Positions 1 to 64,000 of a stretch of DNA of 64,000 nt are shown piece after piece. The notes under the pieces are model-generated. The model was not told where the DNA came from, did no database searches, and saw nothing but the letters and a program-made list of their open reading frames with translations. Source of the DNA: Elusimicrobium sp. An273. GTDB taxonomy: Bacteria > Elusimicrobiota > Elusimicrobia > Elusimicrobiales > Elusimicrobiaceae. The stretch covers positions 248,001 to 312,000 of the forward strand of contig NZ_NFJD01000002.1 in assembly GCF_002159705.1 (NCBI RefSeq), written 5' to 3'. Numbering within the stretch: position 1 is the first letter of the stretch; each line of letters starts with the position of its first letter. The translations under genes were made by a program, and so were the position numbers.

Positions 1-144
1 CCTGACGCAGGGAGCGCGCTTTTTCCCTGGCGGCTCCAAACAGGGCAAATGTTTGCCCCTGTTTTGCCGTGGCCGGGCCGGCCCCCCGCGGCAAGGGGCG
101 GCAATCTTTTGGGCGCTGCGTTTGCCGGGTATCGTTTCCCGCAC

Positions 145-175
145 AAAAAAAAGGAGCGGGTAAAATACCCGCTCC
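145..175 (-). terminator. Rho-independent terminator of tig
   Basis: A perfect 10-bp inverted repeat (GGAGCGGGTA / TACCCGCTCC, 3-nt loop) at 153-175 is followed, reading the minus strand, by a run of eight T. It lies 120 nt past the tig stop codon. Bases 176-295 and 1-144 show no other gene I can support. Confidence 0.8.
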
Positions 176-295
176 CTGAGGTTAAAACCGTTTGTCCAGG
201 CCATATGCCGTGTTTTCATACGACTTGGAAAACGGCCCGTCCGGGGACGAAACACCCCGCCCGGCATGCGGACGGGGAAGTTCGTTCCGGCAAAT

Positions 296-1585
296 TTATT
301 TGTATTTCGCCTGTTCTTTGATGAAATCAAACACTTTGCGTTCGCTGAGCGTAGCCAAAATGTGCGCTTTGCGTTCGTTGAAGAAAGCTTTGATTTTCTT
401 TTCGTCTTCTTTATTTTGAGAATTGGCGGCGATGCTCTTGTCCAATTCGGCTTTCCAGTCGGCCTCGGTGGCTTCCAGGTTTTCCTTTTTGGCAATGGCG
501 TGCACGATGTATCCGATGCGCAAATCCTTCTCTACGCTGGGGCGGATGCGTTCTTCAAACGCTTTTTTCTGGTCGGCCGTCAGCTGTTCGGGTTTGAGCT
601 GGGTCATGCTGCGCACAAAGTTATTTAAAGAAGATTCCGTATATTCTTCCACCAGGCTCTGCGGCAAATCAAACTGGTTCATTTTAACCAAGTGGTTTTC
701 GATTTGGGCCACTTCGTCGCGGCGGGCGTTTTGCTTGGCTTCTTCGTCCAGGCTTTCTTTGACTTTGGCTTTCAGCGCGTCCAGCGTGTCAAAGCCCATG
801 TCCTTGGCGAAAGAATCGTCCAACGCGGGCACGATTTTGTTTTTAATATCGTCCACCGTTACGTGGTAGGAAATCGTATCGTTGCCTTCTTTGGTTTCAA
901 TGTCTTTTACGTCGCCTTTTTTGAGGCCTTTAATGCCTTCGGCCAAGCCGGGCATCGTCTGCGGGGCGGACATATCCACCAGTTCGCTGTCGGCGCTTAA
1001 TTTATAATCGTCCGTACCGTTGCGTTTGCCGCTGTAGTGAATAACGGCGTAGCATTTATCGTCAATCACCGCGCCTTCGGCCGCGCTTTCCAAGCGGGCG
1101 TTGGCGTCCAGCACGCGGTTTAAATTTTCGGCCACGTCCTGTTCGGTAGCGGTTTCCGGTTTTTTGGCAATTTCAATGCCTTTGTAATCTTTTACTTCAA
1201 ATTCCGGCGCCACATCCACCGCAATTTCAAACGGGAAGGCTTTTCCTTCCGCAAAGTTCATAAAATCGGCTTTGGTCAGCGTGGGGACGGCCACGGCGTC
1301 CAGCTTGGCGTCCGTGATGGCGGCGTTGATGGCGGCTTTGACCGTTAAGTCCAACGCGCGTTCCTTAATATGTCCGGCAAAATTTTGTTTGACCAAGTCC
1401 AACGGTACTTTGCCGGCGCGGAAACCTTGCATTTGCGCACGGGATTGGACTTGCACGGCGGCGTTTTGAAAGCTTTTGGTAACCAGTTCCGGGGAGGCTT
1501 CCACCGAAAGCGTTACGCGGCAGCCTTCTTTTTTCACTTGTTGGGTTTTTACTTCCCCGCTCTGGGCAGTTTTGAAGATGGACAT
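296..1585 (-). CDS. tig: Trigger factor (ribosome-associated chaperone, peptidyl-prolyl isomerase)
   Basis: Trigger factor binds the ribosome exit tunnel and shields nascent chains; its middle FKBP domain is a prolyl isomerase. The N-terminal ribosome-binding signature GFRAGKVP is seen near residue 54, followed by the FKBP-like middle part and a long helical, Lys/Glu-rich C-terminal chaperone domain. The length of 429 residues is normal for the family. I chose the ATG at 1585 because AGGAG lies 10 nt upstream; an in-frame ATG at 1615 has no such site and adds ten atypical residues. It stands alone before a terminator and is transcribed in the same direction as the two tRNA genes just upstream. 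Confidence 0.95.
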   Translation of the reverse strand: MSIFKTAQSGEVKTQQVKKEGCRVTLSVEASPELVTKSFQNAAVQVQSRAQMQGFRAGKVPLDLVKQNFAGHIKERALDLTVKAAINAAITDAKLDAVAVPTLTKADFMNFAEGKAFPFEIAVDVAPEFEVKDYKGIEIAKKPETATEQDVAENLNRVLDANARLESAAEGAVIDDKCYAVIHYSGKRNGTDDYKLSADSELVDMSAPQTMPGLAEGIKGLKKGDVKDIETKEGNDTISYHVTVDDIKNKIVPALDDSFAKDMGFDTLDALKAKVKESLDEEAKQNARRDEVAQIENHLVKMNQFDLPQSLVEEYTESSLNNFVRSMTQLKPEQLTADQKKAFEERIRPSVEKDLRIGYIVHAIAKKENLEATEADWKAELDKSIAANSQNKEDEKKIKAFFNERKAHILATLSERKVFDFIKEQAKYK

Positions 1586-1625
1586 ACTTAACTCACTCCT
1601 ATTCGTATCGGACATGCCGAAAATC

Positions 1626-1707
1626 TGGACGGAGAGGGACTTGAACCCTCACGGATTGCTCCATACGCTCCTAAGGCGTACGCGTCTACCGGTTCCGCCA
1701 TCCGTCC
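1626..1707 (-). tRNA. tRNA-Leu (UAG)
   Basis: The minus strand folds into a full cloverleaf: acceptor GGACGGA/TCCGTCC with discriminator A, anticodon stem TACGC/GCGTA around loop CTTAGGA (anticodon TAG), a class II variable arm (GGA-GCAA-TCC) and T arm GAGGG-TTCAAGT-CCCTC. The long variable arm and anticodon identify leucine. CCA is not encoded. Confidence 0.95.
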
Positions 1708-1733
1708 TAGTTTATGTAAGAAAAACGAAAATT

Positions 1734-1806
1734 TGGGCCATGTGAGGCTCGAACTCACGACCTTACGCTTAAGAGGCGTCTGCTCTACCAACTGAGCTAA
1801 TGGCCC
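1734..1806 (-). tRNA. tRNA-Lys (CUU)
   Basis: Minus-strand cloverleaf with acceptor GGGCCAT/ATGGCCC, discriminator A, D arm AGCTCAGTTGGTAGAGC, anticodon loop CTCTTAA (anticodon CTT) and T arm containing GTTCGAGC. The top pair of the anticodon stem is a G-A mismatch, which is tolerated in some lysine tRNAs. CCA is not encoded. It lies 26 nt upstream of tRNA-Leu, probably in one transcript. Confidence 0.95.
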
Positions 1807-1824
1807 GAAAGGGTTTCTGGTTAG

Positions 1825-1853
1825 ATTATAGCAAAATTAGAGAAACGGGTAAA
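1825..1853 (-). promoter_or_regulatory. Sigma70-type promoter of the tRNA pair
   Basis: On the minus strand: TTTACC, a 17-nt spacer ending in TTTTGC, then TATAAT, ending about 18 nt before tRNA-Lys. The TGC before the -10 box gives an extended -10 element, also found at other strong promoters of this window. Confidence 0.75.
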
Positions 1854-1953
1854 CGGCCTATGCGCCGTTTGAAGGAAAATCCGTTCCGAAGATATTTTAT
1901 TGTAGCAAATTTATTCCTCGCAGCGCAAACCCCTTTTTGGCGGAAAGAAACAA

Positions 1954-1983
1954 TTGACATCCTCCCCCCGCAAGCAATAAAAT
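1954..1983 (+). promoter_or_regulatory. Sigma70-type promoter of the 2040-5030 operon
   Basis: TTGACA at 1954-1959, an 18-nt spacer and TAAAAT at 1978-1983. The predicted start near 1990 gives a leader of about 50 nt before the first gene. Confidence 0.7.
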
Positions 1984-2039
1984 ACAAGTAAGGCCTTGCG
2001 GCCGGCGTCATATCTTCTTATTTAGCGATGGAACATAAA

Positions 2040-3182
2040 ATGAACATACTTCCCAAAACCCTCAAACACACGTTTCTTCTGGCAGGAGCCGTTGCTTTTT
2101 TTGCGCTTCCGTCTTACGGGCAACTCCCTGAAAAAATTCTCCCGGCGGCCAAAACAGCCCTTCAGCCCGCTTTTAAAGTACCGCTTGCGCAAAAAATTGC
2201 CGTTCCCGGCGGTCTGCGTCAAAATTTCGGCCCGGCGGTTTCCGTCTACACAGCGCGCCCGATTCCTACCCCGGAACCTCCTATCATTCCCAAAGTGTTT
2301 ATTGCCCGCTTTTACCCGCTGACGGACAGCCAAACCACACTGGTGCAGGGCTTGCTGCGCAAAAAACTGGCCAAACCGGCCCCCACTTTTTATGAAATGT
2401 TCAAACAAGCCGTCTATCTGCACCAAAAAAATCCGTCCGCTTTTAAAAAAGTCAGCCAAAGATATTATTATGAAATGACGCTGTTTTTAAAACATGCCGC
2501 GCACGTGACGCAGCAAGCCGGCTATCCGGCGGTGGCGGCGTATCTGAAGGAACATAAAGGGGATTTTCCCACCCTGCATTCCGGCGGAACGCTCTCCGCA
2601 AACGACAGATCCGCCCGTATGCTGACGTTTTATGCGTCCGAAGAAATGAATACACTGATGAACCAAATTTTATCCCGCCCGGCCGAAAAACAAATCATTA
2701 CCGACGACGAATGGGTGGCCATCAACGTGCTTAGCACCTTCTTCCCGGCCCAAACACGCCCGGCGTTCTATAATTTCTTGCTGGACAAGCAATATAAGGA
2801 ACTGCAAATTCTTTCCTTGGATCCTTATATGCACAATTCCGATACCCGCCGCCTGGTGCAAGGCACCATTGATCCGCAGTCCGTGCACGCGCCTTCTTTG
2901 GCCAAGCGCATTTCCTCGCGGGAAAGATACCTGCAATACTTAACCCAGCGCAAAGCCGCTCTGCCGGGGACGATTTCGCACAAACGGCAGCAATATGCCA
3001 AAAACCAAGTGATCTACGATATTTTATCCGCCGAAGGGGAAACCGCCCCCAGCGCCATTCAGGCCAAAAACGCGTTAGACAAGAGCTACCGCGAATATAC
3101 CCAAGCCTCCCTCCAATTAAAGGAGATTTCGGCAAAAATCGAACAGGTTACGGATGAATTAAACTTTTTACGCACGAAATAA
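2040..3182 (+). CDS. Secreted coiled-coil protein of unknown function
   Basis: I do not recognise this family. A signal peptide (MNILPKTLKHTFLLAGAVAF..., cleavage near SYG-Q) is followed by a Pro-rich segment with the motif KILPAAKTAL and then a helical body. The last 60 residues (SYREYTQASLQLKEISAKI...) are heptad-like and probably coiled coil. No cysteine pair, lipobox or enzyme motif is seen. The mature N-terminus resembles the QKxLLPAxRA motif of the eight secreted paralogues at 33-44 kb, but the catalytic GExH motif of that family is absent. The start at 2040 gives the cleanest signal peptide; an in-frame ATG at 2028 is also possible and neither has a strong ribosome site. The gene is 12 nt upstream of the DUF885 gene, in one operon. 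Confidence 0.75.
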   Translation: MNILPKTLKHTFLLAGAVAFFALPSYGQLPEKILPAAKTALQPAFKVPLAQKIAVPGGLRQNFGPAVSVYTARPIPTPEPPIIPKVFIARFYPLTDSQTTLVQGLLRKKLAKPAPTFYEMFKQAVYLHQKNPSAFKKVSQRYYYEMTLFLKHAAHVTQQAGYPAVAAYLKEHKGDFPTLHSGGTLSANDRSARMLTFYASEEMNTLMNQILSRPAEKQIITDDEWVAINVLSTFFPAQTRPAFYNFLLDKQYKELQILSLDPYMHNSDTRRLVQGTIDPQSVHAPSLAKRISSRERYLQYLTQRKAALPGTISHKRQQYAKNQVIYDILSAEGETAPSAIQAKNALDKSYREYTQASLQLKEISAKIEQVTDELNFLRTK

Positions 3183-3194
3183 ACGGAGACCTTT

Positions 3195-5030
3195 ATGAAA
3201 AGAACCCTATTGCCGGCTTTGGCAGGCTGTTTGGCCTGCTTGGCCTTTGCAGTGCCCGCGGCGGCGCAGCCCGCTTTTGATTTTGAAGACATAGATACCC
3301 TTTTGGAAGACAATGCGCTAAACGATGCCGCCAACCGCTATGCTTCCGTACTCTTGTCTTTCTTTCCGGAACGTGCCACCCGGCTGGGGTTTTCTTCGGC
3401 CAATTCCAAATTGACCGACCGCTCCGCCTCCAACAACGCGTTGGCGTTAAATGCGCTGCGTTCCGTAAAAGAAATGACGGATCAAATTACGCCTTCCCAG
3501 CTTTCAAAAGCCAACCAAACCGATTTGCTCCTCTTGCAAAACGCACTGGCTGCGGATATTTGGCAATTGGAACAAAACCGCCCCGAAACGGATCCCTTAT
3601 ATTATACGGAAGCGTTTGACGCCATTTACGATTTGATGCTTAAAAAAACGACGTCTTCCGCCCAGCAACGGGCCGATTTGCTGGCCCGCGTGAATGCCTT
3701 GCCCCAAGTAGCCCTTCAAGCTCAATCCAACCTGATTCAGCCGCCTGCTTTTCTTTCGCAGCTGGCCATGGAAAGAGCCTACTACGCGTATTTGTCGTTT
3801 GATGAAGTAACCGACTTTCTGCTCCAAGGCGTGGAAGACGAAGTCTCCATCTCCCAAATCAAGCGCGACGGGCAAACCGCCAAACGCGCCATTAAACAAA
3901 TGTTTGACTGGTTTAAAAGCTTATCCCAAGAACAGAACACGCAAGATTTCCGTTTGGGCACAGAGGCCTATGCCCAAATTCTAAAAGACCGGTACCAAAT
4001 CACGGAAAAACCGGCCAAATTGGAAAAGAAACTGCAAAAGGAATTCTTGTCCGCGCAGAAAAATTTAGCGCTGGCCTTGGAGCCGTTTACCATGGAAACG
4101 GCCGAAGAGGAAGTAACCGTTGTAGACGATTTAAACGCCAAACCTACCGTGCAGCAAACCCCGGCCAAAACAAAGAAAAAAGGCAAATTTGTCCCTCCAT
4201 CCGCGCAGGATTTTTATAAGGCCGCCCAGCGGGTGGCCGCCGCGCCCGCCGGCGGGGATTTAATTCGCGCGCTCTCCCAAGATGCCGCCTCCTTGGCCCA
4301 ATTTTTTGAACAAGACGGCACCCTGCCCGCCAGCGCCATTCGCTTTTCCGTCAAACAAATGCCGGCGTTTTACGCCTACACGCAGGCCTATTTGTTTGTA
4401 CCGCCTTTTGGCAACCAGCTTTCCCCCTCTTCGGATTTGTTCCTGCGGCTGCCTTCCGGCAACAAATTGGCCCGCCAGGAACAACTGAAAAAGGATTTCA
4501 ACGCGCCGGTTCGCAAATTGCTTTTAAGCGGAGAATTGGTGCCCGGCCGATACTATCAAACCGTGGCCGGGAAAAATTTATCCGCTATCCGCCGCTTGTA
4601 TCCGTCCCGCAGTTTGGCCAACGGCTGGAGCGCCTACGCCCAGCGCTTGGCGCGGGAACGCGGATATCTGGTAACGGATGAAGACTTGCTGTTTTTGGCG
4701 TGGAATGAATACCGCCGCGCCGCCGCGGCGTTGGTGGACGTACGGCTGCAAACCAAAGAATACTCATACGCGGACGCGCTGAACTTTCTGGTAACGGAAA
4801 ACGGCTTTGAACAGGAAGAAGCGGAAACCCTGCTAAAAGACATTTCGGCGCACCCGGCCGAAAGCCTCAGCTATATCTACGGATTGCAATCCCTTGAAAA
4901 CGCCCGCCAAAAATACGCCAAGAAAGAAGGAAAAGAATTTAATTTGTCTGCCTTTCATTCCCTGGTACTGCAAGCGGGCAATGTACCGCCCGACCAGTTA
5001 GAAAAAGAAATCAAACGCTTGAAAAAATAG
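3195..5030 (+). CDS. Secreted DUF885-family protein lacking the metal-binding motif
   Basis: 611 residues with a signal peptide (MKRTLLPALAGCLACLAFAV..AAAQ). The body follows the DUF885 family from end to end: an N-terminal SFFPERATRLGF block, a central helical region, and a C-terminal block (NGWSAYAQRLARERGY near residue 475, then AESLSYIYGLQSLENAR) that matches the EGWALYAE..L and GQALAYKIGQL blocks of the family. The family's putative zinc motif HExxPGHHxQ, expected before NGWSAY, reads GELVPGRYYQ here, so all three His are gone. I infer a non-catalytic relative with a structural or binding role outside the cytoplasm. A GGAG site 6 nt before the ATG supports the start. It is the second gene of its operon. 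Confidence 0.8.
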   Translation: MKRTLLPALAGCLACLAFAVPAAAQPAFDFEDIDTLLEDNALNDAANRYASVLLSFFPERATRLGFSSANSKLTDRSASNNALALNALRSVKEMTDQITPSQLSKANQTDLLLLQNALAADIWQLEQNRPETDPLYYTEAFDAIYDLMLKKTTSSAQQRADLLARVNALPQVALQAQSNLIQPPAFLSQLAMERAYYAYLSFDEVTDFLLQGVEDEVSISQIKRDGQTAKRAIKQMFDWFKSLSQEQNTQDFRLGTEAYAQILKDRYQITEKPAKLEKKLQKEFLSAQKNLALALEPFTMETAEEEVTVVDDLNAKPTVQQTPAKTKKKGKFVPPSAQDFYKAAQRVAAAPAGGDLIRALSQDAASLAQFFEQDGTLPASAIRFSVKQMPAFYAYTQAYLFVPPFGNQLSPSSDLFLRLPSGNKLARQEQLKKDFNAPVRKLLLSGELVPGRYYQTVAGKNLSAIRRLYPSRSLANGWSAYAQRLARERGYLVTDEDLLFLAWNEYRRAAAALVDVRLQTKEYSYADALNFLVTENGFEQEEAETLLKDISAHPAESLSYIYGLQSLENARQKYAKKEGKEFNLSAFHSLVLQAGNVPPDQLEKEIKRLKK

Positions 5031-5065
5031 AAAGTTAAACCTGTCTTTTCCTTTCTTATACAAAG

Positions 5066-5097
5066 AGCTCCCCCTTTATTTTACGGGGGAGCTTTTA
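5066..5097 (+). terminator. Terminator of the 2040-5030 operon
   Basis: AGCTCCCCC / GGGGGAGCT stem of 9 bp with a 10-nt loop, followed by a short T run. Confidence 0.8.
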
Positions 5098-5201
5098 GTT
5101 ACTTTCTTTTTAACAATACCCTGCTTATTTTAACGAAATATGTTGGTGAAAGAACCCTATCGAGCATGGGAAAAATGTAAAAGATAACATTTGTTACTCA
5201 C

Positions 5202-5231
5202 AAAAACCCCTCCAGTAAAACTGGAGGGGTT
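5202..5231 (-). terminator. Terminator of the Cys-rich secreted protein gene
   Basis: A 12-bp perfect stem (AACCCCTCCAGT / ACTGGAGGGGTT, loop AAA) ends directly before the stop codon at 5238 and has an A run on the plus strand, so a T run on the minus transcript. Bases 5098-5201 between this and the converging operon hold nothing I can identify. Confidence 0.85.
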
Positions 5232-5237
5232 GTAAAT

Positions 5238-6305
5238 TTACCAACCGTTTTTACACCGCGTAACTATACTTGTATCTATTTGACATTTCCACATTCCTAC
5301 CCCGCCATTATACGTTGCACTCACAAGGCCTCCTCCTGTCTTCCACTCACAAGCAATCCATGCATCTCCATCAAACACAATACATGTCTGTCCCGCATCG
5401 CTTTCCTCAACGCAAGCAATAGGTAATTGTTCGACACAGTTAGAAAAACCAGTTCCCGTTCCATATATAGCGAAAGTAAAGCCTTTCGTTAAAGCATAGG
5501 CCGTGGACTTCCAGCAAGAATATTCACCATAAAGTGCATCCCAGTCACCCGCCTCACCACTACATCTCCTGTGCGACCCATTTTCAGCCTTCCTAGAACA
5601 AGATCGTGCTATCCAATCACTTCCCAGAGCAGTTTCCACAGTTCCACCCAGCGGACCCCATGAGACACCATAGCAATCTTTATAACACACCGAGTCGCTA
5701 ACCGGCATTTGAGGACAACATTCACTCTTATGGTCTTTTCTATAGTCTGCATTTGAGCAATCAACTTGCTGGGGCGTACCGCACACCAAAAAGGTTTCTT
5801 CTTTATCTTTTATTTTTAATTTTTGCCACGATACCTGCGGCGCTCCGTCCGCTCCCGTAGCCGCACAGCTCGGGAAGTTATTGACGATTCTATTCGGAAA
5901 TAATTTAAGCGCATCCACCGTGAGTTGGCTTGTTTCCAGACTATAGCCATCATTTAGGTTTTTAATACGCAGCGAATCGTTAAAATCAATGTTGGCTTCC
6001 CCGGCATTTGCGCCTAACGACACGTTATTGCTTCGCACCGCAAGGGCTCTAGTTAAATCCAAGCTTCCGGTTTCTAAATACGCATCCTGCACGTGCAAAG
6101 GGCGCAGCCCCGCGTTGCCGCTTTCCGTACAGCCTAAGCTCATATTGCATACATTGGTCAGGCCGATGTCTAAAATCTTATCCACCTGCACCCGGCTGTA
6201 AGCAACATATGGCACCGGGAAATACGTTACCATTTCAATCTTGTTCGCCGCATAGCCGGCGGTTGATAAGAAAAATACACTCAATAAAGATATTAATTTT
6301 TTCAT
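5238..6305 (-). CDS. Secreted Cys-rich protein with TYFPVPY N-terminal motif
   Basis: 355 residues with a typical signal peptide (MKKLISLLSVFFLSTAGYAA). The mature protein opens with KIEMVTYFPVPYVAYSRVQV, a block that precedes many repeat-type exported proteins of Elusimicrobia and some deltaproteobacteria. Residues 30-130 look like stacked beta repeats (SLDLTRALAVRSNNVSLGAN and similar). The C-terminal half carries more than twenty cysteines, so disulfide-stabilised modules outside the cytoplasm are likely. No enzymatic motif is seen. AAAGGA 7 nt before the ATG supports the start. It is a single gene flanked by its own terminator. I infer a surface or adhesin-like role, without direct proof. 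Confidence 0.7.
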   Translation of the reverse strand: MKKLISLLSVFFLSTAGYAANKIEMVTYFPVPYVAYSRVQVDKILDIGLTNVCNMSLGCTESGNAGLRPLHVQDAYLETGSLDLTRALAVRSNNVSLGANAGEANIDFNDSLRIKNLNDGYSLETSQLTVDALKLFPNRIVNNFPSCAATGADGAPQVSWQKLKIKDKEETFLVCGTPQQVDCSNADYRKDHKSECCPQMPVSDSVCYKDCYGVSWGPLGGTVETALGSDWIARSCSRKAENGSHRRCSGEAGDWDALYGEYSCWKSTAYALTKGFTFAIYGTGTGFSNCVEQLPIACVEESDAGQTCIVFDGDAWIACEWKTGGGLVSATYNGGVGMWKCQIDTSIVTRCKNGW

Positions 6306-6384
6306 AATCTATCCTTTCATCCCACCCTATTTTATAAGGATAAGAATTCTTAGAGTAAAATTCAAGAGTTTTTTCTATTTTATT

Positions 6385-7479
6385 TCAGGTATAGCTCTCC
6401 AGATAGGTGTGCAGGCCTTCGGCCCGCGCCTGCGACACGCCGGCTTCGTACAATTCTTCCGCTTCCTGCGTTTGCCCCAGCGCATAAAGCACTTGGGCCA
6501 AGGAAAGCTTGGTAAGAATCTGGCCGCGGGTTTCGTCGGAATTGTCAAACAGTTCGCGCGCCTGCTGCAAGTCCTGCAGGGCGGCTTCCATTTTGTTTTT
6601 GCGTTTTAAGATATCGGCCCGGCCCCATTTTACAAACCCCAAGTCCACCGTGTCGTGAATGGAAGAATAGAGCTTATCCGCCACATTGTAGTGGCGCAGG
6701 GCTTCGTCGTATTTTCCCTGCTGGCGCAGGCCGTTGGCCATGCCGCAGTTGGTGTAGGCTTTGCCGAAAAGGTCTTCGCTCTTGCGGAAGATTTTTTCCG
6801 CCAGCTTATAATTTTTCACGCAATCGTCAATTTTTCCGCAAATGCGGCTGATGCCCGCCAGGCCGCAGTAGCCGTAGGCCAGGCTGATGCCGTCGCCCGC
6901 TTTTTTGGCTAAGGAAATAGCCTGTTTAAACTGGGCGATTCCTTCCTGAAAATGCCCCTGCAGACGGAAAATGCCGCCTTTGGCCCAGTGAATAAAACTC
7001 ATCCCCGCATAATCTTGCAGCTGCGTATAGGCGGCCAGCACGGCATCCAACAAATCCAACGCTTCTTCCAGCCGCCCCCAGGCGCGAAGAGCCATTCCCA
7101 TTTCCTGCATGGCGCGCACGACGAATTCGTCGTATTCCAATTCCTGTGCCATTTGAAAAGCTTCCTGCGCCAGTTCATACGCCGCGGCCGAATGCCCCAG
7201 CGTGCGGTAGCAGGCCGCCATGGCCAGCAGTACGTCCATACGGGTTTCGGCTTCGTCGGCCAACTGCAGCGCCTTGGCATAGCTGGCCAGCGCCGGTTCA
7301 AAAGCGCCCAACTGGCGCTGGGCCTCACCGGTCAAAAACCAGGCGGCCGCATCCTTGGTGCGGACGGCAAGCAATTTTTCCAACGCTTCGGAAGGCCGGT
7401 TGTTCTCCAGCAATTCTTCCAATTCGGTTACATTCAACTGGGCTTTTCGTTTGGCAGGTTGTTTTTTGGTTACGGGCAT
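6385..7479 (-). CDS. Cytoplasmic TPR-repeat protein
   Basis: 364 residues without signal peptide or membrane segment. A Lys-rich start (MPVTKKQPAKRKAQLN) is followed by about eight tetratricopeptide-type helix pairs from residue 30 to the C-terminus (for example AAWFLTGEAQRQLGAFEPAL, YCGLAGISRICGKIDDCVK, TNCGMANGLRQQGKYDEAL). Such solenoids bind partner proteins; no effector domain is attached. GGGAG lies 8 nt before the ATG. The gene is followed 46 nt upstream on the map by the response-regulator cluster in the same direction, which suggests but does not prove a signalling link. Confidence 0.8.
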   Translation of the reverse strand: MPVTKKQPAKRKAQLNVTELEELLENNRPSEALEKLLAVRTKDAAAWFLTGEAQRQLGAFEPALASYAKALQLADEAETRMDVLLAMAACYRTLGHSAAAYELAQEAFQMAQELEYDEFVVRAMQEMGMALRAWGRLEEALDLLDAVLAAYTQLQDYAGMSFIHWAKGGIFRLQGHFQEGIAQFKQAISLAKKAGDGISLAYGYCGLAGISRICGKIDDCVKNYKLAEKIFRKSEDLFGKAYTNCGMANGLRQQGKYDEALRHYNVADKLYSSIHDTVDLGFVKWGRADILKRKNKMEAALQDLQQARELFDNSDETRGQILTKLSLAQVLYALGQTQEAEELYEAGVSQARAEGLHTYLESYT

Positions 7480-7500
7480 GGTAGTTCTCCCTGTTCAATA

Positions 7501-7515
7501 AACCCCGCGCGGGGC
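7501..7515 (-). terminator. Weak GC-rich hairpin between response regulator and TPR gene
   Basis: CCCCGCGCGGGG self-complementary stem followed on the minus strand by TTTATT. It could partly terminate the upstream response-regulator transcript. Confidence 0.4.
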
Positions 7516-7525
7516 GGGGCTTTGA

Positions 7526-7891
7526 TTAAATTTTAAGAATTTTTTTAATTTCAGCCAAAGTGGAGGCTAAATCATACGGTTTCGGAATAAAATAATCCGC
7601 ACCGGCGTCGGTAGCGCGGTCGCGCGACTGCGGGTCGGACAGGGTGGACATAATGACCACCGGAATCCGCCACGTGCCGTCGTCCGTCTTCAGCAGTTTG
7701 CACACGTCAAAACCGCTTAATTTGGGCAGCATTAAATCCAGCAGCACCAAATCCGGCTTGAGCTGTTTGGCCAGCTGCACGCCGGACACACCGTTTTCGG
7801 CCCAGTGGGCCTCTATTCCTTCCACCTTCAGCGCCCCAATCAGTGCGTGGGCCAATACTTTGGAATCTTCTATCAACACGACTTTTTTCAT
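7526..7891 (-). CDS. Single-domain CheY-like response regulator
   Basis: 121 residues, a receiver domain only. The acidic pocket E8-D9, phospho-acceptor D52 (in LVLLDLMLPKLSGFD), the Ser/Thr switch at S82-T83 and K104 (IPKPYD) are all in place, so it should be phosphorylated by a histidine kinase. There is no output domain and no kinase in the window, so it must act on a partner protein. The ATG is 2 nt after the stop codon of the gamma-carbonic-anhydrase gene, so the two are co-transcribed with the UPF0104 gene. Confidence 0.9.
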   Translation of the reverse strand: MKKVVLIEDSKVLAHALIGALKVEGIEAHWAENGVSGVQLAKQLKPDLVLLDLMLPKLSGFDVCKLLKTDDGTWRIPVVIMSTLSDPQSRDRATDAGADYFIPKPYDLASTLAEIKKILKI

Positions 7892-7893
7892 TT

Positions 7894-8409
7894 TTACATC
7901 TCTTCGCAGTGGTCTTTGTAGAGCAAAATTGCTTCCGCATATTCGCGGGCGTTGCGCATCACGGCGTTTACTTCATCTTCTTCCAGTTTGCGCACAATTT
8001 TAGCCGGCACGCCCATCACAAGCGACCCCGCCGGAATGTTCTTTCCGGCCGGCACCACGGCTCCCGCCCCGATAATGCAGTTGGGGCCGATTTCGCTTTC
8101 CATCACCACGGCGTTCATACCGATCAGGCAGTTGTCGCCGATTTTGCTTCCGTGCACCACCGCGCCGTGCCCGACGCTTACCCCGCGCCCCAAAATGCAC
8201 GGAGCGCCATAGTTGACGTGCAGGCAGGCGTTTTCCTGAATGTTGGAATTATCCCCCACCGTAATGGGGGCGATGTCGCCGCGCAAAACGGCGCACGGCC
8301 AGACGGACACGTTTTCCCCCAGGGTTACATCGCCGATCAAAACCGATGTTTTATGCAAATAACAGCTGGCGCGCACGCTGGGCACTTGCTCGTTAATACG
8401 TTCTCTCAT
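7894..8409 (-). CDS. Gamma-carbonic-anhydrase-like left-handed beta-helix protein
   Basis: 171 residues made of hexapeptide repeats (VLIGDVTLGENVSVWPCAVL..., IGDNCLIGMNAVV) with the family signatures WPCAVLRGD, the metal-site His in ENACLHVNY and SVGHGAVVHG, and a C-terminal helix. These YrdA/PaaY-type trimers bind a metal between subunits; some are carbonic anhydrases and others have unknown substrates. I chose the ATG at 8409 because AAGGAG lies 7 nt upstream and the homologous region begins there; the longer frame runs into the neighbouring gene. It overlaps the end of the UPF0104 gene by 17 nt. Confidence 0.88.
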   Translation of the reverse strand: MRERINEQVPSVRASCYLHKTSVLIGDVTLGENVSVWPCAVLRGDIAPITVGDNSNIQENACLHVNYGAPCILGRGVSVGHGAVVHGSKIGDNCLIGMNAVVMESEIGPNCIIGAGAVVPAGKNIPAGSLVMGVPAKIVRKLEEDEVNAVMRNAREYAEAILLYKDHCEEM

Positions 8410-9457
8410 GAGAAAACTCCTTGGGTAATTTTTTCTTGCGGGGAGACGAAGGCGAAGAAAGCTGCAGCCCCCAATAAATGAAAATGCTGATAATGCCCGG
8501 GATAACATAATACACCACGCGGTAAATAAGCGCCGCCATCAGGGCGGAATCCCAGTCTATCCCCATTTGGGAGTAGACGGCCGTCATCGCCAGTTCCATG
8601 GCGCCCAGCCCGCCCGGCAGAATGGGAATTAGCGTAGTAACCATCCCCACCGCAAACCCGGCCACCAACACCCCCGCCGTAATGTGCACCCCTACGGCGC
8701 GGAAGGCGAAATACAGCACCAAAATCGTAAACAGCCAGTCCGCGCAGACGTAGACGATGGTCATCGTCAGTTTCTTTTTCTTTTTATGGATTAAGTCTAT
8801 GCCTTCGTCCAGCTGGTCCATAAACGAGTCGTACTTGTTTTTGGCAATCAGCGCGCGGAACACGTGATAGAGCACTTTGTTAATCATCCGGAAAATTTTG
8901 CGCAGCCAGCGCGAACGCCACTCGTTGTTAAATAAAAACGCCGTAATTACCGCGCAAACGGCGCACATGACCACAATCAGCGAGAAATTTTTGAGGATTT
9001 GCATGGTGGTAGCGGAAGAATTAAACAACATCAGCACCGACCCCTGCAAAATAATCACCGCCAACACAAAATACAGCAGCACCGTAATCACAATGCTGGC
9101 CGTAACGCACATGCCAAAAGGCACGCGGCGGCGGTTCAAAAGATGCGCCCGCAGGGCAAACCCGCTTACCCCCAGCGAAGACACCACATAATTGACCGTG
9201 GTGGACACCAAGGCAATGCCGATGGCGGCCCCTTTGCTCACGCGCCGGCCCATAATGCGCAGCACTTCGTAGAGGCTAAGGCCCATGGAAATGTAAATCA
9301 GGACGGAAGAAAGGAGCGAAAGGAACAGGTAGCGCGTGCTGACGCCCTGCCAGATTTTGACGAAACTGTCGCGCGTCTGATACACCATAAGAGCAATGAT
9401 GCCGACGGATAAAAAGGCGCCCAGAATGTAGCAAAGGATTTTAAGCGGTTTTTTCAC
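8393..9457 (-). CDS. UPF0104 / lysylphosphatidylglycerol-synthase-type membrane protein
   Basis: 354 residues with about eight hydrophobic segments. The family signature PILPGGLGAMELAM is near residue 270, and EVLRIMGRRV and SSLGVSGFALRAHLLNRRR match the conserved loops of the LPG-synthase TM / AglD family. Members flip or transfer lipid-linked groups; the soluble transferase domain of MprF is absent, so the substrate is unknown. I chose the GTG at 9457 with GGAG 9 nt upstream, because the upstream in-frame part lies antisense to uvrA and has no membrane-protein character. It is transcribed divergently from uvrA. Confidence 0.8.
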   Translation of the reverse strand: MKKPLKILCYILGAFLSVGIIALMVYQTRDSFVKIWQGVSTRYLFLSLLSSVLIYISMGLSLYEVLRIMGRRVSKGAAIGIALVSTTVNYVVSSLGVSGFALRAHLLNRRRVPFGMCVTASIVITVLLYFVLAVIILQGSVLMLFNSSATTMQILKNFSLIVVMCAVCAVITAFLFNNEWRSRWLRKIFRMINKVLYHVFRALIAKNKYDSFMDQLDEGIDLIHKKKKKLTMTIVYVCADWLFTILVLYFAFRAVGVHITAGVLVAGFAVGMVTTLIPILPGGLGAMELAMTAVYSQMGIDWDSALMAALIYRVVYYVIPGIISIFIYWGLQLSSPSSPRKKKLPKEFSHERTY

Positions 9458-9479
9458 GCGTTCGCTCCGGGATAAAGAG

Positions 9480-9503
9480 ATGTATAAATTATATAATTTA
9501 TTT
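9480..9503. promoter_or_regulatory. Divergent AT-rich promoter region between UPF0104 gene and uvrA
   Basis: The near-palindromic ATAAATTATATAATTTAT contains TATAAT-like boxes on both strands, between the two divergent genes. The -35 boxes are not convincing. Confidence 0.4.
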
Positions 9504-9578
9504 AGGGAAAAAACACCCGTTTCGCGGTTTTTGCACCGCCTAATTTCGGATTTATTTTGCAGGAAGGATTTTTTACGT

Positions 9579-12521
9579 ATGAAAAGCATCAAAGTCATCG
9601 GCGCAAAAGGCCACAATTTAAAAAATGTTACGGTAGAACTGCCCAAAGATAAAATGGTGGTGGTTACAGGCTTGTCCGGCTCGGGCAAGAGCTCCTTGGC
9701 GTTTGACACCATTTACGCCGAAGGCCAACGCCGCTACGTAGAAAGCATGTCCGCCTATGCCCGGCAGTTTTTGGAACTGATGGAAAAACCGGATGTAGAG
9801 CATATTGAAGGCCTTTCGCCGGCCATTTCCATTGAGCAGCGCAACCCTTCCAAAAACCCGCGTTCCACCGTGGCCACGGTAACCGAAATTTATGACTATT
9901 TGCGCTTGCTGTTTGCCCGCGTGGGGCACCGCTTTTGCCCGCAGTGCGGGCGGGAAGTGCAGTCCTGGAGCGTGCAGGGCATCGCGCAGGATATTTTAAA
10001 GAAATTTAACGAAAAAACGGTCTATATTCTCTCCCCCGTCGTGCGCGGGAGGGCCGGCACGTACGAAGAGTTGTTTGCCAAATTTAAAAAAGACGGCTAC
10101 GTCAAAGCGCGCGTAAACGGAACGGTGGTTTCACTGGAGCATACCCCCTCTTTGGAACGCTACAAAAAGCACACCATTGAACTGGTGGTGGACGAAATTT
10201 TCGTGGAAGAATTTGACCGCGAACGCTTGGTGGAAAGTTTGGAAGCCGCTTTAAAATACGCCAAAGGGCTGGTGCACGTGCTGGAAACGGAGGGCGACAA
10301 ACCGCGCGAATTTACCTACAGCGAAGAAAACGCCTGCGCCCATTGCGGGATTGGGTTTTCGGAGCTGGAGCCGAGGCTTTTTTCGTTCAACTCGCCCTAC
10401 GGCGCCTGCCCGGACTGCAACGGCCTGGGCCTTAAAATAGAAGTAGCCGAAGATTTGGTCGTCCCCGACCCGACGCTCTCCATCAACGAGGGCGCCATCG
10501 CCGCGTGGGATAATCCCGTTACCACCCGCACCCACCGCTGGAAAAATTCTTGGAGCGGGTATTATTACGACATTTTAAAACAAGTCTGCCGCCAAAACCG
10601 CATTAATATGAACACGCCTTGGAACAAGCTTTCCAAAGCCCAGCGCGATTTGCTGCTGTACGGCACGGGCGGGGCGAGCTATACGTCGCTTATCTCCGGC
10701 GGGGAACAGGATTTTGAGGGCGTGATTACCAACTTAAAACGCCGCTACCAGGAAAGCGAAAGCGATTTTGTGAAAGAAGAAGTCTACACCCGCTTTATGC
10801 GCGAAATTACCTGCCCCACCTGCCACGGCAAACGCCTCAAGCCCGAAGCTTTGGCCGTGCGCGTAGACGGCAAAAACATTCACGAAATCGTGGCCATGCA
10901 GGTTTCCGCCGCCAAAGCGTTTTTTGACCAAATCCACCTTTCCGACAAGGAAAAAATCATCGCCAAAGACGTTTTAAAAGAAATCCGCGCGCGGCTGGAA
11001 TTTTTAAACAGCGTGGGCCTTTCGTACCTGACGCTGGAACGCAAAAGCCAAACGCTCTCGGGCGGCGAAGCCCAGCGCATTCACCTGGCCACGCAAATCG
11101 GCTCGGGCCTGACGGGCGTGCTGTACGTGCTGGACGAGCCCACCATCGGGCTGCACTCCCGCGACAACGACCGCCTGATTGAAACGCTTAAAAACCTGCG
11201 CGACTTGGACAATACGCTTATTATCGTAGAGCACGACAAAGACACCATTTTGGCCTCCGACTACGTGGTGGAGCTCGGCCCCGCCGCGGGCGAAAACGGC
11301 GGCCAAATTGTGGCGGCGGAACCGACGGCCGATTTCCTGCGGGACGAAAAATCCCTCACGGCCTCGTACTTAAACGGGCGGCGGATGATTCTGCCGCGCG
11401 AAGAACTGCGCAAAGGAAACGGCAAATTTTTGGAAATTGTGGGCGCCAAACAATTTAACTTAAAAAACATTGACGTAAAATTTCCGTTAGGCAAATTCAT
11501 CTGCGTAACGGGCGTATCGGGCTCGGGCAAGAGTACGCTTATCCACCAAATTTTGTACAAAGCCCTCGCCCAAAAATTCTACGGCGCCAAAGACGCCCCC
11601 GGCAAACACAAGGAAATCAAAGGGCTTGAAAATATAGACAAGGTCATCATCGTAGACCAAAGCCCCATCGGCAAAACGCCGCGCTCCAACCCCGCCACCT
11701 ACACGGGCGTTTTCTCGCACATCCGCGATTTGTTTGCCGAAATGCCCGAAGCCAAACGCCGCGGCTACAAGCCGGGCAGATTCTCCTTTAACGTAAAAGG
11801 AGGCCGGTGTGAAAAATGCCAGGGCGACGGCATCTTGAAAATTCAAATGCAGTTCCTGCCCGACATTTACGTAAAATGCGAAGAATGCGACGGCAAACGC
11901 TTTAACGAAGATACCCTTCAAGTAAAATTCAAAGGCAAAAATATTGCCGAAGTGTTGGATATGAGCGTCTCGCAGGCGTTGGAATTTTTTGACAGCATCC
12001 CCAAAATCAAACGCTACTTAAAAACGCTAAACGACGTGGGCCTGGGCTACATCAAGCTCGGGCAGGCGGCCACCACGTTATCGGGCGGCGAAGCCCAGCG
12101 CGTAAAACTGGCGGATGAACTCTCCCGCAAGGGGACGGGCAAAACGCTCTATATTCTGGACGAGCCCACCACCGGGCTTCACTTTGCAGACATTGATAAA
12201 CTCCTGCAAGTGCTCCACGGCCTGGCTGACAAAGGCAACACCGTGCTGATTATCGAGCACAACCTGGACGTAATTAAAACGGCGGACTGGATTATAGACC
12301 TCGGCCCCGAAGGCGGCGACAAAGGCGGCCAGATCGTCGTGGCCGGCACGCCGCGCCAAGTGGCCGCATGCCCCAAATCCTACACGGGCAAATACTTAAA
12401 GCCGGAACTGGACGCCGTGGATAAATTTCTGGCCCAACACCCGGAACAAAAATTGCACGCGCCAAAAAATGCGGCCGCAAAAAAAGCGTCCTCCCCGGTC
12501 AAAAAATCCAAAAAGAAATAA
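9579..12521 (+). CDS. uvrA: Excinuclease ABC subunit A
   Basis: UvrA is the damage-sensing ATPase of nucleotide excision repair and loads UvrB at lesions. The 980 residues hold both ABC modules: Walker A TGLSGSGKSS at 30-39 and TGVSGSGKST in the second half, two LSGGEAQR signatures, and the Walker B/D-loop strings VLDEPTIGLH and ILDEPTTGLH. Zinc modules are seen as CPQCG, CAHCG and CEKC...CEEC. The C-terminus has a Lys/Ala-rich tail (HAPKNAAAKKASSPVKKSKKK region) longer than in most orthologues. The ATG at 9579 follows AGGAAGG and gives the conserved start MKSIKVIGAKGHNLKN. Confidence 0.98.
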   Translation: MKSIKVIGAKGHNLKNVTVELPKDKMVVVTGLSGSGKSSLAFDTIYAEGQRRYVESMSAYARQFLELMEKPDVEHIEGLSPAISIEQRNPSKNPRSTVATVTEIYDYLRLLFARVGHRFCPQCGREVQSWSVQGIAQDILKKFNEKTVYILSPVVRGRAGTYEELFAKFKKDGYVKARVNGTVVSLEHTPSLERYKKHTIELVVDEIFVEEFDRERLVESLEAALKYAKGLVHVLETEGDKPREFTYSEENACAHCGIGFSELEPRLFSFNSPYGACPDCNGLGLKIEVAEDLVVPDPTLSINEGAIAAWDNPVTTRTHRWKNSWSGYYYDILKQVCRQNRINMNTPWNKLSKAQRDLLLYGTGGASYTSLISGGEQDFEGVITNLKRRYQESESDFVKEEVYTRFMREITCPTCHGKRLKPEALAVRVDGKNIHEIVAMQVSAAKAFFDQIHLSDKEKIIAKDVLKEIRARLEFLNSVGLSYLTLERKSQTLSGGEAQRIHLATQIGSGLTGVLYVLDEPTIGLHSRDNDRLIETLKNLRDLDNTLIIVEHDKDTILASDYVVELGPAAGENGGQIVAAEPTADFLRDEKSLTASYLNGRRMILPREELRKGNGKFLEIVGAKQFNLKNIDVKFPLGKFICVTGVSGSGKSTLIHQILYKALAQKFYGAKDAPGKHKEIKGLENIDKVIIVDQSPIGKTPRSNPATYTGVFSHIRDLFAEMPEAKRRGYKPGRFSFNVKGGRCEKCQGDGILKIQMQFLPDIYVKCEECDGKRFNEDTLQVKFKGKNIAEVLDMSVSQALEFFDSIPKIKRYLKTLNDVGLGYIKLGQAATTLSGGEAQRVKLADELSRKGTGKTLYILDEPTTGLHFADIDKLLQVLHGLADKGNTVLIIEHNLDVIKTADWIIDLGPEGGDKGGQIVVAGTPRQVAACPKSYTGKYLKPELDAVDKFLAQHPEQKLHAPKNAAAKKASSPVKKSKKK

Positions 12522-12522
12522 A

Positions 12523-12549
12523 AAAGCCCCGGCAAAACGCCGGGGCTTT
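12523..12549. terminator. Bidirectional terminator between uvrA and the pilin gene
   Basis: AAAGCCCCGGC / GCCGGGGCTTT, an 11-bp stem with A and T runs on both sides, shared by the two convergent genes. Confidence 0.9.
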
Positions 12550-12561
12550 AAATTTGCTTAA

Positions 12562-13032
12562 CTATTTAATGACACACGCCGCTGCGTTAATAATAGTAAG
12601 AGCATTGACGCTGTAAGTGGAATCTTGGCAATCGGATGAAGAAAAATATTTTCTGCACTTTCCGGAACAATACCATTTTCCTTTTCCATCTTCAAAATAG
12701 GCCACAATCGTAATATCACGATCTCCCCAAGTGGGACTCAGCAAAACAAAGGACTCTGCCCCCTGATTTCCCGTCATAGAGCCAATTTGAAAATATTTCA
12801 TTGGATAGGAATCCCGTATATCAAAATATATGTCGTTAGGAATATAATTATTGGCCAGATAAGCCATCGTTTGCTCTTTCTCTATGTAAGACAAAACCGT
12901 CATTGCCTCGGTCGTTTTGGCTCTATTTACCGATTTTTCATATTGCGGCACAGCCACCGCCGCCAAAATGCCAATAATCAACACTACAACCAGCAATTCA
13001 ATTAACGTAAAACCCGTATGTGTTTTATGCAT
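12562..13032 (-). CDS. Type IV pilin-like protein
   Basis: 156 residues. The prepilin signature THTG-FTLIELLVVVLII has a short positively charged leader, the Gly before the cleavage site, F+1 and E+5, then VAVPQYEKSVNRAKTTEAM. The C-terminal half has a globular pilin head with cysteines (WYCSGKCRKYFSSSDC) that can close a D-region disulfide. The protein would be processed by a prepilin peptidase and assembled into a pilus or pseudopilus; no assembly ATPase is nearby. AGGAG 8 nt upstream supports the ATG. Together with the gene at 17318 it suggests scattered pilin genes served by machinery elsewhere. Confidence 0.9.
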   Translation of the reverse strand: MHKTHTGFTLIELLVVVLIIGILAAVAVPQYEKSVNRAKTTEAMTVLSYIEKEQTMAYLANNYIPNDIYFDIRDSYPMKYFQIGSMTGNQGAESFVLLSPTWGDRDITIVAYFEDGKGKWYCSGKCRKYFSSSDCQDSTYSVNALTIINAAACVIK

Positions 13033-13074
13033 GGGGCAAACTCCTTTCCGTGTTACGAATCATTTATAAAATTC

Positions 13075-13080
13075 TATAAT
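13075..13080 (+). promoter_or_regulatory. -10 box of ybaK
   Basis: TATAAT 23 nt before the ybaK ATG, with AAGGA between. The -35 is weak (TTACGA at 16 nt). Confidence 0.4.
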
Positions 13081-13102
13081 ATTCATAAAGGATTTTCCAG
13101 CC

Positions 13103-13582
13103 ATGAAAAACAAAATTCACAAAACCAACGCCGCCCGCCGATTAGACGAACTGGGAATTTCCTACGAACTTATCCCGTACGAAGTGGATGAAGAAAACCT
13201 AAGCGCGGTGCACGTGGCCCAAACGCTGGGGCAAAATATAGACCAAGTCTATAAAACCCTTGTCCTGCGTGGCGATAAAACGGGTTTTTTTGTATGCGTC
13301 ATTCCCGGCGGGGCGGAGCTGGATATGAAAGCCGCCGCCCGCGCCAGCGGAAATAAATCCTGCGAAATGCTGCACGTAAAGGAACTCGTGCCCGTAACGG
13401 GTTATATGCGCGGCGGCTGCAGCCCGTTGGGGATGAAAAAACACTTCCCCACCTACCTTCACGAAGATTGCATTTTGTGGGACTTCATCTACGTCAGCGC
13501 CGGCCTGCGCGGCCTGCAAATTAAACTCAACCCCAACGACTTGCTCCGCGCCGCCCAAGCCTCCGCGGTTCAATTGTGCTAA
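13103..13582 (+). CDS. ybaK: Cys-tRNA(Pro)/Cys-tRNA(Cys) deacylase, YbaK/EbsC type
   Basis: 159 residues of the YbaK/ProX trans-editing family, which hydrolyses mischarged Cys-tRNA(Pro). The substrate pocket motif VYKTLVLRGD carries the catalytic Lys, and GYMRGGCSPLGMKK is the conserved GGxSPxG loop. The length is usual for the family. AAGGA stands 11 nt before the ATG. It is monocistronic, divergent from the pilin gene and with no relation to its neighbours. Confidence 0.93.
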   Translation: MKNKIHKTNAARRLDELGISYELIPYEVDEENLSAVHVAQTLGQNIDQVYKTLVLRGDKTGFFVCVIPGGAELDMKAAARASGNKSCEMLHVKELVPVTGYMRGGCSPLGMKKHFPTYLHEDCILWDFIYVSAGLRGLQIKLNPNDLLRAAQASAVQLC

Positions 13583-13651
13583 GGCCCACAAGCCCTTGCG
13601 CAAAACGCCCAAACGTGTATACTATAAGAGTAGTTACACGGGAGGTGCGCT

Positions 13652-14482
13652 ATGTACGCAAGCGTTTGGAAACGGTTTTTTGCTTTTTTAATTGACGCGG
13701 TTGTGTTTGCGGTTCTGTTTTGGGTGCTGGCCCAGATGATGGATAACGCATCGGTTTCGCTGGTGCTGTTGGTGATTATCTGGCTGTATTATGCTTTGTT
13801 GGAAAGCTCCCCTCTGCAGGCCAGCGTGGGCAAAATCATTATGGGCATCAAGGTGGTAGACCGCCGCGGCCGCCGCCTTAGCTTTTGGCAGGCCACGGAG
13901 CGCATTTTCTCCAAACTGGTTACCAACGTAACGTTCTACTTCGGTTTTTTTATCGCCGCCTTTGACAAGAAAAAACGCACCCTGCACGACCGCATCAGCC
14001 ACAGCGCCGTCATTTCCAAAAACGCCGATTTTGACCCCGACGCCTACGCCGAGCCCGAGGAAGAAGCCTCTTTTACCTTTATAACGGTGGTGTCGGTTTT
14101 GCTGGCGCTGGTCTTTGTGGCGCTGATGTTGGTGGCGGTGGCGCTGCCGCAATACCAAAAGACAGAACGCCATGTGCAGCTCTCGCGCGTGCTGAGCGCC
14201 TTGGATTATGCCGCCCGCAAGCAACTGAAAGACGCCCAAGCCCCGGGGGCCGATCCGCGCGTGTGGCTGGGCGAGTATAAAAAATGCCAGCGGATCAGCC
14301 CGGAAAAATTATCCTGCGACGGGTTTGAACTTCTACTAGAGCCCGGAGGCGTAAAAGCCAGCGCGCGCAACCACGCAATGGATATTTTGTACACCCTCTA
14401 TTATCCGTTTGACGGCGGCCCGGTGCAATGCACGGCGCTGACGCCGCAGGGCGAAGAAATCTGCTCCACCCTAAACAGCTGA
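13652..14482 (+). CDS. RDD-family membrane protein with degenerate pilin-like C-terminal domain
   Basis: 276 residues. The N-terminal 130 form an RDD domain: Arg and Asp in RFFAFLIDAV, a second hydrophobic segment, QASVGKIIMGIKVVD, and RTLHDRISHSAVI. RDD proteins are small membrane proteins, some acting in ion exchange. After an acidic linker, residues 146 to 276 resemble a type IV pilin: FTFITVVSVLLALVF, then VALPQYQKTERHVQLSRVL, and a Cys-bearing end (GGPVQCTALTPQGEEICSTL) like pilin C-termini of this lineage. The processing Gly and Glu+5 are missing, so the pilin part cannot be cleaved and would stay as a third membrane segment with an external head. GGGAGG precedes the ATG. Confidence 0.82.
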   Translation: MYASVWKRFFAFLIDAVVFAVLFWVLAQMMDNASVSLVLLVIIWLYYALLESSPLQASVGKIIMGIKVVDRRGRRLSFWQATERIFSKLVTNVTFYFGFFIAAFDKKKRTLHDRISHSAVISKNADFDPDAYAEPEEEASFTFITVVSVLLALVFVALMLVAVALPQYQKTERHVQLSRVLSALDYAARKQLKDAQAPGADPRVWLGEYKKCQRISPEKLSCDGFELLLEPGGVKASARNHAMDILYTLYYPFDGGPVQCTALTPQGEEICSTLNS

Positions 14483-14487
14483 AATTT

Positions 14488-14512
14488 CCCCCGCCCGCCG
14501 GCGGGGGTTTTT
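14488..14512 (+). terminator. Terminator of the RDD-protein gene
   Basis: CCCCCGCC / GGCGGGGG stem with a 4-nt loop and TTTTT after it, 5 nt past the stop codon. Confidence 0.85.
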
Positions 14513-14554
14513 GTATCCGCCCCAAAACGCGGGTGGCGGGTTTTGCCGCAAAAT

Positions 14555-14563
14555 TGTTAAGAT
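14555..14563 (+). promoter_or_regulatory. Extended -10 directly before the ligase gene (leaderless)
   Basis: TGTTAAGAT is an extended -10 element that ends exactly 6 nt before the ATG at 14570. There is no Shine-Dalgarno sequence, so the mRNA is predicted to start at or next to the start codon. Confidence 0.5.
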
Positions 14564-14569
14564 GTATTT

Positions 14570-16870
14570 ATGGCTTCCAAAAAAACGCTTTCCCGCACTA
14601 AAAAATCCGCCCGCGCCGCGCAGGCTTCTGTAGCAGCCGGCGGACGGGAAATTCCTTTTTTGCATAAAGCGCTGGTGCACGTAACCGGCTGGCTGTGCTT
14701 GCTGGTGAGCATTTCCTTTTTTACCGCCACGTACGATACGGCACAGGTAAAGCTGACCCTCTTGCATTGCGGGGCGGTTGTGTTATTTGCCTTGTGGAGC
14801 GCGCTGCAGCTGGCGGAGCGGAAAAATCCGTTCACCCGCCAAAATTTACCGTTTTTACTGCCGGTCTTTGCCTACTTGGCGTGGAATATCGTTTCCTTTA
14901 TCGGGGCTCCGTATAAAATGGAAGCCGCCGAAGAATTTATCCGCTTGCTGATGTACGGCGCCATCACGCTGCTGATTGCCTGCCAATTCCGCCGGCAAGA
15001 CGTAAAAACCGTAACCCGCTACATCCTGGCGGCCGCGTGGATTTCGTTTGGTTATGCACTGCTGCAGATTATAGACGGATTTTTCCCGGGGGCGGATTTT
15101 ATGCCCTGGAGAGGATTTTTTACGCGGCGGGTTTTTTCCACCCACGCCAACCCGAACTTTTTTGGCGCGTTTGCGGTATTTGCCTCGTGCCTGGCGGCCG
15201 CCCAATACCTGCTGACCCGCCAAAAGAAACTGCTGGCCCTGCTGGCGGCGGGCCTGTTGGGCGTATTTTTTACCGAAAGCAAAGGCGCGTGGCTGGCGTA
15301 TGCGGCCGCGGCCGCGTGTTTTGCGGGGCTGTATACCAATTTTTTCTTGTCGGGAGCCGCCAAAAAATACGTTAAAAAAATTAATCTGGCCGCGTTGTGC
15401 CTGCTGTTATTAGCCTTGGCAGGCGCCGGCTTTTATACCGCCAAACGTTTTCAATCCGTCAGCTTCCGCACGTTTACCTGGCTTTCCGCTTGGGAAATGG
15501 TGCAGGATTCACCCGTTATGGGCACCGGGCCGGGCAGTTTTAAAATCATCTATCCCGCCTACCGCCGCCCGCAAATTTTTTATATAGAAAACTCCCACAA
15601 CACCGAAACCCAACACGCCGAAAACGAATACCTGGAACAATGGGCCACTACGGGAACGGTCGGGCTGGCGGTGTTTTTATGGCTAATCGGGTTTATCTTT
15701 TACTGCGCCGTACGCAACCTGAAACAACCCCTTCCCGCCCCGTCGGATGAACCCCTGCGCGAGCGCAATTTGTACCTGCTGGGCTACGCCAGCGCGTTCT
15801 TTGGGCTGATGGTGCACGCGGGGGTGGACATCAGCATCCGCTTTGCGTCCAGCGGCCTCTTTTTTGCGGTGTTTTGCGGCGTGATTTTGGCATTATGCCA
15901 GCCGGAGGAATCGGCAGCCCCCGCGGGCGAAAAGGCATCCGCTCCCGCTTGGCCGTGGGCGGCGCGGCTGCTACTGTGCACGGCGCTGGTCTATGGCGGG
16001 TGGCACACGGCCGCCCAATTTGCCCAAGTAACCCGCGTACTGCAGGCCGGCTCGTTTGGCGAAGGGCTTTTGATTGCCGTGGCGTGGGCGGTGTTTCTTT
16101 TTTGTCTGGCGGGCACGGCCTACGTGTATTTGCGCGCGGCGTTTTTGGGCAAACGGGCACTGCCCTGCTTTGTGCTGGCAGCCTCGGTTCCGTTTCTGAT
16201 TTTCTTCTATGGTTTCTTTCAGGCCAACCACTACTACAGTTTGGGCGTCAGCCTGGTATCCAAAGGCAATGCGGAAGGGGCGCTGGGATATTTTACCAAA
16301 GCCGTTCGTCTAAACCCGCTCTTGACGGAATACCGCCAATTCCGCGCCAATACGTTTGCCACTACGCTTCAGTTAACCGATTCTTTCTCCCCCGACCGGG
16401 GCGACCGTACGGCCCCGTCTAACGATTATGAACGGGCCTTGGCGGATTTTGCCGTCGTGCTAAAACGGGCGCCCAACCACTCGATGGTGCATCAAAACAT
16501 CGGGCAGCTGTATTACGCCATGGCGGTGCGGCAAGCCCAAAGCGCGGGCCAAGCCGTCAATGCGGCGGAATATGCCCGCCTGAGCCAATATGCCCGGCAA
16601 AATATGGAACAAGCCAAACGCGCATTTGAACGCTCGATTAAAATAGACCCGGTCAACCCGGCCACATACGCCTTTTTGACCAGCATTGCCCTGATGGAGC
16701 GCAACCCGGAGCACGCCCAACAATGGATAGACGCTTACCGCCGCGGCCCGGCAGGCGTAACGGAACCCGAATTTTTAGACAAACACCGCAAAAACCCGCA
16801 GTTTGACGCACTGCAACAACAGGTGGATTTGATGCGCGCCTCCGTCGGAAAAAGCGCCCATAAAAAATAA
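14570..16870 (+). CDS. O-antigen ligase/Wzy-type membrane protein with C-terminal TPRs
   Basis: 766 residues with about twelve membrane segments over residues 40-560, then a TPR-like region (GYFTKAVRLNPLLTEY near 575; the 590-740 stretch with AFERSIKIDPVNPATYAF). The Wzy_C family motifs are present: VFSTHANPNFFGAF near 195, ESKGAWLAY, GTGPGSFKIIYPAYRRP, and HAENEYLEQWATTGTVGL. Such proteins join or polymerise lipid-linked glycans outside the inner membrane; the TPR tail is typical for the group that may glycosylate pilins or other surface proteins. The substrate cannot be told from the sequence. The pilin genes on both sides make pilin glycosylation a reasonable guess only. Confidence 0.85.
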   Translation: MASKKTLSRTKKSARAAQASVAAGGREIPFLHKALVHVTGWLCLLVSISFFTATYDTAQVKLTLLHCGAVVLFALWSALQLAERKNPFTRQNLPFLLPVFAYLAWNIVSFIGAPYKMEAAEEFIRLLMYGAITLLIACQFRRQDVKTVTRYILAAAWISFGYALLQIIDGFFPGADFMPWRGFFTRRVFSTHANPNFFGAFAVFASCLAAAQYLLTRQKKLLALLAAGLLGVFFTESKGAWLAYAAAAACFAGLYTNFFLSGAAKKYVKKINLAALCLLLLALAGAGFYTAKRFQSVSFRTFTWLSAWEMVQDSPVMGTGPGSFKIIYPAYRRPQIFYIENSHNTETQHAENEYLEQWATTGTVGLAVFLWLIGFIFYCAVRNLKQPLPAPSDEPLRERNLYLLGYASAFFGLMVHAGVDISIRFASSGLFFAVFCGVILALCQPEESAAPAGEKASAPAWPWAARLLLCTALVYGGWHTAAQFAQVTRVLQAGSFGEGLLIAVAWAVFLFCLAGTAYVYLRAAFLGKRALPCFVLAASVPFLIFFYGFFQANHYYSLGVSLVSKGNAEGALGYFTKAVRLNPLLTEYRQFRANTFATTLQLTDSFSPDRGDRTAPSNDYERALADFAVVLKRAPNHSMVHQNIGQLYYAMAVRQAQSAGQAVNAAEYARLSQYARQNMEQAKRAFERSIKIDPVNPATYAFLTSIALMERNPEHAQQWIDAYRRGPAGVTEPEFLDKHRKNPQFDALQQQVDLMRASVGKSAHKK

Positions 16871-16928
16871 GGAAATGCAAAACGCGTCATTTTTTTGTAG
16901 AATATATACAACAAAAGAAGATTTGATT

Positions 16929-17001
16929 GCCAAGATAGCTCAGCTGGTAGAGCAACCGCTTCGTAAGCGGTAGGTCGGGGGTTCGATCCCCCCTCTTGGC
17001 T
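16929..17001 (+). tRNA. tRNA-Thr (CGU)
   Basis: Cloverleaf with acceptor GCCAAGA/TCTTGGC, D arm AGCTCAGCTGGTAGAGC, anticodon stem ACCGC/GCGGT with loop TTCGTAA (anticodon CGT) and T arm GGGGG-TTCGATC-CCCCC. The discriminator is T and CCA is not encoded. It decodes ACG. Confidence 0.95.
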
Positions 17002-17010
17002 CTTTTTTAT

Positions 17011-17034
17011 GCCCTCCGTCGGAGGGCTTTTTTA
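17011..17034 (+). terminator. Terminator of tRNA-Thr
   Basis: GCCCTCC / GGAGGGC stem, 3-nt loop, then TTTTTT, 10 nt after the tRNA. Confidence 0.9.
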
Positions 17035-17246
17035 CACCACAAAAAACTCTTTTTAAGGCATTTTGCCGACGATACCCCCGCGGCATGCGCGAAAAAGCGA
17101 ACACGCGCAAGACGCATGTCTGTCTGCAAAATGTCAGCAGGGAGAAGCCACCGATTGGCTGTTTTTCTCTAAAATGTTTCCCGTTGCCTTATTTCCTGCC
17201 CGCTTGCTTACGCCGTTTGGTCTGGTCATTACTTTTCAGTTTTTCT

Positions 17247-17275
17247 TTTTTCTTATTTTTGTTTTTTGCTATACT
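17247..17275 (+). promoter_or_regulatory. Promoter of the second pilin gene
   Basis: TGC-TATACT (extended -10, 17267-17275) behind a pyrimidine-rich T tract. The -35 is poor (TTTTTC), which an extended -10 can offset. The leader would be about 36 nt. Confidence 0.5.
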
Positions 17276-17317
17276 ATGAATGGAGAAATCCGCTTGTATC
17301 AAAAAAGGGAGATGCGT

Positions 17318-17821
17318 ATGAATAAAGGTTTTACGTTAATTGAATTGTTGGTGGTGGTGCTGATTATCGGCATTTTGTCCGCTGTGGCCCTGCCCCAATA
17401 CACCACCGCGGTAGAAAAAGCCCGCGCCACCGAAGCACTGACGTTGATGAGCGCCATTCGCCAATCGGCCGAAAGATACCAGCTGCAAAAAGACGTCTGG
17501 CCCACCAGCAACAATTTTTCGGTGTTGGATATTGAAGTACCCAAAGTGCCCGGAAGCACCACTCAATATGGCGGCAAAAACTTCACCATCACCATGGCCC
17601 CTACGGGCGGAAATAAGTATTTCGTCATCAACGCCCTTCGCAACATTACCAAAGGCAAATATGCCCTTAAAACGGTCTTAACCGTAGAAACCGACGGCAC
17701 CATTTCCGCCAAACGTTTTTGCGGAACCAATACCGGATTAGGAATCGGATATTCCGCCCCGACGGGCGATGCCGAAAAATTCTGCAGTGCCATTACCAGC
17801 GGCCATAACGACAATTTTTAA
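17318..17821 (+). CDS. Type IV pilin-like protein
   Basis: 167 residues beginning MNKG-FTLIELLVVVLIIG, a minimal four-residue leader with Gly-1, F+1 and E+5, then the membrane helix and VALPQYTTAVEKARATEAL. The head has a central beta region and a C-terminal pair of Cys (KRFCGTNTG...EKFCSAITS) for the D-region disulfide. The longer upstream frame is not used: GGGAG sits 7 nt before this ATG and the leader must be short for prepilin peptidase. It is the last host gene before the phage cassette. Confidence 0.92.
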   Translation: MNKGFTLIELLVVVLIIGILSAVALPQYTTAVEKARATEALTLMSAIRQSAERYQLQKDVWPTSNNFSVLDIEVPKVPGSTTQYGGKNFTITMAPTGGNKYFVINALRNITKGKYALKTVLTVETDGTISAKRFCGTNTGLGIGYSAPTGDAEKFCSAITSGHNDNF

Positions 17822-17833
17822 CTCTTTGGCCCT

Positions 17834-17867
17834 AAAAAACCCGGAGCACACCGCTCCGGGTTTTTTT
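17834..17867. terminator. Bidirectional terminator at the host/phage junction
   Basis: AAAAAACCCGGAGC / GCTCCGGGTTTTTT stem with loop ACACC. It ends both the pilin transcript and the minus-strand phage late transcript, whose last stop codon (17866) touches it. Confidence 0.9.
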
Positions 17868-18081
17868 ATGGTTTGACGGCAAGCCGCCCGCAGGCCGTTT
17901 CCAAAACAAGTACCGCGCGTTGATTCTCCGCGCGCAGCGCCTGCAGGGCGGGGTCTGCCAAGTCAAACCGAATGCGGCAAAAAACCGCCTTATTTTTTAT
18001 CTGCCTCGGCGCGCAGGAACTTAGGCAAATCAGCATCATTAATCCGGCCCACGCGCCGCATAATTTCATCCATTTGTTCAT
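17866..18081 (-). CDS. Outer-membrane spanin lipoprotein (Rz1-like)
   Basis: 71 residues. A lipoprotein signal (GLMMLICLSSC, lipobox LSSC) is followed by a short mature part. The reading frame overlaps the Rz-like gene out of frame over 92 nt, the nested arrangement of Rz/Rz1 pairs. Together they would span the periplasm and fuse the two membranes in the last step of lysis. It implies a diderm host. The start at 18081 has GGAG about 10 nt upstream. Confidence 0.7.
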   Translation of the reverse strand: MNKWMKLCGAWAGLMMLICLSSCAPRQIKNKAVFCRIRFDLADPALQALRAENQRAVLVLETACGRLAVKP

Positions 18082-18208
18082 CTTCTTTGCGCTCCTGCTG
18101 CACGTGGCGCAAGCGCTCCTGCTGGCGGGCCAGGGCGCCCGATAACCGGCACAAACCATACACGGCGCCCACCCCGGCCAGACAGAGCATCAAGGCCGTC
18201 CACATCAT
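17990..18208 (-). CDS. Inner-membrane spanin (Rz-like)
   Basis: 72 residues: one N-terminal membrane helix (WTALMLCLAGVGAVYGL) and a charged coiled-coil region (ARQQERLRHVQQERKEDEQM). The size, topology and overlap with a lipoprotein gene in another frame fit the Rz partner of a two-component spanin. Its ATG overlaps the stop of the holin-like gene (AAATGATG), so translation is probably coupled. An extra ATG directly upstream (18205) is the next codon. Confidence 0.65.
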   Translation of the reverse strand: MMWTALMLCLAGVGAVYGLCRLSGALARQQERLRHVQQERKEDEQMDEIMRRVGRINDADLPKFLRAEADKK

Positions 18209-18393
18209 TTGGCCTTGCCGATTAAAGAGCCGTCCGGGTTGCACAGCGAAAGCGCCGAAAGAACCTTTAGCACTTGCGCCCAAACGGTATCGTCTTTATC
18301 GGTGGCGGTTAACTTGACGACGACGGTTACAATCAAAATCACCGCGCCTACCAGGCTCAGCACATCATTCCAGTTGTTTTGTATCCATTCCAT
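18205..18393 (-). CDS. Small phage membrane protein, holin candidate
   Basis: 62 residues with one clear membrane helix (VLSLVGAVILIVTVVVKL) after a short amphipathic N-terminus, and a polar C-terminus. Its place between endolysin and spanins suggests a holin, but no family signature is visible. It overlaps the Rz-like start by 4 nt. Confidence 0.55.
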   Translation of the reverse strand: MEWIQNNWNDVLSLVGAVILIVTVVVKLTATDKDDTVWAQVLKVLSALSLCNPDGSLIGKAK

Positions 18394-18394
18394 T

Positions 18395-18784
18395 TTATTT
18401 CTCCTTTATTTCAATGTGCGGAAAGTCTTTTAAGGTATCCCACTCTCCGCCCCATTCAAATTCACTCGTTATTTCTTCGCGCCCGCGCATCAGTTGGGCA
18501 AGCGCGTCAAAACGGTGCCACATTTCGCGAAAGCGCGCCAGGTTATTCCAGTCTATCGGGTACGGGGCCAAATCCACCGCGTGGCTGGGTGTTTTATTAT
18601 GGGAGCTTTGCGGGTATTGTAAACGGCTGGCACCGCACGAAAACGCTTTATTTTGCTCCTCGCGGGTGCGGTGGCCGCACAAAACGGAAAAATCATATTG
18701 CTTGATGAGTTCCCGGCAGACGGCCACAATATCCGGATGGCAAGTGGCAAGACGCGTTTGACTGACGGAGGAAAGCACCGGCAT
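18395..18784 (-). CDS. Phage endolysin, M15-type L-Ala-D-Glu / D,D-peptidase
   Basis: 129 residues of the phage M15 peptidase type, which cuts peptidoglycan stem peptides and uses zinc. GHRTREEQNKAF (37-48) is the family's first block; the metal residues are H62 in SSHNK, D71 in SHAVDLAPYP and H123 in DFPHIEI. No signal peptide is present, so export needs a holin. It shares one base with the upstream small membrane-protein gene. Confidence 0.88.
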   Translation of the reverse strand: MPVLSSVSQTRLATCHPDIVAVCRELIKQYDFSVLCGHRTREEQNKAFSCGASRLQYPQSSHNKTPSHAVDLAPYPIDWNNLARFREMWHRFDALAQLMRGREEITSEFEWGGEWDTLKDFPHIEIKEK

Positions 18785-19014
18785 TAATTAGTCCTCCCGT
18801 GAAAATTTAAAATATGCGTTTTAATGGTTTTCACGTCGTCTAAAATAATGTCTATTTTGACCGTGCTTTCCGCGAGTTTGCGGTCGTGCTCGCGCACGCG
18901 CTCCTCCAGCTTATCCACCCGCGGCGGAAGCCCGTACATCGTAAAACACCAAAACAATACGGCACAAGCCACCCCGATCAGATAAATCCAATGATGGATT
19001 TTTTCCGTATTCAT
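18784..19014 (-). CDS. XhlA-like membrane-anchored coiled-coil protein
   Basis: 76 residues: an N-terminal membrane helix (IYLIGVACAVLFWCFTMYG) and then a charged coiled coil (VDKLEERVREHDRKLAEST) resembling the XhlA/hemolysin-type phage lysis accessory proteins, although the order of helix and coil is reversed relative to XhlA. It directly precedes the endolysin, so a lysis role is likely. Confidence 0.5.
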   Translation of the reverse strand: MNTEKIHHWIYLIGVACAVLFWCFTMYGLPPRVDKLEERVREHDRKLAESTVKIDIILDDVKTIKTHILNFHGRTN

Positions 19015-19021
19015 AACAGGT

Positions 19022-19318
19022 TCACTCCCGCAGGGGCGCGGCCATCGCTTCTATTTCCTGCGCCTGCTTGCGGACGTATTCGCTCGCACCCGAGTTCTCC
19101 GCCAGCACCAGTTCCCGCACCGCCCGCGTAAGGCCCATTTGCGCTTCCTTGGCTTGCACCAGTTCTTCGGCCGTAGGCGCGGCGGGGGCGGGCGTTTTGA
19201 CTACTACAAAATAATCCCCCTCCAACTTCATTTCCGCCTGATGCTCATTGCACCATTTCGCCGCCTGTTGGTATGCTTCCGACAACATTTCTTCTTTTTT
19301 GATTTTTGTTCCTAACAT
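19022..19318 (-). CDS. Small phage protein of unknown function after the tail fibre
   Basis: 98 residues, no membrane segment. An N-terminal mixed region (CNEHQAEMKLEGDYFVVV) is followed by a Pro/Ala linker and a helical C-terminus (ELVQAKEAQMGLTRAVREL). Its place immediately downstream of the tail fibre is typical of fibre-assembly chaperones, but I see no family signature. AAGGAG 8 nt upstream supports the start. Confidence 0.55.
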   Translation of the reverse strand: MLGTKIKKEEMLSEAYQQAAKWCNEHQAEMKLEGDYFVVVKTPAPAAPTAEELVQAKEAQMGLTRAVRELVLAENSGASEYVRKQAQEIEAMAAPLRE

Positions 19319-19322
19319 ATCC

Positions 19323-21152
19323 TTAACTCCTTGCCAAATAATCTACCACGTCCACCCGCTTGATATAGATATCTCTCCCAAGCGATGTGAATGCCGTAAT
19401 ATAGCCGCCTGCACAGGTTACGTTCATCACGCAGTCGTAATCACGGTCGGTCTGGTCGCCGCCCCAGTTCAGGCTACCCACCACAATCCCAAGCGGTGCA
19501 AATACGCTTGGAATTACAGAGGTATAACTCTTTCCTTTTGCAGTATAAACCACTTCCAAATATCGCGCGTCTTTCGCTTTTATAGGGGTTGGAAACGTAA
19601 TCGTTGCGTTGGAGCCGTCCGAAGAATAAACAGTAGTTCGTTTATACACGTCGCCATAATCCACGGCCCGAAAAACGTTTTGCGGCATTAACGATACGAT
19701 GTTCCCCCCTTCTGTGCGGATGGCCCGTCCTACCAGCGCATAAGAGGCGGTCGTTCCGTTAGAGGTGTATATGTTTTTGTTTTGGGTTTCGTCGTAATCA
19801 ATAGCCGCTTCCCCCACGTCCGAAAAGTCGTTGCTTTTTAAATACACTTCTTTCTGCCCGGCAGAAGAAGAAGTATATGTCATCACGGCATTTACGATAA
19901 CAGAAACATTATTTAAAGAGCCATCCGCATTTCTTCCGTTCGGATATAACCCTTCCACTCCGGGCAAAACAAAAATCGTTTTTCCAATAAACCCAAACCC
20001 GTTAAACACTTGGTCTACAGAAGTAATCTGCCCGGAAGCAGTACATACCCCCAGCGGCAAAGATACTTCCGTAGGCGTATTGGCGGAAGCATAATACGAA
20101 ACCGTTTTTGTGGAAGTGTTGTAGTAGACGGTGTTTTCCGTTTGCGGGTCGGAAGTGCCGGAAGAACAATTCGCCAAAGGACACAGCACAAGCGCACTGG
20201 CATCCGCCTTTGCAAACACTAAAAAAGAGCCTGCGCCGGAAGAAGATGCCGTTAAATTTTGCGTGATGTTAATTACGCTGCCACTTCCGCTGTATGCTTT
20301 GGAGCCGGAGCCGAGCGTGAGCGTGCCGGAAGATACAGACAGCTTGATATCCTGCGGAATTTTGGTCAGGCAGTTGGATATTTTATTAATCATCGCCGCC
20401 GTAGAAGCCGCCTGCGCCGCCTCTTGGGCGTATTTTTTGGCGGAGAACTCTTCCCCTTCCACCGGCCCGTCGGTCTTCAGCGCCCAGTTTTTAGCCGTTT
20501 GCGCCTGTTGGGCGGCTTGGGCTACATACCCTTCTGCCGCTTGATAAATGGATTGCTCCTTGTTTTGTAAATTTTCGCTGAAAGTTTCTGTTTCCTGCGT
20601 AAAATTTTGCTGGGCCTGCGTAATGGTTTGCTGGGCGTCGGAAGCCGTTTGCTGAGCCGCTTGGGCCGAGTGGGCGGCCTCCTGCGAGGCAAGCACGGCC
20701 GCCTCTTTTGCCGATAAGATATTGGCCAAAAAATTATCCGTTTCCAAATCATTTTCCTGCGAGGAAACCGGATACTTGATGCTGCGGTCTACCTTCTCCT
20801 CCAATTCCTGCACCAGCAGGGTCAATTTATCGTATCCTTCTTCCAGCACTTCTGCGTCCAATTCGCCCTGGCGCAGCAAGTCAATTTCCTGCGTAAGCGG
20901 CGTGGCCCGCACGGCGGTCAGTTTCCAGCCGTCCGCCAGCGCGGCTTTGCCGCTTTCGTCGGTGGGATACGTCAAGGTATGGGTTAACAAATCCACGCTG
21001 AAATCGGACGAAATTTCTTCCTCCGCCCCTTGCGGGGAAGTAACGTAAATCCGCAAATCGGCCGCCGATAAGAGCGGAAAATCCACATCCCACTTGCGCG
21101 TGATTCCGTTGCCTTGATAAATACGTTTGGTAATTTGCATTGAAACAGTCAT
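19323..21152 (-). CDS. Podoviral tail fibre
   Basis: 609 residues. The N-terminal 130 (QITKRIYQGNGITRKWDVDF, LRIYVTSPQG, LTHTLTYPT) resemble the tail-attachment domain of T7-type fibres. A long Ala/Gln-rich coiled coil follows (near 160-260; AQQTASDAQQTITQAQQNF), then a Ser/Thr/Gly-rich beta part ending in a head with no recognised receptor domain. Trimeric fibres of this kind choose the host cell. I moved the start to 21152, where AGGAG precedes the ATG; the longer frame adds 14 residues without a ribosome site. Confidence 0.82.
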   Translation of the reverse strand: MTVSMQITKRIYQGNGITRKWDVDFPLLSAADLRIYVTSPQGAEEEISSDFSVDLLTHTLTYPTDESGKAALADGWKLTAVRATPLTQEIDLLRQGELDAEVLEEGYDKLTLLVQELEEKVDRSIKYPVSSQENDLETDNFLANILSAKEAAVLASQEAAHSAQAAQQTASDAQQTITQAQQNFTQETETFSENLQNKEQSIYQAAEGYVAQAAQQAQTAKNWALKTDGPVEGEEFSAKKYAQEAAQAASTAAMINKISNCLTKIPQDIKLSVSSGTLTLGSGSKAYSGSGSVINITQNLTASSSGAGSFLVFAKADASALVLCPLANCSSGTSDPQTENTVYYNTSTKTVSYYASANTPTEVSLPLGVCTASGQITSVDQVFNGFGFIGKTIFVLPGVEGLYPNGRNADGSLNNVSVIVNAVMTYTSSSAGQKEVYLKSNDFSDVGEAAIDYDETQNKNIYTSNGTTASYALVGRAIRTEGGNIVSLMPQNVFRAVDYGDVYKRTTVYSSDGSNATITFPTPIKAKDARYLEVVYTAKGKSYTSVIPSVFAPLGIVVGSLNWGGDQTDRDYDCVMNVTCAGGYITAFTSLGRDIYIKRVDVVDYLARS

Positions 21153-21160
21153 ATACTCTC

Positions 21161-22609
21161 CTAATTCTCCAACAGCGCTTTCATGCGCTGCCAAGCGGCC
21201 CGTTGGTTTTCTATTCCCCCATCCGCCGACAAGACCTTGTACTTTATTTCCGCCGTTTCCTGCACAGACAGCTCGTTTTTCTTCCCCCAGTTTTCAATGC
21301 CGCGCGCTAAAAAACGGCTTTCCGAGGATTCCGCTCCGGCGGCGCGCTCGTGCAAAACCGCTTGCAGCAAGCAATAATCGCGCGCCGAGAGCTGGTTTTT
21401 TTCAAAGGCGCGGTCAATTTCTTTTTCCGTACCGGAAAAATACAAGGTGTTGAATGTGTCCGCTCGGGTGGGAACCGACACGCCGCCGTCTGCTTGTTGG
21501 GCGGCGCGGTACGCCAAAGAAAGCCGGGCGGAAGCCAGCCCTTCCCGAGTGTTCAACACGGCCCGTGCCGAACCGGCCTGCGCCGAAGCGACCGCGCGGT
21601 ACACCTGCGCCAGCGCCTGGTGTTGGCGCTGTTGGGCCGACGCCGCAAGCAGATCTAAACTTTTTTGCACGTCCGTTTTTAAGTCCGCCTGCTTTTCTTC
21701 CGTCAGTTGCTGCCGGGCCCATGCGTTGCATTGCTCGGGCGTTCCGTCCGTTTCCGCTTGCGCCCGATTCCACAGCCGGTTGGCATATCCTTCCGCCGCC
21801 GACAGACGGATTTTTTCGCGGCATTCTTCCCGCTGGCGCGGCGGCATCTCTTTTTCATACCGGGAAAACACTTCCTGCGCCGCGCTGTAATTTCCCGCCG
21901 CCACGGAACGGCGCACATTTTCCAAAGCGGTCTGCGCGCGCACGCCAGCCAATTGCCGCGCCAAGTTTTTTGGGTCGCTTCCGTTTTCCTGCAGGCGTTT
22001 TTCCAAAGCCGGCAGCTGGGCCTCCAAATAGGCGTCCAGCGCCGCGGCGGAGGAAGCCGTCGCGCCTACCGTTCTTACCAAATTTTCTTCCTGCCGGGCC
22101 GCGCGGATATTTTGCCCGCGGGTCTGCAAGGCTTGCTCCTCTTGGGCGGCGCGGCGCAGCATCAGGTAATCCCGCGCGGCAGGGGTATCGGCCTGTTGGG
22201 GCGTTAGGCGTTGGGCGGCAAATTCGTCCAAATCCGAAGGATCTACGGCGCGCCCCTCGGAAACGCGCTCTCGCACGGAGCTCGCCAAATCCAAGCGCAA
22301 CTGCAAGTCTTCATCGGCCTGAACAGAAGATTTTTCCGCTTGGCCGCCGGTATTTTCTGCCTTTTCAAACGACAGGGAAGATAACCTGTTTTCCACCCCT
22401 GAAGCAGCAGCGGAAGAGCGCCCCTTTTTTTCTTCTTTTTCCGGTTGTCGCTGCAGGTATGCCAACGCCTGGCTGGAAAAAGAGCCGAATTCCTGCAGGG
22501 TATTTTCGTAGGCTCTTCCCAAGCGTTGGGGTGCCGGGGCACCGGTTTGCACGCCGGGCGCTTGGTAACGCTCCTGGCGGCGGTACGTAGGAATAATGGG
22601 CATAGGCAC
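21161..22609 (-). CDS. Large internal virion protein (gp15/gp16 position)
   Basis: 482 residues, highly helical, rich in Ala, Glu and Gln, without membrane segments. It sits between the gp14-like gene and the tail fibre, where T7 carries its core proteins gp15 and gp16, but it is much shorter than their sum and no lytic transglycosylase motif is visible. I infer an ejection-tunnel or core protein. The assignment rests on position and composition. Confidence 0.55.
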   Translation of the reverse strand: MPMPIIPTYRRQERYQAPGVQTGAPAPQRLGRAYENTLQEFGSFSSQALAYLQRQPEKEEKKGRSSAAASGVENRLSSLSFEKAENTGGQAEKSSVQADEDLQLRLDLASSVRERVSEGRAVDPSDLDEFAAQRLTPQQADTPAARDYLMLRRAAQEEQALQTRGQNIRAARQEENLVRTVGATASSAAALDAYLEAQLPALEKRLQENGSDPKNLARQLAGVRAQTALENVRRSVAAGNYSAAQEVFSRYEKEMPPRQREECREKIRLSAAEGYANRLWNRAQAETDGTPEQCNAWARQQLTEEKQADLKTDVQKSLDLLAASAQQRQHQALAQVYRAVASAQAGSARAVLNTREGLASARLSLAYRAAQQADGGVSVPTRADTFNTLYFSGTEKEIDRAFEKNQLSARDYCLLQAVLHERAAGAESSESRFLARGIENWGKKNELSVQETAEIKYKVLSADGGIENQRAAWQRMKALLEN

Positions 22610-22611
22610 TC

Positions 22612-23097
22612 CTAACTAAATAAACTTAAAATGTTGCTTCCGAGTTTCCACCAGGATCCCCGGTTTTGCGCCGCACGGCGGTATTGGGCAGCCGTTTCGT
22701 TTAAGCTGTAAATATGTTCCGCGGCGGAGACATTATTTTCGTACAAGGCGTCCTGCAGCGATTCCTGTAAAGCCTGCTGATCCAAAAGGGCATTAAAGCG
22801 GCTGTTTTTAAGAATCGTTTGCACCGTGGCCGAGCTGGACGTCAGCCCCGAAGCGGCCAGCGCCGTTTTTTGCGAGCCGGCCGTCTGCCGGTAGTTTTCA
22901 TATAGCTCCCGCCCTTTCTCGGCGGCGGACTTGAACAAATACGTTGCCTGCCGCTCGGACGCGGCGGCCGTATAGCGGGCCTGCCGGTCTGCATCGCGGG
23001 CCAAGGCATCGTAATAATCTATTTCGGATTTGCGGTCTCCCAGCAACGAAGCGGCACTGGAAATGACTTGCCCGCCCGCTTTCCAAATTCCTCCCAT
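22612..23097 (-). CDS. Internal virion protein, gp14-like
   Basis: 161 residues starting MGGIWKAGGQVISSAASLLG; Ala/Gln-rich with KTALAASGLTSSSATVQTIL near residue 75 and many Tyr and Asn later. The small membrane-active gp14 of T7-type phages has the same look (SAsGvd/ASGLtsSS block) and the same map position. A strong TCAGGAGG site 7 nt before 23097 fixes the start; the longer frame is the antisense tail of the neighbour. Confidence 0.7.
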   Translation of the reverse strand: MGGIWKAGGQVISSAASLLGDRKSEIDYYDALARDADRQARYTAAASERQATYLFKSAAEKGRELYENYRQTAGSQKTALAASGLTSSSATVQTILKNSRFNALLDQQALQESLQDALYENNVSAAEHIYSLNETAAQYRRAAQNRGSWWKLGSNILSLFS

Positions 23098-23098
23098 A

Positions 23099-23581
23099 TT
23101 ATTTCCTCCTGAAAGTGAATCGTAAAAATGGGGCGCAACCGGTTTGACAAACCGTCCCGTCAAACGTTCCGCCCAGCCGCCGGATAAAACGCAGCGCCGC
23201 TGCATATCGTCCGTCGGCAAAATTGTACAGTTCTTCATACCGCCGCAAGGCGCCCGCCAGCAGGGCCCGCGCCACCCGCACAAAAGTTTTGGCAATCCGG
23301 CGCACGCGGCGGCCCGTCAGCAGCCACACGCAGGCCCGCCGCCCCATCCACACGTCCGGCGCCACGCCAAACAACGCGGCCGGTTCACCTTCGTATTCCA
23401 GCACAAAGCACGCACTGGAGCGTTTAAAAAAATGGACGAGCAACTCCTGCGGCTCTTGTGCAGGATGAGAGGCCGCCAGCTCGGCGCGGTCTTCTGGGCG
23501 CAAAACGGCCGCCAAACGCAGGCAGTCCTCCCGTCGGGCGCGGCGCAGCAGTATCTGATTTTTCTGGTATAAGAAGTCCAT
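23099..23581 (-). CDS. gp13-like GNAT-fold virion protein (DUF2833)
   Basis: 160 residues with the GNAT-like layout of T7 gp13/DUF2833: RRARREDCLRLAAVLRPEDR at the start, CFVLEYEGEPAALFGVAPD in the middle, then LYNFADGRYAAALRFIRRL. In T7 this is an internal virion protein needed for particle assembly or ejection. The acetyltransferase P-loop is not clear, so enzymatic activity is doubtful. The ATG at 23581 has no ribosome site; TATTAT ends 7 nt upstream, so initiation may be leaderless. Confidence 0.72.
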   Translation of the reverse strand: MDFLYQKNQILLRRARREDCLRLAAVLRPEDRAELAASHPAQEPQELLVHFFKRSSACFVLEYEGEPAALFGVAPDVWMGRRACVWLLTGRRVRRIAKTFVRVARALLAGALRRYEELYNFADGRYAAALRFIRRLGGTFDGTVCQTGCAPFLRFTFRRK

Positions 23582-23624
23582 AAAAACTATAATAGAGAGA
23601 ATTATTTTAGAATAAGGAGTGTGT

Positions 23625-24443
23625 ATGACCCTATTGGTTATCTTGGCATTGCTTGCCGTTGTTGCCGTGTATGCGGTGTTTTTCCTGGTGTTTAAACTGA
23701 TTTGGATTCTGCTTAAAAAGAACTCCAACAAATGGCCTTTGATTTGGGCCGGCGTTTGCACCGTGGTGTTTGGGGTGTTGTTTGTCGGGTTTACGGCGTG
23801 GGGCGTGTATAAGGTGGTTTCTCCCTTTAAAGGAATGATTACCCGCCTGCAAAACAATCCGCAGCCCGTCTACGGGGAACGCGTCTATACCGACCCGGTA
23901 TACCGCTTTGATTTGGATGTATTTAACGGAATGGATTTTTCCAACTGGATGGAGTTTGACGACCTTGACGCCAAAGTGGGCGTGGATATGAACGCCTTCC
24001 GCAACTATCCGTCCGACGAAGAGGAAGACGCCAACGAGCGTCAGTTTATGGCAGTACTGCTGCTTCGGCAGGATGATGTGGATGAAGGGCATCCTTTGCA
24101 GGCGCTTCGCGAAGCGTTGGCCTCCACCGACCACCGGCAAGATCTTGAAATCCTGTCGCAAGAAGATTTCACGCTGGACGGTTATCCGGCCATGTTTGCC
24201 ACCGGCCGCGCCTACGCCCGCAACGGCAAACGGATGTTTCTGGCCGTAACGGCCGTGGCGGATGCCTACCGACAGGTTTTCTACGTCATTGCCTTTTCGC
24301 CGGATTATCCCGAAGCGGTAGAAAACGCCACCCAAACGGCCCGGAGCCTGCGTTTGGAAAACGGCTCTTCCCTGCCGGGTGAAACCGCCCCGGCCCTGCC
24401 GCAGGAAGAAGCGGCGGCCCCGGCGGCTGAAACGACCAAATAA
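23625..24443 (+). CDS. Membrane protein inserted against the phage operon (moron-like)
   Basis: 272 residues on the strand opposite to all tail genes. Two N-terminal membrane helices (LLVILALLAVVAVYAVFFLV and WAGVCTVVFGVLFVGFTAWG) precede an extracytoplasmic domain whose core (DFTLDGYPAMFATGRAYAR, FLAVTAVADAYRQVFYVIAF) looks like a DcrB/PsbP-type lipocalin-like fold, ending in a Glu/Ala/Pro tail. AAGGAG precedes the ATG at 23625 and a strong terminator follows, so it is an autonomous unit. This is the layout of a phage moron that changes the lysogen. Its function is unknown. Confidence 0.8.
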   Translation: MTLLVILALLAVVAVYAVFFLVFKLIWILLKKNSNKWPLIWAGVCTVVFGVLFVGFTAWGVYKVVSPFKGMITRLQNNPQPVYGERVYTDPVYRFDLDVFNGMDFSNWMEFDDLDAKVGVDMNAFRNYPSDEEEDANERQFMAVLLLRQDDVDEGHPLQALREALASTDHRQDLEILSQEDFTLDGYPAMFATGRAYARNGKRMFLAVTAVADAYRQVFYVIAFSPDYPEAVENATQTARSLRLENGSSLPGETAPALPQEEAAAPAAETTK

Positions 24444-24463
24444 ACAGGAAAACGGTTTTTACA

Positions 24464-24496
24464 GGGGGCTTCCTTGAAAGGGAAGCCCCCTTTTTT
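24464..24496 (+). terminator. Terminator of the plus-strand membrane-protein gene
   Basis: GGGGGCTTCC / GGAAGCCCCC stem with loop TTGAAAG and six T. Confidence 0.92.
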
Positions 24497-24502
24497 CCGT
24501 TT

Positions 24503-27112
24503 TTATACGATGCGGCTGATAAACGCCAGCAACGTAACCGGCAGGGGATCGGTCTGTTTGAACAAGACCGAAGGCACCAACGAATGCGTGCCGGAAAGCG
24601 CCAGCACATAATCCTTGGTTTGCAGGGCGATAGGGGTATTAAAATTTTCCGTACCGCGCTGAATAATGTCATTTAAAGGCCCGTTTTCCGTGCCTACTTG
24701 GCCGCCGCGGCTGTCCAGCATTTTAACCGTAACGGAGACAAGCCGCCGCAGCCGGTCTTGCGCGGTGCCGTCGGAGCGGTCAAAGGCGGCAGGCAGGGTT
24801 TGCAGTTCGGCCTCATACGAAAGCCCCGCATGCACGCAATTCATCGGGCGCGGCAGGATAATTTTTCCGCTCCGTACCACCAGCCCCGCCAACGGGCTGC
24901 CGTCCGCCAGCACGCCCACTTCTTTTCCTTCCAAATGTTCCAGCCCGTCCAGCTCCGAGAAAGCCGTCTCGCTCTTGCGGGAAACGGCCGCATCCAAAAA
25001 CAGCTGGTCTTCCGGCGCCTTGCTGGCCAAACGCTGTACCAAGCGTTCAATAAAATACTGCCCGTCCCGTTCCACCGCAAACCAAATTTCGTCGTAGCCG
25101 CGGTTGGGAATGGTGCAGATGCTTCGGTATTTGCCCTGCGTATCGTGGCGGCTCCACGCGCAGACATTTTGCTCCGCCAAATAGGTCAGCACGGCCAGGG
25201 TGCCGTCGTCCAGCACGCACCAAATCAGGTTATCGGGTTCCTGTTGGTAGCAAATCTCGCGGATTTCGCGGTTAAAAAAGATATGCTTGGCATACAGCGT
25301 CAAATCGTTGCTGGTGTAGGAGGCGGAATTGTAGTCGTAATAAAAATCCCGCAGCACGCCGCCGCGCGCCTGCACATACAGGGCTTTGTTGCCCACCATC
25401 ACCGGGGCGGTGCGGCTGGCGCCGCGTTCGCTTTGCTGCTGCACTTGGATGTTGTAAGGCGTCAGCGCGCCGGAACTGCTGATCGTCCACTCGCTGCCGG
25501 CGGTAAACACCAGCAGTTTATTGGACACCGCCACCGAATGAATGGCGTTTAATTTTTTGCCTGAAAGATTGACGCTGATCGAGTCGGAATCCTCCAGGGT
25601 ATTGCGGGCGTGGCCAAAGTCGGAATAGGCTCCGGTTTTGGAAAACCAAATGGTCTGCGCCTCGGCCTGCGTGCCGGCCAAGCCCAGGCGGTCTTGGTAA
25701 AAAAACACGCAAGACGGATATCCCGCCGCCGGGCTAAAAGAGCCTTCGGCCCATTCGTCCGTCCACTCGTCCGAGCCAAACGGCCGTTCCACTTCCACCA
25801 CCACTTTTTGCCCGTTTACGAAATCTTTCACGACAAAAATCCCCTCTTGCCGGAAGGAATCCGCCTGCAGTTCAAACCCCGCCTCCCCGCTGATTTGGCG
25901 GGCCGTCAGGCGCAGGTAATACAAACTGTTTTGGTCATCCAGCTGGCCAAAGGTGTTGAGGTTTTCGTCCCCGGTTTCGCGCGAGAAAAATTTGATGGTT
26001 TCCCACGTTTTTCCCATATCGCCAGACATTTCCAACTCCAGTTTTCCCGTCCACTCGCCGGTGGTGCGCAGTTTCCAGTCGCCCCCGCTTTTGACAGACG
26101 CGGAGCTGTCTTCATACCCCAGCGTTCCGGTAAGCATTTGGCTGGGCACTTTGTGCGTCAAGGCGAAACGTCCGCCCACGTGGCCCGGTTTAAAGCACTC
26201 AAAATCGCTTTCCAGCTGGTATTGGTTTTCGCCTTGGGAAATCAGCTGGCCTTTATTGGAGCCGCCGCTTAACGTTTGGGTAAACGAAATTACGGGCGGG
26301 CGCAGCAGGCCGTCGTGAAAGTTGATGACCAGCTGTTTGCCGTTGCAGTCGCCCCCCGTATCTTTGGGCGATTCTATTTTCACCAATCCCCCCAAGTTGT
26401 AGGCTTTGTAGCCGGCGGCTTCAAACGAACGGTTAAAATACGTTACCATCAGCCCTACGTCCAACCCGAAATCCGGCCCCACGAAGAAACGTACCCCGTC
26501 AAAATACACAAACGCCACCATATTGGGGTAAGAAATCGGCAAGAACGAAAGCGTCGCGCTTACGCCTACGGATTCCTCGGTTTCTTGGTGCAGAACGGCG
26601 CGCATTTTTTTTGTTTTGTCGCTGTTTGCCAGCATAAACGGCCCGTATTTAATCGGCACGTCCGTAAACTCAAACAACCCGCTTTCTACCCGGCGCAGCT
26701 GCTTGGGCGGATATTGCGGGTGGGTTAAAAAGAGGGTCTGGTCGTACTGGGTGTAATTCAGGTAGCGCACGTCATACGCTTCGTAAGGGGTTTCTATTTC
26801 ATACGGCTGTCCGTCCGCCGACGAAATCCGCCCGCCGGAAGCATATACCCGCAAGTAATGTTCCCCCAGCTCCAGTACGTAGGCTTCCTCTTCCCCCAAT
26901 ACAAAAGGAATGATGCGGCAGTCCTTTTGCTCGTATTTGGCCTGCCCCATAAACAGGGTGCCGGGGCGGTTGGAGGCTCCGCCTTGGGGATGAATGTAAA
27001 AATTGCGGACGGTTTTTAACCAAGAAGCATAGGCCGCGCTGTCGGCCCGGCCGTGCAAAGCGGGGCTGATTTCCCCCCCGGAAAAAGACGGTTGCAAGTA
27101 ATGAATCGGCAT
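24503..27112 (-). CDS. Tail tubular protein B (gp12-like, tail nozzle)
   Basis: 869 residues, beta-rich. The opening MPIHYLQPSFSGGEISPALH, followed by RNFYIHPQGGASNRPGTLF, is the usual start of podoviral tail-nozzle proteins, and CVFFYQDRLGLAGTQAEAQT with IWFSKTGAYSDFG is a second hallmark. Six copies would form the tail tube tip. It shares one base with the end of the tail tubular A gene, the normal T7-type pairing. Confidence 0.88.
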   Translation of the reverse strand: MPIHYLQPSFSGGEISPALHGRADSAAYASWLKTVRNFYIHPQGGASNRPGTLFMGQAKYEQKDCRIIPFVLGEEEAYVLELGEHYLRVYASGGRISSADGQPYEIETPYEAYDVRYLNYTQYDQTLFLTHPQYPPKQLRRVESGLFEFTDVPIKYGPFMLANSDKTKKMRAVLHQETEESVGVSATLSFLPISYPNMVAFVYFDGVRFFVGPDFGLDVGLMVTYFNRSFEAAGYKAYNLGGLVKIESPKDTGGDCNGKQLVINFHDGLLRPPVISFTQTLSGGSNKGQLISQGENQYQLESDFECFKPGHVGGRFALTHKVPSQMLTGTLGYEDSSASVKSGGDWKLRTTGEWTGKLELEMSGDMGKTWETIKFFSRETGDENLNTFGQLDDQNSLYYLRLTARQISGEAGFELQADSFRQEGIFVVKDFVNGQKVVVEVERPFGSDEWTDEWAEGSFSPAAGYPSCVFFYQDRLGLAGTQAEAQTIWFSKTGAYSDFGHARNTLEDSDSISVNLSGKKLNAIHSVAVSNKLLVFTAGSEWTISSSGALTPYNIQVQQQSERGASRTAPVMVGNKALYVQARGGVLRDFYYDYNSASYTSNDLTLYAKHIFFNREIREICYQQEPDNLIWCVLDDGTLAVLTYLAEQNVCAWSRHDTQGKYRSICTIPNRGYDEIWFAVERDGQYFIERLVQRLASKAPEDQLFLDAAVSRKSETAFSELDGLEHLEGKEVGVLADGSPLAGLVVRSGKIILPRPMNCVHAGLSYEAELQTLPAAFDRSDGTAQDRLRRLVSVTVKMLDSRGGQVGTENGPLNDIIQRGTENFNTPIALQTKDYVLALSGTHSLVPSVLFKQTDPLPVTLLAFISRIV

Positions 27113-27699
27113 CAGCGCACCTCGGTAAACGCGTCGGAAGCGTCGGCGCGGGTAAAGTTTTCCGTCATGTTGCTGCGCCGGGCTTCATCTAAGCTAAGGG
27201 TATATTTTTGCAGCAGTTGGCTAGCCAGGGCGGAATCCCCCGTCAGGGCAATGGCCAAATCACACGCCAGTGCCAGCGAAAAAGACTTTACAAACGCCGG
27301 ATCAAACAAATTTTCATCCAAAATCCGCCGGGTATATTCGGCATAGGCGCGCTCGGCCGGCACTTCCAGCACGCGGCAGTGCAAATCGGTGCGGAACACC
27401 TCCCGGAATTTGAGCGCCTTCACAGCCTGTTCCGGCACAAATACGCGCCGCACAAATAACGCCTCCGCCGGGTACTTATAAATACAGCGCCCCGGCGCTT
27501 CCTGCGGTTTTTCAATCAATACCAGCGGCTCCTCTGCCCCGGCAAATGCCCAATTATGGGTACGGAGCACCTCATCGCGCACCGGTTCATAAAACAAATT
27601 AAGCCGCCGAGCCTTTTCGTCATCTTGTTCCAATGAAGATATAGGAGCTTGGCCTAACTGTGCCAAAGCCAAATTACAGATGGTTATTTTGGATATCAT
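27112..27699 (-). CDS. Tail tubular protein A (gp11-like, gatekeeper)
   Basis: 195 residues. ICNLALAQLGQAPISSLEQDD and LFYEPVRDEVLRTHNWAFA are the family signature blocks of podoviral gp11-type adaptor proteins that join portal and nozzle. It is the first gene after the AT-rich gap and its ATG (27699) is preceded by AGGAGATAAAA. Confidence 0.9.
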   Translation of the reverse strand: MISKITICNLALAQLGQAPISSLEQDDEKARRLNLFYEPVRDEVLRTHNWAFAGAEEPLVLIEKPQEAPGRCIYKYPAEALFVRRVFVPEQAVKALKFREVFRTDLHCRVLEVPAERAYAEYTRRILDENLFDPAFVKSFSLALACDLAIALTGDSALASQLLQKYTLSLDEARRSNMTENFTRADASDAFTEVR

Positions 27700-27728
27700 T
27701 TTTATCTCCTATTTTATTTTTATATAAA

Positions 27729-27764
27729 TTTTAAGTATTTTTTATTTTATACATCAACGTTTAA
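27729..27764. repeat. Copy 1 of an imperfect direct repeat in the AT-rich island
   Basis: TTTAAGTATTTTT followed by ATTTT-ACATC-AC-TTTAA is repeated about 206 nt further on (27935-27967) with a few differences over 33-36 nt. Confidence 0.6.
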
Positions 27765-27934
27765 TACCTGTTTTTTAAAGTTATTTTTATACTATTATTT
27801 TATTTATTCTTATTTTTTAATAATTTTTATTTTTAATATATATTTTACAGTGAACTGAAATTTAAATATTTTGCACTGATTTATAAAGTTTATTTTGTTA
27901 TTATTTTTAATGTTATTTTTAAAAATACTTATTA

Positions 27935-27967
27935 TTTAAGTATTTTTATTTTTACATCTACTTTTAA
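27935..27967. repeat. Copy 2 of the direct repeat; overlaps a 12-bp hairpin
   Basis: Second copy of the repeat at 27729-27764. Its 5' end forms the right arm of the TAAAAATACTTA / TAAGTATTTTTA hairpin (27920-27948). Confidence 0.6.
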
Positions 27968-28332
27968 CAATCAAAAATCAAAACCATATTTCGTTTTTTA
28001 AAAAACAAAAACAGTTGTTAGATGTTTCCTTTGTTAGGCCAAATAAAAAGCCCTATACGCATGCAGGTTGACCCGTTCGTTTGGGATTCTGGCTACGCGG
28101 ATGGGTAAAAAAGAGGCCGTTATCCTAAAAATCTCCCTTTTCAGCCCAATTTAAGCGGAACAGCGACAGCAAAATGGCTTTTTTAGCCCTCTTTTGAGCA
28201 AAAACCCCTCTTATTTCGGCTTTTGGGAAGGGGGCGGCGTCTTTACTTGCGAAAAAGCAGAAAAAACAGCCTGAAAAACGCTGGCGGCCAGGTTGGAATC
28301 GTAAAAAAAGAGGAAGCAGCGGTTGGGGCAAC

Positions 28333-28369
28333 CGGCCGGGCGGGGGATGAGTGCCGCCCGGCCGTTTTT
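28333..28369 (+). terminator. Plus-oriented GC-rich terminator inside a minus-strand operon
   Basis: An 11-bp perfect stem (CGGCCGGGCGG / CCGCCCGGCCG, 10-nt loop) followed on the plus strand by TTTTT. No T run exists on the minus side, so it should stop a plus-strand transcript although every gene nearby is on the minus strand. Confidence 0.7.
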
Positions 28370-28406
28370 GGCAAGGAATCCTTTCCCTGCCCCCCAGACT
28401 ACCAGA

Positions 28407-28790
28407 CTAGTGCATATCTACGCCATCGGTCAGAAAGCAGGAAAGCTTGCCTGCCGTACCCGAACCGCTGACGGTATAATACGCCCGTAAAAAGCGCTTG
28501 GCGCCGTTGGGCAGAACGACGGCAAACAGATTTTTGACGCTTTGCAGATCGGCCAAGGCAAACGTAACGGCCATCAGCTCCTGCGCGGCGGAAAAATCGG
28601 CCGTATCATCCGTTTGCAGCGACACCTTTACCTGGGTTACCCCGCTAAACGCTTCATCGGTGCGGCAGACCGCAAACAAAGCACCCGGCACGGCGTTTGA
28701 GGCGGCGCCCAAATCAAGGATATTTTCGGACGCGGCCGTAGCGGCAACCGCCTGCTTGTCGGACATCATGGCATTTTGATCAAGTAACAT
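28407..28790 (-). CDS. Capsid cement protein, Bbp16-like
   Basis: 127 residues beginning MLLDQNAMMSDKQAVAATAAS, then NILDLGA and a beta-rich body (VKVSLQTDDTADFSAAQELM). This matches the look and position of the Bordetella phage BPP-1 cement protein Bbp16, which decorates and stabilises the capsid. It directly follows the major capsid gene. AGGAGG is 4 nt before the ATG. Confidence 0.82.
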   Translation of the reverse strand: MLLDQNAMMSDKQAVAATAASENILDLGAASNAVPGALFAVCRTDEAFSGVTQVKVSLQTDDTADFSAAQELMAVTFALADLQSVKNLFAVVLPNGAKRFLRAYYTVSGSGTAGKLSCFLTDGVDMH

Positions 28791-28798
28791 AGTTCCTC

Positions 28799-29776
28799 CT
28801 ATTTCACCACATCTTCGGTGTCGGTAATCGCATCGCAGATGTGCACCGGGATTTCGTTAAACGTCATCAGCGGGCGGGACGTAATCTGATCCGGCGTGTA
28901 CTGCACGTTGGTGCGGTTGCTGGTCAGCTTTCTAAGGGCTGCCTTGACGGTGCGGTTCATATACCACACGGGTTTGCCCATAGACAGGCTTTGAATGCGT
29001 TCTTCCAATTCGCACATTTGGTCAATCAAGTCCGCGGGCACATTCGTCACGTCAATGTTGCAAATGCGGCCGGCGTATCTCCAGTCCTGCACCGCCAGCC
29101 CCAGCTTCCATTCAAAGTATTCTTTATAAGCCGGGTATTCGTTGCCGTCGGCGTCCACATGGTTTACCAGGCCGTAGTCCACGCGTTGGATGCCGGCTTT
29201 GGAACCTTTGGGGAAGAACGTGAACACTTTGTCGGTATCCCAGACCACGAGGTAAATCGAGGAGTTTTGCCCTTCGGTTTCTCCGCCGGCGTCAATGACG
29301 TTGCGGGAGCTTTCGGCCCCGTCCAGTTCGCAGTAGCGCGCGGCCAAGCCCGTAAAGCGTTCCGGGTGCTGCCCGGCATTGCCGTAGATCAGGTTGGACG
29401 CCATGGTGTTGGACATACCGGCGATAATCGCGCGGGACTGCCCGGTGCGCACGGCTTCCACATGGCCGCCTTTTTCGGCCACCAGTTTATCCACTACGGA
29501 ATAGGCCGACAAGGTGCCATACGATTCCACCACCACTTTGGTCGTGGCTTTGGCGGGTTCAATGCCCTGATAGGCGCGGCGCCACGTGCCTTCGGGAATG
29601 CCGGTGCGTACGGCGTATTCGTGGCCGCTGTCCAACGAGCTTTCGGTTACCAGGGCATCGGCGATGATGTCGTTGGACTGGCTTAATACCTCGGCAATGG
29701 CCAGCTCTTGGCCGGAGGGATCAAATTGTTTGGCGTAATCCACCAAACTGTAATGTTTGTCAGCAATAATTGCCAT
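28799..29776 (-). CDS. Major capsid protein (Bbp17-like, HK97 fold)
   Basis: 325 residues. ALVTESSLDSGHEYAVRTGI, PEGTWRRAYQGIEPAKATT and GKPVWYMNRTVKAALRKL are typical blocks of BPP-1-type podoviral capsid proteins. No N-terminal delta domain is present, in keeping with a separate scaffold gene just upstream. AAGGAG precedes the ATG. It is expected to be the most abundant phage protein. Confidence 0.9.
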   Translation of the reverse strand: MAIIADKHYSLVDYAKQFDPSGQELAIAEVLSQSNDIIADALVTESSLDSGHEYAVRTGIPEGTWRRAYQGIEPAKATTKVVVESYGTLSAYSVVDKLVAEKGGHVEAVRTGQSRAIIAGMSNTMASNLIYGNAGQHPERFTGLAARYCELDGAESSRNVIDAGGETEGQNSSIYLVVWDTDKVFTFFPKGSKAGIQRVDYGLVNHVDADGNEYPAYKEYFEWKLGLAVQDWRYAGRICNIDVTNVPADLIDQMCELEERIQSLSMGKPVWYMNRTVKAALRKLTSNRTNVQYTPDQITSRPLMTFNEIPVHICDAITDTEDVVK

Positions 29777-29786
29777 TTAATTCTCC

Positions 29787-30392
29787 TTAATTGTTTTTTC
29801 CGTACAACGCCTCGGCGAATGTTTTATCCTGCGGGGCGGCGGGTTTGCCGCCGGGCAAAACGTCTTCGCTGATACTTTTCCCGATCTCGTAAAAGGTACG
29901 GACAATGACGGGATGGTTCCCCAGCCCCGTGGCTTCCAACAGCCCGCGCAGTTCCGGGCCACCAAACGCGTCCGCCGCGCGCACCGCCAGCGAAATGACT
30001 TCGCCGCATTGGGCGCCGTAGAGCGCTTGGGTTTGTTCGGCCCACCGTTCCAGCAGTTGGCGTTTTTCTTCCGCGCCGTGCTGGGCGCCAGAGCGGACGA
30101 AGCGGGCTTCCAAATCAAGCAGTTTTTGCACCTGATCTTCGGAAAGGCCCATTTCCTGCGAAAGCGTTTTAAAATCTTCCAACGCCGCTTCCGGGAAGGA
30201 AACGTCCTCGGGCAGTTGTAAGTTGGGATAAGCCGCCGGGTCTGGGGCGGCGTCCGTCCGCGAGGTGTTCTGGTCAGGAGGGGTCTCCTCCCTGCCCGGA
30301 ACCGGGTCGGCCTGGGGCCGCGCGGACGGGGCGTTTAAATCGGATGGTTCTTGGGGGGCGGCTTGCGGGGCCGCCGTTTCGGCTGGGTTCAT
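29787..30392 (-). CDS. Capsid scaffolding protein
   Basis: 201 residues: a disordered Pro/Ala/Asp-rich first 75 residues, then helices (FPEAALEDFKTLSQEMGLSE, DQVQKLLDLEARFVRSGAQ) and a basic, Gly/Pro-containing C-terminus. Composition and position directly before the capsid gene fit a scaffold that is removed during maturation. AGGAGG stands 10 nt before the ATG, which overlaps the stop of the Bbp19-like gene by 4 nt. Confidence 0.78.
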   Translation of the reverse strand: MNPAETAAPQAAPQEPSDLNAPSARPQADPVPGREETPPDQNTSRTDAAPDPAAYPNLQLPEDVSFPEAALEDFKTLSQEMGLSEDQVQKLLDLEARFVRSGAQHGAEEKRQLLERWAEQTQALYGAQCGEVISLAVRAADAFGGPELRGLLEATGLGNHPVIVRTFYEIGKSISEDVLPGGKPAAPQDKTFAEALYGKNN

Positions 30393-30694
30393 GCGTTTAG
30401 TTCCTCCTGTTGGCGGTTAATTTCATTCTGCTCCGACTGCACCTGCGACAGGTATTCCCCCCGCATTTGCAGGTAGGCGGCAGGGGCGGCGTCCGTAATT
30501 TGCGCCAGCAGAAAAAGCCCTATGCTCTGCTGCCCGCAGTGAAATGCGGTGGCGTACGGATCGCCGGGGACGAAACCGTGCTGGCCGATTTGAGCCGCTT
30601 GCAAAATCCGCCACAGCAAACGGCGGCCCTGCACGGTTTTTAAGACGGCCTGCAAATCGCAGGCGTTGCGTTTTTTAAGTTGTTTTTCGTTCAT
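30389..30694 (-). CDS. Bbp19-like phage head protein
   Basis: 101 residues with DLQAVLKTVQGRRLLWRIL, then HGFVPGDPYATAFHCGQQSI and GLFLLAQI, the pattern of the Bbp19-type phage domain found between portal and scaffold in BPP-1-like phages. Its role in the head is not established. The ATG has no Shine-Dalgarno sequence; instead a 14-bp hairpin ends 11 nt upstream. Confidence 0.72.
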   Translation of the reverse strand: MNEKQLKKRNACDLQAVLKTVQGRRLLWRILQAAQIGQHGFVPGDPYATAFHCGQQSIGLFLLAQITDAAPAAYLQMRGEYLSQVQSEQNEINRQQEELNA

Positions 30695-30704
30695 AGGAAG
30701 GGTT

Positions 30705-30741
30705 GGAAAGAAAGACGGTTTCCGGAGCCGTCTTTCTTTCC
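30705..30741 (-). other. 14-bp perfect hairpin before the Bbp19-like gene
   Basis: GGAAAGAAAGACGG / CCGTCTTTCTTTCC with a 9-nt loop. There is no T run, so it is an mRNA structure rather than a terminator. It may replace the missing ribosome site or mark an RNase cleavage point. Confidence 0.7.
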
Positions 30742-30795
30742 CGTCCGCGCAGCGCTCGCTTATGTAGGCGCCTGCGGCGGAACCTTTAAATCGGG

Positions 30796-30829
30796 CGGAA
30801 AGGGCGCCGCGCCGGGCGGCGCCTTTCCG
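30796..30829 (-). other. Second hairpin between portal and Bbp19-like gene
   Basis: CGGAAAGGGCGCCGC pairs with GCGGCGCCTTTCCG, with one bulged G and a short loop. The arms share the GGAAAG motif with the hairpin at 30705. The 190-nt gap holds no gene. Confidence 0.6.
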
Positions 30830-30884
30830 TTCTGTGCCGGGCCGTACCGCTTATGAAGACGCGCCCGCAAGCACAGAGCCTCTT

Positions 30885-32486
30885 TTATTTTTCCGGAGAA
30901 GGGGCCGCCCCGGCTGCGGCGGGCGCCTGCGCCGCAGCCGCCAATTGCTGGGCCGCCTGCATGCGTTCGGCGCGGATTTGGCGGGTTTCCTGCTCGCTAC
31001 GTAACAGAGCAGGCGCCACTCCCAGCGTGGTAAGACCTTCTTCCAAGGCGCGGTCGTAATCTACGCGGTCTAACACTTCCGGCCGCGAGGCCGCCAAGGA
31101 AGCCGCATAATTAAGGCCCTTCACCAGGGCCGATAGTCCGGCCGCTTTTTGCGCTTGTGCAATCATAGACACGTATTCCACCTCCATCTCAAGTCCTTCA
31201 ATGCTCTGGGGCGGCGGCGGCAATAAGCCTTGGCGGAACAACAGGTTAAACGCGCGGTCTATCAGCGGGTCTAAGAGTTCGTTTTTCAGCCGTTCCAGCA
31301 CCGGCCCCAATACAAGCAGCTTTTCCTGATGGCGTTCGGCCACTTCGGCGGCGGTCATATTGGAATAATTTTGCGTGGAAAGCATTAAAAACACGTCTGC
31401 AAAAAACTGGGCGCGGATGGTGTCGCGCACGCTTTGGATGGAAGCTTCCAGCGATTTTAAATCCGGCTGCACTTCATAGGCCGGCTTCACGGCGGCGTCC
31501 GTGGTGCCGTTGTAGCGGGTAATGCCGCCCGGCAGCAGGTTCACTTCCCCCTGCACGTTGGAAGAAACCATCATCGGCGGGTTGGTGCTTTTGTCCAAGG
31601 CGACGAGTTTTGTTTTCTGCATTTTTTGCAGCATTTTCACGTCGCCCAAGCACTTCCACCCCGGGCCGCGGCCGTAAACGTCGGAAGCGTTTTTCACTTC
31701 CCAGCGCGCCGCGATGACCGGAAATTCCCGGTAACCGCTTTGGCGCAGCAAATGGCCGTTGTCCGTTAAATACACGGACAGATAAGGCATATGCGCGCTG
31801 TCTTGGCGGGCGGGGTTTTGCGCCGGGTTGGGCAAAATCAAATGAATAATTTTATGCCAGCGGAAGGTGCGGTTTTCGTCGCACTCGCGGGCAACGGCCG
31901 GCGGCAGGTGCTCCGGGCCGAACGTATCTTTCATTTGCTCGGCCGTCATAAAAAATTCCCGCCCAAAACGGTTTACCCGGCCGGCGGCGTCGGTTCCCAA
32001 GGCGTATTCCCCAATGGTAAACGGACGGCAGCGGATGCCTTTTTGCGGGTCTTCTTCCACCAAAAACGCGGCCGTGCCGAATACGGAAATTTCCTGATAA
32101 AACCCGTGCAGCACGCTGTAGACGTTGCTCTTGGCAAACACGTCTTCCAAACGTTTTTTAATTTCAAACATCCACTCCCGCGCGCCGGGCAGGTTCATCA
32201 GTTCTTCGGGGGCAAGCGTGAGGTCAAACCAGCTGCGCGAGGGGCTGGTCAGCCCGCTCATCATGCCGGCGCACAGCACTTCCACCGCCAGGCACGGGTC
32301 GGAATCCAGCAGGGTTTTGTGGTCAATGCGGCGGCCTTGATTGGGGGTTTGCCCGTCAAAAAAGCCGCGGGTGGGCGCCAAATAAGCGCTGAGTTCTTTC
32401 CAAGCGGGCGTCCAGGAGGCGCGCTCGCTTTTCAGCTCGTCATAGAGGCGCAAATAATCGGTTGTTTGTTGTGTATTATGTTTCAT
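30885..32486 (-). CDS. Portal (head-tail connector) protein
   Basis: 533 residues of the podoviral head-tail connector type. YDELKSERASWTPAWKELSAYL, then GLTSPSRSWFDLTLAP and WKCLGDVKMLQKMQKTKL are the conserved blocks; the C-terminus is Ala-rich. Twelve copies form the ring through which DNA is packaged. The ATG lacks a ribosome site (GGACTCCCT precedes it), but family alignment supports this start. Its probable promoter lies 400 nt upstream. Confidence 0.92.
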   Translation of the reverse strand: MKHNTQQTTDYLRLYDELKSERASWTPAWKELSAYLAPTRGFFDGQTPNQGRRIDHKTLLDSDPCLAVEVLCAGMMSGLTSPSRSWFDLTLAPEELMNLPGAREWMFEIKKRLEDVFAKSNVYSVLHGFYQEISVFGTAAFLVEEDPQKGIRCRPFTIGEYALGTDAAGRVNRFGREFFMTAEQMKDTFGPEHLPPAVARECDENRTFRWHKIIHLILPNPAQNPARQDSAHMPYLSVYLTDNGHLLRQSGYREFPVIAARWEVKNASDVYGRGPGWKCLGDVKMLQKMQKTKLVALDKSTNPPMMVSSNVQGEVNLLPGGITRYNGTTDAAVKPAYEVQPDLKSLEASIQSVRDTIRAQFFADVFLMLSTQNYSNMTAAEVAERHQEKLLVLGPVLERLKNELLDPLIDRAFNLLFRQGLLPPPPQSIEGLEMEVEYVSMIAQAQKAAGLSALVKGLNYAASLAASRPEVLDRVDYDRALEEGLTTLGVAPALLRSEQETRQIRAERMQAAQQLAAAAQAPAAAGAAPSPEK

Positions 32487-32565
32487 AGGGAGTCCGAGAA
32501 ACCAAAAGAGGCGTGCGAAGAAAAAAGAAATTTACTAAGATAAAAGAAAGAAGGAGGGCTTTTTT

Positions 32566-32745
32566 ATGATGGGTATTATTACGATTTTGATTTTTGTAGT
32601 GTTGTTGGCGGTGCCGGGGTTTTACATCATTACCCGGAAAGTATTTCCGAAAGGAAGCAAAAAATCAGCGATGTGGATTTCTATTCTGCTGACGATTTTG
32701 TTGGTAGGAATTCTGGCGGCCGTAACGGCAACTACACCGGTATAA
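32566..32745 (+). CDS. Small two-helix membrane protein opposite to the phage operon
   Basis: 59 residues with two membrane helices (IITILIFVVLLAVPGFYII and SAMWISILLTILLVGILAAV) joined by the basic loop RKVFPKGSKK. AAGGAGGG lies 9 nt before the first ATG (a second ATG follows directly) and a terminator lies 24 nt after the stop, so it is a real unit despite its size. It has no family signature. Phage-encoded small membrane proteins of this shape often act in superinfection exclusion or as toxins or antiholins. Which applies here cannot be told. Confidence 0.72.
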   Translation: MMGIITILIFVVLLAVPGFYIITRKVFPKGSKKSAMWISILLTILLVGILAAVTATTPV

Positions 32746-32768
32746 CTGCAACGGCTTTTTAAAACATC

Positions 32769-32794
32769 CCCACCCCAAGCGGGTGGGTTTTTTT
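32769..32794 (+). terminator. Terminator of the small membrane-protein gene
   Basis: CCCACCC / GGGTGGG stem with a 5-nt loop and seven T. Confidence 0.85.
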
Positions 32795-32893
32795 ATGCAA
32801 AAAACAGCAGCGGATATATAAAATACAGCCGTCAAACCAAGAAACGAATCAAAATAAAGGAATTTACTGCGGTAGGATTACTTCTATTTCTTA

Positions 32894-32923
32894 ATTATAG
32901 CATAAAAATATGGGAGTTGTCAA
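32894..32923 (-). promoter_or_regulatory. Consensus promoter upstream of the portal-to-lysis operon
   Basis: On the minus strand: TTGACA, an 18-nt spacer ending ATGC, and TATAAT. It is the only strong promoter between the paralogue array and the portal gene. It would give a leader of about 400 nt that runs antisense to the small membrane-protein gene. Bases 32924-33108 hold no gene I can support. Confidence 0.75.
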
Positions 32924-33108
32924 GTAAAATTTCAAAACGAAGCCCAAAATTTATTTTCTCTTCTAAAATCAGCTAACAAGACAAGAAGCCAACGGGCAGG
33001 CAACCACCCGCGAGGGCAGGGCCCCTTAAAAAGCGGCATGAAAAGCATATTGTGGAAAGAAAGGATTCCCGTTTACAGGCGGTCAGACATCCGCAAGCCG
33101 CGGCCTTT

Positions 33109-34233
33109 TTATTCTTCCGACTGAAGAATTACCGTCATATCCGAGCCAAGAATTTTCTTATACGGCGAGGGTTTTACCCAGCTTTCCACCAACCGGGCCC
33201 GCGGCGAAGAATGAAATTGGGCCCGCACGGCAGCTTCTTCCCGGAAATAAATAAACAAAGGGTTATTCAGCGTGAGATATTCCGGCACCGTAAACAGTAC
33301 CACAAAAGAATCTCCCCCCAGCATAGAAGGGAGGTTAAAGTCCTGATTATACCCTACGTGGCCAAAGCCCGCATAGACGACAATCAGCGCATCCGGCTCC
33401 TGCTGGCGCAGCGCCCGCAGGTATTGCGCCCACATTTTGTTGCGCAGGCGCACGCCTTCAAACGAGCAAGAAAAATCTTCATACATTTGATCGGTCGGTT
33501 TTTGGCGGGTCGTCCGCACGATGAAATTTTGCAGTTCATTCTCCCGCTCTAATCCAATCACCGGTATCCCCGCTTTTACCGCGGCGTACAACACCCGTAC
33601 CGATACCCGCCGCGTATCCGGCAGCAGCTGCGCGATTTCTTCCGGGCGCGTAACGGTCCGGTCTGCCCCCAGCGGCAATTGTTCATAAGCCGGCAAGAAC
33701 TCCGTGGCCAAATAAATTTTCCGCCCGGGATACAGCTTCGGCAACGCTTGGATGAGGCGGGTTACTTCCTCCGCCAAGGGCACTATGCCATGCACTTCCC
33801 CCAAGTAGAGCGTTTTTAAATCTTTGGGAAGGTAGGCCGCGTAAGGGATGTCGCCGGTATACACACAGCTCTGGATGCGCCCGACAATGGAAGCGGAATG
33901 CGCATGAAATTTTTCATAATTTTGGGTAAACCGCTGGAGAGATTTAAAAATATAGGCATTATTTTTCTTGGAAACAGCCCCGTAAAGCGCAGGATCCAAC
34001 TGGGCAGAAATATGCGTATTCCATAAGTCCGCCCCATGGGCAGACATAACCGCCGGCGGCAAATACATATACATATTGCCCAATTCAAACGAAAGGCATT
34101 TTCCACCGGCCGCCTGTACGCCGGATTTGGAAAGTGCCGGCAGCAGCGGGCGCAGCGCTTTGGCCGCTTGGGCAAATGCGCTTTGCGGGAACACCAGAAC
34201 AACCAGAAGTAAAAAACAGACGATTTTTTTCAT
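33109..34233 (-). CDS. Secreted ChaN/EreA-like protein, paralogue 8 (most divergent)
   Basis: 374 residues with a signal peptide (MKKIVCFLLLVVLVFPQSAFA-Q). The core motifs of the array are kept: LYLGEVHG at 142-149 (GExH, H148), IYLATEF near 173, RLRNKMWAQYLR near 262 and DALIVVYAGFGHVGY with H292. GExH and the late GxGH are the paired metal or haem-ligand motifs of the ChaN/TIKI/EreA superfamily. The N-terminal QKxLLPAxRA motif is altered (QAAKALRPLLPAL), the YPLED block is replaced by GLEREN and the GFDY ending is lost, so this copy is the most divergent. GAGGG before the ATG overlaps the previous stop, so it is the operon's last gene. Confidence 0.75.
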   Translation of the reverse strand: MKKIVCFLLLVVLVFPQSAFAQAAKALRPLLPALSKSGVQAAGGKCLSFELGNMYMYLPPAVMSAHGADLWNTHISAQLDPALYGAVSKKNNAYIFKSLQRFTQNYEKFHAHSASIVGRIQSCVYTGDIPYAAYLPKDLKTLYLGEVHGIVPLAEEVTRLIQALPKLYPGRKIYLATEFLPAYEQLPLGADRTVTRPEEIAQLLPDTRRVSVRVLYAAVKAGIPVIGLERENELQNFIVRTTRQKPTDQMYEDFSCSFEGVRLRNKMWAQYLRALRQQEPDALIVVYAGFGHVGYNQDFNLPSMLGGDSFVVLFTVPEYLTLNNPLFIYFREEAAVRAQFHSSPRARLVESWVKPSPYKKILGSDMTVILQSEE

Positions 34234-34242
34234 ATTCCCTCT

Positions 34243-35658
34243 TTATTTTTGGGGCACCGCCCACGCATAATCAAACCCTACCTGCCGGCCTAATAAACGG
34301 GCGTTTTCTCCCGTCCAATAATACAAGCTGGAAGTAATATGATTGCGCACAAAGAACGGGTCTTCTTTTCCCCACACGTGATAGAGCAGGGAGTGGCGAG
34401 AAGGCACTTCGGAAGTAACGTCCAACACTACGGGGTGTTCGCCGGCAAAAAATTTAGGAAGCGCAAAAGGCATTAACCACGAAGTATGCCCGACACCGGC
34501 ATAGACCAAGAACAACGCGTCCGGATCCTGCTTGCGGATTTCCGTCATTTTTTCTTCTATGACGCGCGCCCAAATTTTATTGCGTTCCGACAACGCAAAG
34601 AGCGACAAAAATTCTGCTTTCGTCATATTTTGATGAAACATTTTAAACTGGGTCGGATCTTCCAGCGGGTACACCTCCACATTTCTCATCAAGGCCACAA
34701 AGAAGAACGACAGGGCGTACCCGATTTGGTCGCTGTGTTTAAGAGTAATCGGCTCCAGCGGCGTTTCTGGCACGCGGCGGTAATAGGTGGCAATGGTATT
34801 GCGGGAACCCGCCTGGGCCGGCGGCAAATCTATAAATTCCGTGAACAGGACAATCCGGCGGTTCGGATTCTGTTGCCGAATCTCATTTAACAAAGAGGCC
34901 AAGTTGTATTGAATTTCATCATGATGATGCGTTTCTCCAAAGAAAACGAGTTTTTCTTTGGACAGTCGGGATGCCAAATAGCTGATTTCATCTTCCCCTT
35001 GATAGCGGACTAACTCGTTTTTCCCCTGCCCGGGGTATTTGCGCAGCCAGTCGGATTTATCGGCAAATCCGCGGCTGAAAAACAGGCTCAGTTTATTGGT
35101 TTTCAAAGCCGTTTCGCTAGGGGTAAGCTGCGGCATAAAAATGGCTCTTAATACAGGAATATCTTCTTCGGGCGCGAAGCGGGCCTTCCAAAGATCCATA
35201 ACGGCTTTATAACTTTCGTATACTTCCCGCTGCAGGCCTTCGGCCTTGCCCGCCGTCACTTCTTCCGGCAAGGCAGTCAAATCCGCAATGACACTCGATT
35301 TCTTTTTAGGCTTTGCAAACAGGCGGATTTTTTTTAAAGACGCATCCAAAAGCTGTTTCCAATTTTTTGAATCAGACGTTGTTTTTTTGTTAAAAAAGAT
35401 TCCCTGTACGGCCGCCGGGTCGCTCCAAGAAGCCACTTCAGCGCTTCCCAAGCCGGACTGCAGCGCCTGCACCTTTGCGACGGAAGGAGAAACGACCTTT
35501 CCCGCCGCACCGGGCAAACGGCCCGCCTGTGGGGCAACGGCCTTGGGCCCCGCCGTCAGCGCGCGTACGGCTGGCACCGCTTTTTTCTGTGCCCATACCG
35601 GCACGCCCGCCCCCACCACACAACAGGCCAACAACAAAATACGAAAAAACTTACCCAT
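34243..35658 (-). CDS. Secreted ChaN/EreA-like protein, paralogue 7
   Basis: 471 residues, signal peptide ending near VWA-Q. The mature start is QKKAVPAVRAL. The N-terminal 220 residues are a helical region special to the array. The core has LVFFGETHHHDEIQ (GETH, H244; the extra His run is unique to this copy), RRIVLFTEFIDLP, EVYPLED, RNKIWARVIEEKM and ALFLVYAGVGHTSW (H391). It ends GFDYAWAVPQK. The fold should be ChaN-like; haem binding or metal hydrolase activity are both possible. AGGAG stands 6 nt before the ATG. Its stop is 9 nt before the next start, so the genes are one operon. Confidence 0.78.
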   Translation of the reverse strand: MGKFFRILLLACCVVGAGVPVWAQKKAVPAVRALTAGPKAVAPQAGRLPGAAGKVVSPSVAKVQALQSGLGSAEVASWSDPAAVQGIFFNKKTTSDSKNWKQLLDASLKKIRLFAKPKKKSSVIADLTALPEEVTAGKAEGLQREVYESYKAVMDLWKARFAPEEDIPVLRAIFMPQLTPSETALKTNKLSLFFSRGFADKSDWLRKYPGQGKNELVRYQGEDEISYLASRLSKEKLVFFGETHHHDEIQYNLASLLNEIRQQNPNRRIVLFTEFIDLPPAQAGSRNTIATYYRRVPETPLEPITLKHSDQIGYALSFFFVALMRNVEVYPLEDPTQFKMFHQNMTKAEFLSLFALSERNKIWARVIEEKMTEIRKQDPDALFLVYAGVGHTSWLMPFALPKFFAGEHPVVLDVTSEVPSRHSLLYHVWGKEDPFFVRNHITSSLYYWTGENARLLGRQVGFDYAWAVPQK

Positions 35659-35671
35659 ATTAAACTCCTAT

Positions 35672-36949
35672 TTAAGGCATTGCCGGCGTTTCAAACGGAA
35701 GCAGTACCTGAGCGTCAAAGCCCAAAACAGATGAATAATTTGAATCTTTTTTCCAAGTCATTAAATACGGTTTATCCACTTCAGCCATGCGGTAAGGAGT
35801 TTTCCCTTGCAGCAACCCCAAAAAACCGCTTTGAAAACCGTTTCTAAGTTCGATGCAAAAAGGCTTTTTGTCTTGCAGCATGCGGGCCAGCGACTCCGCA
35901 ATGCTCTTACTAATATGCTTGTTCCCGGCATATACAAAAAACACGGCATCGGGCGTCTGGCGAAGCGTTTGCTCCATCACCCGCCGGATAATGCCTTCCC
36001 AATACTTATTGCGCACCGGCATCACCCGAAAAGACGTATTGGCCACCGTAAACTCCAGTTGGCTCAGCTCCACCGTTTTTTGATACGTAAACCGGATATC
36101 TTCCAGCCCGTAAATATCCATTGACAGCGACTGCCCCAGCCGATAAATTTCGTTCGCAAAATCGGGATTCTTTTCAAAAAAGTCCGCCGGCACCGCTTGC
36201 CCGGCCTGCCAAAAGGACGGATGACTGCTTGGCAAAAACTCAGAAAACAAAACGATTTTCCGCTTCGGATAGCGCGCATGATACTGCCGCAGCAGCGCCG
36301 CCATTTCCGCCTGCAAATTGGCCCGTCCGTGCACTTCCCCCACCAGAATCAGGCGGTTTTCCGGCCCAATCGTCTGCGCCAACAGCCCGGGGCGGTCTAT
36401 TTCCGTAATTTGTAAAGCGGCGTGGATATCCGCCTGATGCGCCATTACATACGCGGCCTGTTTTTTAAAGTTCGGCGCAATCCGCAGCAGCCAGTCGTTG
36501 TTTTCGACTGCAAAGCGGGTATTCGTCGTCAAGAAAGGGTACCAATCCAAAAACAGCCGGGCCTGTTCGGCCGTAAAACCCAACGCAAGGAATTTAACGG
36601 CCTGCAAACGCAGGGCTTGGGGCGCGTTGCTAAAAATAAACTTTTCTATCTCGTCCAGTTCCCGCAAGGTGCCGCGGCGGCTCTGCTGCAACAGCACCGA
36701 GCGGTTCACCGCCGCAGACAAACTTTCCAGCTGTTGTAAGGAAATCTGCACCGGCGGCACATACGAAAACGGCCCCTTTACGCTGACGGGAGGAGCCCAA
36801 TGCAAGACGGACGCGCCGGCGGCTTTCTTCACGCTTCCGGCACCGGCCGCGCGCAACGCCGGAACAAGCTGCTTTTGGGCCCACGCCTGTAGAGGCGTTC
36901 CCAAACTGCTCAGGATGAATAGGCTGCCCAGCAAGATGCGTTTTAACAT
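35672..36949 (-). CDS. Secreted ChaN/EreA-like protein, paralogue 6
   Basis: 425 residues with signal peptide (cleavage near AWA-Q) and mature start QKQLVPALRAA. Core motifs: LILVGEVHGRANLQ (H207), KRKIVLFSEFLP, IYGLEDIRF in place of YPLED, RNKYWEGIIRRVM and DAVFFVYAGNKHISKS (H345). It ends GFDAQVLLP. The late motif reads GNKH instead of GxGHTS, so this copy diverges at the second active-site element together with paralogue 8. AGGTG just before the ATG overlaps the TGA of the preceding gene. Confidence 0.76.
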   Translation of the reverse strand: MLKRILLGSLFILSSLGTPLQAWAQKQLVPALRAAGAGSVKKAAGASVLHWAPPVSVKGPFSYVPPVQISLQQLESLSAAVNRSVLLQQSRRGTLRELDEIEKFIFSNAPQALRLQAVKFLALGFTAEQARLFLDWYPFLTTNTRFAVENNDWLLRIAPNFKKQAAYVMAHQADIHAALQITEIDRPGLLAQTIGPENRLILVGEVHGRANLQAEMAALLRQYHARYPKRKIVLFSEFLPSSHPSFWQAGQAVPADFFEKNPDFANEIYRLGQSLSMDIYGLEDIRFTYQKTVELSQLEFTVANTSFRVMPVRNKYWEGIIRRVMEQTLRQTPDAVFFVYAGNKHISKSIAESLARMLQDKKPFCIELRNGFQSGFLGLLQGKTPYRMAEVDKPYLMTWKKDSNYSSVLGFDAQVLLPFETPAMP

Positions 36950-36953
36950 ACGT

Positions 36954-38297
36954 TCACCTGTTTTCTTCCGGCACTACCAAGGCATAATCAAAACCTGTTT
37001 TCTGCGCAAAAATGCGCCCCAGTCCGCTTTTCCAATAGTATAGCGTTAAATCGGAATGAGGGGTAAAGAAGACATCCTCTTTTCCCCACACGGTATACAA
37101 GGCGGAAACGGACGAAGGCTGACCAAGCGTTACTTCTACCACCGCCGGTTTTTCAGCGGCGAAAAACTTGGGCAACGAATAGGGCAACAGCCACGAAGTA
37201 TGCCCGATTCCGGCATACACCACAAACAAGGCGTTGGGATCGGTCTGCCGAACGGCGGCCATTTTGCGCTCTATAATCCGCGCCCAGGTTTTATTGCGAA
37301 GCGAAATGGAAAGCGCCGGATTTTTGACCTGGCATATAGGCCCGCATTCCTGTTCCAACACTTCCATCAGCCGGCGGTCTTCCAGCGGATAAATTTCCAC
37401 TTTTTCTTGGAACAAACGCAAAAATAAATTGGCTGCATAATCGATGCGCGCGGCGGACGAAAAATCTTCTTGGTTTAATTTGTCCAAAGACATTTCCTTG
37501 GTTTTCAAATAATAGTCCGACAGGGAACTTCCTTCCCGGGGAGCGTTGGAATTTAAATCAATAAATTCCGTAAATAAAATCACCCGGCGGCGCGGATTTT
37601 GCTTTTTTAAAAACAAAACTAATTTGGTGATGGTCTGCTGTACGGAAGAAATCCCGTGCTGTTCGCCGATAAGGATCATTCTTTCTTTGTTTAATTTTTG
37701 GGCAAATTCGCCCAGCACATTGTCCGACTGCAGCCGCCCCAATAATTTGCGCCCTTGGTCGGGCACGTTGGCGAGCCACTGCATTTTGCCAAAGAAATTT
37801 CTGCTGGCTAGCAAAACGATTTTGTTGTTTTTTACCGCAAATTCGGACGGCCATTCAATCGGCTTATAAATGCTTTTAAACAGCCAATTGTTTAAAAACT
37901 GGTTGTTCCATAACCAAAGTTTCTTTACTTCCGTTACCACTTCCCGGTTCCGCTTCGCCCATTCCGAACTCACGTTGGCCTGATAATACAGCTCCAATAA
38001 CTGCGAAAGCAGATCTTCCATTTCTTCTTGCTGAACCCGTATGTTTTTTAACGAAACATTGGCCAAAAACGCCTCTTCCGCCGCCGCAGCGTCTGCCACT
38101 TCCTCCAACTCTTTGCCTAACGCCGAGCGAAAACCGGACGTTCCTGTTTTCCCCGTTTGCCCGCCAACCGCATTTTTTACGGCGTCTCCTTTTACGGCAC
38201 GCGCAATGGGCAGCAGGCGTTTTTGCGCCCACAACGAAGGGGCCGCCAGCATGCCGCATCCGAGCAAAAGGAGTACAAATACAATTCTTTTTTTCAT
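36954..38297 (-). CDS. Secreted ChaN/EreA-like protein, paralogue 5
   Basis: 447 residues. The signal peptide ends near LWA-Q and the mature start is QKRLLPIARAV. A helical N-terminal region with an acidic stretch (KELEEVADAAAAEEAFL) precedes the core: MILIGEQHGISSVQ (H214), RRVILFTEFIDLN, EIYPLEDRR, RNKTWARIIERKM and ALFVVYAGIGHTSW (H366). It ends GFDYALVVPEENR. The start is preceded by TATAGT 11 nt upstream and lacks a good ribosome site, so a second internal promoter is likely here (-35 weak). Confidence 0.78.
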   Translation of the reverse strand: MKKRIVFVLLLLGCGMLAAPSLWAQKRLLPIARAVKGDAVKNAVGGQTGKTGTSGFRSALGKELEEVADAAAAEEAFLANVSLKNIRVQQEEMEDLLSQLLELYYQANVSSEWAKRNREVVTEVKKLWLWNNQFLNNWLFKSIYKPIEWPSEFAVKNNKIVLLASRNFFGKMQWLANVPDQGRKLLGRLQSDNVLGEFAQKLNKERMILIGEQHGISSVQQTITKLVLFLKKQNPRRRVILFTEFIDLNSNAPREGSSLSDYYLKTKEMSLDKLNQEDFSSAARIDYAANLFLRLFQEKVEIYPLEDRRLMEVLEQECGPICQVKNPALSISLRNKTWARIIERKMAAVRQTDPNALFVVYAGIGHTSWLLPYSLPKFFAAEKPAVVEVTLGQPSSVSALYTVWGKEDVFFTPHSDLTLYYWKSGLGRIFAQKTGFDYALVVPEENR

Positions 38298-38342
38298 CTT
38301 TAACTTATACTATATTTCTTTTTTTAAGTTCTATAAAAATTT

Positions 38343-39743
38343 CTACTGCATCCGCTCCGCCCACGCAAGGTATTGGCGCAGCAGTTTCCCTCTGAAAGAA
38401 GCCGGCAGCACCCACAAGTAATCAAACCCGCTGTTTTGAACCAATTGCTTGGCGTCCGCCCCTTCCCAGTACGAAAGGGAGGCCTGCTGGGGGTTGGAAA
38501 ACGGCGCGCTGTCCGCCCCCCACAGGGCGTACAGAACATTATTTTTAAAAGCAAGATCAAACTGAAATTCTACGACGACCGGTTTTTCCGGGGCGAAGAA
38601 AGCCGGCAGCGGGCTTTGGCGCCGCCAAGACGTATGGCCCGTCCCGGCGTACACGATAAACAACGCATCGGGATCCGTCCGGCGGATTTCATCCATTTTT
38701 TGCCGGATAATCCGCGCCCAGGTTTTGTTGCGGTACGAAACCCCCAACGCCTGCGCTTCTTGTCCGCCAGACGCCTTCAGCAAATCCGAAAAATCCCGAT
38801 CTTCCAAGGGATATACTTCCACCCGGGCCTGCAGCAACCGCTGGAACACGCCTCTGGCATAGGGTTGTTTGGCCGCGGCTTGTTTGGAAAGCTGCGGCGC
38901 CGTATGCGCATCTATTCTTCGGTAATAGGTTTCCAAAGTTTGATTGGCAATTTGTTTTCCTTGCGAAGGCAACGCTAAAAATTCCGAAAACACCACTATT
39001 CGGCGGGCGGGATTTTGTTTTTTGAGCTGTACAATCAAATCCCCCACCGCTTGTTGTACTTCAAATCTAAAATGCGTTTCCCCCAGCAGAATCAATTTTT
39101 CCTGCTGCAGGCGTGCGGCCAGCTGCCGGGCCAGATTGCCGGAAGTAACGGTTTTCAGGGCCTGGCGCCCTTGGTTCGGATACCGATCCATCCACGTAAA
39201 TTTTTGATACAGGCGCTGTAAATAATTTAAAAGCAGTCTGTTGTTGGCCACCGCTACCGAAGAATACTCCCGCATCGGCATAATTCCCTGCATATACTTC
39301 AGCATTTTTTGAAAACGTCTATCGCCAAGGCCCACGTTATCTATTTCCTGCAGCGTTTCCTGAAATTCGCCCAACGTTTGCAAATGCCCGGTGCCCGTGC
39401 CTCCGGCCGCCAGATGTTTGCGCCACGCGGTTACGGGGCGGTGCAAATCCACCCGTTTCAACAAAACCTGCTGTTTGAGGCGTCTCCAAAGAGCGGACTC
39501 TTTGGGGGACGCCATAAAACGCTGCGGCATTTTTACCGAAGGCTGCCAGGAGAGGCAAGCGTCTTTTAAATGTTCCGAATAAGGAACCGAAACGCCCTTT
39601 ATGAGGTTTTTTTGCACTTGCAGCGGCTGTTTAACGGCCCCGGCCCGAACGGCCGGCAGCAGCTGTTTTTGCGCAAACGACGTCCCGGCCCCGAACAGGC
39701 CGACGGTGATGAAGATAAATAAAAATTTCTTTTGTATCCTCAT
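38343..39743 (-). CDS. Secreted ChaN/EreA-like protein, paralogue 4
   Basis: 466 residues. Signal peptide to SFA-Q, mature start QKQLLPAVRAG. The long N-terminal helical region is closest to paralogue 1 (shared TSVTNWRKH/VTAWRKH and EFQxTLxxID blocks). Core: LILLGETHFRFEVQ (H224), RRIVVFSEFLALP, EVYPLEDRDF, RNKTWARIIRQKM and ALFIVYAGTGHTSW (H370). After GFDYLWVLP it carries an extra basic tail (RGKLLRQYLAWAERMQ), again as in paralogue 1. The ATG follows the previous stop by 2 nt without a ribosome site, so it depends on translational coupling. Confidence 0.78.
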   Translation of the reverse strand: MRIQKKFLFIFITVGLFGAGTSFAQKQLLPAVRAGAVKQPLQVQKNLIKGVSVPYSEHLKDACLSWQPSVKMPQRFMASPKESALWRRLKQQVLLKRVDLHRPVTAWRKHLAAGGTGTGHLQTLGEFQETLQEIDNVGLGDRRFQKMLKYMQGIMPMREYSSVAVANNRLLLNYLQRLYQKFTWMDRYPNQGRQALKTVTSGNLARQLAARLQQEKLILLGETHFRFEVQQAVGDLIVQLKKQNPARRIVVFSEFLALPSQGKQIANQTLETYYRRIDAHTAPQLSKQAAAKQPYARGVFQRLLQARVEVYPLEDRDFSDLLKASGGQEAQALGVSYRNKTWARIIRQKMDEIRRTDPDALFIVYAGTGHTSWRRQSPLPAFFAPEKPVVVEFQFDLAFKNNVLYALWGADSAPFSNPQQASLSYWEGADAKQLVQNSGFDYLWVLPASFRGKLLRQYLAWAERMQ

Positions 39744-39745
39744 TT

Positions 39746-41008
39746 TTAGGGCAATATCAGTGCGTAATCAAAGCCGGTCTGCCTGCCTAACAGACGGGCC
39801 TCCCGCCCCTGCCAATAGAACAACGCCTGCTTGCGGAAATACGGATGTTCCCGATCCCACACCCCGCAAAGCGTATTTATTTCGGAAGGTTCCCCCACCG
39901 AAAATTCCACCACGGACGTTTTTTCTTTGGCAAAAAATTTGGGCAGGGCATACGGCATAATCCAGGAGGTATGCGCCATGCCGGCGTACACCACAAACAG
40001 CGCATCCGGATCCGTCTTGCGGATCTGCGCCATTTTATGCTCCATCATCCGCGCCCAGGTTTTGTTGCGAAGGGTAATAGCCAAGGCAGACACCTGCATA
40101 TCCCGCAGCAGGCCCTCTTCCTGATAAATCATCGAGCACAGCTTGCGGTCTTCCAGCGGATAAATTTCAAAATGATCGTCCAGTAAAATTTCAAACAAAT
40201 CCCGCGCATAATCCAACCGCTTAAAAAGATGCGGATCATCCTCTTGGATCCGTTCGGTGGGGAACTCGCTGGCGCGGCGATAGTAAGAAGCCAGCGAAGC
40301 GGGAGCTCCCTCCCGTGCCGTGGGCGGCAAATCTATAAACTCGGTAAACAACACAATGCGCCGGCCCTGGTTACGATCTTTCAATGCATAGAGCAGCTGC
40401 CCCACCGCCCGCTGGATTTCCGGCACATAATGAAATTCCCCCAGGAAAACGATATGGCTGTCCTCCACTTTGGCCGCCAGCTGCTTGATTAAATTGCCCG
40501 AAGATACATAGCCTAACTCCGCTTGCCCCTGTCCTTTGCGTTGTTTGAGCCACTGGGTTTTTTGCAACAGTGATTTGCTGGCCGCCAGCACGATTTGATT
40601 GTTCTGATAGGCAAACGGGGTGTTCTCCTGTAGCGGCGTATACAACGTTTCATACGCGCCGCCATAGATTAAATCTTCATTTTGTTCCCACGTTTGGTCA
40701 ATCTGGCGCAATAACTCGTCGTTTTTTGCCTGTCTTGTTTTATCCACCTGAAAAAGCGCGCGGCGCTGCAAGCTGTGCTGAAACTTCAGCCGGGAAGCAG
40801 GCGGCACTGCTTGGGCGGCAGGAAAACGGGTTAAAGCCCGAGCGGCAGTGGTGGCGCCAAACGAAGAGGCACTTCCACAGGCGCGGGCGGCCGTTTTGGG
40901 CGCATTTGTAAGCAAGGCGCGGCCCGCCGGCACCAGATTTTTCTGAGCCCATACCGGCGCCGCCGGAACAGATAAAATAAAAAACAACAACAGGACTAAA
41001 TTTTTCAT
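39746..41008 (-). CDS. Secreted ChaN/EreA-like protein, paralogue 3
   Basis: 420 residues. Signal peptide to VWA-Q, mature start QKNLVPAGRAL. Core: IVFLGEFHYVPEIQ (H193), RRIVLFTEFIDLP, EIYPLEDRK, RNKTWARMMEHKM and ALFVVYAGMAHTSW (H346). It ends GFDYALILP. I chose the ATG at 41008 because the signal peptide begins there; the longer frame adds 64 residues of noncoding character. The -10 box TATAGT ends 6 nt before the ATG and no ribosome site exists, so the mRNA is predicted leaderless. The promoter and its upstream repeats are a copy of those before paralogue 1. Confidence 0.8.
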   Translation of the reverse strand: MKNLVLLLFFILSVPAAPVWAQKNLVPAGRALLTNAPKTAARACGSASSFGATTAARALTRFPAAQAVPPASRLKFQHSLQRRALFQVDKTRQAKNDELLRQIDQTWEQNEDLIYGGAYETLYTPLQENTPFAYQNNQIVLAASKSLLQKTQWLKQRKGQGQAELGYVSSGNLIKQLAAKVEDSHIVFLGEFHYVPEIQRAVGQLLYALKDRNQGRRIVLFTEFIDLPPTAREGAPASLASYYRRASEFPTERIQEDDPHLFKRLDYARDLFEILLDDHFEIYPLEDRKLCSMIYQEEGLLRDMQVSALAITLRNKTWARMMEHKMAQIRKTDPDALFVVYAGMAHTSWIMPYALPKFFAKEKTSVVEFSVGEPSEINTLCGVWDREHPYFRKQALFYWQGREARLLGRQTGFDYALILP

Positions 41009-41014
41009 ACTATT

Positions 41015-41043
41015 ACTATATCGTTTTACCGTCTTAAAAAACA
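41015..41043 (-). promoter_or_regulatory. Leaderless promoter of paralogue 3 (copy of the 44051 promoter)
   Basis: TGTTTT, 17-nt spacer, TATAGT, then AATAGT and the ATG. Spacing to the ATG and to the upstream repeats is identical to the promoter at 44051-44079. Confidence 0.65.
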
Positions 41044-41051
41044 GAGTCTTT

Positions 41052-41097
41052 AGGCCTATTGTTTCCCTCCAAAAAGGCCTATTTACCTCTAGGCCCT
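41052..41097. repeat. Three phased AGGCCTAT-type repeats upstream of paralogue 3
   Basis: AGGCCTAT at 41052 and 41075 and AGGCCCT at 41091. Relative to the predicted start they lie at about -44, -67 and -83, positions usual for activator sites. The same set with the same spacing lies before paralogue 1. Confidence 0.7.
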
Positions 41098-41145
41098 CGG
41101 CGGGGCAAAAAGCGCGTCGGACGTTCTTGTAAGGTTTCTTTTTAA

Positions 41146-41178
41146 GCGGCGCTCCGCCGCCCGGATAATCCCGGGCGG
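41146..41178 (-). other. Two mutually exclusive GC hairpins after paralogue 2
   Basis: GCGGCG/CGCCGC (41146-41160) and CCGCCCGG/CCGGGCGG (41157-41178) share four bases, so only one can form at a time. They lie 30-60 nt past the paralogue 2 stop codon on the minus strand. No T run follows, so termination is uncertain. Confidence 0.5.
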
Positions 41179-41209
41179 GAAAAGCGACATTTGGTAACAA
41201 GCAGGAGGA

Positions 41210-42544
41210 TTATTCTCCGGGCACAACGAGCAGGTAATCAAAACCGCTGCAGTTGGCCAGCTGGCGGGAGTCTTCGCCTTGCCAGGAGAAGAAACTGGGA
41301 TGCAAAGGCGGATTTATAAAAAGCGGATCATCGGAAGGCCAAAGGATTTTAAGCGAGGTATGATCCAGCAATCTGTTTAAAGCCAGTTCCACCACCACCG
41401 GTTTTTCAGCGGCGAAAAATTTGGGCAATGCCATCGGAGAAAGCCACGAAGTATGCGCTTGGCCGGCATAGACAATAAAAAGCGCGTCCGGATCTGTTTG
41501 GCGTATTTCCGCCATTTTAGCCGCCATCACCCGCACCCACGATTTGTTGCGCGCAGTCGTAATGACAGGCGCATCCAGCGAACCGCTCGTCTCTTTGGCC
41601 AATAAGGCAAACTGCCGGGTATCTTCCAGCGGATAGACTTCCACTTGGTGCTTAATTAACTGACGAAAAAGCGACGGAGCGTATAAAAACAGCCTTTGGT
41701 CTGTCGCCGCCAGCGGCTGAATTTCTGGTGCGGTAAAGTGTTTGTAATAAGTTGCCAAAGTCTGCCCGTTGCCGCTCTTTTCTTTGGGAAGCGGGATAAA
41801 CTCCGTAAACAGCACGACGCGGCGGTTTGGGTTTTGCTTTTTTAAAGTCAGCACCAAATTCACTACCGCCCGCTGAAAGGCCGGAACAAAATGATACTCC
41901 CCCAGCATAATTAATTTTTCTTGGCTTAACTGCCGCGCTAATTGGGCAAAAACGTTGCTTCCGCCTTCGGCCCCTTGCGGCTGATGCTGCGGATCTGCTC
42001 CCTTCACAAAAGCCTCTTTTGCCAGGTTCGTGTTCTGTTGGAGCCATTTCATTTTTTGAATATAATGGTTCAGGGTATGCAAAACGATTTGGTTGTTTTG
42101 TATGGCAAGCGGAGAAAAAACCGTCATATGGAAAAAAGAAGTCGAAAAGAGCTGCGCGTAATCAAACGAGCTGTAGGTGGTTTTCAAGCGTTCAATTTCG
42201 GCATACGTATTGATAAATTTTTGCAATTGCTGCAGGTCATTTTCTTTCAGTTCCCGCTCATATCCCCGGGCAGAAAAACTTTTTAGCAACCCGGCAGACG
42301 CATCTGACGCGCCGGTTTGAGCACTGAATAGGTCTTTTAAAGTGAAATGGCGGCTTACAGGCGCCCCTTGGCCCGCAGGCAATGCAAAAGCGGCGCCAGT
42401 GGCCAAAGCGGGCAAGGCGGGCGTTTTTACGGCCGTTTGCAGTGCCGTTTTTCCAACGACCGCTTTTGCGGCGGGCAGCATATTTTTTTGCGCCGCCGCC
42501 GGAAGCGCCAAACAAAACACCAAAAATAAAATTATTTTTCTCAT
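41210..42544 (-). CDS. Secreted ChaN/EreA-like protein, paralogue 2
   Basis: 444 residues. Signal peptide MRKIILFLVFCLALPAAA-Q, mature start QKNMLPAAKAV, then an Ala-rich region. Core: LIMLGEYHFVPAFQ (H218), RRVVLFTEFIPLP, EVYPLEDTRQ, ARNKSWVRVMAAKM and ALFIVYAGQAHTSW (H364). It ends GFDYLLVVPGE. An in-frame ATG at 42559 is possible, but the signal peptide begins at 42544. TAAAAT lies about 13 nt upstream; the phased GGCCTAT repeats of paralogues 1 and 3 are not present here. Confidence 0.78.
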   Translation of the reverse strand: MRKIILFLVFCLALPAAAQKNMLPAAKAVVGKTALQTAVKTPALPALATGAAFALPAGQGAPVSRHFTLKDLFSAQTGASDASAGLLKSFSARGYERELKENDLQQLQKFINTYAEIERLKTTYSSFDYAQLFSTSFFHMTVFSPLAIQNNQIVLHTLNHYIQKMKWLQQNTNLAKEAFVKGADPQHQPQGAEGGSNVFAQLARQLSQEKLIMLGEYHFVPAFQRAVVNLVLTLKKQNPNRRVVLFTEFIPLPKEKSGNGQTLATYYKHFTAPEIQPLAATDQRLFLYAPSLFRQLIKHQVEVYPLEDTRQFALLAKETSGSLDAPVITTARNKSWVRVMAAKMAEIRQTDPDALFIVYAGQAHTSWLSPMALPKFFAAEKPVVVELALNRLLDHTSLKILWPSDDPLFINPPLHPSFFSWQGEDSRQLANCSGFDYLLVVPGE

Positions 42545-42649
42545 TTCTGCATTTACCATTTTAAAATCCGTTTTTAGCCCGATCCATTTGGAGTTTTTCC
42601 CCCGTCTTTGGGCCCAGCCAAACGCTGGCCCGGCGGGCGAAATTCCGCC

Positions 42650-44044
42650 CTAGAGCGAATTTATAAAAGAAACATACTTGCGCTGCAGTTTCCCTTTCAG
42701 CGAATGCGGCACCACCACCAAATAATCAAATCCGCTGTTGCGCGCCAGCAGCGAAGCGTCTTCTCCCGTCCAATACGAGAAAGAAGCCCGAAGCGGCCTT
42801 GCAAAGAGCGGAACTTCTTCCCCCCACAAAAAATGGAGGATATTCTTTTTTACAAACGGATCAAACTGAAATTCCACCGTTACCGGTTTTTCCGGCGCAA
42901 AAAAGGCGGCCAACGGATATTGCCGCTGACGGTTTACGTGACCTAAGCCCGCATATACAATAAACAATGCATCCGGATCGGTTTTGCGGATCTGCGCCAT
43001 TTTATATTCCATCACCCGCGCCCATATTTTATTGCGGGAAGCCACTTGCAGTAACATGGCTTTTTGTCTGTTCGCCGCCTTTAATAAATCAATCAGCACC
43101 ACATCTTCCAGCGGATAAACTTCCACCTGCGCACGAACCAGCCGCAGCAGCACATCCCGTGCGTATCTTTTTTGCTGGGCTTGTTCTACAGAGAGCTGCG
43201 GCGAAGTGCTCTCGTCCACCCGGCGGTAATACGTTTCGGCCGTTTGGTTGACGACCTGCGGCCCGGCTACGGGCAAATGTGCAAATTCGGAAAACACTAC
43301 AATGCGGCGGTTGGGGTTTTGCTTTTTCAGTTCCAAAATCAAATCGCCCACGGCCTGCTGCACTTCCAGCTGATAATGTCCTTCTCCCAGCATAATCAAT
43401 TTTTCCTGCCGCAGCCGGCCCGCCAGTTGGCGCACCACATTCCCCCACGAGGATATGACCGAATGCAGTGCATCGCGGCCTTGGTTGGGGTAGTGTTTCA
43501 TCCAGTTAAACTTTTGATGCAGATACTGTAAATGACTGACGAGCAGTTTATTGTTCAGTACGGCCTCGGCGGAATAGTCCGATAAGAGGGATGCCTCGGG
43601 GCGGAAGAAAAGGAATTTCTTAAAGTCCGGATCCTGCAACGTCATCCGGTCAATTTGTCTTAATGTCGCTTGGAATTCTTCGGGGGTTTGCAAACTGCTT
43701 TCATAGGAGGCGGCCTGGTGTTTGCGCCAGTTTGTTACAGACGCATAAGGCGTCAGAAACGGCTTACTCAACTGTTTTCGAATAAACTCCCTCAGCAAAA
43801 ATTTATCGGCCCCCGGCAATCGTTTTATCCTCTCATAGGCAGCCGGAACGTTTCTTCCGCCAAAAACAGCGGCATCCGGCGGCAAATTTAAGCCGGGCAC
43901 CCCCACCGCGGAGATTCCTTTTGCCAGATGCTGAGACACCCCCGCTGGCCGGGCCATCCCCGCGCGCACGGCCGGCAGCAGATTTTTCTGCGCATAGGCG
44001 GGCACCGTTAAACATAACATAAAAAACAAATAAGACTTTCTCAT
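42650..44044 (-). CDS. Secreted ChaN/EreA-like protein, paralogue 1
   Basis: 464 residues. Signal peptide to AYA-Q, mature start QKNLLPAVRAG. The N-terminal helical region matches paralogue 4. Core: LIMLGEGHYQLEVQ (H223), RRIVVFSEFAHLP, EVYPLEDVV, SRNKIWARVMEYKM and ALFIVYAGLGHVNR (H369). After GFDYLVVVP comes the tail SLKGKLQRKYVSFINSL. ChaN relatives bind haem; EreA and TIKI relatives with the same GExH fold hydrolyse esters or peptides, so the function stays open. The start at 44044 is 6 nt after TATAGT with no ribosome site (leaderless). It is the first gene after terL. Confidence 0.8.
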   Translation of the reverse strand: MRKSYLFFMLCLTVPAYAQKNLLPAVRAGMARPAGVSQHLAKGISAVGVPGLNLPPDAAVFGGRNVPAAYERIKRLPGADKFLLREFIRKQLSKPFLTPYASVTNWRKHQAASYESSLQTPEEFQATLRQIDRMTLQDPDFKKFLFFRPEASLLSDYSAEAVLNNKLLVSHLQYLHQKFNWMKHYPNQGRDALHSVISSWGNVVRQLAGRLRQEKLIMLGEGHYQLEVQQAVGDLILELKKQNPNRRIVVFSEFAHLPVAGPQVVNQTAETYYRRVDESTSPQLSVEQAQQKRYARDVLLRLVRAQVEVYPLEDVVLIDLLKAANRQKAMLLQVASRNKIWARVMEYKMAQIRKTDPDALFIVYAGLGHVNRQRQYPLAAFFAPEKPVTVEFQFDPFVKKNILHFLWGEEVPLFARPLRASFSYWTGEDASLLARNSGFDYLVVVPHSLKGKLQRKYVSFINSL

Positions 44045-44050
44045 ATTATT

Positions 44051-44079
44051 ACTATACCGCTTTCGGCCTTCCAAGAACA
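44051..44079 (-). promoter_or_regulatory. Leaderless promoter of paralogue 1
   Basis: TGTTCT, 17-nt spacer, TATAGT, then AATAAT and the ATG. The region up to 44132 is homologous to that upstream of paralogue 3. Confidence 0.65.
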
Positions 44080-44087
44080 GAGTCATT

Positions 44088-44132
44088 GGGCCTATAAATT
44101 TTTTTCCAAAAGTCCTATTCTTTTTGGGCCCT
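44088..44132. repeat. Three phased GGGCCTAT-type repeats upstream of paralogue 1
   Basis: GGGCCTAT at 44088, AGTCCTAT at 44111 and GGGCCCT at 44126. The steps of 23 and 15 nt match the 23 and 16 nt before paralogue 3. They fill the gap between promoter and the terL stop codon. Confidence 0.7.
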
Positions 44133-44140
44133 GATTTGCT

Positions 44141-45463
44141 TTACAGCACCTCGTACTCGCTGTTGGCAAATTCGCATTTGCCACCCGCGCTTCGCGCGCG
44201 CACGGGAGCGGCAAACGTAAGGGCCAGGGCGTCTGCCGTGTCGGGGCTTTTGCCGCAGCGCTCTTTGATTTTTTCTTTCGGCTCCAGGCGCAAGCGTCCG
44301 GCGGCGTCAAAGTCATAACACACTTGGCACAAATCCGCTTTCAGTTCCGCACACTCCGGCAGGGCGCCTCCCGCCTTTATCCACGCCGCCATTTCCCCCC
44401 ACATTTCCGCCCGCTTGTTGGCATACTGCCCCGGGCGGGCCGGCGCGCCGCCGAAAGGCACTTCCGTTACGCTAAACCCCAGCTGGCGCAGGCGGTCAAT
44501 CACGCCGCCGCCGCAACCGGCATCCACAAACACCGCATCAGGATGAAACGTTTCTATCTGCCGGGCCGCCCGTTCGGCCAGGGCCATATTGTCCAACTGC
44601 CGAAATACCAGCGGCTCCCACGTTTTTAACCCCTGACGCAAAAAGATGACGCTGCGGTCGTTTCCGAAACGGGCCGGATCAATGCCGATGATTTTGGGTG
44701 CAAAACGCACTTCGGCCGGCGCATAACGGCGCGCACAGGCCTGCAGGACGCAGTCTATGGGGATTAATACATTCTCCGCCGAGGCCGTAAAATCGCACAG
44801 GTATTCCTGCCTGAAAATGTTGGCGGGTGTTTCCCGGCGCAGGCGCTCGAGTTCCCCCGGAGAGATGACGCCCGATTCATCGGCGCGGAATACGCCCACC
44901 CACCACACGCCGGGCTCTTCCTGCGCGGCCTTTTGGGCGCGGTTAAACAGTTCAAAAAATGCGTTTTGCCCTTTGGGCGTACCCATAAACACGGCCCACC
45001 CTTCCCGCGAAAGAAGCATCGGGCGGATAATTTCGGTAAACACATCGGGCTTAATCTGGGCGTATTCGTCCAACACAACGCCGTCTGCATATGTGCCGCG
45101 CAGGGCGTCTGGATTATCGGCGCCGCACACCCAAATCCGCGCGCCGTTGGGCAGGCGCAGGCACAGTTCCGCTTCGTTTACGCCCACGCCCGGCAGCGGG
45201 GCCGAATAACGTTTTAAATAATCCCAGGCAATCATTTTGGCCTGCTTTAAAAAAGGCGCCAAATAGAAATAGCGCGAATGCGGCCGCGTGTTCTGCAGGG
45301 CTTTTTTAAGCAAGTGATTAACGGCGCAGACGGTCTTGCCCAGCTGGCGATGGGTAACCAGCACGCAAAAGCGGTGCGTTTCCAGCTGGGGGTGAATTTG
45401 ACGCTGCGCCAGGCGCGGATGATAGGGGATGGTAATCAGCCAATCGGAAGGTTGTTTTTTCAT
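44141..45463 (-). CDS. Terminase large subunit
   Basis: 440 residues. The packaging ATPase half has the Walker A-like THRQLGKTVCA (37-47, QLGKT variant), Walker B with catalytic Glu in GVVLDEYA (128-135) and the coupling motif FMGTPKGQN. The nuclease half begins at IIGIDPARFGNDRS with its first metal Asp. It pumps DNA into the head and cuts it. The ATG at 45463 overlaps the terS stop by 4 nt; the longer frame is the antisense of terS in another phase. All key residues are intact. Confidence 0.93.
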   Translation of the reverse strand: MKKQPSDWLITIPYHPRLAQRQIHPQLETHRFCVLVTHRQLGKTVCAVNHLLKKALQNTRPHSRYFYLAPFLKQAKMIAWDYLKRYSAPLPGVGVNEAELCLRLPNGARIWVCGADNPDALRGTYADGVVLDEYAQIKPDVFTEIIRPMLLSREGWAVFMGTPKGQNAFFELFNRAQKAAQEEPGVWWVGVFRADESGVISPGELERLRRETPANIFRQEYLCDFTASAENVLIPIDCVLQACARRYAPAEVRFAPKIIGIDPARFGNDRSVIFLRQGLKTWEPLVFRQLDNMALAERAARQIETFHPDAVFVDAGCGGGVIDRLRQLGFSVTEVPFGGAPARPGQYANKRAEMWGEMAAWIKAGGALPECAELKADLCQVCYDFDAAGRLRLEPKEKIKERCGKSPDTADALALTFAAPVRARSAGGKCEFANSEYEVL

Positions 45464-45894
45464 TTCTCGCTCTCCCAGCGCACCACCAGCGGCGCAGGTT
45501 GGGAAGGTTCTTCTTTGCCGTCCTTCCAACCCAAAAGATTTTTGGCGGTAAATACCGCAAAGGAAGCGGAATAATTGCCGCGCAGGCTGTTTTGAATTAA
45601 GATATTGCCCTGCAAATCGCGCGCTTTGGCGGCGGCTTGGCGAAAGGCGGGATGTTTTTCTTCCCATTCTTTCAGCACGCGGCACGTCGTGCCAAGCATT
45701 TTGGCAAAGGCGGCAAAAGTGGGCAATTCGGCGGCGGTTTCCACGAGGGAAATGCTTCCGTCGCGTTTGGCTACTTCCGTTACGGTAAAAGGCGCAACGT
45801 CAAAAAACCGCAGCAGACGCTCGCAAAATTCAGGTTGGTATTTTAACGGTTTTTCCCGCGTTTTTAACGTGCGGGCACGGGTTTTGGCAGGCAT
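45460..45894 (-). CDS. Terminase small subunit
   Basis: 144 residues. A basic N-terminus (MPAKTRARTLKTREK) and a helix-turn-helix-like region (LPTFAAFAKMLGTTCRVLKE-W) followed by helices fit DNA-binding small terminases that recognise the packaging start. It overlaps terL by 4 nt. AAGGAG precedes the ATG at 45894; the longer frame has no ribosome site. A consensus promoter lies 150 nt upstream. Confidence 0.85.
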   Translation of the reverse strand: MPAKTRARTLKTREKPLKYQPEFCERLLRFFDVAPFTVTEVAKRDGSISLVETAAELPTFAAFAKMLGTTCRVLKEWEEKHPAFRQAAAKARDLQGNILIQNSLRGNYSASFAVFTAKNLLGWKDGKEEPSQPAPLVVRWESEK

Positions 45895-46037
45895 AAAAAC
45901 TCCTTGGTAAGCAAACGGCATGACAGCCAAGCCTGTACAAACAGGCACGGCCAAAACCGGAAAAAGAAAAGAGGAAAACGGGCGGACGCCCCAGATAAAA
46001 AAATTACAAACCGCACAGTGCGTTTTATAATAAAATT

Positions 46038-46066
46038 ATTATAGCAAAATAAGTGCTTTTTGTCAA
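46038..46066 (-). promoter_or_regulatory. Consensus promoter of the terminase operon
   Basis: TTGACA, a 17-nt spacer ending TTTTGC and TATAAT on the minus strand. It is nearly identical in its -10 region to the tRNA promoter at 1825, so host RNA polymerase can read it without phage factors. The leader is about 140 nt. Confidence 0.85.
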
Positions 46067-46107
46067 TAGAAAAAGCAACCAACACCCCGTTAAACTCCGC
46101 CGCAGAC

Positions 46108-46140
46108 AAAAAAACGCGGCCCTTTAACAGGCCGCGTTTT
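46108..46140 (-). terminator. Terminator of the MATE gene
   Basis: AAAACGCGGCC / GGCCGCGTTTT, an 11-bp stem with an 8-nt loop; a T run follows on the minus strand. It marks the right edge of the phage region. Confidence 0.9.
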
Positions 46141-46158
46141 AAAACCAACTTGCCCACG

Positions 46159-47529
46159 CTACACGCCGGTTACGTTAAAATGTTTCCACCGACCGGAGAG
46201 AAACCGCCCCAGCATAAAAACCGCCGTTAGCGCCGCGTAGAACGTCAGCCAGCTCCATACCCAAAACACAGACCACTGCAGCTTATACACAATCAGCCAC
46301 GTACCGGGAATCAGCAACCCCCATGCACAGAACAGCATGATGTACATATAAAACTTGGTATCGCCCGCACCGCGGATGGCCTCGCCGAAAATCAAATACG
46401 TCGCGTCAAAAATTACAAAGAAGCTTACCAGTTTCATCAGCGGATAGGTCTTTTCGCTGATCAAGGCCGCATCCGGCGACGAGGCCGGGATAAACAGCCC
46501 CACAAAAAACGGCGCGAAAAAGAAGAACGCCACTCCCACCGCGCCCGCATAGGCATACCCGATTTTGCAGGCATTTTTAATGACCTGCACGCTCAAATCC
46601 GGCCGCTTTAGGCCTTGGTATTTGCTGACCAGAATTTGGATGCCGATGCCCAGGCCTAAAATAACCGTAAACACCACCGGCTGCATGGACATTACCACAT
46701 TGCTCGCCTGCAAAGAAAGCGTATCAATGTTGCCAATCATAAACGTAAAGAGGGTAAAAGAAAGAATGTCCATCAAAAACCCAAATCCGTTGGGCAGCCC
46801 AAAGCGAAGCAGGCGGGAAAAAACGGGTTTATAAAATCCGGCCAAGCGGCTTATTTTAAATTCCTTGCGCGTTTTTCCGGCAAAAATCAGGGTGCAGAAA
46901 ATAAGCGTAATAGACGCACTGCCGATAATCGTGGCCCACGCCGCACCCTTAATGCCCATGGCCGGAAAACCCAGCTTGCCGAAAATCATCACATAATCCA
47001 ACCCCACGTTGACGAGGTTTCCCACCACGGCCGCCCACATGGGAATTTTGGTATGCCCGCGCCCGCTGAAAAAGCTGGCCAGCGCGTTATTGATGACCGC
47101 CAGCCCGCCAAAAATGTTTAAAATTGCAAAGTACTCCAGTTCCAGCACGCGCACGGGGGCATCGTGCCCGAAGGCATTAATGACCGCCTTTCCGGCAGGC
47201 GTCAGCCCTGCCAGCACCAGTGACGACAGCACCGCCAGCAGAATCCCCTGCCACAGCGAAACCGTTACCGAGGCGTATTTTTTCTTTGCATAGTACTGGG
47301 AAATAAAAACACTGGTATAACTGGCCAGCCCCATAAACATAGCGGCAAACGTCATAGCCAGTACGCCGGCCGGCACACAGGCCGCCAGCGCCTCGTGGGA
47401 ATACCACGCCAAAAACATCCGGTCTACAAATTGCATGACTACTTGCGCGGCCATGGTTACAACCAGCGGATACGATAAATGCCACAGCTCGCCCAGCGAG
47501 GCCTGCGGATATATTTTCTTCGCCATCAC
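46159..47529 (-). CDS. MATE-family cation-coupled multidrug exporter
   Basis: 456 residues with twelve membrane helices in two repeated halves, the MATE topology (NorM-like). LWHLSYPLVVTMAAQVVMQFVDRMF and FSGRGHTKIP are the first-half signatures, and AIRGAGDTKFYMYIML is the second-half counterpart. Such proteins expel cationic drugs or metabolites in exchange for Na+ or H+. The GTG at 47529 stands 8 nt after GGAGG and the next codon is ATG, so either may start translation. No regulator is adjacent. Confidence 0.9.
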   Translation of the reverse strand: MMAKKIYPQASLGELWHLSYPLVVTMAAQVVMQFVDRMFLAWYSHEALAACVPAGVLAMTFAAMFMGLASYTSVFISQYYAKKKYASVTVSLWQGILLAVLSSLVLAGLTPAGKAVINAFGHDAPVRVLELEYFAILNIFGGLAVINNALASFFSGRGHTKIPMWAAVVGNLVNVGLDYVMIFGKLGFPAMGIKGAAWATIIGSASITLIFCTLIFAGKTRKEFKISRLAGFYKPVFSRLLRFGLPNGFGFLMDILSFTLFTFMIGNIDTLSLQASNVVMSMQPVVFTVILGLGIGIQILVSKYQGLKRPDLSVQVIKNACKIGYAYAGAVGVAFFFFAPFFVGLFIPASSPDAALISEKTYPLMKLVSFFVIFDATYLIFGEAIRGAGDTKFYMYIMLFCAWGLLIPGTWLIVYKLQWSVFWVWSWLTFYAALTAVFMLGRFLSGRWKHFNVTGV

Positions 47530-47566
47530 AACAACTTCCTCCTTCTTTTCTGCCTTAGTCAGGCAG

Positions 47567-47601
47567 AAAAAAGCCCTGAGCCTGACGGTTCAGGGCTTTT
47601 T
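47567..47601 (-). terminator. Terminator of the cold-shock gene
   Basis: AAAAAGCCCTGA / TCAGGGCTTTTT, a 12-bp stem with a 10-nt loop and a T run on the minus strand. Confidence 0.9.
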
Positions 47602-47617
47602 AAAAGTCTTTCAAAAA

Positions 47618-47821
47618 TTACAGTTTGACGACTTTTACGGCCTTGGGGCCTTTTTCGGATTCCACGACTTCGAATTCCACTTCCTGACCTTCGGCCAAGG
47701 TTTTGAAACCGTCGCCCTGAATTTCCTGATAGTGAACAAAGAGATCTTTAGAACCGTCTTCGGGGGTTACGAAACCGTAACCTTTCTGGTCATTAAACCA
47801 CTTAACTTTTCCTTTAGGCAT
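47618..47821 (-). CDS. Cold-shock-domain RNA chaperone (CspA family)
   Basis: 67 residues forming one cold-shock domain. RNP1 is KGYGFV (13-18), RNP2 is LFVHY (27-31), and KWF near the start completes the RNA-binding face. These proteins melt mRNA structure and bind single-stranded nucleic acid. AGGAAG before the ATG and a 9-bp hairpin in the leader are visible. It has its own promoter and terminator. Confidence 0.95.
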
Positions 47822-47851
47822 TTTACTATATACTTCCTTTTATGAATTATC

Positions 47852-47876
47852 AGGTACTTAAACTTAATAAGTACCT
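47852..47876 (-). other. Hairpin in the cold-shock gene leader
   Basis: AGGTACTTA / TAAGTACCT with a 7-nt loop, about 30 nt before the start codon and right after the predicted transcription start. Long structured leaders are typical thermosensors of csp genes; this one is short. Confidence 0.65.
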
Positions 47877-47882
47877 ACAACT

Positions 47883-47888
47883 ATTATA
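47883..47888 (-). promoter_or_regulatory. -10 box of the cold-shock gene
   Basis: TATAAT on the minus strand upstream of the leader hairpin. No clear -35 (GTGCCA at 17 nt). Confidence 0.5.
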
Positions 47889-47958
47889 CTATAAATCTGC
47901 AAAAATGGCACATTTGTTTTTAGAAAATTTTTTCAACGGGGTTTTTCCGTAAAAGGGG

Positions 47959-47964
47959 TATAAT
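47959..47964 (+). promoter_or_regulatory. -10 box directly before ftcD (leaderless)
   Basis: TATAAT followed by GATTAT and the ATG at 47971. There is no ribosome site, so the transcript should begin at the start codon. The -35 is weak. Confidence 0.55.
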
Positions 47965-47970
47965 GATTAT

Positions 47971-48951
47971 ATGAAAATAATGGAAGCCGTGCCCAATATA
48001 TCAGAAGGAAAAGACCCCAAGATTATAGCGGCCTGCGCCCAAGCGGCCCGGCAGGCGTGCGCGCAGGCAAAACTGCTGCACACAGACAGCAACCCCGACG
48101 CCAACCGCACCGTGCTGACGCTGGCCGGCACGCCCGAAGGAGTGCGCCGCGCGGCTTTTGCGCTGATGCAAACAGCCACCCGGCTGATTGACATGCGCCT
48201 TCAACACGGGGCCCACCCGCGCTTGGGCGCGGTGGACGTGTGCCCGTTTGTGCCCGTAGCGGGCATGACGCTGGCCGAAGCCACCGAACAAGCGCGCCTA
48301 CTAGGGCAGGAAGCCGCCGAACAATTAGGCATTCCCGTTTATTTTTACGAAGCCAACGCCCGGCAGGAAAACCGCAAAAATTTGGCTTTTATCCGCCGCG
48401 GCGAATACGAAAGCCTGCCCCAAAAACTTGCCGAACTGCCGCCCGATTTGGGCCCGCGGGAATTTTCGCCGCATGTTGCCAAAACGGGTGCAGTGGTGAT
48501 CGGCGCACGGAATTTTTTACTGGCGTTTAACGTGTCCTTAAACACGCAGGATACGGCGGCCGCCAAGGAAATAGCGGGCGTCCTGCGCGAAAAAAACGGC
48601 GGACTGCCCGCCGTAAAAGCCATCGGCTGGCTGATGCCGGGCTACCAAGCTGCGCAGGTTTCGTTTAACCTGACGGATTTTCATAAAACAGGCTTGGCGC
48701 AAGTCTTTGAAGCGTGCCGGCGGGAAGCTGAGGCGCGCGGGCTAAGCGTAACGGGCAGCGAGCTTATTGGACTGGCCCCGCAAGAAGCGTTGGCGGCGGC
48801 GGGGCGTTTTTACCTGCCTGACTGCCAAGACACGCACACGCTCCTTCGGCAAGCCGTCCTGCGTTTAGGGCTAAATAAAATCCGCCCGTTTCACCTGCGC
48901 GAGCGGATATTGGAATTCCGGCTTCAAGAAGAACTACAACAGGGCAAATAG
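47971..48951 (+). CDS. ftcD: Glutamate formimidoyltransferase
   Basis: 326 residues. The start MKIMEAVPNISEGKD is the family hallmark, followed by LLHTDSNPDANRTVLTLAG, HGAHPRLGAVDVCPFVP and the C-terminal formiminotransferase subdomain. The enzyme moves the formimino group from formiminoglutamate (histidine breakdown) to tetrahydrofolate. The cyclodeaminase half of the vertebrate enzyme is absent and no other hut gene is near. The last 18 bases overlap the convergent rsmA gene. Confidence 0.92.
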   Translation: MKIMEAVPNISEGKDPKIIAACAQAARQACAQAKLLHTDSNPDANRTVLTLAGTPEGVRRAAFALMQTATRLIDMRLQHGAHPRLGAVDVCPFVPVAGMTLAEATEQARLLGQEAAEQLGIPVYFYEANARQENRKNLAFIRRGEYESLPQKLAELPPDLGPREFSPHVAKTGAVVIGARNFLLAFNVSLNTQDTAAAKEIAGVLREKNGGLPAVKAIGWLMPGYQAAQVSFNLTDFHKTGLAQVFEACRREAEARGLSVTGSELIGLAPQEALAAAGRFYLPDCQDTHTLLRQAVLRLGLNKIRPFHLRERILEFRLQEELQQGK

Positions 48952-49701
48952 CCGCGCGTATGTTTCGGGCGGCACTTGTTCGGGGCGGACGGACGGCGCC
49001 AGCGAAAGCGCCTGCAAGGCGTGCTGAATTTTTTGCGGTTCATACCCGCCCAAGCTCCAGGCATTGGCCAATGTTTTGCGCCGGTGCAAAAAGGCGGCCT
49101 GCACCATTTTTTTAAACCGCTGCCAATCGCCGAGCGGCACAAGCCAAGGCGATTTTTTTTCAAACGCCAACACCATACTTTCCACTTTCGGCGGCGGATT
49201 AAAACACCCGCGCCCCACCTTGCAAATAGGGCTGATCCGCGCGCGCAGCTGGCTAAACACGGACAGCGGGCCATACCCTTCCTCCTGCGCGCGGGCGCGG
49301 ATACGCTGGGCCTGTTCTTTTTGAAACATAAACACTGCCGCGTGAAACAGCGGGAAAGAAAGCACTTTATCCAAAATATCCGCCGCGTCAATATAGGGAA
49401 GATTGCTTACAAACAACGCCGGGCGCGTAACCAAAGAAGCCAAATCCGTTTTTAAAAAATCCGCCTCTTTCAGCTGCACCTTTGCCTGCGGCGGCAGCGT
49501 TTGGCGCAGGTACTGCACCATTTTGGGGTCTATTTCCACCGCCGTAAAATTTTGTTCTCCCCGCTCAATCAGCCGCTGCGTAAGCGCGCCTTTCCCGGGG
49601 CCGATTTCCACCAGCTGCGCCGCTTTTAACAAAAGAGCCGCATCCACAATTTGGCGGATGACGTTTTCGCTGATTAAAAAGTGCTGTCCGTATTTTTGCA
49701 T
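48934..49701 (-). CDS. rsmA: 16S rRNA dimethyladenosine transferase
   Basis: 255 residues. RsmA (KsgA) dimethylates two adenines in the 3' hairpin of 16S rRNA during small-subunit assembly. YGQHFLISENVI opens the protein, the SAM-binding motif EIGPGKGALT is at 32-41, the acidic motif AVEIDPKM follows, and NLPY at 100-103 is the catalytic motif; FLHRRKTLAN marks the C-terminal domain. Its ATG follows the stop of the TPR gene by 2 nt without a ribosome site, so it is translationally coupled to that gene. Confidence 0.95.
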   Translation of the reverse strand: MQKYGQHFLISENVIRQIVDAALLLKAAQLVEIGPGKGALTQRLIERGEQNFTAVEIDPKMVQYLRQTLPPQAKVQLKEADFLKTDLASLVTRPALFVSNLPYIDAADILDKVLSFPLFHAAVFMFQKEQAQRIRARAQEEGYGPLSVFSQLRARISPICKVGRGCFNPPPKVESMVLAFEKKSPWLVPLGDWQRFKKMVQAAFLHRRKTLANAWSLGGYEPQKIQHALQALSLAPSVRPEQVPPETYARLFALL

Positions 49702-49703
49702 TG

Positions 49704-51401
49704 TTAATCTGCCAGTATTTTTAAATTGCGTTTGGCTATTTTATTTTTGGGATCTGCTTTTAGCGCCTGCCGGTAATAATTTTGGGCGGCTGCATCATCC
49801 CCCGCTACGACGGCCGCCGTCCCTAGTCCAAGCCATGCCAGCGCGTCCTGCGGCGCTTGTTTCCCGGCTTGCTCAAACGCGTCCGCCGCCAGCGCGGCGT
49901 CTCCGCGCGCCAGCGCCGCTACACCCTGCAGCAACCGGCACAATCCGTCTGCCGGGCACTGCGGCGCATAATCGGCCAGTTCTTCTTCTGCGTCGTCCAC
50001 AAACGCAAGCCATGTGCGTCCCATGACCCAAAGCCCCATATCATTGCCTACGATGCGCGGGTCATACACGGCTTTTGGGGCCGTGGTATTATCCTGCGTC
50101 AGAGCGGAAGGGGAAGCGTAGTCCGGCGTGCGGCCCTGCAAAGATAAATTAATGTTATACCCCTCGCCCGCTTGGGCCAGCGTCTGCTCCAAGCCCGCTA
50201 CAAACTGTTCAATCTGCTCGGCGCGCTCTTGCGAAGATCCCGCCGGAAGCGAAAAAATGCGTTTAAACGTGCGCGAGGCCGAAGCCCCCGCCAAATTGCC
50301 GTCCGCCCGCAGGCGCTGGTAGGCCTGCTCAAATGTGTTGCCGCGGCGGGAATCGGAAGCGTTTTGGGGAGAAGAAACGGGGTTATATTCCAAAGACACT
50401 TCTATATTGACCGTTTTGGACGGAGATACTTTTTCCAAGCTGTTTTGAAACTGGCGTATTTCTTCGCGAAAAGCCTCCGCCCCGCGGCCGCTGGCGCGGT
50501 AGACGGCATTCAGCGCTAATCCGTCCGCCTTAAAACGCGTAATGGAAAACGCCTCCTCCAGCACCTCCCGTGCCTTGTCCGCCTCGCCTTGGCGCATGAG
50601 TAAAGAAGCATAGCGCAGGCGGGCCACATAGTCCCCCGGTTTGGTGCGTACGGCCTTTTTATAGTATTTTAAAGCGTCCTGCGGGCGGTTTAATTTTTCG
50701 TATAAAGCCCCCAAGCTCAGCTGGGCGTCTTCGTAATAGGGAAATAATTTAAGCGCTTTTTTAAACGATTTTTCGGCTTGTTCATCCCGCCCCAAGGCCT
50801 CGTAAAGCGTGCCCAGCTGATAGTGGTACAGCGGCTCGCGCGGGGAGAGTTCTGCGGCGCGGCGGAAATGTTCCAGCGCTTTATCCAAATTTAACTGCAC
50901 CGCGTAGGTGGAACCCAAATTCATATGCGTGTCGGCCTTGTTGGGATCGAGCGCGTTGGCCTTTAAAAAGTATTCCTGCGCCTGGGGCACGTCTCCCTTC
51001 CAGCCGCTGGCAATCCCCAGCAATTGGTAAGCCATGGCATTGGAAGGATCCAAACGAAGCGCTTCTTGGTATTCACTTTCGGCCGAGTCCACCTGCCCCA
51101 TCCAGTAAAGCGACGCGCCCAGCAGCAAGTAAGGAAGCGGGTCTTTGGAATTTTTGATCACGGCTTTGGCAAAACTGTTAGACGCGTCTTTATAGCGGGC
51201 TTGCGCCATTTCCCCCATGCCGCGGCGCATATCGGTAACGGACTGCTCCAGCATAATTCTGTCCCACACGGTTTGGGAATAGTCGGTCTTTAGCTCCTGC
51301 TTGCGAAAGGAAAACGGGAAAAAGGCCCCCGCACCAGGCGGGTGCGCCCCAAAAAGCATTTCCATTCCTACCAGCAGGGCCAACGTGCGTTTCCAGTTCA
51401 T
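49704..51401 (-). CDS. Secreted or membrane-anchored TPR protein
   Basis: 565 residues. An N-terminal signal or anchor (MNWKRTLALLVGMEMLFG) is followed by about eight TPRs between residues 70 and 330 (for example PYLLLGASLYWMGQVDSAES, LSLGALYEKLNRPQDALKYY), a middle Ser/Asn-rich region without repeats, and two more TPRs at the C-terminus (PQDALAWLGLGTAAVVAGDD). It is a likely scaffold for an envelope complex. I chose the ATG at 51401, where the signal begins; TATCAT ends 6 nt upstream and there is no ribosome site, so initiation is probably leaderless. It is co-transcribed with rsmA. Confidence 0.82.
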   Translation of the reverse strand: MNWKRTLALLVGMEMLFGAHPPGAGAFFPFSFRKQELKTDYSQTVWDRIMLEQSVTDMRRGMGEMAQARYKDASNSFAKAVIKNSKDPLPYLLLGASLYWMGQVDSAESEYQEALRLDPSNAMAYQLLGIASGWKGDVPQAQEYFLKANALDPNKADTHMNLGSTYAVQLNLDKALEHFRRAAELSPREPLYHYQLGTLYEALGRDEQAEKSFKKALKLFPYYEDAQLSLGALYEKLNRPQDALKYYKKAVRTKPGDYVARLRYASLLMRQGEADKAREVLEEAFSITRFKADGLALNAVYRASGRGAEAFREEIRQFQNSLEKVSPSKTVNIEVSLEYNPVSSPQNASDSRRGNTFEQAYQRLRADGNLAGASASRTFKRIFSLPAGSSQERAEQIEQFVAGLEQTLAQAGEGYNINLSLQGRTPDYASPSALTQDNTTAPKAVYDPRIVGNDMGLWVMGRTWLAFVDDAEEELADYAPQCPADGLCRLLQGVAALARGDAALAADAFEQAGKQAPQDALAWLGLGTAAVVAGDDAAAQNYYRQALKADPKNKIAKRNLKILAD

Positions 51402-51446
51402 ATGTATATGATAAATAAAAACAGACGGCCGGGGCAAACAGGGCAT

Positions 51447-51477
51447 AAAAAATCCCCGGGATCAACCCGGGGATTTT
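51447..51477 (-). terminator. Terminator of the 63996-51488 envelope locus
   Basis: AAAATCCCCGGG / CCCGGGGATTTT, a 12-bp stem with a 5-nt loop and a T run on the minus strand, 10 nt past the stop of the 1291-residue gene. Confidence 0.9.
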
Positions 51478-51487
51478 GTTGTTCAAA

Positions 51488-54400
51488 CTATTCTATCGTA
51501 ACTGATTCAGTCACTGTTTCACCGGCTACTTGTCCGCCAGGCGTTCCGGTGGCAGAAGACCGCTTATACTGGCCTCCGCACGCCGAGAAATTTCCATTGC
51601 TCGGTTTGGCGTTTTTGCCGTTTACGCATACCGCGCCAACATACTGCAGCGCTTCCGCCACCGGCATATTGCCTTCTAAGCCGCACGAGGTATCCGAATC
51701 GTTAAAGATACGGGAATACGCCCGAACGTAGTTTTGACGGTTGATATCGTCAATCGTGGCGTTGGTGCTGAAATCTGCCAGCTCTTTATCCGTGGCAGAT
51801 ATCTGCTGCTCAAAGCCTACCGCATCCGCAATGGCATGCAGCGGATACGTAGACGGGTTAAACCCGTTTTTGGCCCAACCGCCCTCCGTAATTTGCTTTA
51901 AGTAAGAATCACGGCCCGTGCTGCCCGCATAGGTGGAATACCGGGCGCGATCGCCGACTCTTTTATGGTTCCAGTTATAGCGTCCGTAGTGATAAGGGAC
52001 TACCTCCTTCTTAGCATATACGGTCGTTCCCTTGACTTCTTGGGCAGAACCGCAACCTAAGAAACGGCGGTCTACAATCTTTTTCCCGTCGGCATCAACC
52101 GCAAACAAAGCCGGGAAGTACGAGGAGTTCGGCCCCGTATAGGCGGCAAACGCACCAAACGTATTTCTCCAAACTTCTTTTTCTTGGATCATCTGCGGAT
52201 CATACGAGTTGTAGCCAATCGTCTTACCCAGCGCGCAGACCACGTTCAGCGGTACCTGCGCCTGCGGATTGCGGGAATACGCAATCGTCATGGCGTCTAC
52301 CAACTGAGGCACGGTGACGGTTCCGCTATGGACGAATTTCGTTTTGGCATCGGTAAACTCTTGGCTGGCGTTTACTTCCGCGATGACACTGTCCACATAT
52401 TTCTTGACTTCTTCCTGGTTCATCATCTTGGCGGAACCTTGGCCGGATTTGCGCGTGCTGCCTACTGCCGTACAATTATCGGTAGACAAGGCACTTTTAT
52501 AGGAACGTTCGCCTCCTCTGGCAAAAACGCTCATCGTCGGGAATTGAAGCAAGGCTACACGTTCCTTGGCAAAGCGGAACGAAATGCCAAAATCGCCGTT
52601 CATTTTATCGGCCAATTCCAAGGTAATCGTGCCTTCCGGTTCCGGATCCGGTTCCGGATCCGGTTCCGGGTCATCGGCCGGCGGATCTTCTGGGTCTTCC
52701 TCTATGTCCGTTTCAAAACCAATCGGCTCCGAATTGTCGCTGTAGTAGCAAGTGGCCGTGCTGACGATATTACCCGGTTTATCTGCGCCTAACGCAGCGC
52801 CCGGCTTGCCGTCTGCAGTCAACGCCCGGATATTGCCGTTTTGGCAGCCGCCTTTGGTAATAGAACTGCCATCCGTAGTAAGCGAATCGCACTGGCGCAC
52901 TTCCCACGTGATGACGACACGCCCGCCGGCATTGCGCAATGCCGCAATTTCAGAAGACGTAGCTACCACTTGGTAGTCATCCCCCGCACCCGGCAGCTTG
53001 GCGCGTTCTTTGCCCAAGCTCTGGGTTACAAAACCCGCATTGGTGATATTTTCACTCCACGCGCCTTGAAACGGCCGGACATCTTGGTGCGGAATATAGA
53101 ACCACTGGCCGCCATCGGACGTTTTGGTAGACGTTGTAATCGCCGCGGGCTGGGTGTTATTTTCCCCTTGGATCGTATACGAGAGCAGGAAACGGCTCTT
53201 CATCGCGTTATACGCCTGGGCACCCATCATCCCGTTCGTAAACGTCAAATGCGCATACGGAAAGCTCTGCTGCGTTTCTCCTTTGTTATTGGAGATATTC
53301 GCCAAGTAATCGCAGCTGATGCGCACCAGCGGGAACGGACAACGCGCTCCCGTTACCCAATCTTTGCCTTCTTTGGCTTTTTTGGTGGAAATACCCAGAT
53401 TTTGCTTCGTTCCCACTTTTACCGCATCCCGGATGATGCCGCCTTCTCTAAGCGTATCCATGAACGCTTTGTAAGTGGGCAGAGAACCGCCGTCCACCAA
53501 AGCTACCATTTTTTTAGCTTTGTCGACATCCGTTGCCTGTTCGTTGATGGCGTTTAAACAGTCCTGCTGCACAGGCCACTTCATGGCGCGGCACTTGGCA
53601 ATGGCTTCATCATACGTTTTGGCTTTAAAAGCCCCCGCCTTGCCTTCTTTATTTAAGCCCCAATAGCCGCTGTAATTGTAGCCCTCAGGCGATTTTTCCT
53701 GCAACTCGGTCTTTTTGATTTTTTTATTTTTAATGGCAACGCTTTCCACAAACATCGGAACAAAATTGCTGCGTTGCGTAATCGCCGTGATGTTACTGTT
53801 AAATTCGGGGCCTTTACCGATATATCCCACCACCAAAGCAGCTTCCTGTTCATCCGGCGGCAGGTTGTAGTACGCGTTTAATTGCGCCGTCGGAACACCC
53901 ACCACATAGTGGTACACGCTCCAACCGTCTTTGGTGCTGGAGAAGTCGGCATAATAGACGCCGTCTTTGGAAAAGGTATTGCAGTCGCCCGCTTCCGGGA
54001 AAGTGCCCACATTTTTGCCGGCAACTCTGTTCCACCAAGCCATCAATCTGGCACCCAAGCCGTTGCTCAAGCAATCCATACGCTGGGCAATGGGGCCCAT
54101 GGAAACTTCATTAGAGGTGCTCCCTTCCCACGGGTCTTGAACATCTTTCTCAATGCCATAGCGGAAATGGGCTCGGCAATTGTCTTTATCAAAAGGAATC
54201 GTCGGATAAGATCTGTTCCATTCCTTTTCAGTCAATCCGGCACATTCGGCTTCAGATCCTGCACCGGCCTTTGCGCCCAAAAATTTACCCATAGACCAGT
54301 CGTCCGTCCCCGTGATAATACAAGAGAGGAAACCGTCCAAGAATTTCTGCGCTAAGCCGACGCCGAATTTAATCCAATCCCATTTGTGGTTGAACCGCGC

Positions 54401-55363
54401 TTCCCATTCCATCTGGGAGCGGCGTTTCATCATATCCCACCACCAGGGTTCTTTGCCGTTAAAAGCAAACCGGCGTTCCAAATTGCCGTTTCCGCCGCCG
54501 GGGCCAAAAGAACCGCCCGAAAGCCCGCCAATTTTGCCGGGTTCAATCGGTCTCATTTGGGCGTCCATCAAGGCCTGCATGGCGTTGGCTTTAGACATGG
54601 CGTCTTTCGAACGTCTGGCTTCCGCCGCCGCGCCTTGCCCAAAATAACTGCGGCTCGGTTTACCCGCCGCCTGCAACGGCTGCAGAGAAACCGGTTTGGG
54701 ACTGTTGCGCGGGCCTTCGGCCGCTACACGCTGTGCGGCCGTTTTTAAACCGCCGCCCCACATGCCGACACCCAGCTTAGACCCGCTGCGGCTGGTCAGC
54801 CCAGCATTAGAAAGCGGGTTGATCTTCGTCGTCGCACGGCGGAAAGCCGCACGCGTAGCGGGGGCTGCGGTGTTTCTGTAAATGTTGGTATTATTTTCTT
54901 CCACAGAGGTTCCGGTATAGGAAGAATCATCCAAACCGCTGCGGTCAATATCGTACAGACTGGAATCATCCGCCGGTTCCTCATCCGAGCCAAATCCTTT
55001 AATCAAGCTCAGGGGGTCGCGGCCGGCAAGTTGCGCAATCTGTCCTTCCGGATCCCCGGTAACCGTATCAAAACCATACCGTTCGGGATCGAATATAGAT
55101 TCCTCGCTTCCGGGAGTAATCATCGGTTCTTCATTTACTTGCCCGCTGTATTTATACAGGAACGGCAGCAACAACAATGCTACCAAGGCCGCAATAAAGA
55201 ACGGGGCATCCCTTTTGGTTCTCTCAAAGAGAGTCTTTTTGGGTTTGCCATCGCTCCCAATTTTGGAGGAAATACGATTAGCAAAAGATTTAAAAGCAGC
55301 GGGTTTGCTGTTTTTAATCTTATCGCTAAAGGTAAAACTATCCTTCTTTTTTTCCTCTGGCAT
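51488..55363 (-). CDS. Very large single-anchor envelope protein of unknown function
   Basis: 1291 residues. A basic cytoplasmic tail of about 50 residues precedes one membrane helix (APFFIAALVALLLLPFLY), then a long outside part. Residues 80-300 are low-complexity Ser/Gly/Ala, 300-880 hold a globular region with many Cys (SCIITGTDDW, DNCRAHFRYG, RCPFPLVRISCDYL), a Glu-Pro-Asp-Pro linker lies near 900, and a second globular Cys-containing part closes the protein. No known domain is recognised. The shared topology with the five genes upstream suggests one envelope complex. AGGAGG is 5 nt before the ATG and the gene has its own promoter and structured leader. Confidence 0.75.
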   Translation of the reverse strand: MPEEKKKDSFTFSDKIKNSKPAAFKSFANRISSKIGSDGKPKKTLFERTKRDAPFFIAALVALLLLPFLYKYSGQVNEEPMITPGSEESIFDPERYGFDTVTGDPEGQIAQLAGRDPLSLIKGFGSDEEPADDSSLYDIDRSGLDDSSYTGTSVEENNTNIYRNTAAPATRAAFRRATTKINPLSNAGLTSRSGSKLGVGMWGGGLKTAAQRVAAEGPRNSPKPVSLQPLQAAGKPSRSYFGQGAAAEARRSKDAMSKANAMQALMDAQMRPIEPGKIGGLSGGSFGPGGGNGNLERRFAFNGKEPWWWDMMKRRSQMEWEARFNHKWDWIKFGVGLAQKFLDGFLSCIITGTDDWSMGKFLGAKAGAGSEAECAGLTEKEWNRSYPTIPFDKDNCRAHFRYGIEKDVQDPWEGSTSNEVSMGPIAQRMDCLSNGLGARLMAWWNRVAGKNVGTFPEAGDCNTFSKDGVYYADFSSTKDGWSVYHYVVGVPTAQLNAYYNLPPDEQEAALVVGYIGKGPEFNSNITAITQRSNFVPMFVESVAIKNKKIKKTELQEKSPEGYNYSGYWGLNKEGKAGAFKAKTYDEAIAKCRAMKWPVQQDCLNAINEQATDVDKAKKMVALVDGGSLPTYKAFMDTLREGGIIRDAVKVGTKQNLGISTKKAKEGKDWVTGARCPFPLVRISCDYLANISNNKGETQQSFPYAHLTFTNGMMGAQAYNAMKSRFLLSYTIQGENNTQPAAITTSTKTSDGGQWFYIPHQDVRPFQGAWSENITNAGFVTQSLGKERAKLPGAGDDYQVVATSSEIAALRNAGGRVVITWEVRQCDSLTTDGSSITKGGCQNGNIRALTADGKPGAALGADKPGNIVSTATCYYSDNSEPIGFETDIEEDPEDPPADDPEPDPEPDPEPEGTITLELADKMNGDFGISFRFAKERVALLQFPTMSVFARGGERSYKSALSTDNCTAVGSTRKSGQGSAKMMNQEEVKKYVDSVIAEVNASQEFTDAKTKFVHSGTVTVPQLVDAMTIAYSRNPQAQVPLNVVCALGKTIGYNSYDPQMIQEKEVWRNTFGAFAAYTGPNSSYFPALFAVDADGKKIVDRRFLGCGSAQEVKGTTVYAKKEVVPYHYGRYNWNHKRVGDRARYSTYAGSTGRDSYLKQITEGGWAKNGFNPSTYPLHAIADAVGFEQQISATDKELADFSTNATIDDINRQNYVRAYSRIFNDSDTSCGLEGNMPVAEALQYVGAVCVNGKNAKPSNGNFSACGGQYKRSSATGTPGGQVAGETVTESVTIE
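52635..52670. repeat. 12-bp tandem repeat encoding the Glu-Pro-Asp-Pro linker
   Basis: Three copies of the unit TCCGGTTCCGGA lie in frame inside the 1291-residue gene and encode alternating EPDP residues (about residues 898-910). Confidence 0.8.
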
Positions 55364-55537
55364 AAATGCCTCCTATCAAAATAAAACTGCCGGTTCGGCT
55401 TTTTTCAAAGCCTTGGAAAGAATTTCTCCGTCGGAGATTCTTCCACGTACTGCATTTTTCTATAATAAAGAAATGCGTTGTTCAGAGATGGTCCCCCACT
55501 CCGTAACAACTTTCTTTATACACACTTCCTTACTTCT
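55364..55537 (-). promoter_or_regulatory. Structured 5' leader of the 1291-residue gene (candidate regulatory RNA)
   Basis: The predicted 165-nt leader can form in order: a long hairpin at 55477-55510 (GTTGTT...AACAAC outer, GGAG/CTCT and TGG/CCA inner, GGGA loop), a hairpin at 55421-55443 (CTCC/GGAG with AGAAT/ATTCT), GGCTTT-GAAA-AAAGCC, and GCCG-AAC-CGGC just before AGGAGG. I match no known riboswitch. Confidence 0.5.
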
Positions 55538-55565
55538 ATTATACAATTAAATCCATTTTTTTCAA
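55538..55565 (-). promoter_or_regulatory. Promoter of the 1291-residue gene
   Basis: TTGAAA, 16-nt spacer, TATAAT on the minus strand, starting 6 nt after the stop codon of the upstream gene. Confidence 0.7.
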
Positions 55566-55570
55566 GGGGT

Positions 55571-57094
55571 TTAATACATATTCATGCTTCCCCAATCCGT
55601 CTCCGGGAAGAAATCCCCCGCATTGGGGTCTACCGGTTCTCCGTTTACCCCTACGTTAAACGTGCCTTTTACCAAATTTGCCACGCCGCTTTCCGAGCAA
55701 CCGCCGTTATAGCAGTCGCCTTCTTCATAATCGGCCGCGGCCTTAATTTCGCCTAAGCAGGCTTTTTGCTCGTCCGGGGTTTCCAAAGCGGCGCATTTTT
55801 CTTGTTCTTCTGCACAATAGGACGCGTATTGATCGTACCGGCCCTGCAAATTATTGGTCGTACAAGTGCCCTCTCTGCCCGATTTTACGGCTACGCCGCA
55901 AAAAGTGCTTAAGTCCGAATAGGCCAGTTTAATTTGTTCGCATTGATTGCGCAACACGGAAAGACGGTTGGAAAAATCCCCGTTTACGTCTTCGCACGTT
56001 TTCGGAAAGGCGGCGGCCAGCGCATTAATTCCGGCTTTTGCCGCCTGCAACTGGTTCGTGAGCGTCTCCCCGGAGGAACTCATGGCCCGCTCGCATTCTT
56101 TCTCGTTTTCCAAGCGCAATTTAATCGTATCCACATCGGCCACCACGTCATCGGGATTAATACCGATGCCCGAAAATCCGGAAGAATCAAACACCTTTTT
56201 AGGCATATCCGCCCCGTCAAAACCGGCGCTCGCTAAGGTTTTTTTGAGCACCACATTGGGCGTACGGCGGGCACTCATGCCCGTCAGCCAGGCATAATAC
56301 ATATCCCGCTGGGCTTTATGATTGCCGATTTCCGTAATAGGATTTAACTGCGAAAGCGTCCCCCCCGTTTCCAGCGATTTGGCCAGATTTTGAAGGCCCG
56401 CGTCGGAACGAGTGGCTTTATCCACCAAGCGCCCTAGCCAATCGTTCTGGCTGGCGCCCGCAATATGAGGGTTGGCAATTTTTTTAAGCGAGTTTACCGA
56501 ATTAAATCCATCTTTGGGATCACGGGCTAAGGTGGAAGCATCCGCCCCGAAAAAGACTTCCCCCGGGGCCGTTTGATTTGCTTGGGTGTTGGCCGAGTCC
56601 CCCGTAATGCGGGCAGCAGGAGATTTGTTATCATCTCCGGAAAAGGAACCCGCAATCAAATCCCGCGCTTTGCCCTGATTGGCAAGGGCCACATTGACCG
56701 CCCGCAAATTGATTAAATTGGAGTCTTTCTGCGCCGTCATCCGTTCATGCGCGGTCGCAAATCCTCCGTCGTTTCCAAACACGCCGGCGGCCGTCGGATC
56801 GGGCAGTTCCCCGCGGGCTATTTTGGCATGTTCATTCCAAGACAAAAGCGCCTTTAAAAAAGACATCTCCTGCGTTTCTTCCGGGGTGTATCCCATGGCC
56901 CAAGCCAAATTGCGCAGAAACGGAATTTTGCTAACGGGTACCAACCCCGTCAGCAAAAGAAGAAAAAAGAACAAAATAAACACCGCCCACGCTTTTTTAG
57001 AGCGGGCAAGACGTTTTAGCTCCCCCCACAAAACCGCCAAGGAGCTTTGTTTGACAGTGTTTTCCGTCTGTGTTTGTTTATTTTGTTCTTTCAT
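55571..57094 (-). CDS. Single-anchor envelope protein with Cys-rich C-terminus
   Basis: 507 residues. A cytoplasmic tail with basic KRLARSKKA precedes one membrane helix (WAVFILFFFLLLLTGLVPV). The outer part is mostly polar, and residues 370-480 hold about twelve Cys (KTCEDVNGDF, NQCEQIK, TFCGVAVKSG, DCYNGGCSES). No known domain is recognised. It follows the 503-residue paralogue gene by 54 nt, which hold a 12-bp hairpin. The start lacks a clear ribosome site. I infer a structural member of the same envelope assembly. Confidence 0.72.
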   Translation of the reverse strand: MKEQNKQTQTENTVKQSSLAVLWGELKRLARSKKAWAVFILFFFLLLLTGLVPVSKIPFLRNLAWAMGYTPEETQEMSFLKALLSWNEHAKIARGELPDPTAAGVFGNDGGFATAHERMTAQKDSNLINLRAVNVALANQGKARDLIAGSFSGDDNKSPAARITGDSANTQANQTAPGEVFFGADASTLARDPKDGFNSVNSLKKIANPHIAGASQNDWLGRLVDKATRSDAGLQNLAKSLETGGTLSQLNPITEIGNHKAQRDMYYAWLTGMSARRTPNVVLKKTLASAGFDGADMPKKVFDSSGFSGIGINPDDVVADVDTIKLRLENEKECERAMSSSGETLTNQLQAAKAGINALAAAFPKTCEDVNGDFSNRLSVLRNQCEQIKLAYSDLSTFCGVAVKSGREGTCTTNNLQGRYDQYASYCAEEQEKCAALETPDEQKACLGEIKAAADYEEGDCYNGGCSESGVANLVKGTFNVGVNGEPVDPNAGDFFPETDWGSMNMY

Positions 57095-57106
57095 CTTTTG
57101 ATACGT

Positions 57107-57138
57107 ACGGAAGGAACGCCTTTCAGCGTTCCTTCCGT
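57107..57138 (-). other. 12-bp hairpin between two envelope genes
   Basis: ACGGAAGGAACG / CGTTCCTTCCGT with an 8-nt loop, 12 nt before the start codon at 57094. No T run follows on the minus strand. The arm near the start holds no ribosome site, while the distal arm contains AAGGAA; it may set processing or relative expression. Confidence 0.65.
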
Positions 57139-57148
57139 TAGATTTTCA

Positions 57149-58660
57149 TTAAGCCTGTTGGTTAGAATCCGCATTTGCTTTGGCATCACTTTCCATGCCT
57201 TTCTGAACCAAAGCAGAACCGCCTTGTGTTAATCCCATCATACCAACTGTTTTGACGGCTCCCATTGCTTTTGCCATAAATTTAGCATTAGCCGCAGCAG
57301 AGCCAGTTTCTTTGACAGCTGAAATTCCAGCATAAAGCAAGGCAACAATAGCTCCCATGGATAATCCATATCCCATTAGTGGCATAAACCATCCCTTATA
57401 GTGCCGTTGATAATCTGCCGCAAAGCCGAACACCACTGCCGCATAAGCCATTGCAATGCCCAAGACAATCCAGCCATAAGCCATCATGGAAATTCCCAAG
57501 AAGCCCGCTTTTTTCCCTTGTGCAATCAAGTGATATCCAAGCGGAATAGCAACAACCGTAACGGCCACCAATGCCAGTGCCATCCACATCAAACGTTTAC
57601 GAGCTTTATCCTGTTTTTCCGCTTCTTCATCCACTGTGGGTATATAGTCACCGATGCCCTTCAGTTTTTGCTGCGTAGGGTTTTCAAAATCAGCCGAACC
57701 GCCAGATTCTGAAGCATTGGGAAGATCATCTATCTGCATACCGCCCGAGTTTTTATAACTGGCAAACCACGCCCGGGAGGCTTCGTTTGCCGCACGGTTG
57801 CGGTTGGAAGCCACATCGGCAGAACGTTTGCTAATATCTTTCAGTTCATTTTTTTCCTTAAACGATCTGCGCGATCTGGAAACGGAAGAATCTCTTCCGC
57901 CCGCCGTAAAAGAGCTGGAACGGCGCGCATTGGTCAAAGAGGAAACCGCATTGCTGCCGCTGGGCATTGCACCGGAAAATTGATACCCTTCCGAAGGCCC
58001 GCCCGCTCCTCTCCCGCCGGATGCCACACCAGAAGAGCTTCTCGCCGCAGAAGACCCGGAACCGGAAGAAGAAGCCACCGGGCCGGAGGTAGCATTAAAA
58101 GCGTTTCCAGACGCCCGAGCCATAGAGGCAGACGCCAAGGTAGGCCCGGCACCCTCTCCCGAACCGGCTCCCATAGCGGCGGCCGCAACGGCCCCCGCCG
58201 GCACCTGGGAGGAAGAACCCGCCGGCGCATTCCGCACGGAAGAGCCCACTTCCATCGCTTTATTGGCGCCCATGCCTAAGCCGTCAGTCGCTGAGGTTTC
58301 CGCCGCAGGCCCGAACGATACATTTTTAATGTTGTCTACCGCATCTAACCCAAAGTTATCCGCCGAACCGGAACCGGCTTCTATAGCGGCACGTTCTTCC
58401 GCGGTAGCCACTTGGTTTAACGAATCTTTGATGTTAATAGAGGTAAGCAGCCCGTTCTTTTGGCGGCGCAGGCCTTCCTGCGCGGAAGAACTGCTAATGG
58501 CCGACACCGAACGCAGGGCACGTTCTTTGTTGGCGACTGTATTATCCGCCTCATAGGCGCCGTAAACGGCTAAGACACCCACCCCGGCAATAGCCGTCAG
58601 CTGGGGGATACCCATCACCAGTTTACCGGATATGCTTTTTAAAAATTTAAACACATTCAT
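57149..58660 (-). CDS. Envelope protein, paralogue B (C-terminal multi-helix membrane domain)
   Basis: 503 residues. An N-terminal membrane helix (MGIPQLTAIAGVGVLAVYGA) is followed by a Ser/Gly/Ala-rich low-complexity part with DGLGMGANKA and then SADVASNRNRAANEASRAW near residue 300. The C-terminal 150 residues have four membrane helices (LMWMALALVAVTVVAIPLGY and later). The gene at 58966-60531 has the same order of parts and the same motifs, so they are paralogues. The function is unknown. GGGAG 8 nt upstream supports the ATG at 58660 rather than 58666. Confidence 0.75.
   Translation of the reverse strand: MNVFKFLKSISGKLVMGIPQLTAIAGVGVLAVYGAYEADNTVANKERALRSVSAISSSSAQEGLRRQKNGLLTSINIKDSLNQVATAEERAAIEAGSGSADNFGLDAVDNIKNVSFGPAAETSATDGLGMGANKAMEVGSSVRNAPAGSSSQVPAGAVAAAAMGAGSGEGAGPTLASASMARASGNAFNATSGPVASSSGSGSSAARSSSGVASGGRGAGGPSEGYQFSGAMPSGSNAVSSLTNARRSSSFTAGGRDSSVSRSRRSFKEKNELKDISKRSADVASNRNRAANEASRAWFASYKNSGGMQIDDLPNASESGGSADFENPTQQKLKGIGDYIPTVDEEAEKQDKARKRLMWMALALVAVTVVAIPLGYHLIAQGKKAGFLGISMMAYGWIVLGIAMAYAAVVFGFAADYQRHYKGWFMPLMGYGLSMGAIVALLYAGISAVKETGSAAANAKFMAKAMGAVKTVGMMGLTQGGSALVQKGMESDAKANADSNQQA
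57765..57805. repeat. 41-nt perfect direct repeat (copy 1) in the paralogue pair
   Basis: Identical to 59588-59628. It encodes the NRNRAANEASRAW motif in both proteins, although the flanking DNA is much less similar. Confidence 0.85.
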
Positions 58661-58672
58661 ATGCATTTCTCC

Positions 58673-58957
58673 CTACTGTTTCAATGCGTCCACCGCGTTT
58701 TGCACGCCCGATTGCACCGCCTGCTGTTCCATAGAAGCCCGCTGATAAATAGCCCGCCGGCGCAATAATTCTTCCTCTCGTTGCTGTTTCTGTTTCAGTT
58801 CGGCAATTTGCCGTTCCGTTTCTTTTACTTGGGAATAAAAGTAAAAAATACCAATTACCCAAACGAGCAAAACGATTAACACCACCGCCCGCGCAATAAA
58901 AATCATTTTTCGCGAAACCTGAATAGGATGAGTAGATCTTTTTTTATTCTCATTCAT
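58673..58957 (-). CDS. Small membrane-anchored coiled-coil protein
   Basis: 94 residues: basic cytoplasmic tail, one membrane helix (IARAVVLIVLLVWVIGIFYF) and a heptad-rich coiled coil (VKETERQIAELKQKQQREEE). The shape is like FtsB/DivIC or a pilus-assembly link protein, but no signature allows a name. It lies between the two paralogues with AGGAG before the ATG, so it is part of the same assembly. Confidence 0.72.
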   Translation of the reverse strand: MNENKKRSTHPIQVSRKMIFIARAVVLIVLLVWVIGIFYFYSQVKETERQIAELKQKQQREEELLRRRAIYQRASMEQQAVQSGVQNAVDALKQ

Positions 58958-58965
58958 AAAAACTC

Positions 58966-60531
58966 CTATTTGTTCTGCTCATCATTTTGCCCATTCATAT
59001 CCAAGTCCGGGTTTTCCGAATCCAAGGTTGCATCCTTCGTTCCCGAGTTTACCCACCAGGCACCCAACGCACCCAGACCGGCTGCACCACCGCCCAACAA
59101 TAACTGGGCCCAAGTTGCCCACTTGACGGCAAATCCGACTCCGGGAATAAACGCGGCGCCAATGCCGGCCGTTAATATTGATCCAATGGTTATACCCCAT
59201 GTGGATAAGGAAGAACCACTGTATTCTTTGGCGTATTTGGCACTGGTTATTAACAAAGAAAGCACCGGAATTAAGGCAACCGCCGCAATAGCGGCCGCAA
59301 AAATCCATCCAGCACCAAATATCCATCCTGCGGAAGCAATGGCCGCCGGAATGGCCACCATGGCCGCCAGCGCCGTGGGAATGGCGATCCACATCCACAT
59401 ACGGATATTATCTCTGGCTTTTTTGCGCTCCAAGGCTTTCTGCTCTAATGGGGTGGTTGCATACGTCTGAATCCCTCTTAATTGAGCTTCCGTAGCATCA
59501 TTAAAATCTTTGGATCCCTGCCCCTGCCCGGTGGTTACGCTTTCGCCGCTAATGATGCTCATCCCGCCGGAAACTTTGGTACCGTCCAACCACGCCCGGG
59601 AGGCTTCGTTTGCCGCACGGTTGCGGTTAGCCGCGGCATCGGCAGAGCGTTTGCGGATAAAAGCCAAGTCCGATTTTTCTCTGGAAGAGCGGCCATCCAA
59701 AGCTTTTAAATTTTTATCAGACGCCAGCATTTCATCTTCCCCAAAGCTGGCACGGGCGCGTAAGCGGGCATTTTCCTGTGCAGACGCCACTTGCGATTGA
59801 AAATTTTTCATAATTTGCTCAGGCGTCTGGTTCTGTCCGGCGGCACCAGCCCCTTTGCCGCCATTTTTGGTGCTGTCCTGCACGACAAAAGAGGAATTAA
59901 ACGAGTTACCACCACCACCGCTGCCGCCTTTCGTCGCCGCGGAAGAGCCCCAATCGCGGCTGGCGCTGGCCAACGTTCCGGCCGGGGCCGCTCCTTGCGC
60001 TTGTCCGCCCGCGGCGGCCGCTTGCTGGGCCTGTGCTTGGGCTTGGGCTTGCGCAATGGCATCCGACACGCCGGAGAGCGATTGTTTGGCAAAAGCCATC
60101 GGATTATTTTTTAATTCTTCTTCATTCGCGCGGTTTGCTCCCATACCTAACCCTTCCGTACCGCCCATTTGATACGCTTGCGGATTCGAAGGAGCCAAGG
60201 CCTCGTCCGAAACAGAGTCCTCATATTCTTCGGCCCGTTTTTGGGCAAGAGCAAATTTTTCCGTCATCTCAATGGCTTTGGAGGGCGTCGCCAAAAAGGA
60301 GGACTGCACCTCTCCATTGGCTCCATACGAGCCGCCGGAGGCGCCGGCCACGTAAACCACTTCACCCGGGTTGTACTGCCCGCCCAGATTGAAAGCCGTG
60401 TTATCCGAAGGAGTATCCAAGTATTGCCACGCAGCAATACCCGCCACCCCTACCACGGCTGAAAGGCCCACTGCCTGCGCAGCGGAAAGGGCAATTTTGC
60501 CGCTTTTTCCCAGCCATTTAAAGATATTCAT
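58966..60531 (-). CDS. Envelope protein, paralogue A (C-terminal multi-helix membrane domain)
   Basis: 521 residues. N-terminal membrane helix (AAQAVGLSAVVGVAGIAAWQ), then a low-complexity part with EGLGMGANRA, an AQAQAQAQQAAAAGG stretch and the motif SADAAANRNRAANEASRAW. The C-terminal part has a Lys/Arg cluster (EQKALERKKARDNIR) and about four membrane helices rich in Ala and Gly. It is a paralogue of the 503-residue protein. I chose the ATG at 60531, 6 nt after GGGAGG. Its stop codon is 8 nt before the small coiled-coil gene. Confidence 0.75.
   Translation of the reverse strand: MNIFKWLGKSGKIALSAAQAVGLSAVVGVAGIAAWQYLDTPSDNTAFNLGGQYNPGEVVYVAGASGGSYGANGEVQSSFLATPSKAIEMTEKFALAQKRAEEYEDSVSDEALAPSNPQAYQMGGTEGLGMGANRANEEELKNNPMAFAKQSLSGVSDAIAQAQAQAQAQQAAAAGGQAQGAAPAGTLASASRDWGSSAATKGGSGGGGNSFNSSFVVQDSTKNGGKGAGAAGQNQTPEQIMKNFQSQVASAQENARLRARASFGEDEMLASDKNLKALDGRSSREKSDLAFIRKRSADAAANRNRAANEASRAWLDGTKVSGGMSIISGESVTTGQGQGSKDFNDATEAQLRGIQTYATTPLEQKALERKKARDNIRMWMWIAIPTALAAMVAIPAAIASAGWIFGAGWIFAAAIAAVALIPVLSLLITSAKYAKEYSGSSLSTWGITIGSILTAGIGAAFIPGVGFAVKWATWAQLLLGGGAAGLGALGAWWVNSGTKDATLDSENPDLDMNGQNDEQNK
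59588..59628. repeat. 41-nt perfect direct repeat (copy 2) in the paralogue pair
   Basis: Second copy of the repeat at 57765-57805, in the same reading frame of paralogue A. Confidence 0.85.
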
Positions 60532-60556
60532 AAATTCCTCCCGATCTCTCACAAAA

Positions 60557-62200
60557 CTAATTGCGTTTTAACAAAACTTCTTTAACATCCGTCTCCACTG
60601 GCAACTCATTGACATATGTTTCATACTGTGTACGTGTAGTAAAATCACTTGGAGATTTAAATTTTATATCTTGTTTCCCGCCAGTAGTCCCAGTTGAAAA
60701 ATTACTTGTATCAATTTTAGTTCTCCCTGTATGCGCGGTAAACTCAGCATCATATACTTCGTGCCATCCTTTGTTGTAAAAGGTATCAGCCAGGGATCCG
60801 TCACGGTTAGCTTTCAGATCAGATGTAAATTCCTTTCTGATTTGATCTTCCCATTTTTTATCCTGTTTTTTAAGAGCTGCTATTCTCTCTTTTTCCAGCA
60901 ACTCAGCTTGATTGGCATCGACATTGCCCTTGCTGCTGCTTTTTGTTTTCCCGATTTCTACAGTTTCAGATTCCGTACTGGGCCGTTCCGACGGACGTGT
61001 AAATTTTTCGCTTGCAGAGGTATCCGATCCCGCTAAGCCTTTTTTATAATTTGCATAATCATCGCGCAAGGGCCCCTTCACATTCGCCATGTCCGCTTCG
61101 GTTTTTCCTGTTAGTTTTAAATAAACATCTTTTTGATCAGCTGACAATTCCGACCAATCCTTGGATAAGATATCTTCCGCCACCTGATTATTATATCGTC
61201 TTCCAGCAGAATGACCGCTCATCACCCCACCTAAGGCGTCAATTCCTTTTCCCAGCAAATTGCCCATCGTTTGCATACCCAAATTAATCATTCCGCTCCA
61301 CAACTGTTCCAACAGGCGGTCAGCCATATCTTGTGTTAATTCGTCTTTTTCCTCTTTGCCTTGCTGTGCCGCATCGGAAAGGGCATCGTCCAAATTACTT
61401 AAATCGGCCGAAGAAACCGGCGCATTTGTATCCAACGCAAGACCGCCGCTTTTGCTTAAATCCACACCGTTTTCCGTAAAAGCTTCACTGCCTTGCACGT
61501 GGCCGCCCATCAACGCTCTTTTGGCGTTGGCGCCTTTGGAATCGCGCAATCCGGCAGCCGCCCGGCTGGTTTGCGCAAACTGCGACAAAGCCCGGCGGGC
61601 ATCTTGGTTTTTTAATTGTTGAAAAGGCGCTTCGGTTCCTTTTTCCTGGCTCTTATACGGAGAGAAGTCCCCCCGCGGGGCACCCCAAGAAGTGTTAACG
61701 CCGCTCCCGCTGGCGTGGCTGACGCTGGCATTATCCAACTGTCCGATTTGGGTCGGCCCGGAGGAAGCCCCCCCGCCGCTATACCCGCCGCCGGAACCGC
61801 CATATCCGCCGGGAACGTAATCCGCCGAGTCCATGCCGCTGGCGGAAACGTCCTCCTCCGCCGCCGCTTCTTCTGCGGCCGCGGCATCTTCTTCTTGGCG
61901 GGCTTCTTTTTCGGCAGCCGAATACAGCATCGTAGAATTGTTGCCTTGCATATCCGGATATTTGGAAGCCAGCAGATATTCTTCCGCCTCGTCATTTAAA
62001 AAGGGCATCTGGGCCAAATCGTACCCGCGGGTGTTAAATCCGTCGAAAGACGATTCATCTGCATCTCCCATAAAAGAAGCCAGCGTAAGCAATGCGACAA
62101 AACAAACGACGATAATGGCCCCCCACGTATACGCCTGCTTACGGTCCATTTTATTAATCTTTTGGAATACATTTCCCGGTTTTAGTTTTAATTTAAACAT
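60557..62200 (-). CDS. Single-anchor low-complexity envelope protein
   Basis: 547 residues. A basic tail (MFKLKLKPGNVFQKINKMDR) precedes one membrane helix (YTWGAIIVVCFVALLTLASF). The outside part has an Ala/Glu run near residue 105, a Gly/Ser/Tyr-rich stretch (GGYGGSGGGYSGGGASSG), and a helical charged C-terminus (AELLEKERIAALKKQDKKWE). No known domain is seen. GAGG is 5 nt before the ATG. It is the first gene after the strong promoter at 62297 and is read together with the genes down to 55571. Confidence 0.75.
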   Translation of the reverse strand: MFKLKLKPGNVFQKINKMDRKQAYTWGAIIVVCFVALLTLASFMGDADESSFDGFNTRGYDLAQMPFLNDEAEEYLLASKYPDMQGNNSTMLYSAAEKEARQEEDAAAAEEAAAEEDVSASGMDSADYVPGGYGGSGGGYSGGGASSGPTQIGQLDNASVSHASGSGVNTSWGAPRGDFSPYKSQEKGTEAPFQQLKNQDARRALSQFAQTSRAAAGLRDSKGANAKRALMGGHVQGSEAFTENGVDLSKSGGLALDTNAPVSSADLSNLDDALSDAAQQGKEEKDELTQDMADRLLEQLWSGMINLGMQTMGNLLGKGIDALGGVMSGHSAGRRYNNQVAEDILSKDWSELSADQKDVYLKLTGKTEADMANVKGPLRDDYANYKKGLAGSDTSASEKFTRPSERPSTESETVEIGKTKSSSKGNVDANQAELLEKERIAALKKQDKKWEDQIRKEFTSDLKANRDGSLADTFYNKGWHEVYDAEFTAHTGRTKIDTSNFSTGTTGGKQDIKFKSPSDFTTRTQYETYVNELPVETDVKEVLLKRN

Positions 62201-62280
62201 AAAAACCTCTTAAATATATAATAAAAACTACTCTTGTTGACCCGTACCCGCCGGATACGCTCAAACACAGAGTTACACAT
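62188..62280 (-). CDS. Possible 30-residue leader ORF overlapping the next gene
   Basis: Begins MCNSVFERIRRVRVNK directly after AGGAG, about 10 nt past the predicted transcription start, and ends 10 nt inside the 547-residue gene in another frame. The ribosome site is too close to the ATG for certainty. It could couple or attenuate translation of the main gene. Confidence 0.3.
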   Translation of the reverse strand: MCNSVFERIRRVRVNKSSFYYIFKRFLCLN

Positions 62281-62296
62281 TCTCCTGCTAATAATT

Positions 62297-62325
62297 AGTA
62301 TAGGCAGAAAATAGCCTATTGTCAA
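62297..62325 (-). promoter_or_regulatory. Promoter with an internal ATAGGC palindrome
   Basis: TTGACA, 17-nt spacer, TATACT on the minus strand. The inverted repeat ATAGGC-N8-GCCTAT at 62300-62319 fills the spacer and touches the -10 box, the right place for a repressor or a spacer-twisting activator. Confidence 0.75.
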
Positions 62326-62338
62326 GGCTAAAAAGCCG

Positions 62339-62884
62339 CTAGCGTCCTTCCGGCCGCTGATACGGGGCAGGGCGTTCATTATGCCCCACATACTTAATAA
62401 TTTCTACCTGTCCGCCCGTTTCACACAAGAAAGCATAGCCTTTAAGGCATTTGCCATCCCGGTCGCAGACTTGGTCTTTGTTATAATTGCACAGGAAACG
62501 AATCCGGGGCGGACGGGTGTGCGCCGTCAGGACGACCTTCGTCCACGTGCCGGACGTTTCAATATCCATTTTTAATTCACTTAAACTCAGAAATTTGCGC
62601 ATTCCCGGGTTATCAAAACCCAAATAATTTTCCACCTTTTTCTGGATATCTTTTTTTAAAAAGCGTCTGTCCCATGTATTGGCATAATAGTCGGTTTCGT
62701 GCGACTGCAGCTGAAACCGGCGCGCCGCATAAAACCCCGCAATTTCCATTTTCTGGCTTAAAATCAGCAGTCCGAAAATTTTAATGATGAACAAAATAAA
62801 AATGACAAACAACGGGAACAGCAACACCACTTCCGTGGTGGCCTGCCCTTTTTTAGAACGGAAAGAAAAAAGACGTTTCATCAT
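62339..62884 (-). CDS. TadE-like pseudopilin
   Basis: 181 residues. The N-terminus KKGQATTEVVLLFPLFVIF is the TadE signature: basic residues, Gly, Glu at 18, then a membrane helix with Pro. The outer part has a Tyr-rich stretch and four Cys (FLCNYNKDQVCDRDGKC, FLCETGG). TadE proteins are processed minor pilins of Flp/Tad pili. The start at 62884 overlaps the stop of the upstream gene (TGATG); the longer frame is its antisense-phase extension. Confidence 0.8.
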   Translation of the reverse strand: MMKRLFSFRSKKGQATTEVVLLFPLFVIFILFIIKIFGLLILSQKMEIAGFYAARRFQLQSHETDYYANTWDRRFLKKDIQKKVENYLGFDNPGMRKFLSLSELKMDIETSGTWTKVVLTAHTRPPRIRFLCNYNKDQVCDRDGKCLKGYAFLCETGGQVEIIKYVGHNERPAPYQRPEGR

Positions 62885-63996
62885 CACGGATCCAATGTTA
62901 CCGTATATTTCGGCAACGGGTCTGGCCACACGCAGTTGTTGCTGTTGCGCGGGCAGGACAACACCACCGTGTTGCGCACATACGGCTTATATTTTTGTTC
63001 CAGATTAATGTTAAAATGGTTCCGCGGCAGTTTAAAAGGCTGTTTAAGCACCACCCCGCGCCCTAAGGTGCGTAACTTGCTGCGCGAACTGGAATCCAAA
63101 TAAGCAAATTGGAACAGCTTGGTTTTAATAATTTCGGACATCGGCAAATCCAAGTTAATGGCACCGCCGTGTTCCCCGCTTAAACCGGAGTCTGATGCAT
63201 AAAAACGCACTTTATCGAGTTCAAACGGCTTGGTAGAAAGCGTGATATACCGGCGCAGCTGCGAAGCGCTTTGCCGGGCGCAGTCTGACTTTTTGCAGTC
63301 GTTCGTATTCAAATAATACGCTTCGCGGAACATGACCGCATTTTTGCTGACTTCTTTATACACATAAGACTGCGACTCGTAAATAGACCCTACCTGCACG
63401 TATGTTTCCAGATAGTTCTGAATGACAACCGTGGCGTAACGAAGCGCCGGGAAATAATAATCGTTGACCAAAGAACGGCTGACTACCGGCACCCACGTAT
63501 TGGAATCCGGTTCCCGGGGATCTTCGCGTTCCCAATCCGTACGCGGAAAATCCTGAATAGCCGGATCATAGCGCACTCCCCAGTCATCCTTTTCAGCAGG
63601 TGGCGGATTATTGATGCCGGTGTCATAGTTGGGAGCAATGGTAGGCACGCCGCCGCCGTGATAGAAAAGCTCAAAAATGCTAATCGGCTGCTTGCCGGCT
63701 TGCGCCGCCGTCTCCTTAGGATTCAACTTTTGGTCTTTGTAATAAAGCATGACGCGGTAGGGAAGCGGCCCGTTGACCATTGCCACGGCGTTTAAATACG
63801 TGCTGGCCGAAGATACTTGGGAGTAAGCCGCATTATCCAGGGCAAACTGCTGGCGCACTTTGGTCATCGAAACTTTGGCCGTTTCAAACAACAAATAAAT
63901 GACCAATATAAAAATAGGCGCCAAAAGCACCGAAGGCAGCAAAATTTGCGCCTTTCGGTCTTGCAGTTTCCATACGGCATGGCGGATAAAATGCAT
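62884..63996 (-). CDS. TadG-like membrane-anchored protein
   Basis: 370 residues. KLQDRKAQILLPSVLLAPIF near the start, followed by an aliphatic helix and ETAKVSMTKVRQQFALDNAAY, resembles the Tad-pilus TadG/TadE type anchor and the helix after it. A Tyr-rich middle and a beta-rich Cys-containing C-terminus (VLSCPRNSNNCVWP) follow. It sits directly before the TadE-like gene with a 1-nt overlap. The ATG at 63996 is 4 nt from the window edge, so the ribosome site cannot be judged and an earlier start is possible. Confidence 0.65.
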   Translation of the reverse strand: MHFIRHAVWKLQDRKAQILLPSVLLAPIFILVIYLLFETAKVSMTKVRQQFALDNAAYSQVSSASTYLNAVAMVNGPLPYRVMLYYKDQKLNPKETAAQAGKQPISIFELFYHGGGVPTIAPNYDTGINNPPPAEKDDWGVRYDPAIQDFPRTDWEREDPREPDSNTWVPVVSRSLVNDYYFPALRYATVVIQNYLETYVQVGSIYESQSYVYKEVSKNAVMFREAYYLNTNDCKKSDCARQSASQLRRYITLSTKPFELDKVRFYASDSGLSGEHGGAINLDLPMSEIIKTKLFQFAYLDSSSRSKLRTLGRGVVLKQPFKLPRNHFNINLEQKYKPYVRNTVVLSCPRNSNNCVWPDPLPKYTVTLDP

Positions 63997-64000
63997 AATC

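What the first reader, a model, noticed from the sequence alone, without database searches (positions are those of the whole stretch)
3195..5030. DUF885 protein with erased HExxPGHH motif
The flanking family blocks (NGWSAYAQRL and AESLSYIYGL) are intact, but the putative zinc motif reads GELVPGRYYQ. Loss of all three His with the rest preserved points to a pseudoenzyme that keeps a structural or binding job in the envelope.
Basis: partly seen in the sequence, partly recalled or inferred. Interest (0 to 1): 0.5.

Follow-up and report, generated by a model that had tools for sequence, protein, structure and literature searches.

The report
Order-wide dead DUF885 zinc peptidase
This gene makes a probably secreted protein built like a zinc protein-cutting enzyme but without its metal site; the loss is shared by almost a whole order of bacteria that has kept the dead version under selection, so it probably binds proteins rather than cutting them.

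Summary
The ORF at 3195-5030 is a full-length DUF885 protein (PF05960, E 5e-52). Its HExxPGH motif reads GELVPGR. The protein has two His in all and no other HExxH-like motif.

The loss is not local. In 135 copies from 135 of 149 genomes of the order (Elusimicrobiales), 129 keep none of the three ligands, 3 keep one and 3 have gaps. All 40 outgroup copies keep all three. The dead copies form one clade (100/99 with motif columns removed). Their sister is a live DUF885 that also lies near lon.

Selection is purifying (dN/dS 0.04-0.20), and the model has the peptidase fold (Z 33 to 3u24). In the sister family of the order the gene lies directly behind lon and ahead of an ABC-2 exporter; the small-genome genera lost the exporter but kept the dead peptidase.

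Best reading: an exported pseudopeptidase used as a peptide- or protein-binding factor. Loss of the zinc site is shown; binding is inferred.

The parts
3195..5030 (+). DUF885 pseudopeptidase gene, 611 aa
   Evidence: PF05960 E 5.1e-52 full length; order-wide ligand loss; AlphaFold2 pLDDT 88.3
3195..3266 (+). probable signal peptide, about residues 1-24
   Evidence: charged start, hydrophobic run and AAA before Q, by eye; similar N-termini in relatives
4098..4181 (+). low-confidence, Lys-rich loop, residues 302-329
   Evidence: pLDDT under 50
4452..4454 (+). Pro420, fixed in the order (fraction 1.00), 7 of 40 outgroups
4530..4559 (+). former zinc motif, GELVPGRYYQ (residues 446-455) in place of HExxPGHH
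4620..4649 (+). NGWSAYAQRL (residues 476-485) in place of EGWxxYxE; third ligand lost
4839..4844 (+). Asp549-Ile550 in place of the Arg-Tyr pair common in live members
4857..4886 (+). AESLSYIYGL block (residues 555-564)
296..1615 (-). trigger factor (tig), the divergent neighbour in this family
   Evidence: PF05697 and PF05698; neighbourhood
2028..3182 (+). 384-aa ORF just upstream, no Pfam family above cut-off, signal-like start

Best explanation
The gene encodes an exported pseudo-metallopeptidase with the DUF885 fold, which resembles M32, M3 and ACE peptidases. A live zinc peptidase lost its two His ligands and its Glu ligand once, on the branch to Elusimicrobiales. The dead form has been kept by purifying selection since, also in the small-genome genera. 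It most likely works without catalysis: the old substrate cleft or its lobes bind peptides or unfolded proteins in the envelope, as a holding or adaptor factor in protein quality control. Shown at the sequence level: ligand loss, one origin, fold, selection, locus. Inferred: no zinc and no peptidase activity, export, cleft binding, the quality-control role.
For: Ligand loss in 129 of 132 order copies that cover the site, the other 3 keeping one of three; 40 of 40 outgroups intact. One origin, 100/99. Fold: 3u24 Z 33.3. dN/dS 0.035-0.195 in 39 pairs. Backbone residues around the site frozen (P450, G451, G477, Y481 at 98-100%) and new fixed residues Pro420 and Asn476. Locus next to tig, clpP and lon; live sister also near lon. 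Known pseudopeptidases that bind through the old active site (PMC11266112, section 4).
Against: Binding was not tested. In the window's own family E483 and nearly all R511 near the site are lost, which may mean a changed or unused cleft. Lon, ClpP and trigger factor are cytoplasmic, so the locus says little about an exported protein. The gene was not found in 14 of 149 order genomes; of four looked at, all end or start a contig at the locus, ten were not looked at.
Confidence: 0.55

Rival explanations
1. It is a scaffold: the fold is kept for contacts on its outer surface and the old cleft plays no part.
For: Ligand positions 446 and 452 drift freely and inner-shell residues are lost in f1, while structural Gly, Pro and Trp stay.
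Against: Pro420 and Asn476 at or next to the old site became fixed, which suggests that this region still matters.
Confidence: 0.25
2. It is the extracytoplasmic partner of the ABC-2 exporter encoded next to it in the sister family.
For: The DUF885 stop overlaps the ABC ATPase start by 4 nt in 6 of 11 loci measured; the permease is present in 53 of 59 f2 genomes.
Against: The permease is found in 2 of 90 f1 genomes, the dead DUF885 in 81 of 90. It can at most be an added role in f2 and g12.
Confidence: 0.1
3. It is still an enzyme, with another metal site or another chemistry.
For: Glu447 is kept in 30 of 132 order copies and His588 in 110 of 134.
Against: Two His in the whole window protein; Glu447 varies freely across the order.
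Confidence: 0.05
4. It is a decaying pseudogene.
For: Only the lost motif.
Against: No inner stops in the listed matches, dN/dS 0.035-0.195, presence in 135 of 149 genomes.
Confidence: 0.01

Closest known systems
DUF885 proteins of known structure (PDB 3u24, 3o0y, 3iuk)
   Same: Sequence family and fold
   Different: 3u24 and 3o0y show HExxPGH and EGW in the alignments; the window protein has lost the ligands. No function is given in their titles
Live DUF885 sister L140 (genome G171, family f9 of the class)
   Same: Nearest relative of the dead clade (100/100), signal-like start, lon nearby upstream
   Different: Keeps HEAIPGHH and EGWALYCE; one gene lies between it and lon
M32 carboxypeptidases, M3 oligopeptidases and ACE
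   Same: Related helical fold by structure (Z 14.9, 14.7 and about 12)
   Different: Active zinc enzymes; low sequence identity (7-12%). Z of this size on a helical protein is middling by the tool's note
Known metallo-pseudopeptidases (Goe of M13, Tma108 of M1, Ebp1 of M24, MPP alpha of M16)
   Same: Peptidase folds kept for other uses after loss of active-site residues; some bind through the old site (PMC11266112, section 4 read)
   Different: Other families, those described mostly eukaryotic; MPP alpha works beside an active partner. DUF885 and PF05960 do not occur in that review

Membership tests
DUF885 (PF05960), by descent | Profile match over the whole domain | tested here: met
   1-532 of 532, E 5.1e-52
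DUF885 (PF05960), by descent | DUF885 fold | tested here: met
   Model close to 3u24, 3o0y, 3iuk, Z 33.3, 31.3, 30.6
Active DUF885 / Peptidase_MA zinc peptidase | HExxPGH zinc motif | tested here: not met
   GELVPGR; H446 in 1 and H452 in 2 of 132 order copies
Active DUF885 / Peptidase_MA zinc peptidase | Glu third ligand in EGW | tested here: not met
   Asn in the window, Glu in 0 of 132 order copies
Active DUF885 / Peptidase_MA zinc peptidase | Zinc bound and peptide hydrolysis | not testable with these tools
   Needs purified protein
Pseudopeptidase (functional, non-catalytic homologue) | Catalytic and metal residues lost | tested here: met
Pseudopeptidase (functional, non-catalytic homologue) | Retained by purifying selection | tested here: met
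   dN/dS 0.035-0.195 in 39 pairs; open frames in listed matches
Pseudopeptidase (functional, non-catalytic homologue) | Non-catalytic function such as binding | not testable with these tools
   Inferred only
Obligate subunit of the neighbouring ABC-2 exporter | Occurs together with the permease | tested here: not met
   Permease in 2 of 90 f1 genomes, dead DUF885 in 81 of 90

The most novel reading that the evidence does not exclude
A bacterial order turned its exported, lon-linked DUF885 peptidase into a non-catalytic peptide- or protein-holding device of the envelope and kept it as its only DUF885 protein in 134 of the 135 genomes where one was found, also in small genomes: a bacterial metallo-pseudopeptidase without a live cousin to regulate.
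Probability: 0.3. Interest if true: 0.62.

Novelty: new variant of a known kind. Interest (0 to 1): 0.48.

Why it matters
The metallo-pseudopeptidases in the review I read (section 4) are mostly eukaryotic, and some work beside an active partner. Here almost a whole bacterial order keeps only the dead form, and a live sister at a comparable locus gives a before-and-after pair. That makes the question of what a peptidase fold is good for without catalysis directly testable. It also warns against reading DUF885 hits in these genomes as metallopeptidases.

Tried and rejected
Rejected: a true HExxPGHH elsewhere in the protein (two His in all). Another family (DUF885 is the only Pfam match at E up to 1; the best folds are DUF885). 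Decaying pseudogene. Spread between lineages: the gene tree gives f1 and f2 as two clades, 100/97 and 100/100, in agreement with the family codes. Regulator of a live DUF885 paralogue: only G033 has one, of a distant subfamily. Obligate exporter subunit.

Led nowhere: NCBIfam has no model for the protein, an f2 copy or the live sister. The 384-aa ORF upstream has no Pfam match above cut-off and no similarity to the prophage array. Papers: 13 hold DUF885, 12 listed; of these I saw a passage of PMC12572635 and listings of the rest. One holds PF05960 and one holds both Elusimicrobi- and pseudoenzyme (listings only). PMC11266112: abstract, outline, section 4 and word finds. Papers: listings only. 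I found no account of a dead DUF885 lineage in these searches; nothing wider is claimed.

Rows dropped and limits: the tree used 60 of 175 aligned rows, chosen by an identity threshold and a length of 450 or more; four long-branch live rows of the 64 were left out, and with them the dead clade still had one origin (SH-aLRT 99). One search did not draw 2 of 12 f2 loci (L211, L213), because my gene caller dropped the ORF. The 40 outgroups are those I fetched, not every class hit, and include the live second copy of G033. dN/dS comes from my own Nei-Gojobori script: 40 of 90 pairs printed, one saturated. The lists are cut, so 'no inner stops' holds for listed matches. Besides the ligand columns, Gly413 (16 of 132), Gln455 (39 of 132), Glu483, Arg511 and Gly579 also fell in the order.

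Full report
Observation. The ORF 3195-5030 (+) encodes 611 aa. Pfam finds DUF885 and nothing else at E up to 1: residues 58-606 on profile 1-532 of 532, E 5.1e-52. In the alignments with the solved DUF885 chains 3u24 and 3o0y, GELVPGRYYQ lies on HEAIPGHYTQ and HEANPGHHWQ, and NGWSAYAQRL on EGWAVYTERM and EGWALYSEQV. The protein has two His (553, 588), no HE pair and no HxxxH, so no alternative motif exists. The genome (G000, 1.50 Mb, 14 contigs, 97.8% complete) holds one DUF885.

Who it is. A scan of named genome contigs gave 50 loci at 39-86% identity. Most titles name Elusimicrobiales, Elusimicrobium, Elusimicrobiaceae, Elusimicrobia or Candidatus Avelusimicrobium; some say only 'uncultured bacterium'; several name rumen, rectum or colon. 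NCBI places Avelusimicrobium in Elusimicrobiaceae, Elusimicrobiales. Below, f1 is the window's family, g1 its genus and f2 the other family of the order (codes of the genome search). The habitat of f2 was not checked.

The loss is order-wide. DUF885 is found in 135 of 149 order genomes: 81 of 90 in f1 and 54 of 59 in f2 (counted from the rows). I aligned one copy or fragment from each of the 135 with 40 outgroup copies. Of the order copies, 132 cover the site: H446 is kept in 1, H452 in 2, Glu476 in 0, and Asn stands at 476 in 118. Per sequence, 129 keep none of the three ligands, 3 keep one and 3 have gaps. The outgroups keep each ligand in 40 of 40. Tyr550 is kept in 0 of 134 against 28 of 40. 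Of 30 columns conserved at 90% or more in the outgroups, the three ligand columns fall to 0-2% in the order, while P450, G451, G477, Y481, P554 and G595 stay at 98-100%; some other columns fall too, such as Gly413 to 12% and Gly579 to 46%. New constraint appears as well: Pro420 is fixed in the order (fraction 1.00; 7 of 40 outgroups; Leu in the live sister), and Asn476 (0 of 40) stands at 89%.

Two stages of erosion. f2 keeps further residues common in live enzymes: E483 53/53, R511 52/54, H519 54/54, H588 54/54. f1 keeps E483 in 0 of 79, R511 in 1 of 79, H519 in 37 of 80 and H588 in 56 of 80. The simplest reading is that the ligands went first and the surroundings later.

Single origin. With the motif columns removed, 34 order copies and 26 live rows need one change between dead and live, with 100/99 support, in 100% of 200 bootstrap trees. 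f1 (100/97) and f2 (100/100) are clades. A quick tree with four more long-branch rows agrees, SH-aLRT 99. The sister, L140 from family f9 of the same class (100/100), is live (HEAIPGHHLQ, EGWALYCEE) and has a signal-like start. It lies downstream of a lon gene 66% identical to that of the order, with one gene between, so the live ancestor probably sat near lon too. Only G033 has a second DUF885, live and of a distant subfamily. The double hits of G099 and G105 are two stretches of one frame; those of G006, G039, G072 and G149 are fragments of one gene.

Selection. Of 90 pairs at 80-99.5% identity, the 40 closest were printed; 39 gave dN/dS of 0.035 to 0.195 and one was saturated. The window and its nearest relative gave 0.11. 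The listed matches have no inner stops. Of the 14 genomes without a hit, four were looked at: in G057 and G100 the contig ends beside tig, in G106 it begins beside tig, and in G097 it begins inside the exporter permease, each just where the DUF885 gene is expected. The other ten were not looked at.

Neighbourhood. The order in f2 is tig, clpP, lon, DUF885, ABC ATPase, ABC2_membrane_2 permease, a ~290-aa protein without Pfam match, and a gene that clusters with a glycosyltransferase. In the 10 of 12 f2 loci drawn, tig shows in 8, clpP in 8, lon in 9, the ATPase in 10 and the permease in 8; some misses are antisense ORFs chosen by my gene caller or contig ends. Lon lies upstream on the same strand within about 0.5 kb in 52 of 54 f2 genomes; in G126 and G139 the DUF885 gene is at a contig end (hand tally of coordinates). 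The DUF885 stop overlaps the ATPase start by 4 nt in 6 of 11 loci. Genus g12 of f1 shares the arrangement. In f1, tig is the divergent neighbour within three called ORFs in 11 of 11 g1 loci and in 5 of 7 g11/g14 loci, and in g15. The permease is found in 53 of 59 f2 genomes and 2 of 90 f1 genomes (g12, g13). The ~290-aa protein is found in 52 of 59 and in g12 and g13, with one weak hit in g15. Lon is found in 136 of 149 order genomes but lies about 42 kb away in G000. In most of f1 the dead DUF885 has thus outlived its operon.

Structure. AlphaFold2 with 24 sequences gives pLDDT 88.3 and pTM 0.86, with low confidence at residues 1-30 and 302-329. Foldseek finds 3u24 (E 3.1e-19), 3iuk and 3o0y. 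VIA-align gives them Z 33.3, 30.6 and 31.3, then an M32 carboxypeptidase 14.9, an oligoendopeptidase F 14.7 and ACE about 12. By the tool's note, Z near 13-15 on a helical protein is middling; that DUF885 belongs to the Peptidase_MA clan is told in PMC12572635 (passage).

Mechanism. Shown: fold, loss of ligands, one origin, selection, locus. Inferred: no zinc and no catalysis (nearly certain for a zinc mechanism), export (signal-like N-termini read by eye), and binding of peptides or unfolded proteins by the old cleft or its lobes. The last step rests on the retained fold, on pseudopeptidases that bind through the old site (PMC11266112, section 4) and on neighbours that handle proteins. It is the weakest step.

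Against. Residues near the old site are worn down in the window's own family, which fits a scaffold as well as a changed cleft. Cytoplasmic neighbours say little about an exported protein. I had no coordinates to place the conserved residues.

Novelty. Pseudopeptidases are a known kind. An order-wide, single-origin loss in DUF885 without a live cousin is a new variant of it; I found no account of it in the library searched.

Noticed in passing
window 33109-44086 (-): Eight consecutive same-strand paralogues (374-484 aa, mostly with signal-like starts such as ...AQKxLLPAxRA), 23-51% identical to each other in BLASTP, no Pfam match for any of the eight and no PHROG match for the five tried. They lie between the head-tail adaptor and terminase genes of a prophage-like region.
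   Followed up: partly
window 19323-45685: Prophage-like region: tail-fibre-like protein, nozzle protein (PF25675), major head protein (phrog_212), head-tail adaptor (phrog_332), terminase (PF03237).
   Followed up: partly
window 2028-3182 (+): 384-aa ORF with a signal-like start, 12 nt upstream of the DUF885 gene; among the 31 loci compared it clusters only with that of the nearest relative L148.
   Followed up: partly
L118 / L242 (genome G033): The one live second DUF885 seen in the order (HEALPGHD, EGWAMY), a long branch in a distant subfamily, perhaps acquired separately.
   Followed up: partly
f1 loci, and L273: Several genes with a type IV pilin-like GFTLIELLVVVLIIG start lie around the locus in the f1 family (cluster c2).
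   Followed up: no
window 55571-62200 (-): Four consecutive ORFs of 505-547 aa without Pfam match; two of them are weakly alike.
   Followed up: no

What the first reader, a model, noticed from the sequence alone, without database searches (positions are those of the whole stretch)
33109..44044. Eight tandem secreted ChaN/EreA-like paralogues inserted between terminase and portal
Seen: eight signal-peptide proteins of 374-471 residues in a row, each with GExH, RRxVxFxEF and VYAGxxH, and most with YPLED and RNKxWxRxxxxKM. They split the packaging genes from the head genes. The ChaN/TIKI/EreA superfamily includes haem-binding and metal-hydrolase proteins. A fast-expanding secreted family inside a phage cassette is not something I know from any described system. 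It could act on haem, glycans, lipids or rival cells, or be a lysogenic-conversion cargo delivered by the particles.
Basis: partly seen in the sequence, partly recalled or inferred. Interest (0 to 1): 0.86.

Follow-up and report, generated by a model that had tools for sequence, protein, structure and literature searches.

The report
Hypervariable exported hydrolases in a GTA-like cassette
In a group of gut bacteria (Elusimicrobia), an old phage-derived particle-making gene set that is inherited like a normal chromosomal gene carries, inside its DNA-packaging operon, a fast-changing row of up to eleven exported enzymes, which suggests that these bacteria pair DNA-shuttling particles with enzymes that act outside the cell.

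Summary
Eight tandem, exported, mutually homologous ORFs (374-471 aa) lie between terminase and portal. They have the TIKI/EreA/ChaN fold (AlphaFold pLDDT 88 and 86; Foldseek hits HopBA1, Ere enzymes, ChaN). Across 86 relatives the superfamily's catalytic set is invariant: GExH, Glu, Arg, GxxH. The family falls below the Pfam ChaN cutoff and shows no lipobox, so 'ChaN' is not the right name.

The larger finding is the setting. It is not an ordinary prophage. The particle cassette is podovirus-type and 15-18 kb without the array. It occurs once in 62 of 66 genomes of the genus, usually beside the same tRNA-Thr gene, without integrase or replication genes. It follows rpoB (Mantel r 0.92) under purifying selection. 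That is a GTA-like, vertically inherited element, in a phylum where I found none reported. The hydrolases sit between two perfect-consensus promoters conserved across the genus.

Between sister genomes the head genes are 98.5-100% identical, while the hydrolase block has 8 versus 3 copies and 3-20 times the synonymous divergence.

Best reading: exported hydrolases made with the packaging enzymes, acting outside the cytoplasm on a polymorphic partner. Substrate, particle production and link to DNA transfer are inferred.

The parts
33109..34233 (-). Hydrolase 1 (374 aa), portal-proximal copy; position-conserved founder clade
   Evidence: gene tree clade of 18 portal-proximal rows, support 99; fold
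34243..35658 (-). Hydrolase 2 (471 aa)
35672..36949 (-). Hydrolase 3 (425 aa), second old cassette lineage (9 rows)
36954..38297 (-). Hydrolase 4 (447 aa), modelled by AlphaFold2 (pLDDT 88.3); active-site set E212 H214 E244 R334 H366
38343..39743 (-). Hydrolase 5 (466 aa)
39746..41008 (-). Hydrolase 6 (420 aa from ATG)
41210..42559 (-). Hydrolase 7 (449 aa)
42650..44044 (-). Hydrolase 8 (464 aa from the ATG at 44044)
44141..45463 (-). Terminase large subunit (called ORF runs to 45685; the extra 74 aa overlap TerS and carry stops in relatives)
   Evidence: PF03237
45460..45954 (-). Terminase small subunit-like
   Evidence: PF16677; phrog_3064
46038..46066 (-). Promoter P1, TTGACA-N17-TATAAT, before TerS-TerL-hydrolases
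45997..46031 (-). Terminator-like hairpin with T-run directly behind P1
32894..32923 (-). Promoter P2, TTGACA-N18-TATAAT, before the portal operon
32566..32745 (+). Conserved 59-aa membrane-type ORF opposite the portal leader
30885..32486 (-). Portal (head-to-tail connecting protein)
   Evidence: PF12236 E 9e-159
28799..29776 (-). Major capsid protein (GP7 type)
   Evidence: PF20911 E 2e-114
29787..30392 (-). Head protease/scaffold-like
   Evidence: phrog_458
24503..27699 (-). Tail nozzle (24503-27112) and tail tube (27112-27699)
   Evidence: PF25675, phrog_376, phrog_394
19323..23295 (-). Tail fibre (19323-21194), fast-evolving internal-protein candidate (21161-22609), gp14-like (22612-23295)
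17990..19318 (-). Lysis region with M15 peptidase endolysin (18395-18784)
   Evidence: PF13539
16929..17002 (+). tRNA-Thr(CGT), same neighbour of the cassette in most of the genus

Best explanation
SHOWN: this is a podovirus-derived particle cassette (TerS, TerL, portal, protease/scaffold, capsid, tail, fibre, endolysin) that a genus of gut Elusimicrobia inherits vertically at one chromosomal site, i.e. a GTA-like domesticated element. Inside its packaging operon, between promoters P1 and P2, it carries 1-11 exported TIKI-superfamily hydrolases with an intact 2His/2Glu plus Arg active site. The portal-proximal gene is an old resident; the others are duplicates that turn over much faster than everything around them. 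INFERRED: the hydrolases are made together with the packaging enzymes from P1 when particles are made, pass the inner membrane and act in the periplasm, on the surface, or outside after lysis. They would cleave a peptide or ester bond with water activated by the first His and the Glu. Their diversified N-terminal lobe and active-site loops would choose the substrate. INFERRED, least certain (about 0.3): the substrate is a polymorphic envelope molecule of the producer or its kin (receptor, pilin or wall peptide), so that the enzymes tune who adsorbs or re-adsorbs particles, which would explain the diversification.
For: Cassette: portal found in 64 of 149 genomes of the order, 62 of these in this genus and nearly always one intact copy. 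MCP in 62 of 66 genus genomes, nearly all one copy at 86-100% identity; TerL in 59 of 66. Gene order is the same in the genomes examined, with no integrase, recombinase or replication gene recognised. The same tRNA-Thr lies beside it in 13 of 15 relatives checked, and an O-antigen-ligase-like gene and a pilin in most. rpoB against portal distance r 0.92 (22 genomes, 0 of 2000 permutations); MCP 0.86, TerL 0.94. dN/dS portal 0.04, MCP 0. Enzyme: fold. Invariant G211 E212 H214 E244 R334 G363 H366 in 86 sequences with mean column identity 19%, the same set shown essential in RRSP (PMC6254334) and used in the EreC mechanism (PMC7979712). Operon: the two perfect promoters in 64 kb (0.04 expected) bracket TerS-TerL-hydrolases and recur across the genus; gene spacing 2-201 bp. 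Turnover: sister genome G061 has 3 copies instead of 8, hydrolase dS 0.53-1.8 against 0.09-0.17 in cassette and flanking genes. Variation sits in the N-terminal lobe and in loops 251-290, 311-330 and 391-420.
Against: No expression, particle or enzyme data. More than half of the cassettes compared (21 of 39) lack the genes at this junction, so they are not needed for particle making. Family members also lie elsewhere in the genome (three such loci in this one; arrays in others), so the function may be general. The high dS shows allele replacement, not by itself diversifying selection; dN/dS within the genes is below 1. Export is judged by eye.
Confidence: 0.6

Rival explanations
1. Bystanders: a secreted hydrolase family with a general job in this genus (nutrient peptidase, antibiotic esterase or similar) uses the TerL/portal junction as a tolerated insertion site and has nothing to do with particles.
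For: Members and tandem arrays at other loci, some next to secreted trypsin-like proteases; 21 of 39 cassettes have none at the junction; at least 4 gains or losses on the portal tree.
Against: The portal-proximal copies form one clade (support 99) whose distances follow portal and rpoB (r 0.76 and 0.74); the block lies inside a promoter-bounded packaging operon.
Confidence: 0.25
2. Prophage cargo: an ordinary temperate podovirus carrying lysogenic-conversion (moron) genes.
For: Complete head, tail and lysis genes; site beside a tRNA gene; real related phages exist.
Against: One copy in nearly every genome, congruent with rpoB, same locus, no integrase and no copy of the tRNA 3' end on the other side; the family is absent from 50,697 phage records and from the IMG/VR scan.
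Confidence: 0.06
3. Haem-binding proteins in the manner of Campylobacter ChaN, storing or taking up haem/iron.
For: Same fold (ChaN 2g5g hit, prob 0.99); sub-threshold PF04187 matches.
Against: All catalytic residues are invariant; no lipobox by eye; better fold matches are HopBA1 and Ere enzymes; no iron or haem genes recognised nearby.
Confidence: 0.06
4. Peptide-signal or self-exclusion peptidases working like PrgY/TraB, which are thought to degrade a donor's own mating pheromone outside the cell (PMC7117660): producers destroy a cue or receptor so that particles go to non-producers.
For: Same superfamily; exported; tied to a DNA-transfer-like machine; polymorphic; no immunity genes.
Against: No signal peptide gene or receptor identified; PrgY is membrane-bound, these are not.
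Confidence: 0.12
5. Secreted antibacterial toxins released with the particles on lysis.
For: Tandem, diversified, exported, rapid turnover.
Against: No immunity ORFs fit in 2-201 bp gaps; no toxin-delivery domain; PADLOC, Pfam and NCBIfam silent.
Confidence: 0.08

Closest known systems
TIKI/EreA/ChaN superfamily hydrolases (EreC, BcR135, HopBA1, RRSP, TIKI, PrgY/TraB)
   Same: Alpha/beta fold; GExH, Glu, Arg and GxxH active site; helical accessory region
   Different: Genus-restricted, signal-peptide-bearing family with an N-terminal helical lobe, in tandem arrays inside a packaging operon; below the Pfam PF04187 cutoff, no match to the Ere family model
ChaN (PF04187) of Campylobacter jejuni
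   Same: Fold and motif order
   Different: ChaN is a haem-binding lipoprotein; here no lipobox by eye, scores 16-25 bits against a 27.7 cutoff, active site intact
Gene transfer agents (RcGTA, Bartonella GTA, Dd1, VSH-1)
   Same: Vertically inherited phage-derived head/tail/terminase/lysis cassette under purifying selection, no integration or replication genes
   Different: Podovirus (BcepC6B/phiV10-related capsid), phylum Elusimicrobiota, one locus with two strong promoters and an embedded exported-enzyme array; particles not shown
FpGTA of Faecalibacterium (PMC12946183)
   Same: Gut bacterium, podovirus-like GTA-like element
   Different: Different phylum; two operons; no such exported hydrolase block noted in the passages I read

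Membership tests
TIKI/EreA/ChaN superfamily | Common alpha/beta core fold | tested here: met
   AlphaFold2 models of two members; Foldseek top hit HopBA1, then Ere enzymes and, for one model, ChaN, all prob at least 0.99
TIKI/EreA/ChaN superfamily | 2His/2Glu catalytic set plus conserved basic residue | tested here: met
   E212 H214 E244 H366 and R334 invariant in 86 sequences; spacings close to RRSP E3900 H3902 E3930 R4001 H4030
TIKI/EreA/ChaN superfamily | The two His and the Glu meet in one pocket | tested here: inconclusive
Pfam ChaN family PF04187 | Score over the curated cutoff | tested here: not met
   15.8-24.6 bits against 27.7
Pfam ChaN family PF04187 | Haem binding | not testable with these tools
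   Needs purified protein
Erythromycin esterase family (Ere) | Match to the family model | tested here: not met
   No Ere family among Pfam hits at E up to 1 or NCBIfam hits at E up to 0.01, five members scanned
Gene transfer agent | Vertical inheritance in a clade at a fixed locus | tested here: met
Gene transfer agent | Structural, packaging and lysis genes without integrase or replication genes, under purifying selection | tested here: met
   some small ORFs remain unassigned
Gene transfer agent | Particles that package mostly host DNA and move it between cells | not testable with these tools
   Needs particle sequencing and transfer assays
Temperate prophage with moron genes | Integrase and attachment sites | tested here: not met
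   None recognised; no copy of the tRNA 3' end on the other side

The most novel reading that the evidence does not exclude
A GTA system with a hypervariable arsenal of exported hydrolases, co-transcribed with its terminase, that edits the surface of producers or kin and so decides which relatives receive the packaged DNA: an enzyme-based kin-recognition layer on a DNA-transfer agent.
Probability: 0.2. Interest if true: 0.92.

Novelty: new variant of a known kind. Interest (0 to 1): 0.72.

Why it matters
GTA-like elements are known from few lineages, and a podovirus type was claimed as a first only in 2026 (PMC12946183). A second, genus-wide one in a largely uncultured gut lineage widens the class. 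The embedded, fast-turnover exported enzyme array is an accessory I found no report of, and it gives a concrete handle on an open question: what governs who takes up GTA particles. It also shows how a conserved domesticated phage locus can shelter a rapidly evolving gene block.

Tried and rejected
Profile search of PDB sequences with the 8-member alignment gave only weak, unrelated hits. NCBIfam and PADLOC gave no hit to the family (NCBIfam tried on five members). Canonical ChaN was looked for in the own genome: none above cutoff. tRNA attachment duplicate: none. Rfam on the cassette: only the tRNA. A shared short motif upstream of array genes (TATAGTAATA-ATG) proved too patchy to call a regulatory element. 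Neighbours of family members outside the cassette gave no common functional theme. A phrogs scan of the lysis ORFs failed on a bad coordinate and was not repeated; Pfam covered them. Literature: papers naming Elusimicrobia with gene transfer agent were five incidental co-mentions.

Full report
OBSERVATION. Eight consecutive minus-strand ORFs lie at 33109-44044, between the large terminase and the portal. They align end to end with 33 invariant columns and all touch Pfam PF04187 below its cutoff. N-termini look like Sec signal peptides ending in AxAQ (by eye).

WHAT THE PROTEINS ARE. With 86 relatives from the genus AlphaFold2 gives a confident model for hydrolase 4 (pLDDT 88.3, pTM 0.80) and, with 18 portal-proximal relatives, for hydrolase 1 (86.2, 0.83). 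Foldseek ranks HopBA1 first for both, with Ere-type enzymes (BcR135, EreC) next and ChaN also found for hydrolase 4, all at probability 0.99-1.00. TM-scores are modest (at most 0.59 by target), so this is superfamily-level similarity. In the 86-sequence alignment the only invariant residues are G211, E212, H214, E244, R334, G363 and H366. These are the positions of the 2His/2Glu set and the basic residue shown essential in RRSP (PMC6254334) and used in the EreC mechanism (H50, E78, H289, R261, with E47; PMC7979712). Both papers describe metal-independent hydrolysis, so a metal should not be assumed. Variation is concentrated in the N-terminal helical lobe and in loops 251-290, 311-330 and 391-420. 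I conclude that these are exported hydrolases of the superfamily, neither ChaN nor Ere proper.

WHAT THE CASSETTE IS. The surrounding genes make a podovirus-type particle: TerS, TerL, portal, protease/scaffold, GP7-type capsid, tail tube, nozzle, gp14-like protein, fibre and an M15 endolysin. The capsid is about 40% identical to BcepC6B and phiV10. No integrase or replication gene was recognised in the window's cassette, and unmapped ORFs in 18 relatives are few. The capsid gene is present in 62 of 66 genomes of the genus, nearly always once and mostly at 86-100% identity; portal in 62 genus genomes, one of them a short remnant; TerL in 59. Portal distances follow rpoB (r 0.92, 22 genomes, 0 of 2000 permutations; capsid 0.86, TerL 0.94). 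The same tRNA-Thr(CGT) neighbours the cassette in 13 of 15 relatives checked. Between the window genome and its sister G061, portal dN/dS is 0.04 and capsid dN is 0. True phages with related heads exist in viral contigs, but with portal at most 57% and capsid at most 66% identical, mostly a different terminase, and no member of the hydrolase family. G005 has lost portal to gp427 by an internal deletion. This is the pattern of a GTA-like domesticated element; particle production is not shown.

HOW THE BLOCK SITS IN IT. The window holds two perfect TTGACA-N17/18-TATAAT promoters, against 0.04 expected. P1 (46066-46038) precedes TerS and P2 (32923-32894) precedes the portal. They bracket TerS-TerL-hydrolases exactly. 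They recur, as perfect or near-perfect copies, at the same places in the cassettes examined, including those without hydrolases. In the whole genome there are only eight perfect copies, one at an rRNA operon. A terminator-like hairpin with a T-run lies directly behind P1, with conserved TACAAA/TTTGTA arms in 20 sequences. I infer attenuation or antitermination of the packaging operon, untested.

HOW THE BLOCK EVOLVES. The family tree separates the portal-proximal copies (18 of 19, support 99), a second cassette lineage (9 rows) and a large array clade that also holds a few copies from elsewhere in genomes. Portal-proximal distances follow portal and rpoB (r 0.76 and 0.74). Presence at the junction (18 of 39 portal-bearing genomes) needs at least 4-5 gains or losses. 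In G061 the flanks and head genes are about 95-98% identical in DNA, falling to 70-87% within the block, with 3 copies instead of 8. Synonymous divergence is 0.53-1.80 in the block against 0.09-0.17 in neighbours. Raised dS means replacement by diverged alleles or paralogues, i.e. recombination and turnover; it does not by itself show positive selection.

HOW IT MOST LIKELY WORKS. Shown: fold, active site, position, promoters, vertical cassette, fast block. Inferred: joint expression with the terminase, export, hydrolysis of a peptide or ester bond. Least certain: that the target is a polymorphic envelope molecule that tunes particle adsorption. Bystander function is the strongest rival (0.25). 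A PrgY/TraB-like role, clearing a self-signal or receptor outside the cell (PMC7117660), is a specific variant worth testing.

NOVELTY. The held literature gives no GTA report for Elusimicrobia, and FpGTA is described as the first podovirus-like GTA-like element (PMC12946183). The embedded exported hydrolase array is, as far as I could find, undescribed. I rate it a new variant of a known kind.

Noticed in passing
window 45997-46066: Strong promoter followed at once by a conserved terminator-like hairpin, as if the packaging operon were controlled by attenuation or antitermination; the TACAAA/TTTGTA arms may also be an operator.
   Followed up: partly
window 32566-32745 (+): Conserved 59-aa, two-helix membrane-type ORF on the opposite strand between hydrolase 1 and portal, present in most cassettes and followed by its own terminator.
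   Followed up: partly
window 21161-22609: A 482-aa structural-module protein without any family hit that evolves much faster than its neighbours (23-44% identity in relatives whose capsids are 88-98% identical); candidate internal/ejection protein.
   Followed up: no
window 44141-45685: The TerL start is misplaced in a plain ORF call: the first 74 codons overlap TerS and contain stops in relatives; the real start is probably 45463.
   Followed up: partly
L049 1-800 (genome G005): Internal deletion from portal codon ~56 to the end of the gp427 homologue, leaving hydrolase 1 and TerL: a decaying cassette (or assembly join).
   Followed up: partly
L186-L198 (IMG/VR contigs): Phages with related head genes (portal 39-57%, capsid 35-66%), mostly with a different terminase; likely phages of related hosts and the outgroup of the cassette.
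   Followed up: partly
L025 6246-13272 and L009 1153-3304: Hydrolase family genes outside the cassette stand next to secreted trypsin-like proteases; L025 is a six-gene tandem array.
   Followed up: partly
L202-L205, L208 (own genome): Five further perfect-consensus promoters of unknown genes; they might mark co-regulated genes.
   Followed up: no
G048:C2, G063:C9 and G056:C4: Second, more diverged portal/capsid sets (portal 34-55%, capsid 37-73%), probably genuine prophages living beside the cassette.
   Followed up: no

Follow-up and report, generated by a model that had tools for sequence, protein, structure and literature searches.

Why should two paralogous genes for exported proteins carry the same arrangement of short boxes ahead of their promoters? 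The window analysed here is a stretch of 64,000 nucleotides (G000 C2:248001-312000) from the genome of Elusimicrobium sp. An273, which comprises 1.50 Mb in 14 contigs with a GC content of 52%. At ~33-44 kb of the window, a minus-strand cluster encodes exported ChaN/Tiki-like paralogues, whose matches to PF04187 (E ~5e-4 to 3e-5) stay under the curated cut-off. Two of these paralogues, gene 1 and gene 3, are preceded by similar cassettes (Table 1). On the minus strand, the cassette of gene 1 reads GGGCCTA-GAGGTAAA-TAGGCC TTTTTGG...CAATAGGCCTAAAGACTC TGTTTT-N17-TATAGT-AATAGT-ATG, and that of gene 3 reads GGGCCC-AAAAAGAA-TAGGAC TTTTGG...TTATAGGCCCAATGACTC TGTTCT-N17-TATAGT-AATAAT-ATG.

Table 1. 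Positions in the window of the two cassettes, their parts and the genes behind them
Feature	Positions	Strand	Evidence
Gene 1: exported ChaN/Tiki-like protein, signal peptide MKNLVLLLFFILSVPAAPVWAQ	39746..41008	-	PF04187 E=2.9e-5, under curated cut-off
Gene 1 -10 TATAGT, 6 nt before ATG, predicted leaderless	41015..41020	-	sequence; genomic excess of the 6-nt distance
Gene 1 -35 TGTTTT	41038..41043	-	sequence; 17 bp from -10, as in most family heads
Gene 1 proximal dyad: TAGGCC-TAAA-GACTC, centre ~-42.5 from predicted start	41044..41058	-	kept in 17 operon heads; independent model
Gene 1 distal operator module: GGCCTA (41090-41095) N8 TAGGCC (41076-41081), then TTTTT	41072..41097	-	R2 E=0.014; 27.0 bits
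Gene 3: exported ChaN/Tiki-like protein, signal peptide MRKSYLFFMLCLTVPAYAQ	42650..44044	-	PF04187 E=1.1e-4, under curated cut-off
Gene 3 -10 TATAGT, 6 nt before ATG, predicted leaderless	44051..44056	-	sequence; genomic excess of the 6-nt distance
Gene 3 -35 TGTTCT	44074..44079	-	sequence
Gene 3 proximal dyad: TAGGCC-CAAT-GACTC	44080..44094	-	R2 match 44078-44098; weight matrix; kept in near orthologue L049
Gene 3 distal operator module: GGGCCC (44126-44131), TAGGAC (44112-44117), TTTTGG	44106..44131	-	R2 match 44106-44128, E=3.2, weak alone; place and spacing as in gene 1

An earlier note on this DNA had described a TATAGT 6 nt before the ATG with TGTT(C/T)T 17 nt further up, and this is true of both cassettes. 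It had also described three GGCCTAT repeats at matching distances. Two TAGGYC boxes do lie 23 bp apart in both cassettes; the exact heptamer is present at only three of the six positions (41053, 41076 and 44089), the inexact boxes being GTCCTAT, GGCCTA and GGGCCC. Nor are the boxes equivalent direct repeats. The outermost, ~14 nt beyond the distal TAGGYC box, is inverted (GRCCYA against TAGGYC), while the proximal box is one half of a dyad, TAGGYC-N4-GRCTC (GGYC-N4-GRC), that ends where the -35 begins. Each cassette is thus a distal pair of half-sites plus a proximal dyad. GGCCTAT by itself is mildly enriched in the window (13 occurrences against 7.3 expected), and the signal is the dyad plus its spacing rather than the heptamer count. 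The cassettes agree at 71 of 107 aligned columns (66%), close to the ~70% proposed earlier, versus 57 of 110 columns for the next 100 bp upstream.

Upstream regions of ~100 ChaN-like family members were collected from related genomes and compared. The module is carried by operon heads and is mostly absent from operon-internal members of the family. Across 17 operon heads from about a dozen species, the repeats are conserved at orthologous loci, as the earlier note had suggested checking, and the alignment between the two TAGGYC boxes is free of gaps. A second module lies 23 bp further up in ChaN-like heads, and since distal and proximal modules are matched separately by the model described below, these heads carry the operator twice in tandem. 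In most family heads the -10 hexamer begins 36-37 nt after the GG. One relative (L044) has its ATG further downstream, behind a Shine-Dalgarno-like sequence, with the element-to--10 distance unchanged. Since this distance is kept and that to the ATG is not, the element belongs with the promoter rather than with the start codon. RNAalifold gave no convincing shared RNA fold in the upstream regions, and an Rfam scan of the window returned tRNAs only.

The core of the cassette, TAGGYC-N4-GRCYC, directly adjoins the -35 and is in most cases preceded by a GRCCYA half-site 8 nt further up. R1, a model of the cassette built from sequence only, had many further matches in the genome, and a search of the whole genome with the core pattern GGNCYWWNGNCYCTKG gave 22 matches, against none for the same pattern backwards. 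All 61 genomes of the genus contain core matches (4 to 40 each); controls gave 0-2, once 5 and mostly 0. In a sample of the phylum, the excess persists within the same family in genera g2 and g3 and is gone in the large f10 group. The module was therefore too narrowly described as a cassette of the duplicated pair, since its core occurs throughout the genome and genus before unrelated genes.

We checked 62 sites in three species (the An273 genome, G030 and G035), and their logo is GRCCYA-N8-TAGGYC-YWWW-GRCCC-T(T/G)G-N20-TATAAT. A TATAAT-like -10 emerges 36-41 nt after the core (36-37 nt at most sites), though it was unused in site selection. After TTG the -35 is a poor one, with positions 4-6 failing to match ACA. 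With a transcript start 7 nt beyond the -10, the centre of the dyad GGYC-N4-GRCC would fall at -42.5; in the logo of TAGGYC-N4-GRCYCT, conservation towards TAGGYC symmetry is lower in its right half. A constant distance to the -10 before many unrelated genes, spacing and sequence kept in the orthologous operon heads, and an upstream region without a conserved RNA fold all argue that the module has been selected for protein binding, as had been proposed from the two cassettes.

A second model, R2, was trained on 46 sites at other genes, and neither window cassette entered it or its weight matrix. R2 has four matches at E<=5 in the 64 kb, and they are the distal and proximal modules of the two cassettes. 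Singly these matches are weak (E 0.014 to 3.2); it is their coincidence that counts. When the weight matrix was run over all positions of the window on both strands, the cassettes came first and second with 19.9 and 17.9 bits, the next position reaching 6.7. The distal module of gene 1, at 27.0 bits, was the best of its kind in the window, followed by 14.0. That an independent matrix singles out both cassettes means that the module is not a product of chance. In the whole An273 genome, R2 finds ~33 sites at E below 0.02. The window cassettes rank below that threshold, which suggests a regulon of roughly 30-40 promoters.

These results bear on the simplest account of the cassettes, namely that they arose when an upstream region was duplicated and have since drifted without any function. 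The genes are indeed paralogues in one cluster, and the DNA beyond the cassettes can also be aligned. Nonetheless, the module is conserved at equivalent positions in about a dozen species, stands before unrelated genes and is recognized in both cassettes by a model that had seen neither. The genome and genus pattern counts, together with the weight matrix, already contradict this account, and we regard it as extremely improbable.

The genes behind the sites point to a common purpose. A gene start lies within 260 nt at 58 of the 62 sites, and genes with a Sec-type signal peptide follow 53 of the 62 (85%), compared with 34% of operon-first genes in the An273 genome (53 of 155; Fisher p=2.4e-12). 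The signal-peptide calls are crude, being based on hydrophobicity, charge and a cleavage-like motif, and the rule was identical for site and control genes. Among R2 matches in the An273 genome beyond the core pattern and the training set, each of the eight new ones on the correct strand stands before a gene for an exported protein. At a few sites the gene that follows is unclear or its product is not exported. Pfam matches among the products include trypsin-like peptidases, an M20 peptidase, glutaminase-like proteins, SpoIID and ChaN-like proteins, while most regulon products have no family.

Several loci deserve separate mention. Two products encoded at ~299-301 kb of contig C1 (L112 and L113) combine a signal peptide with a match to the receiver domain PF00072, which is odd for exported proteins. 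A conserved basic protein of 87 amino acids, with no clear signal peptide, follows the element and a predicted leaderless start at L107:1549-1809 and at L165 (G035); it is found in two species and adjoins a ChaN-like gene. At C3:111954-112019 of the An273 genome (L217, L219), a near-palindromic operator has a gene for an exported protein on one side and a type IV pilin-like gene, on the other strand, on the other side.

Taken together, the pattern makes it likely that each cassette is the operator and promoter of an exported-protein regulon controlled by a trans-acting regulator, most plausibly a class II activator. A dimeric DNA-binding protein would occupy the distal half-sites as well as the dyad, whose centre is at -42.5. 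From there it would touch RNA polymerase as a class II activator, making up for a -35 that matches poorly after TTG. About 30-40 secreted-protein genes would thereby be switched on together, among them genes for ChaN-like proteins, trypsin-like proteases, a glutaminase-like protein, an M20 peptidase and many proteins without a family.

The sign of this regulation is judged from the position of the dyad. Because the dyad and the -35 meet without a gap, at a place that repressors also use, the same protein might instead block RNA polymerase until exported proteins are needed. A centre at -42.5 is the textbook position of a class II activator, however, and the -35 is of the kind expected at activator-dependent promoters, though comparing it with the -35 of other leaderless genes did not settle the matter. 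Activation is thus the more likely sign, and repression appears unlikely.

The distal inverted repeat invites a different reading, as an intrinsic terminator of the upstream gene that happens to lie beside an ordinary promoter. The repeat at gene 1 forms a good fold (-14.5 kcal/mol, z -2.1) with TTTTT behind it, and terminators with a GGCC stem and a T-run occur in related loci. However, the distal repeat of gene 3 and that of its near orthologue fold no better than shuffled sequences (z 0.36 and 0.09), and the repeat also occurs at sites with a divergent upstream gene (L109, L119 and L121). Its half-site positions show no covariation, with A-C mismatches as well as A-T pairs. A terminator would also leave the proximal dyad and the exported-protein targets unexplained, so that we consider it very unlikely as a full account. 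An operator acting at the DNA level is the simpler reading of the distal repeat, and a double role at some sites is possible.

The operator reading extends to where transcripts would begin. The start codons of gene 1 and gene 3 would coincide with the expected transcription start, and their mRNAs are predicted to be leaderless. The ATG lies exactly 48 nt from the element at 14 of the 62 sites, as it does in both window genes, and at these sites too a leaderless mRNA is predicted. In a 464-kb sample of the An273 genome (C1:1-200000, C3:1-200000 and the window; 414 ORFs), TATAAT-like boxes occur 24 times exactly 6 nt before the ATG, against ~4 at neighbouring distances. This excess, together with the constant element-to--10 distance in L044, favours the promoter assignment and leaderless start that had been suggested for the two genes. 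The 6-nt peak further indicates that predicted leaderless genes form a genome-wide class and are not peculiar to the exported-protein regulon; most genes of the class have no operator.

Within the cluster, a third paralogue (36954-38297) has a TATAGT -10 at 38309-38314 on the minus strand, ~11 nt before its ATG. This promoter is without boxes and may be a separate, unregulated one inside the cluster. Directly upstream of the cluster, on the minus strand at 44141-45894, lie a terminase large subunit (Terminase_6N, E=1.5e-11) and a weak packaging-protein match, which suggest a phage-related remnant or element.

Which protein might bind the operator? Our best guess, offered as a lead only and by analogy with known systems, is a response regulator of the NarL/FixJ type. 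The genome encodes two such regulators with GerE domains, each beside a histidine kinase. One lies at C2:312227-312853 on the minus strand, ~230 bp past the end of the window, next to a hybrid histidine kinase; the other is at C4:102751-103395. The element is absent from the 8-10 kb around the two regulators, which thus give no sign of autoregulation. Orthologues of the regulator labelled RR1, at 60% identity or more, are confined to the family, yet two genomes in which they occur, G165 and G073, show no motif in the DNA sampled; the phyletic pattern thus ties RR1 to the motif too loosely, and this argument was set aside. No OmpR-type or LytTR regulator scored over the cut-off in the An273 genome. 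A CRP/FNR-type regulator was also considered and rejected, as the genome has no PF13545 match over the cut-off and the one weak match lies in a LexA-like protein.

Comparison with known systems shows both kinship and distance. The half-sites of CRP and FNR are TGTGA or TTGAT, unlike those described here, and a CRP-type helix-turn-helix over the cut-off is lacking in this genome; the resemblance to their class II promoters lies in a dyad centred at about -42 beside a weak -35. In other bacteria, DegU, Vfr and PrfA each place sets of secreted or virulence proteins under one trans-acting factor. The arrangement proposed here would be similar, with the difference that nearly every detected site precedes a gene for an exported protein and that several of the mRNAs are predicted to be leaderless. 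ComA of Bacillus subtilis, a NarL/FixJ-type regulator, binds inverted hexamers separated by 4 nt, together with extra half-sites, and activates ~20 genes in 9 units (PMC4797271). The element described here shares the 6-4-6 layout of inverted hexameric half-sites, the extra half-sites nearby and the occurrence at a set of promoters. It differs from ComA sites in its half-site (TAGGYC rather than TTGCGG), in having the extra half-sites upstream rather than downstream, and in its exported-protein targets.

Our literature search yielded no description of the motif and no Elusimicrobiota regulon; regulon, operator and target class alike appear to be undescribed. The novelty is limited by kind, an operator and a regulon being familiar things as such. 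A broader proposal, which in our estimate has an even chance of being right, is that one activator system governs most of the dedicated secreted proteins of this gut genus, acting through a multi-half-site operator fixed at -42.5 and, for some of the genes, through leaderless mRNAs. If a single system does operate, fast-evolving secreted families could join the program simply by gaining the module.

These Elusimicrobiota are known mostly from metagenomes. The switch allows candidate secreted proteins to be listed from sequence alone in every species of the genus, and the leaderless gene class now has sequence evidence in the phylum Elusimicrobiota. The switch also provides a bait for its regulator, and it prompts one to ask what signal in the gut triggers secretion.
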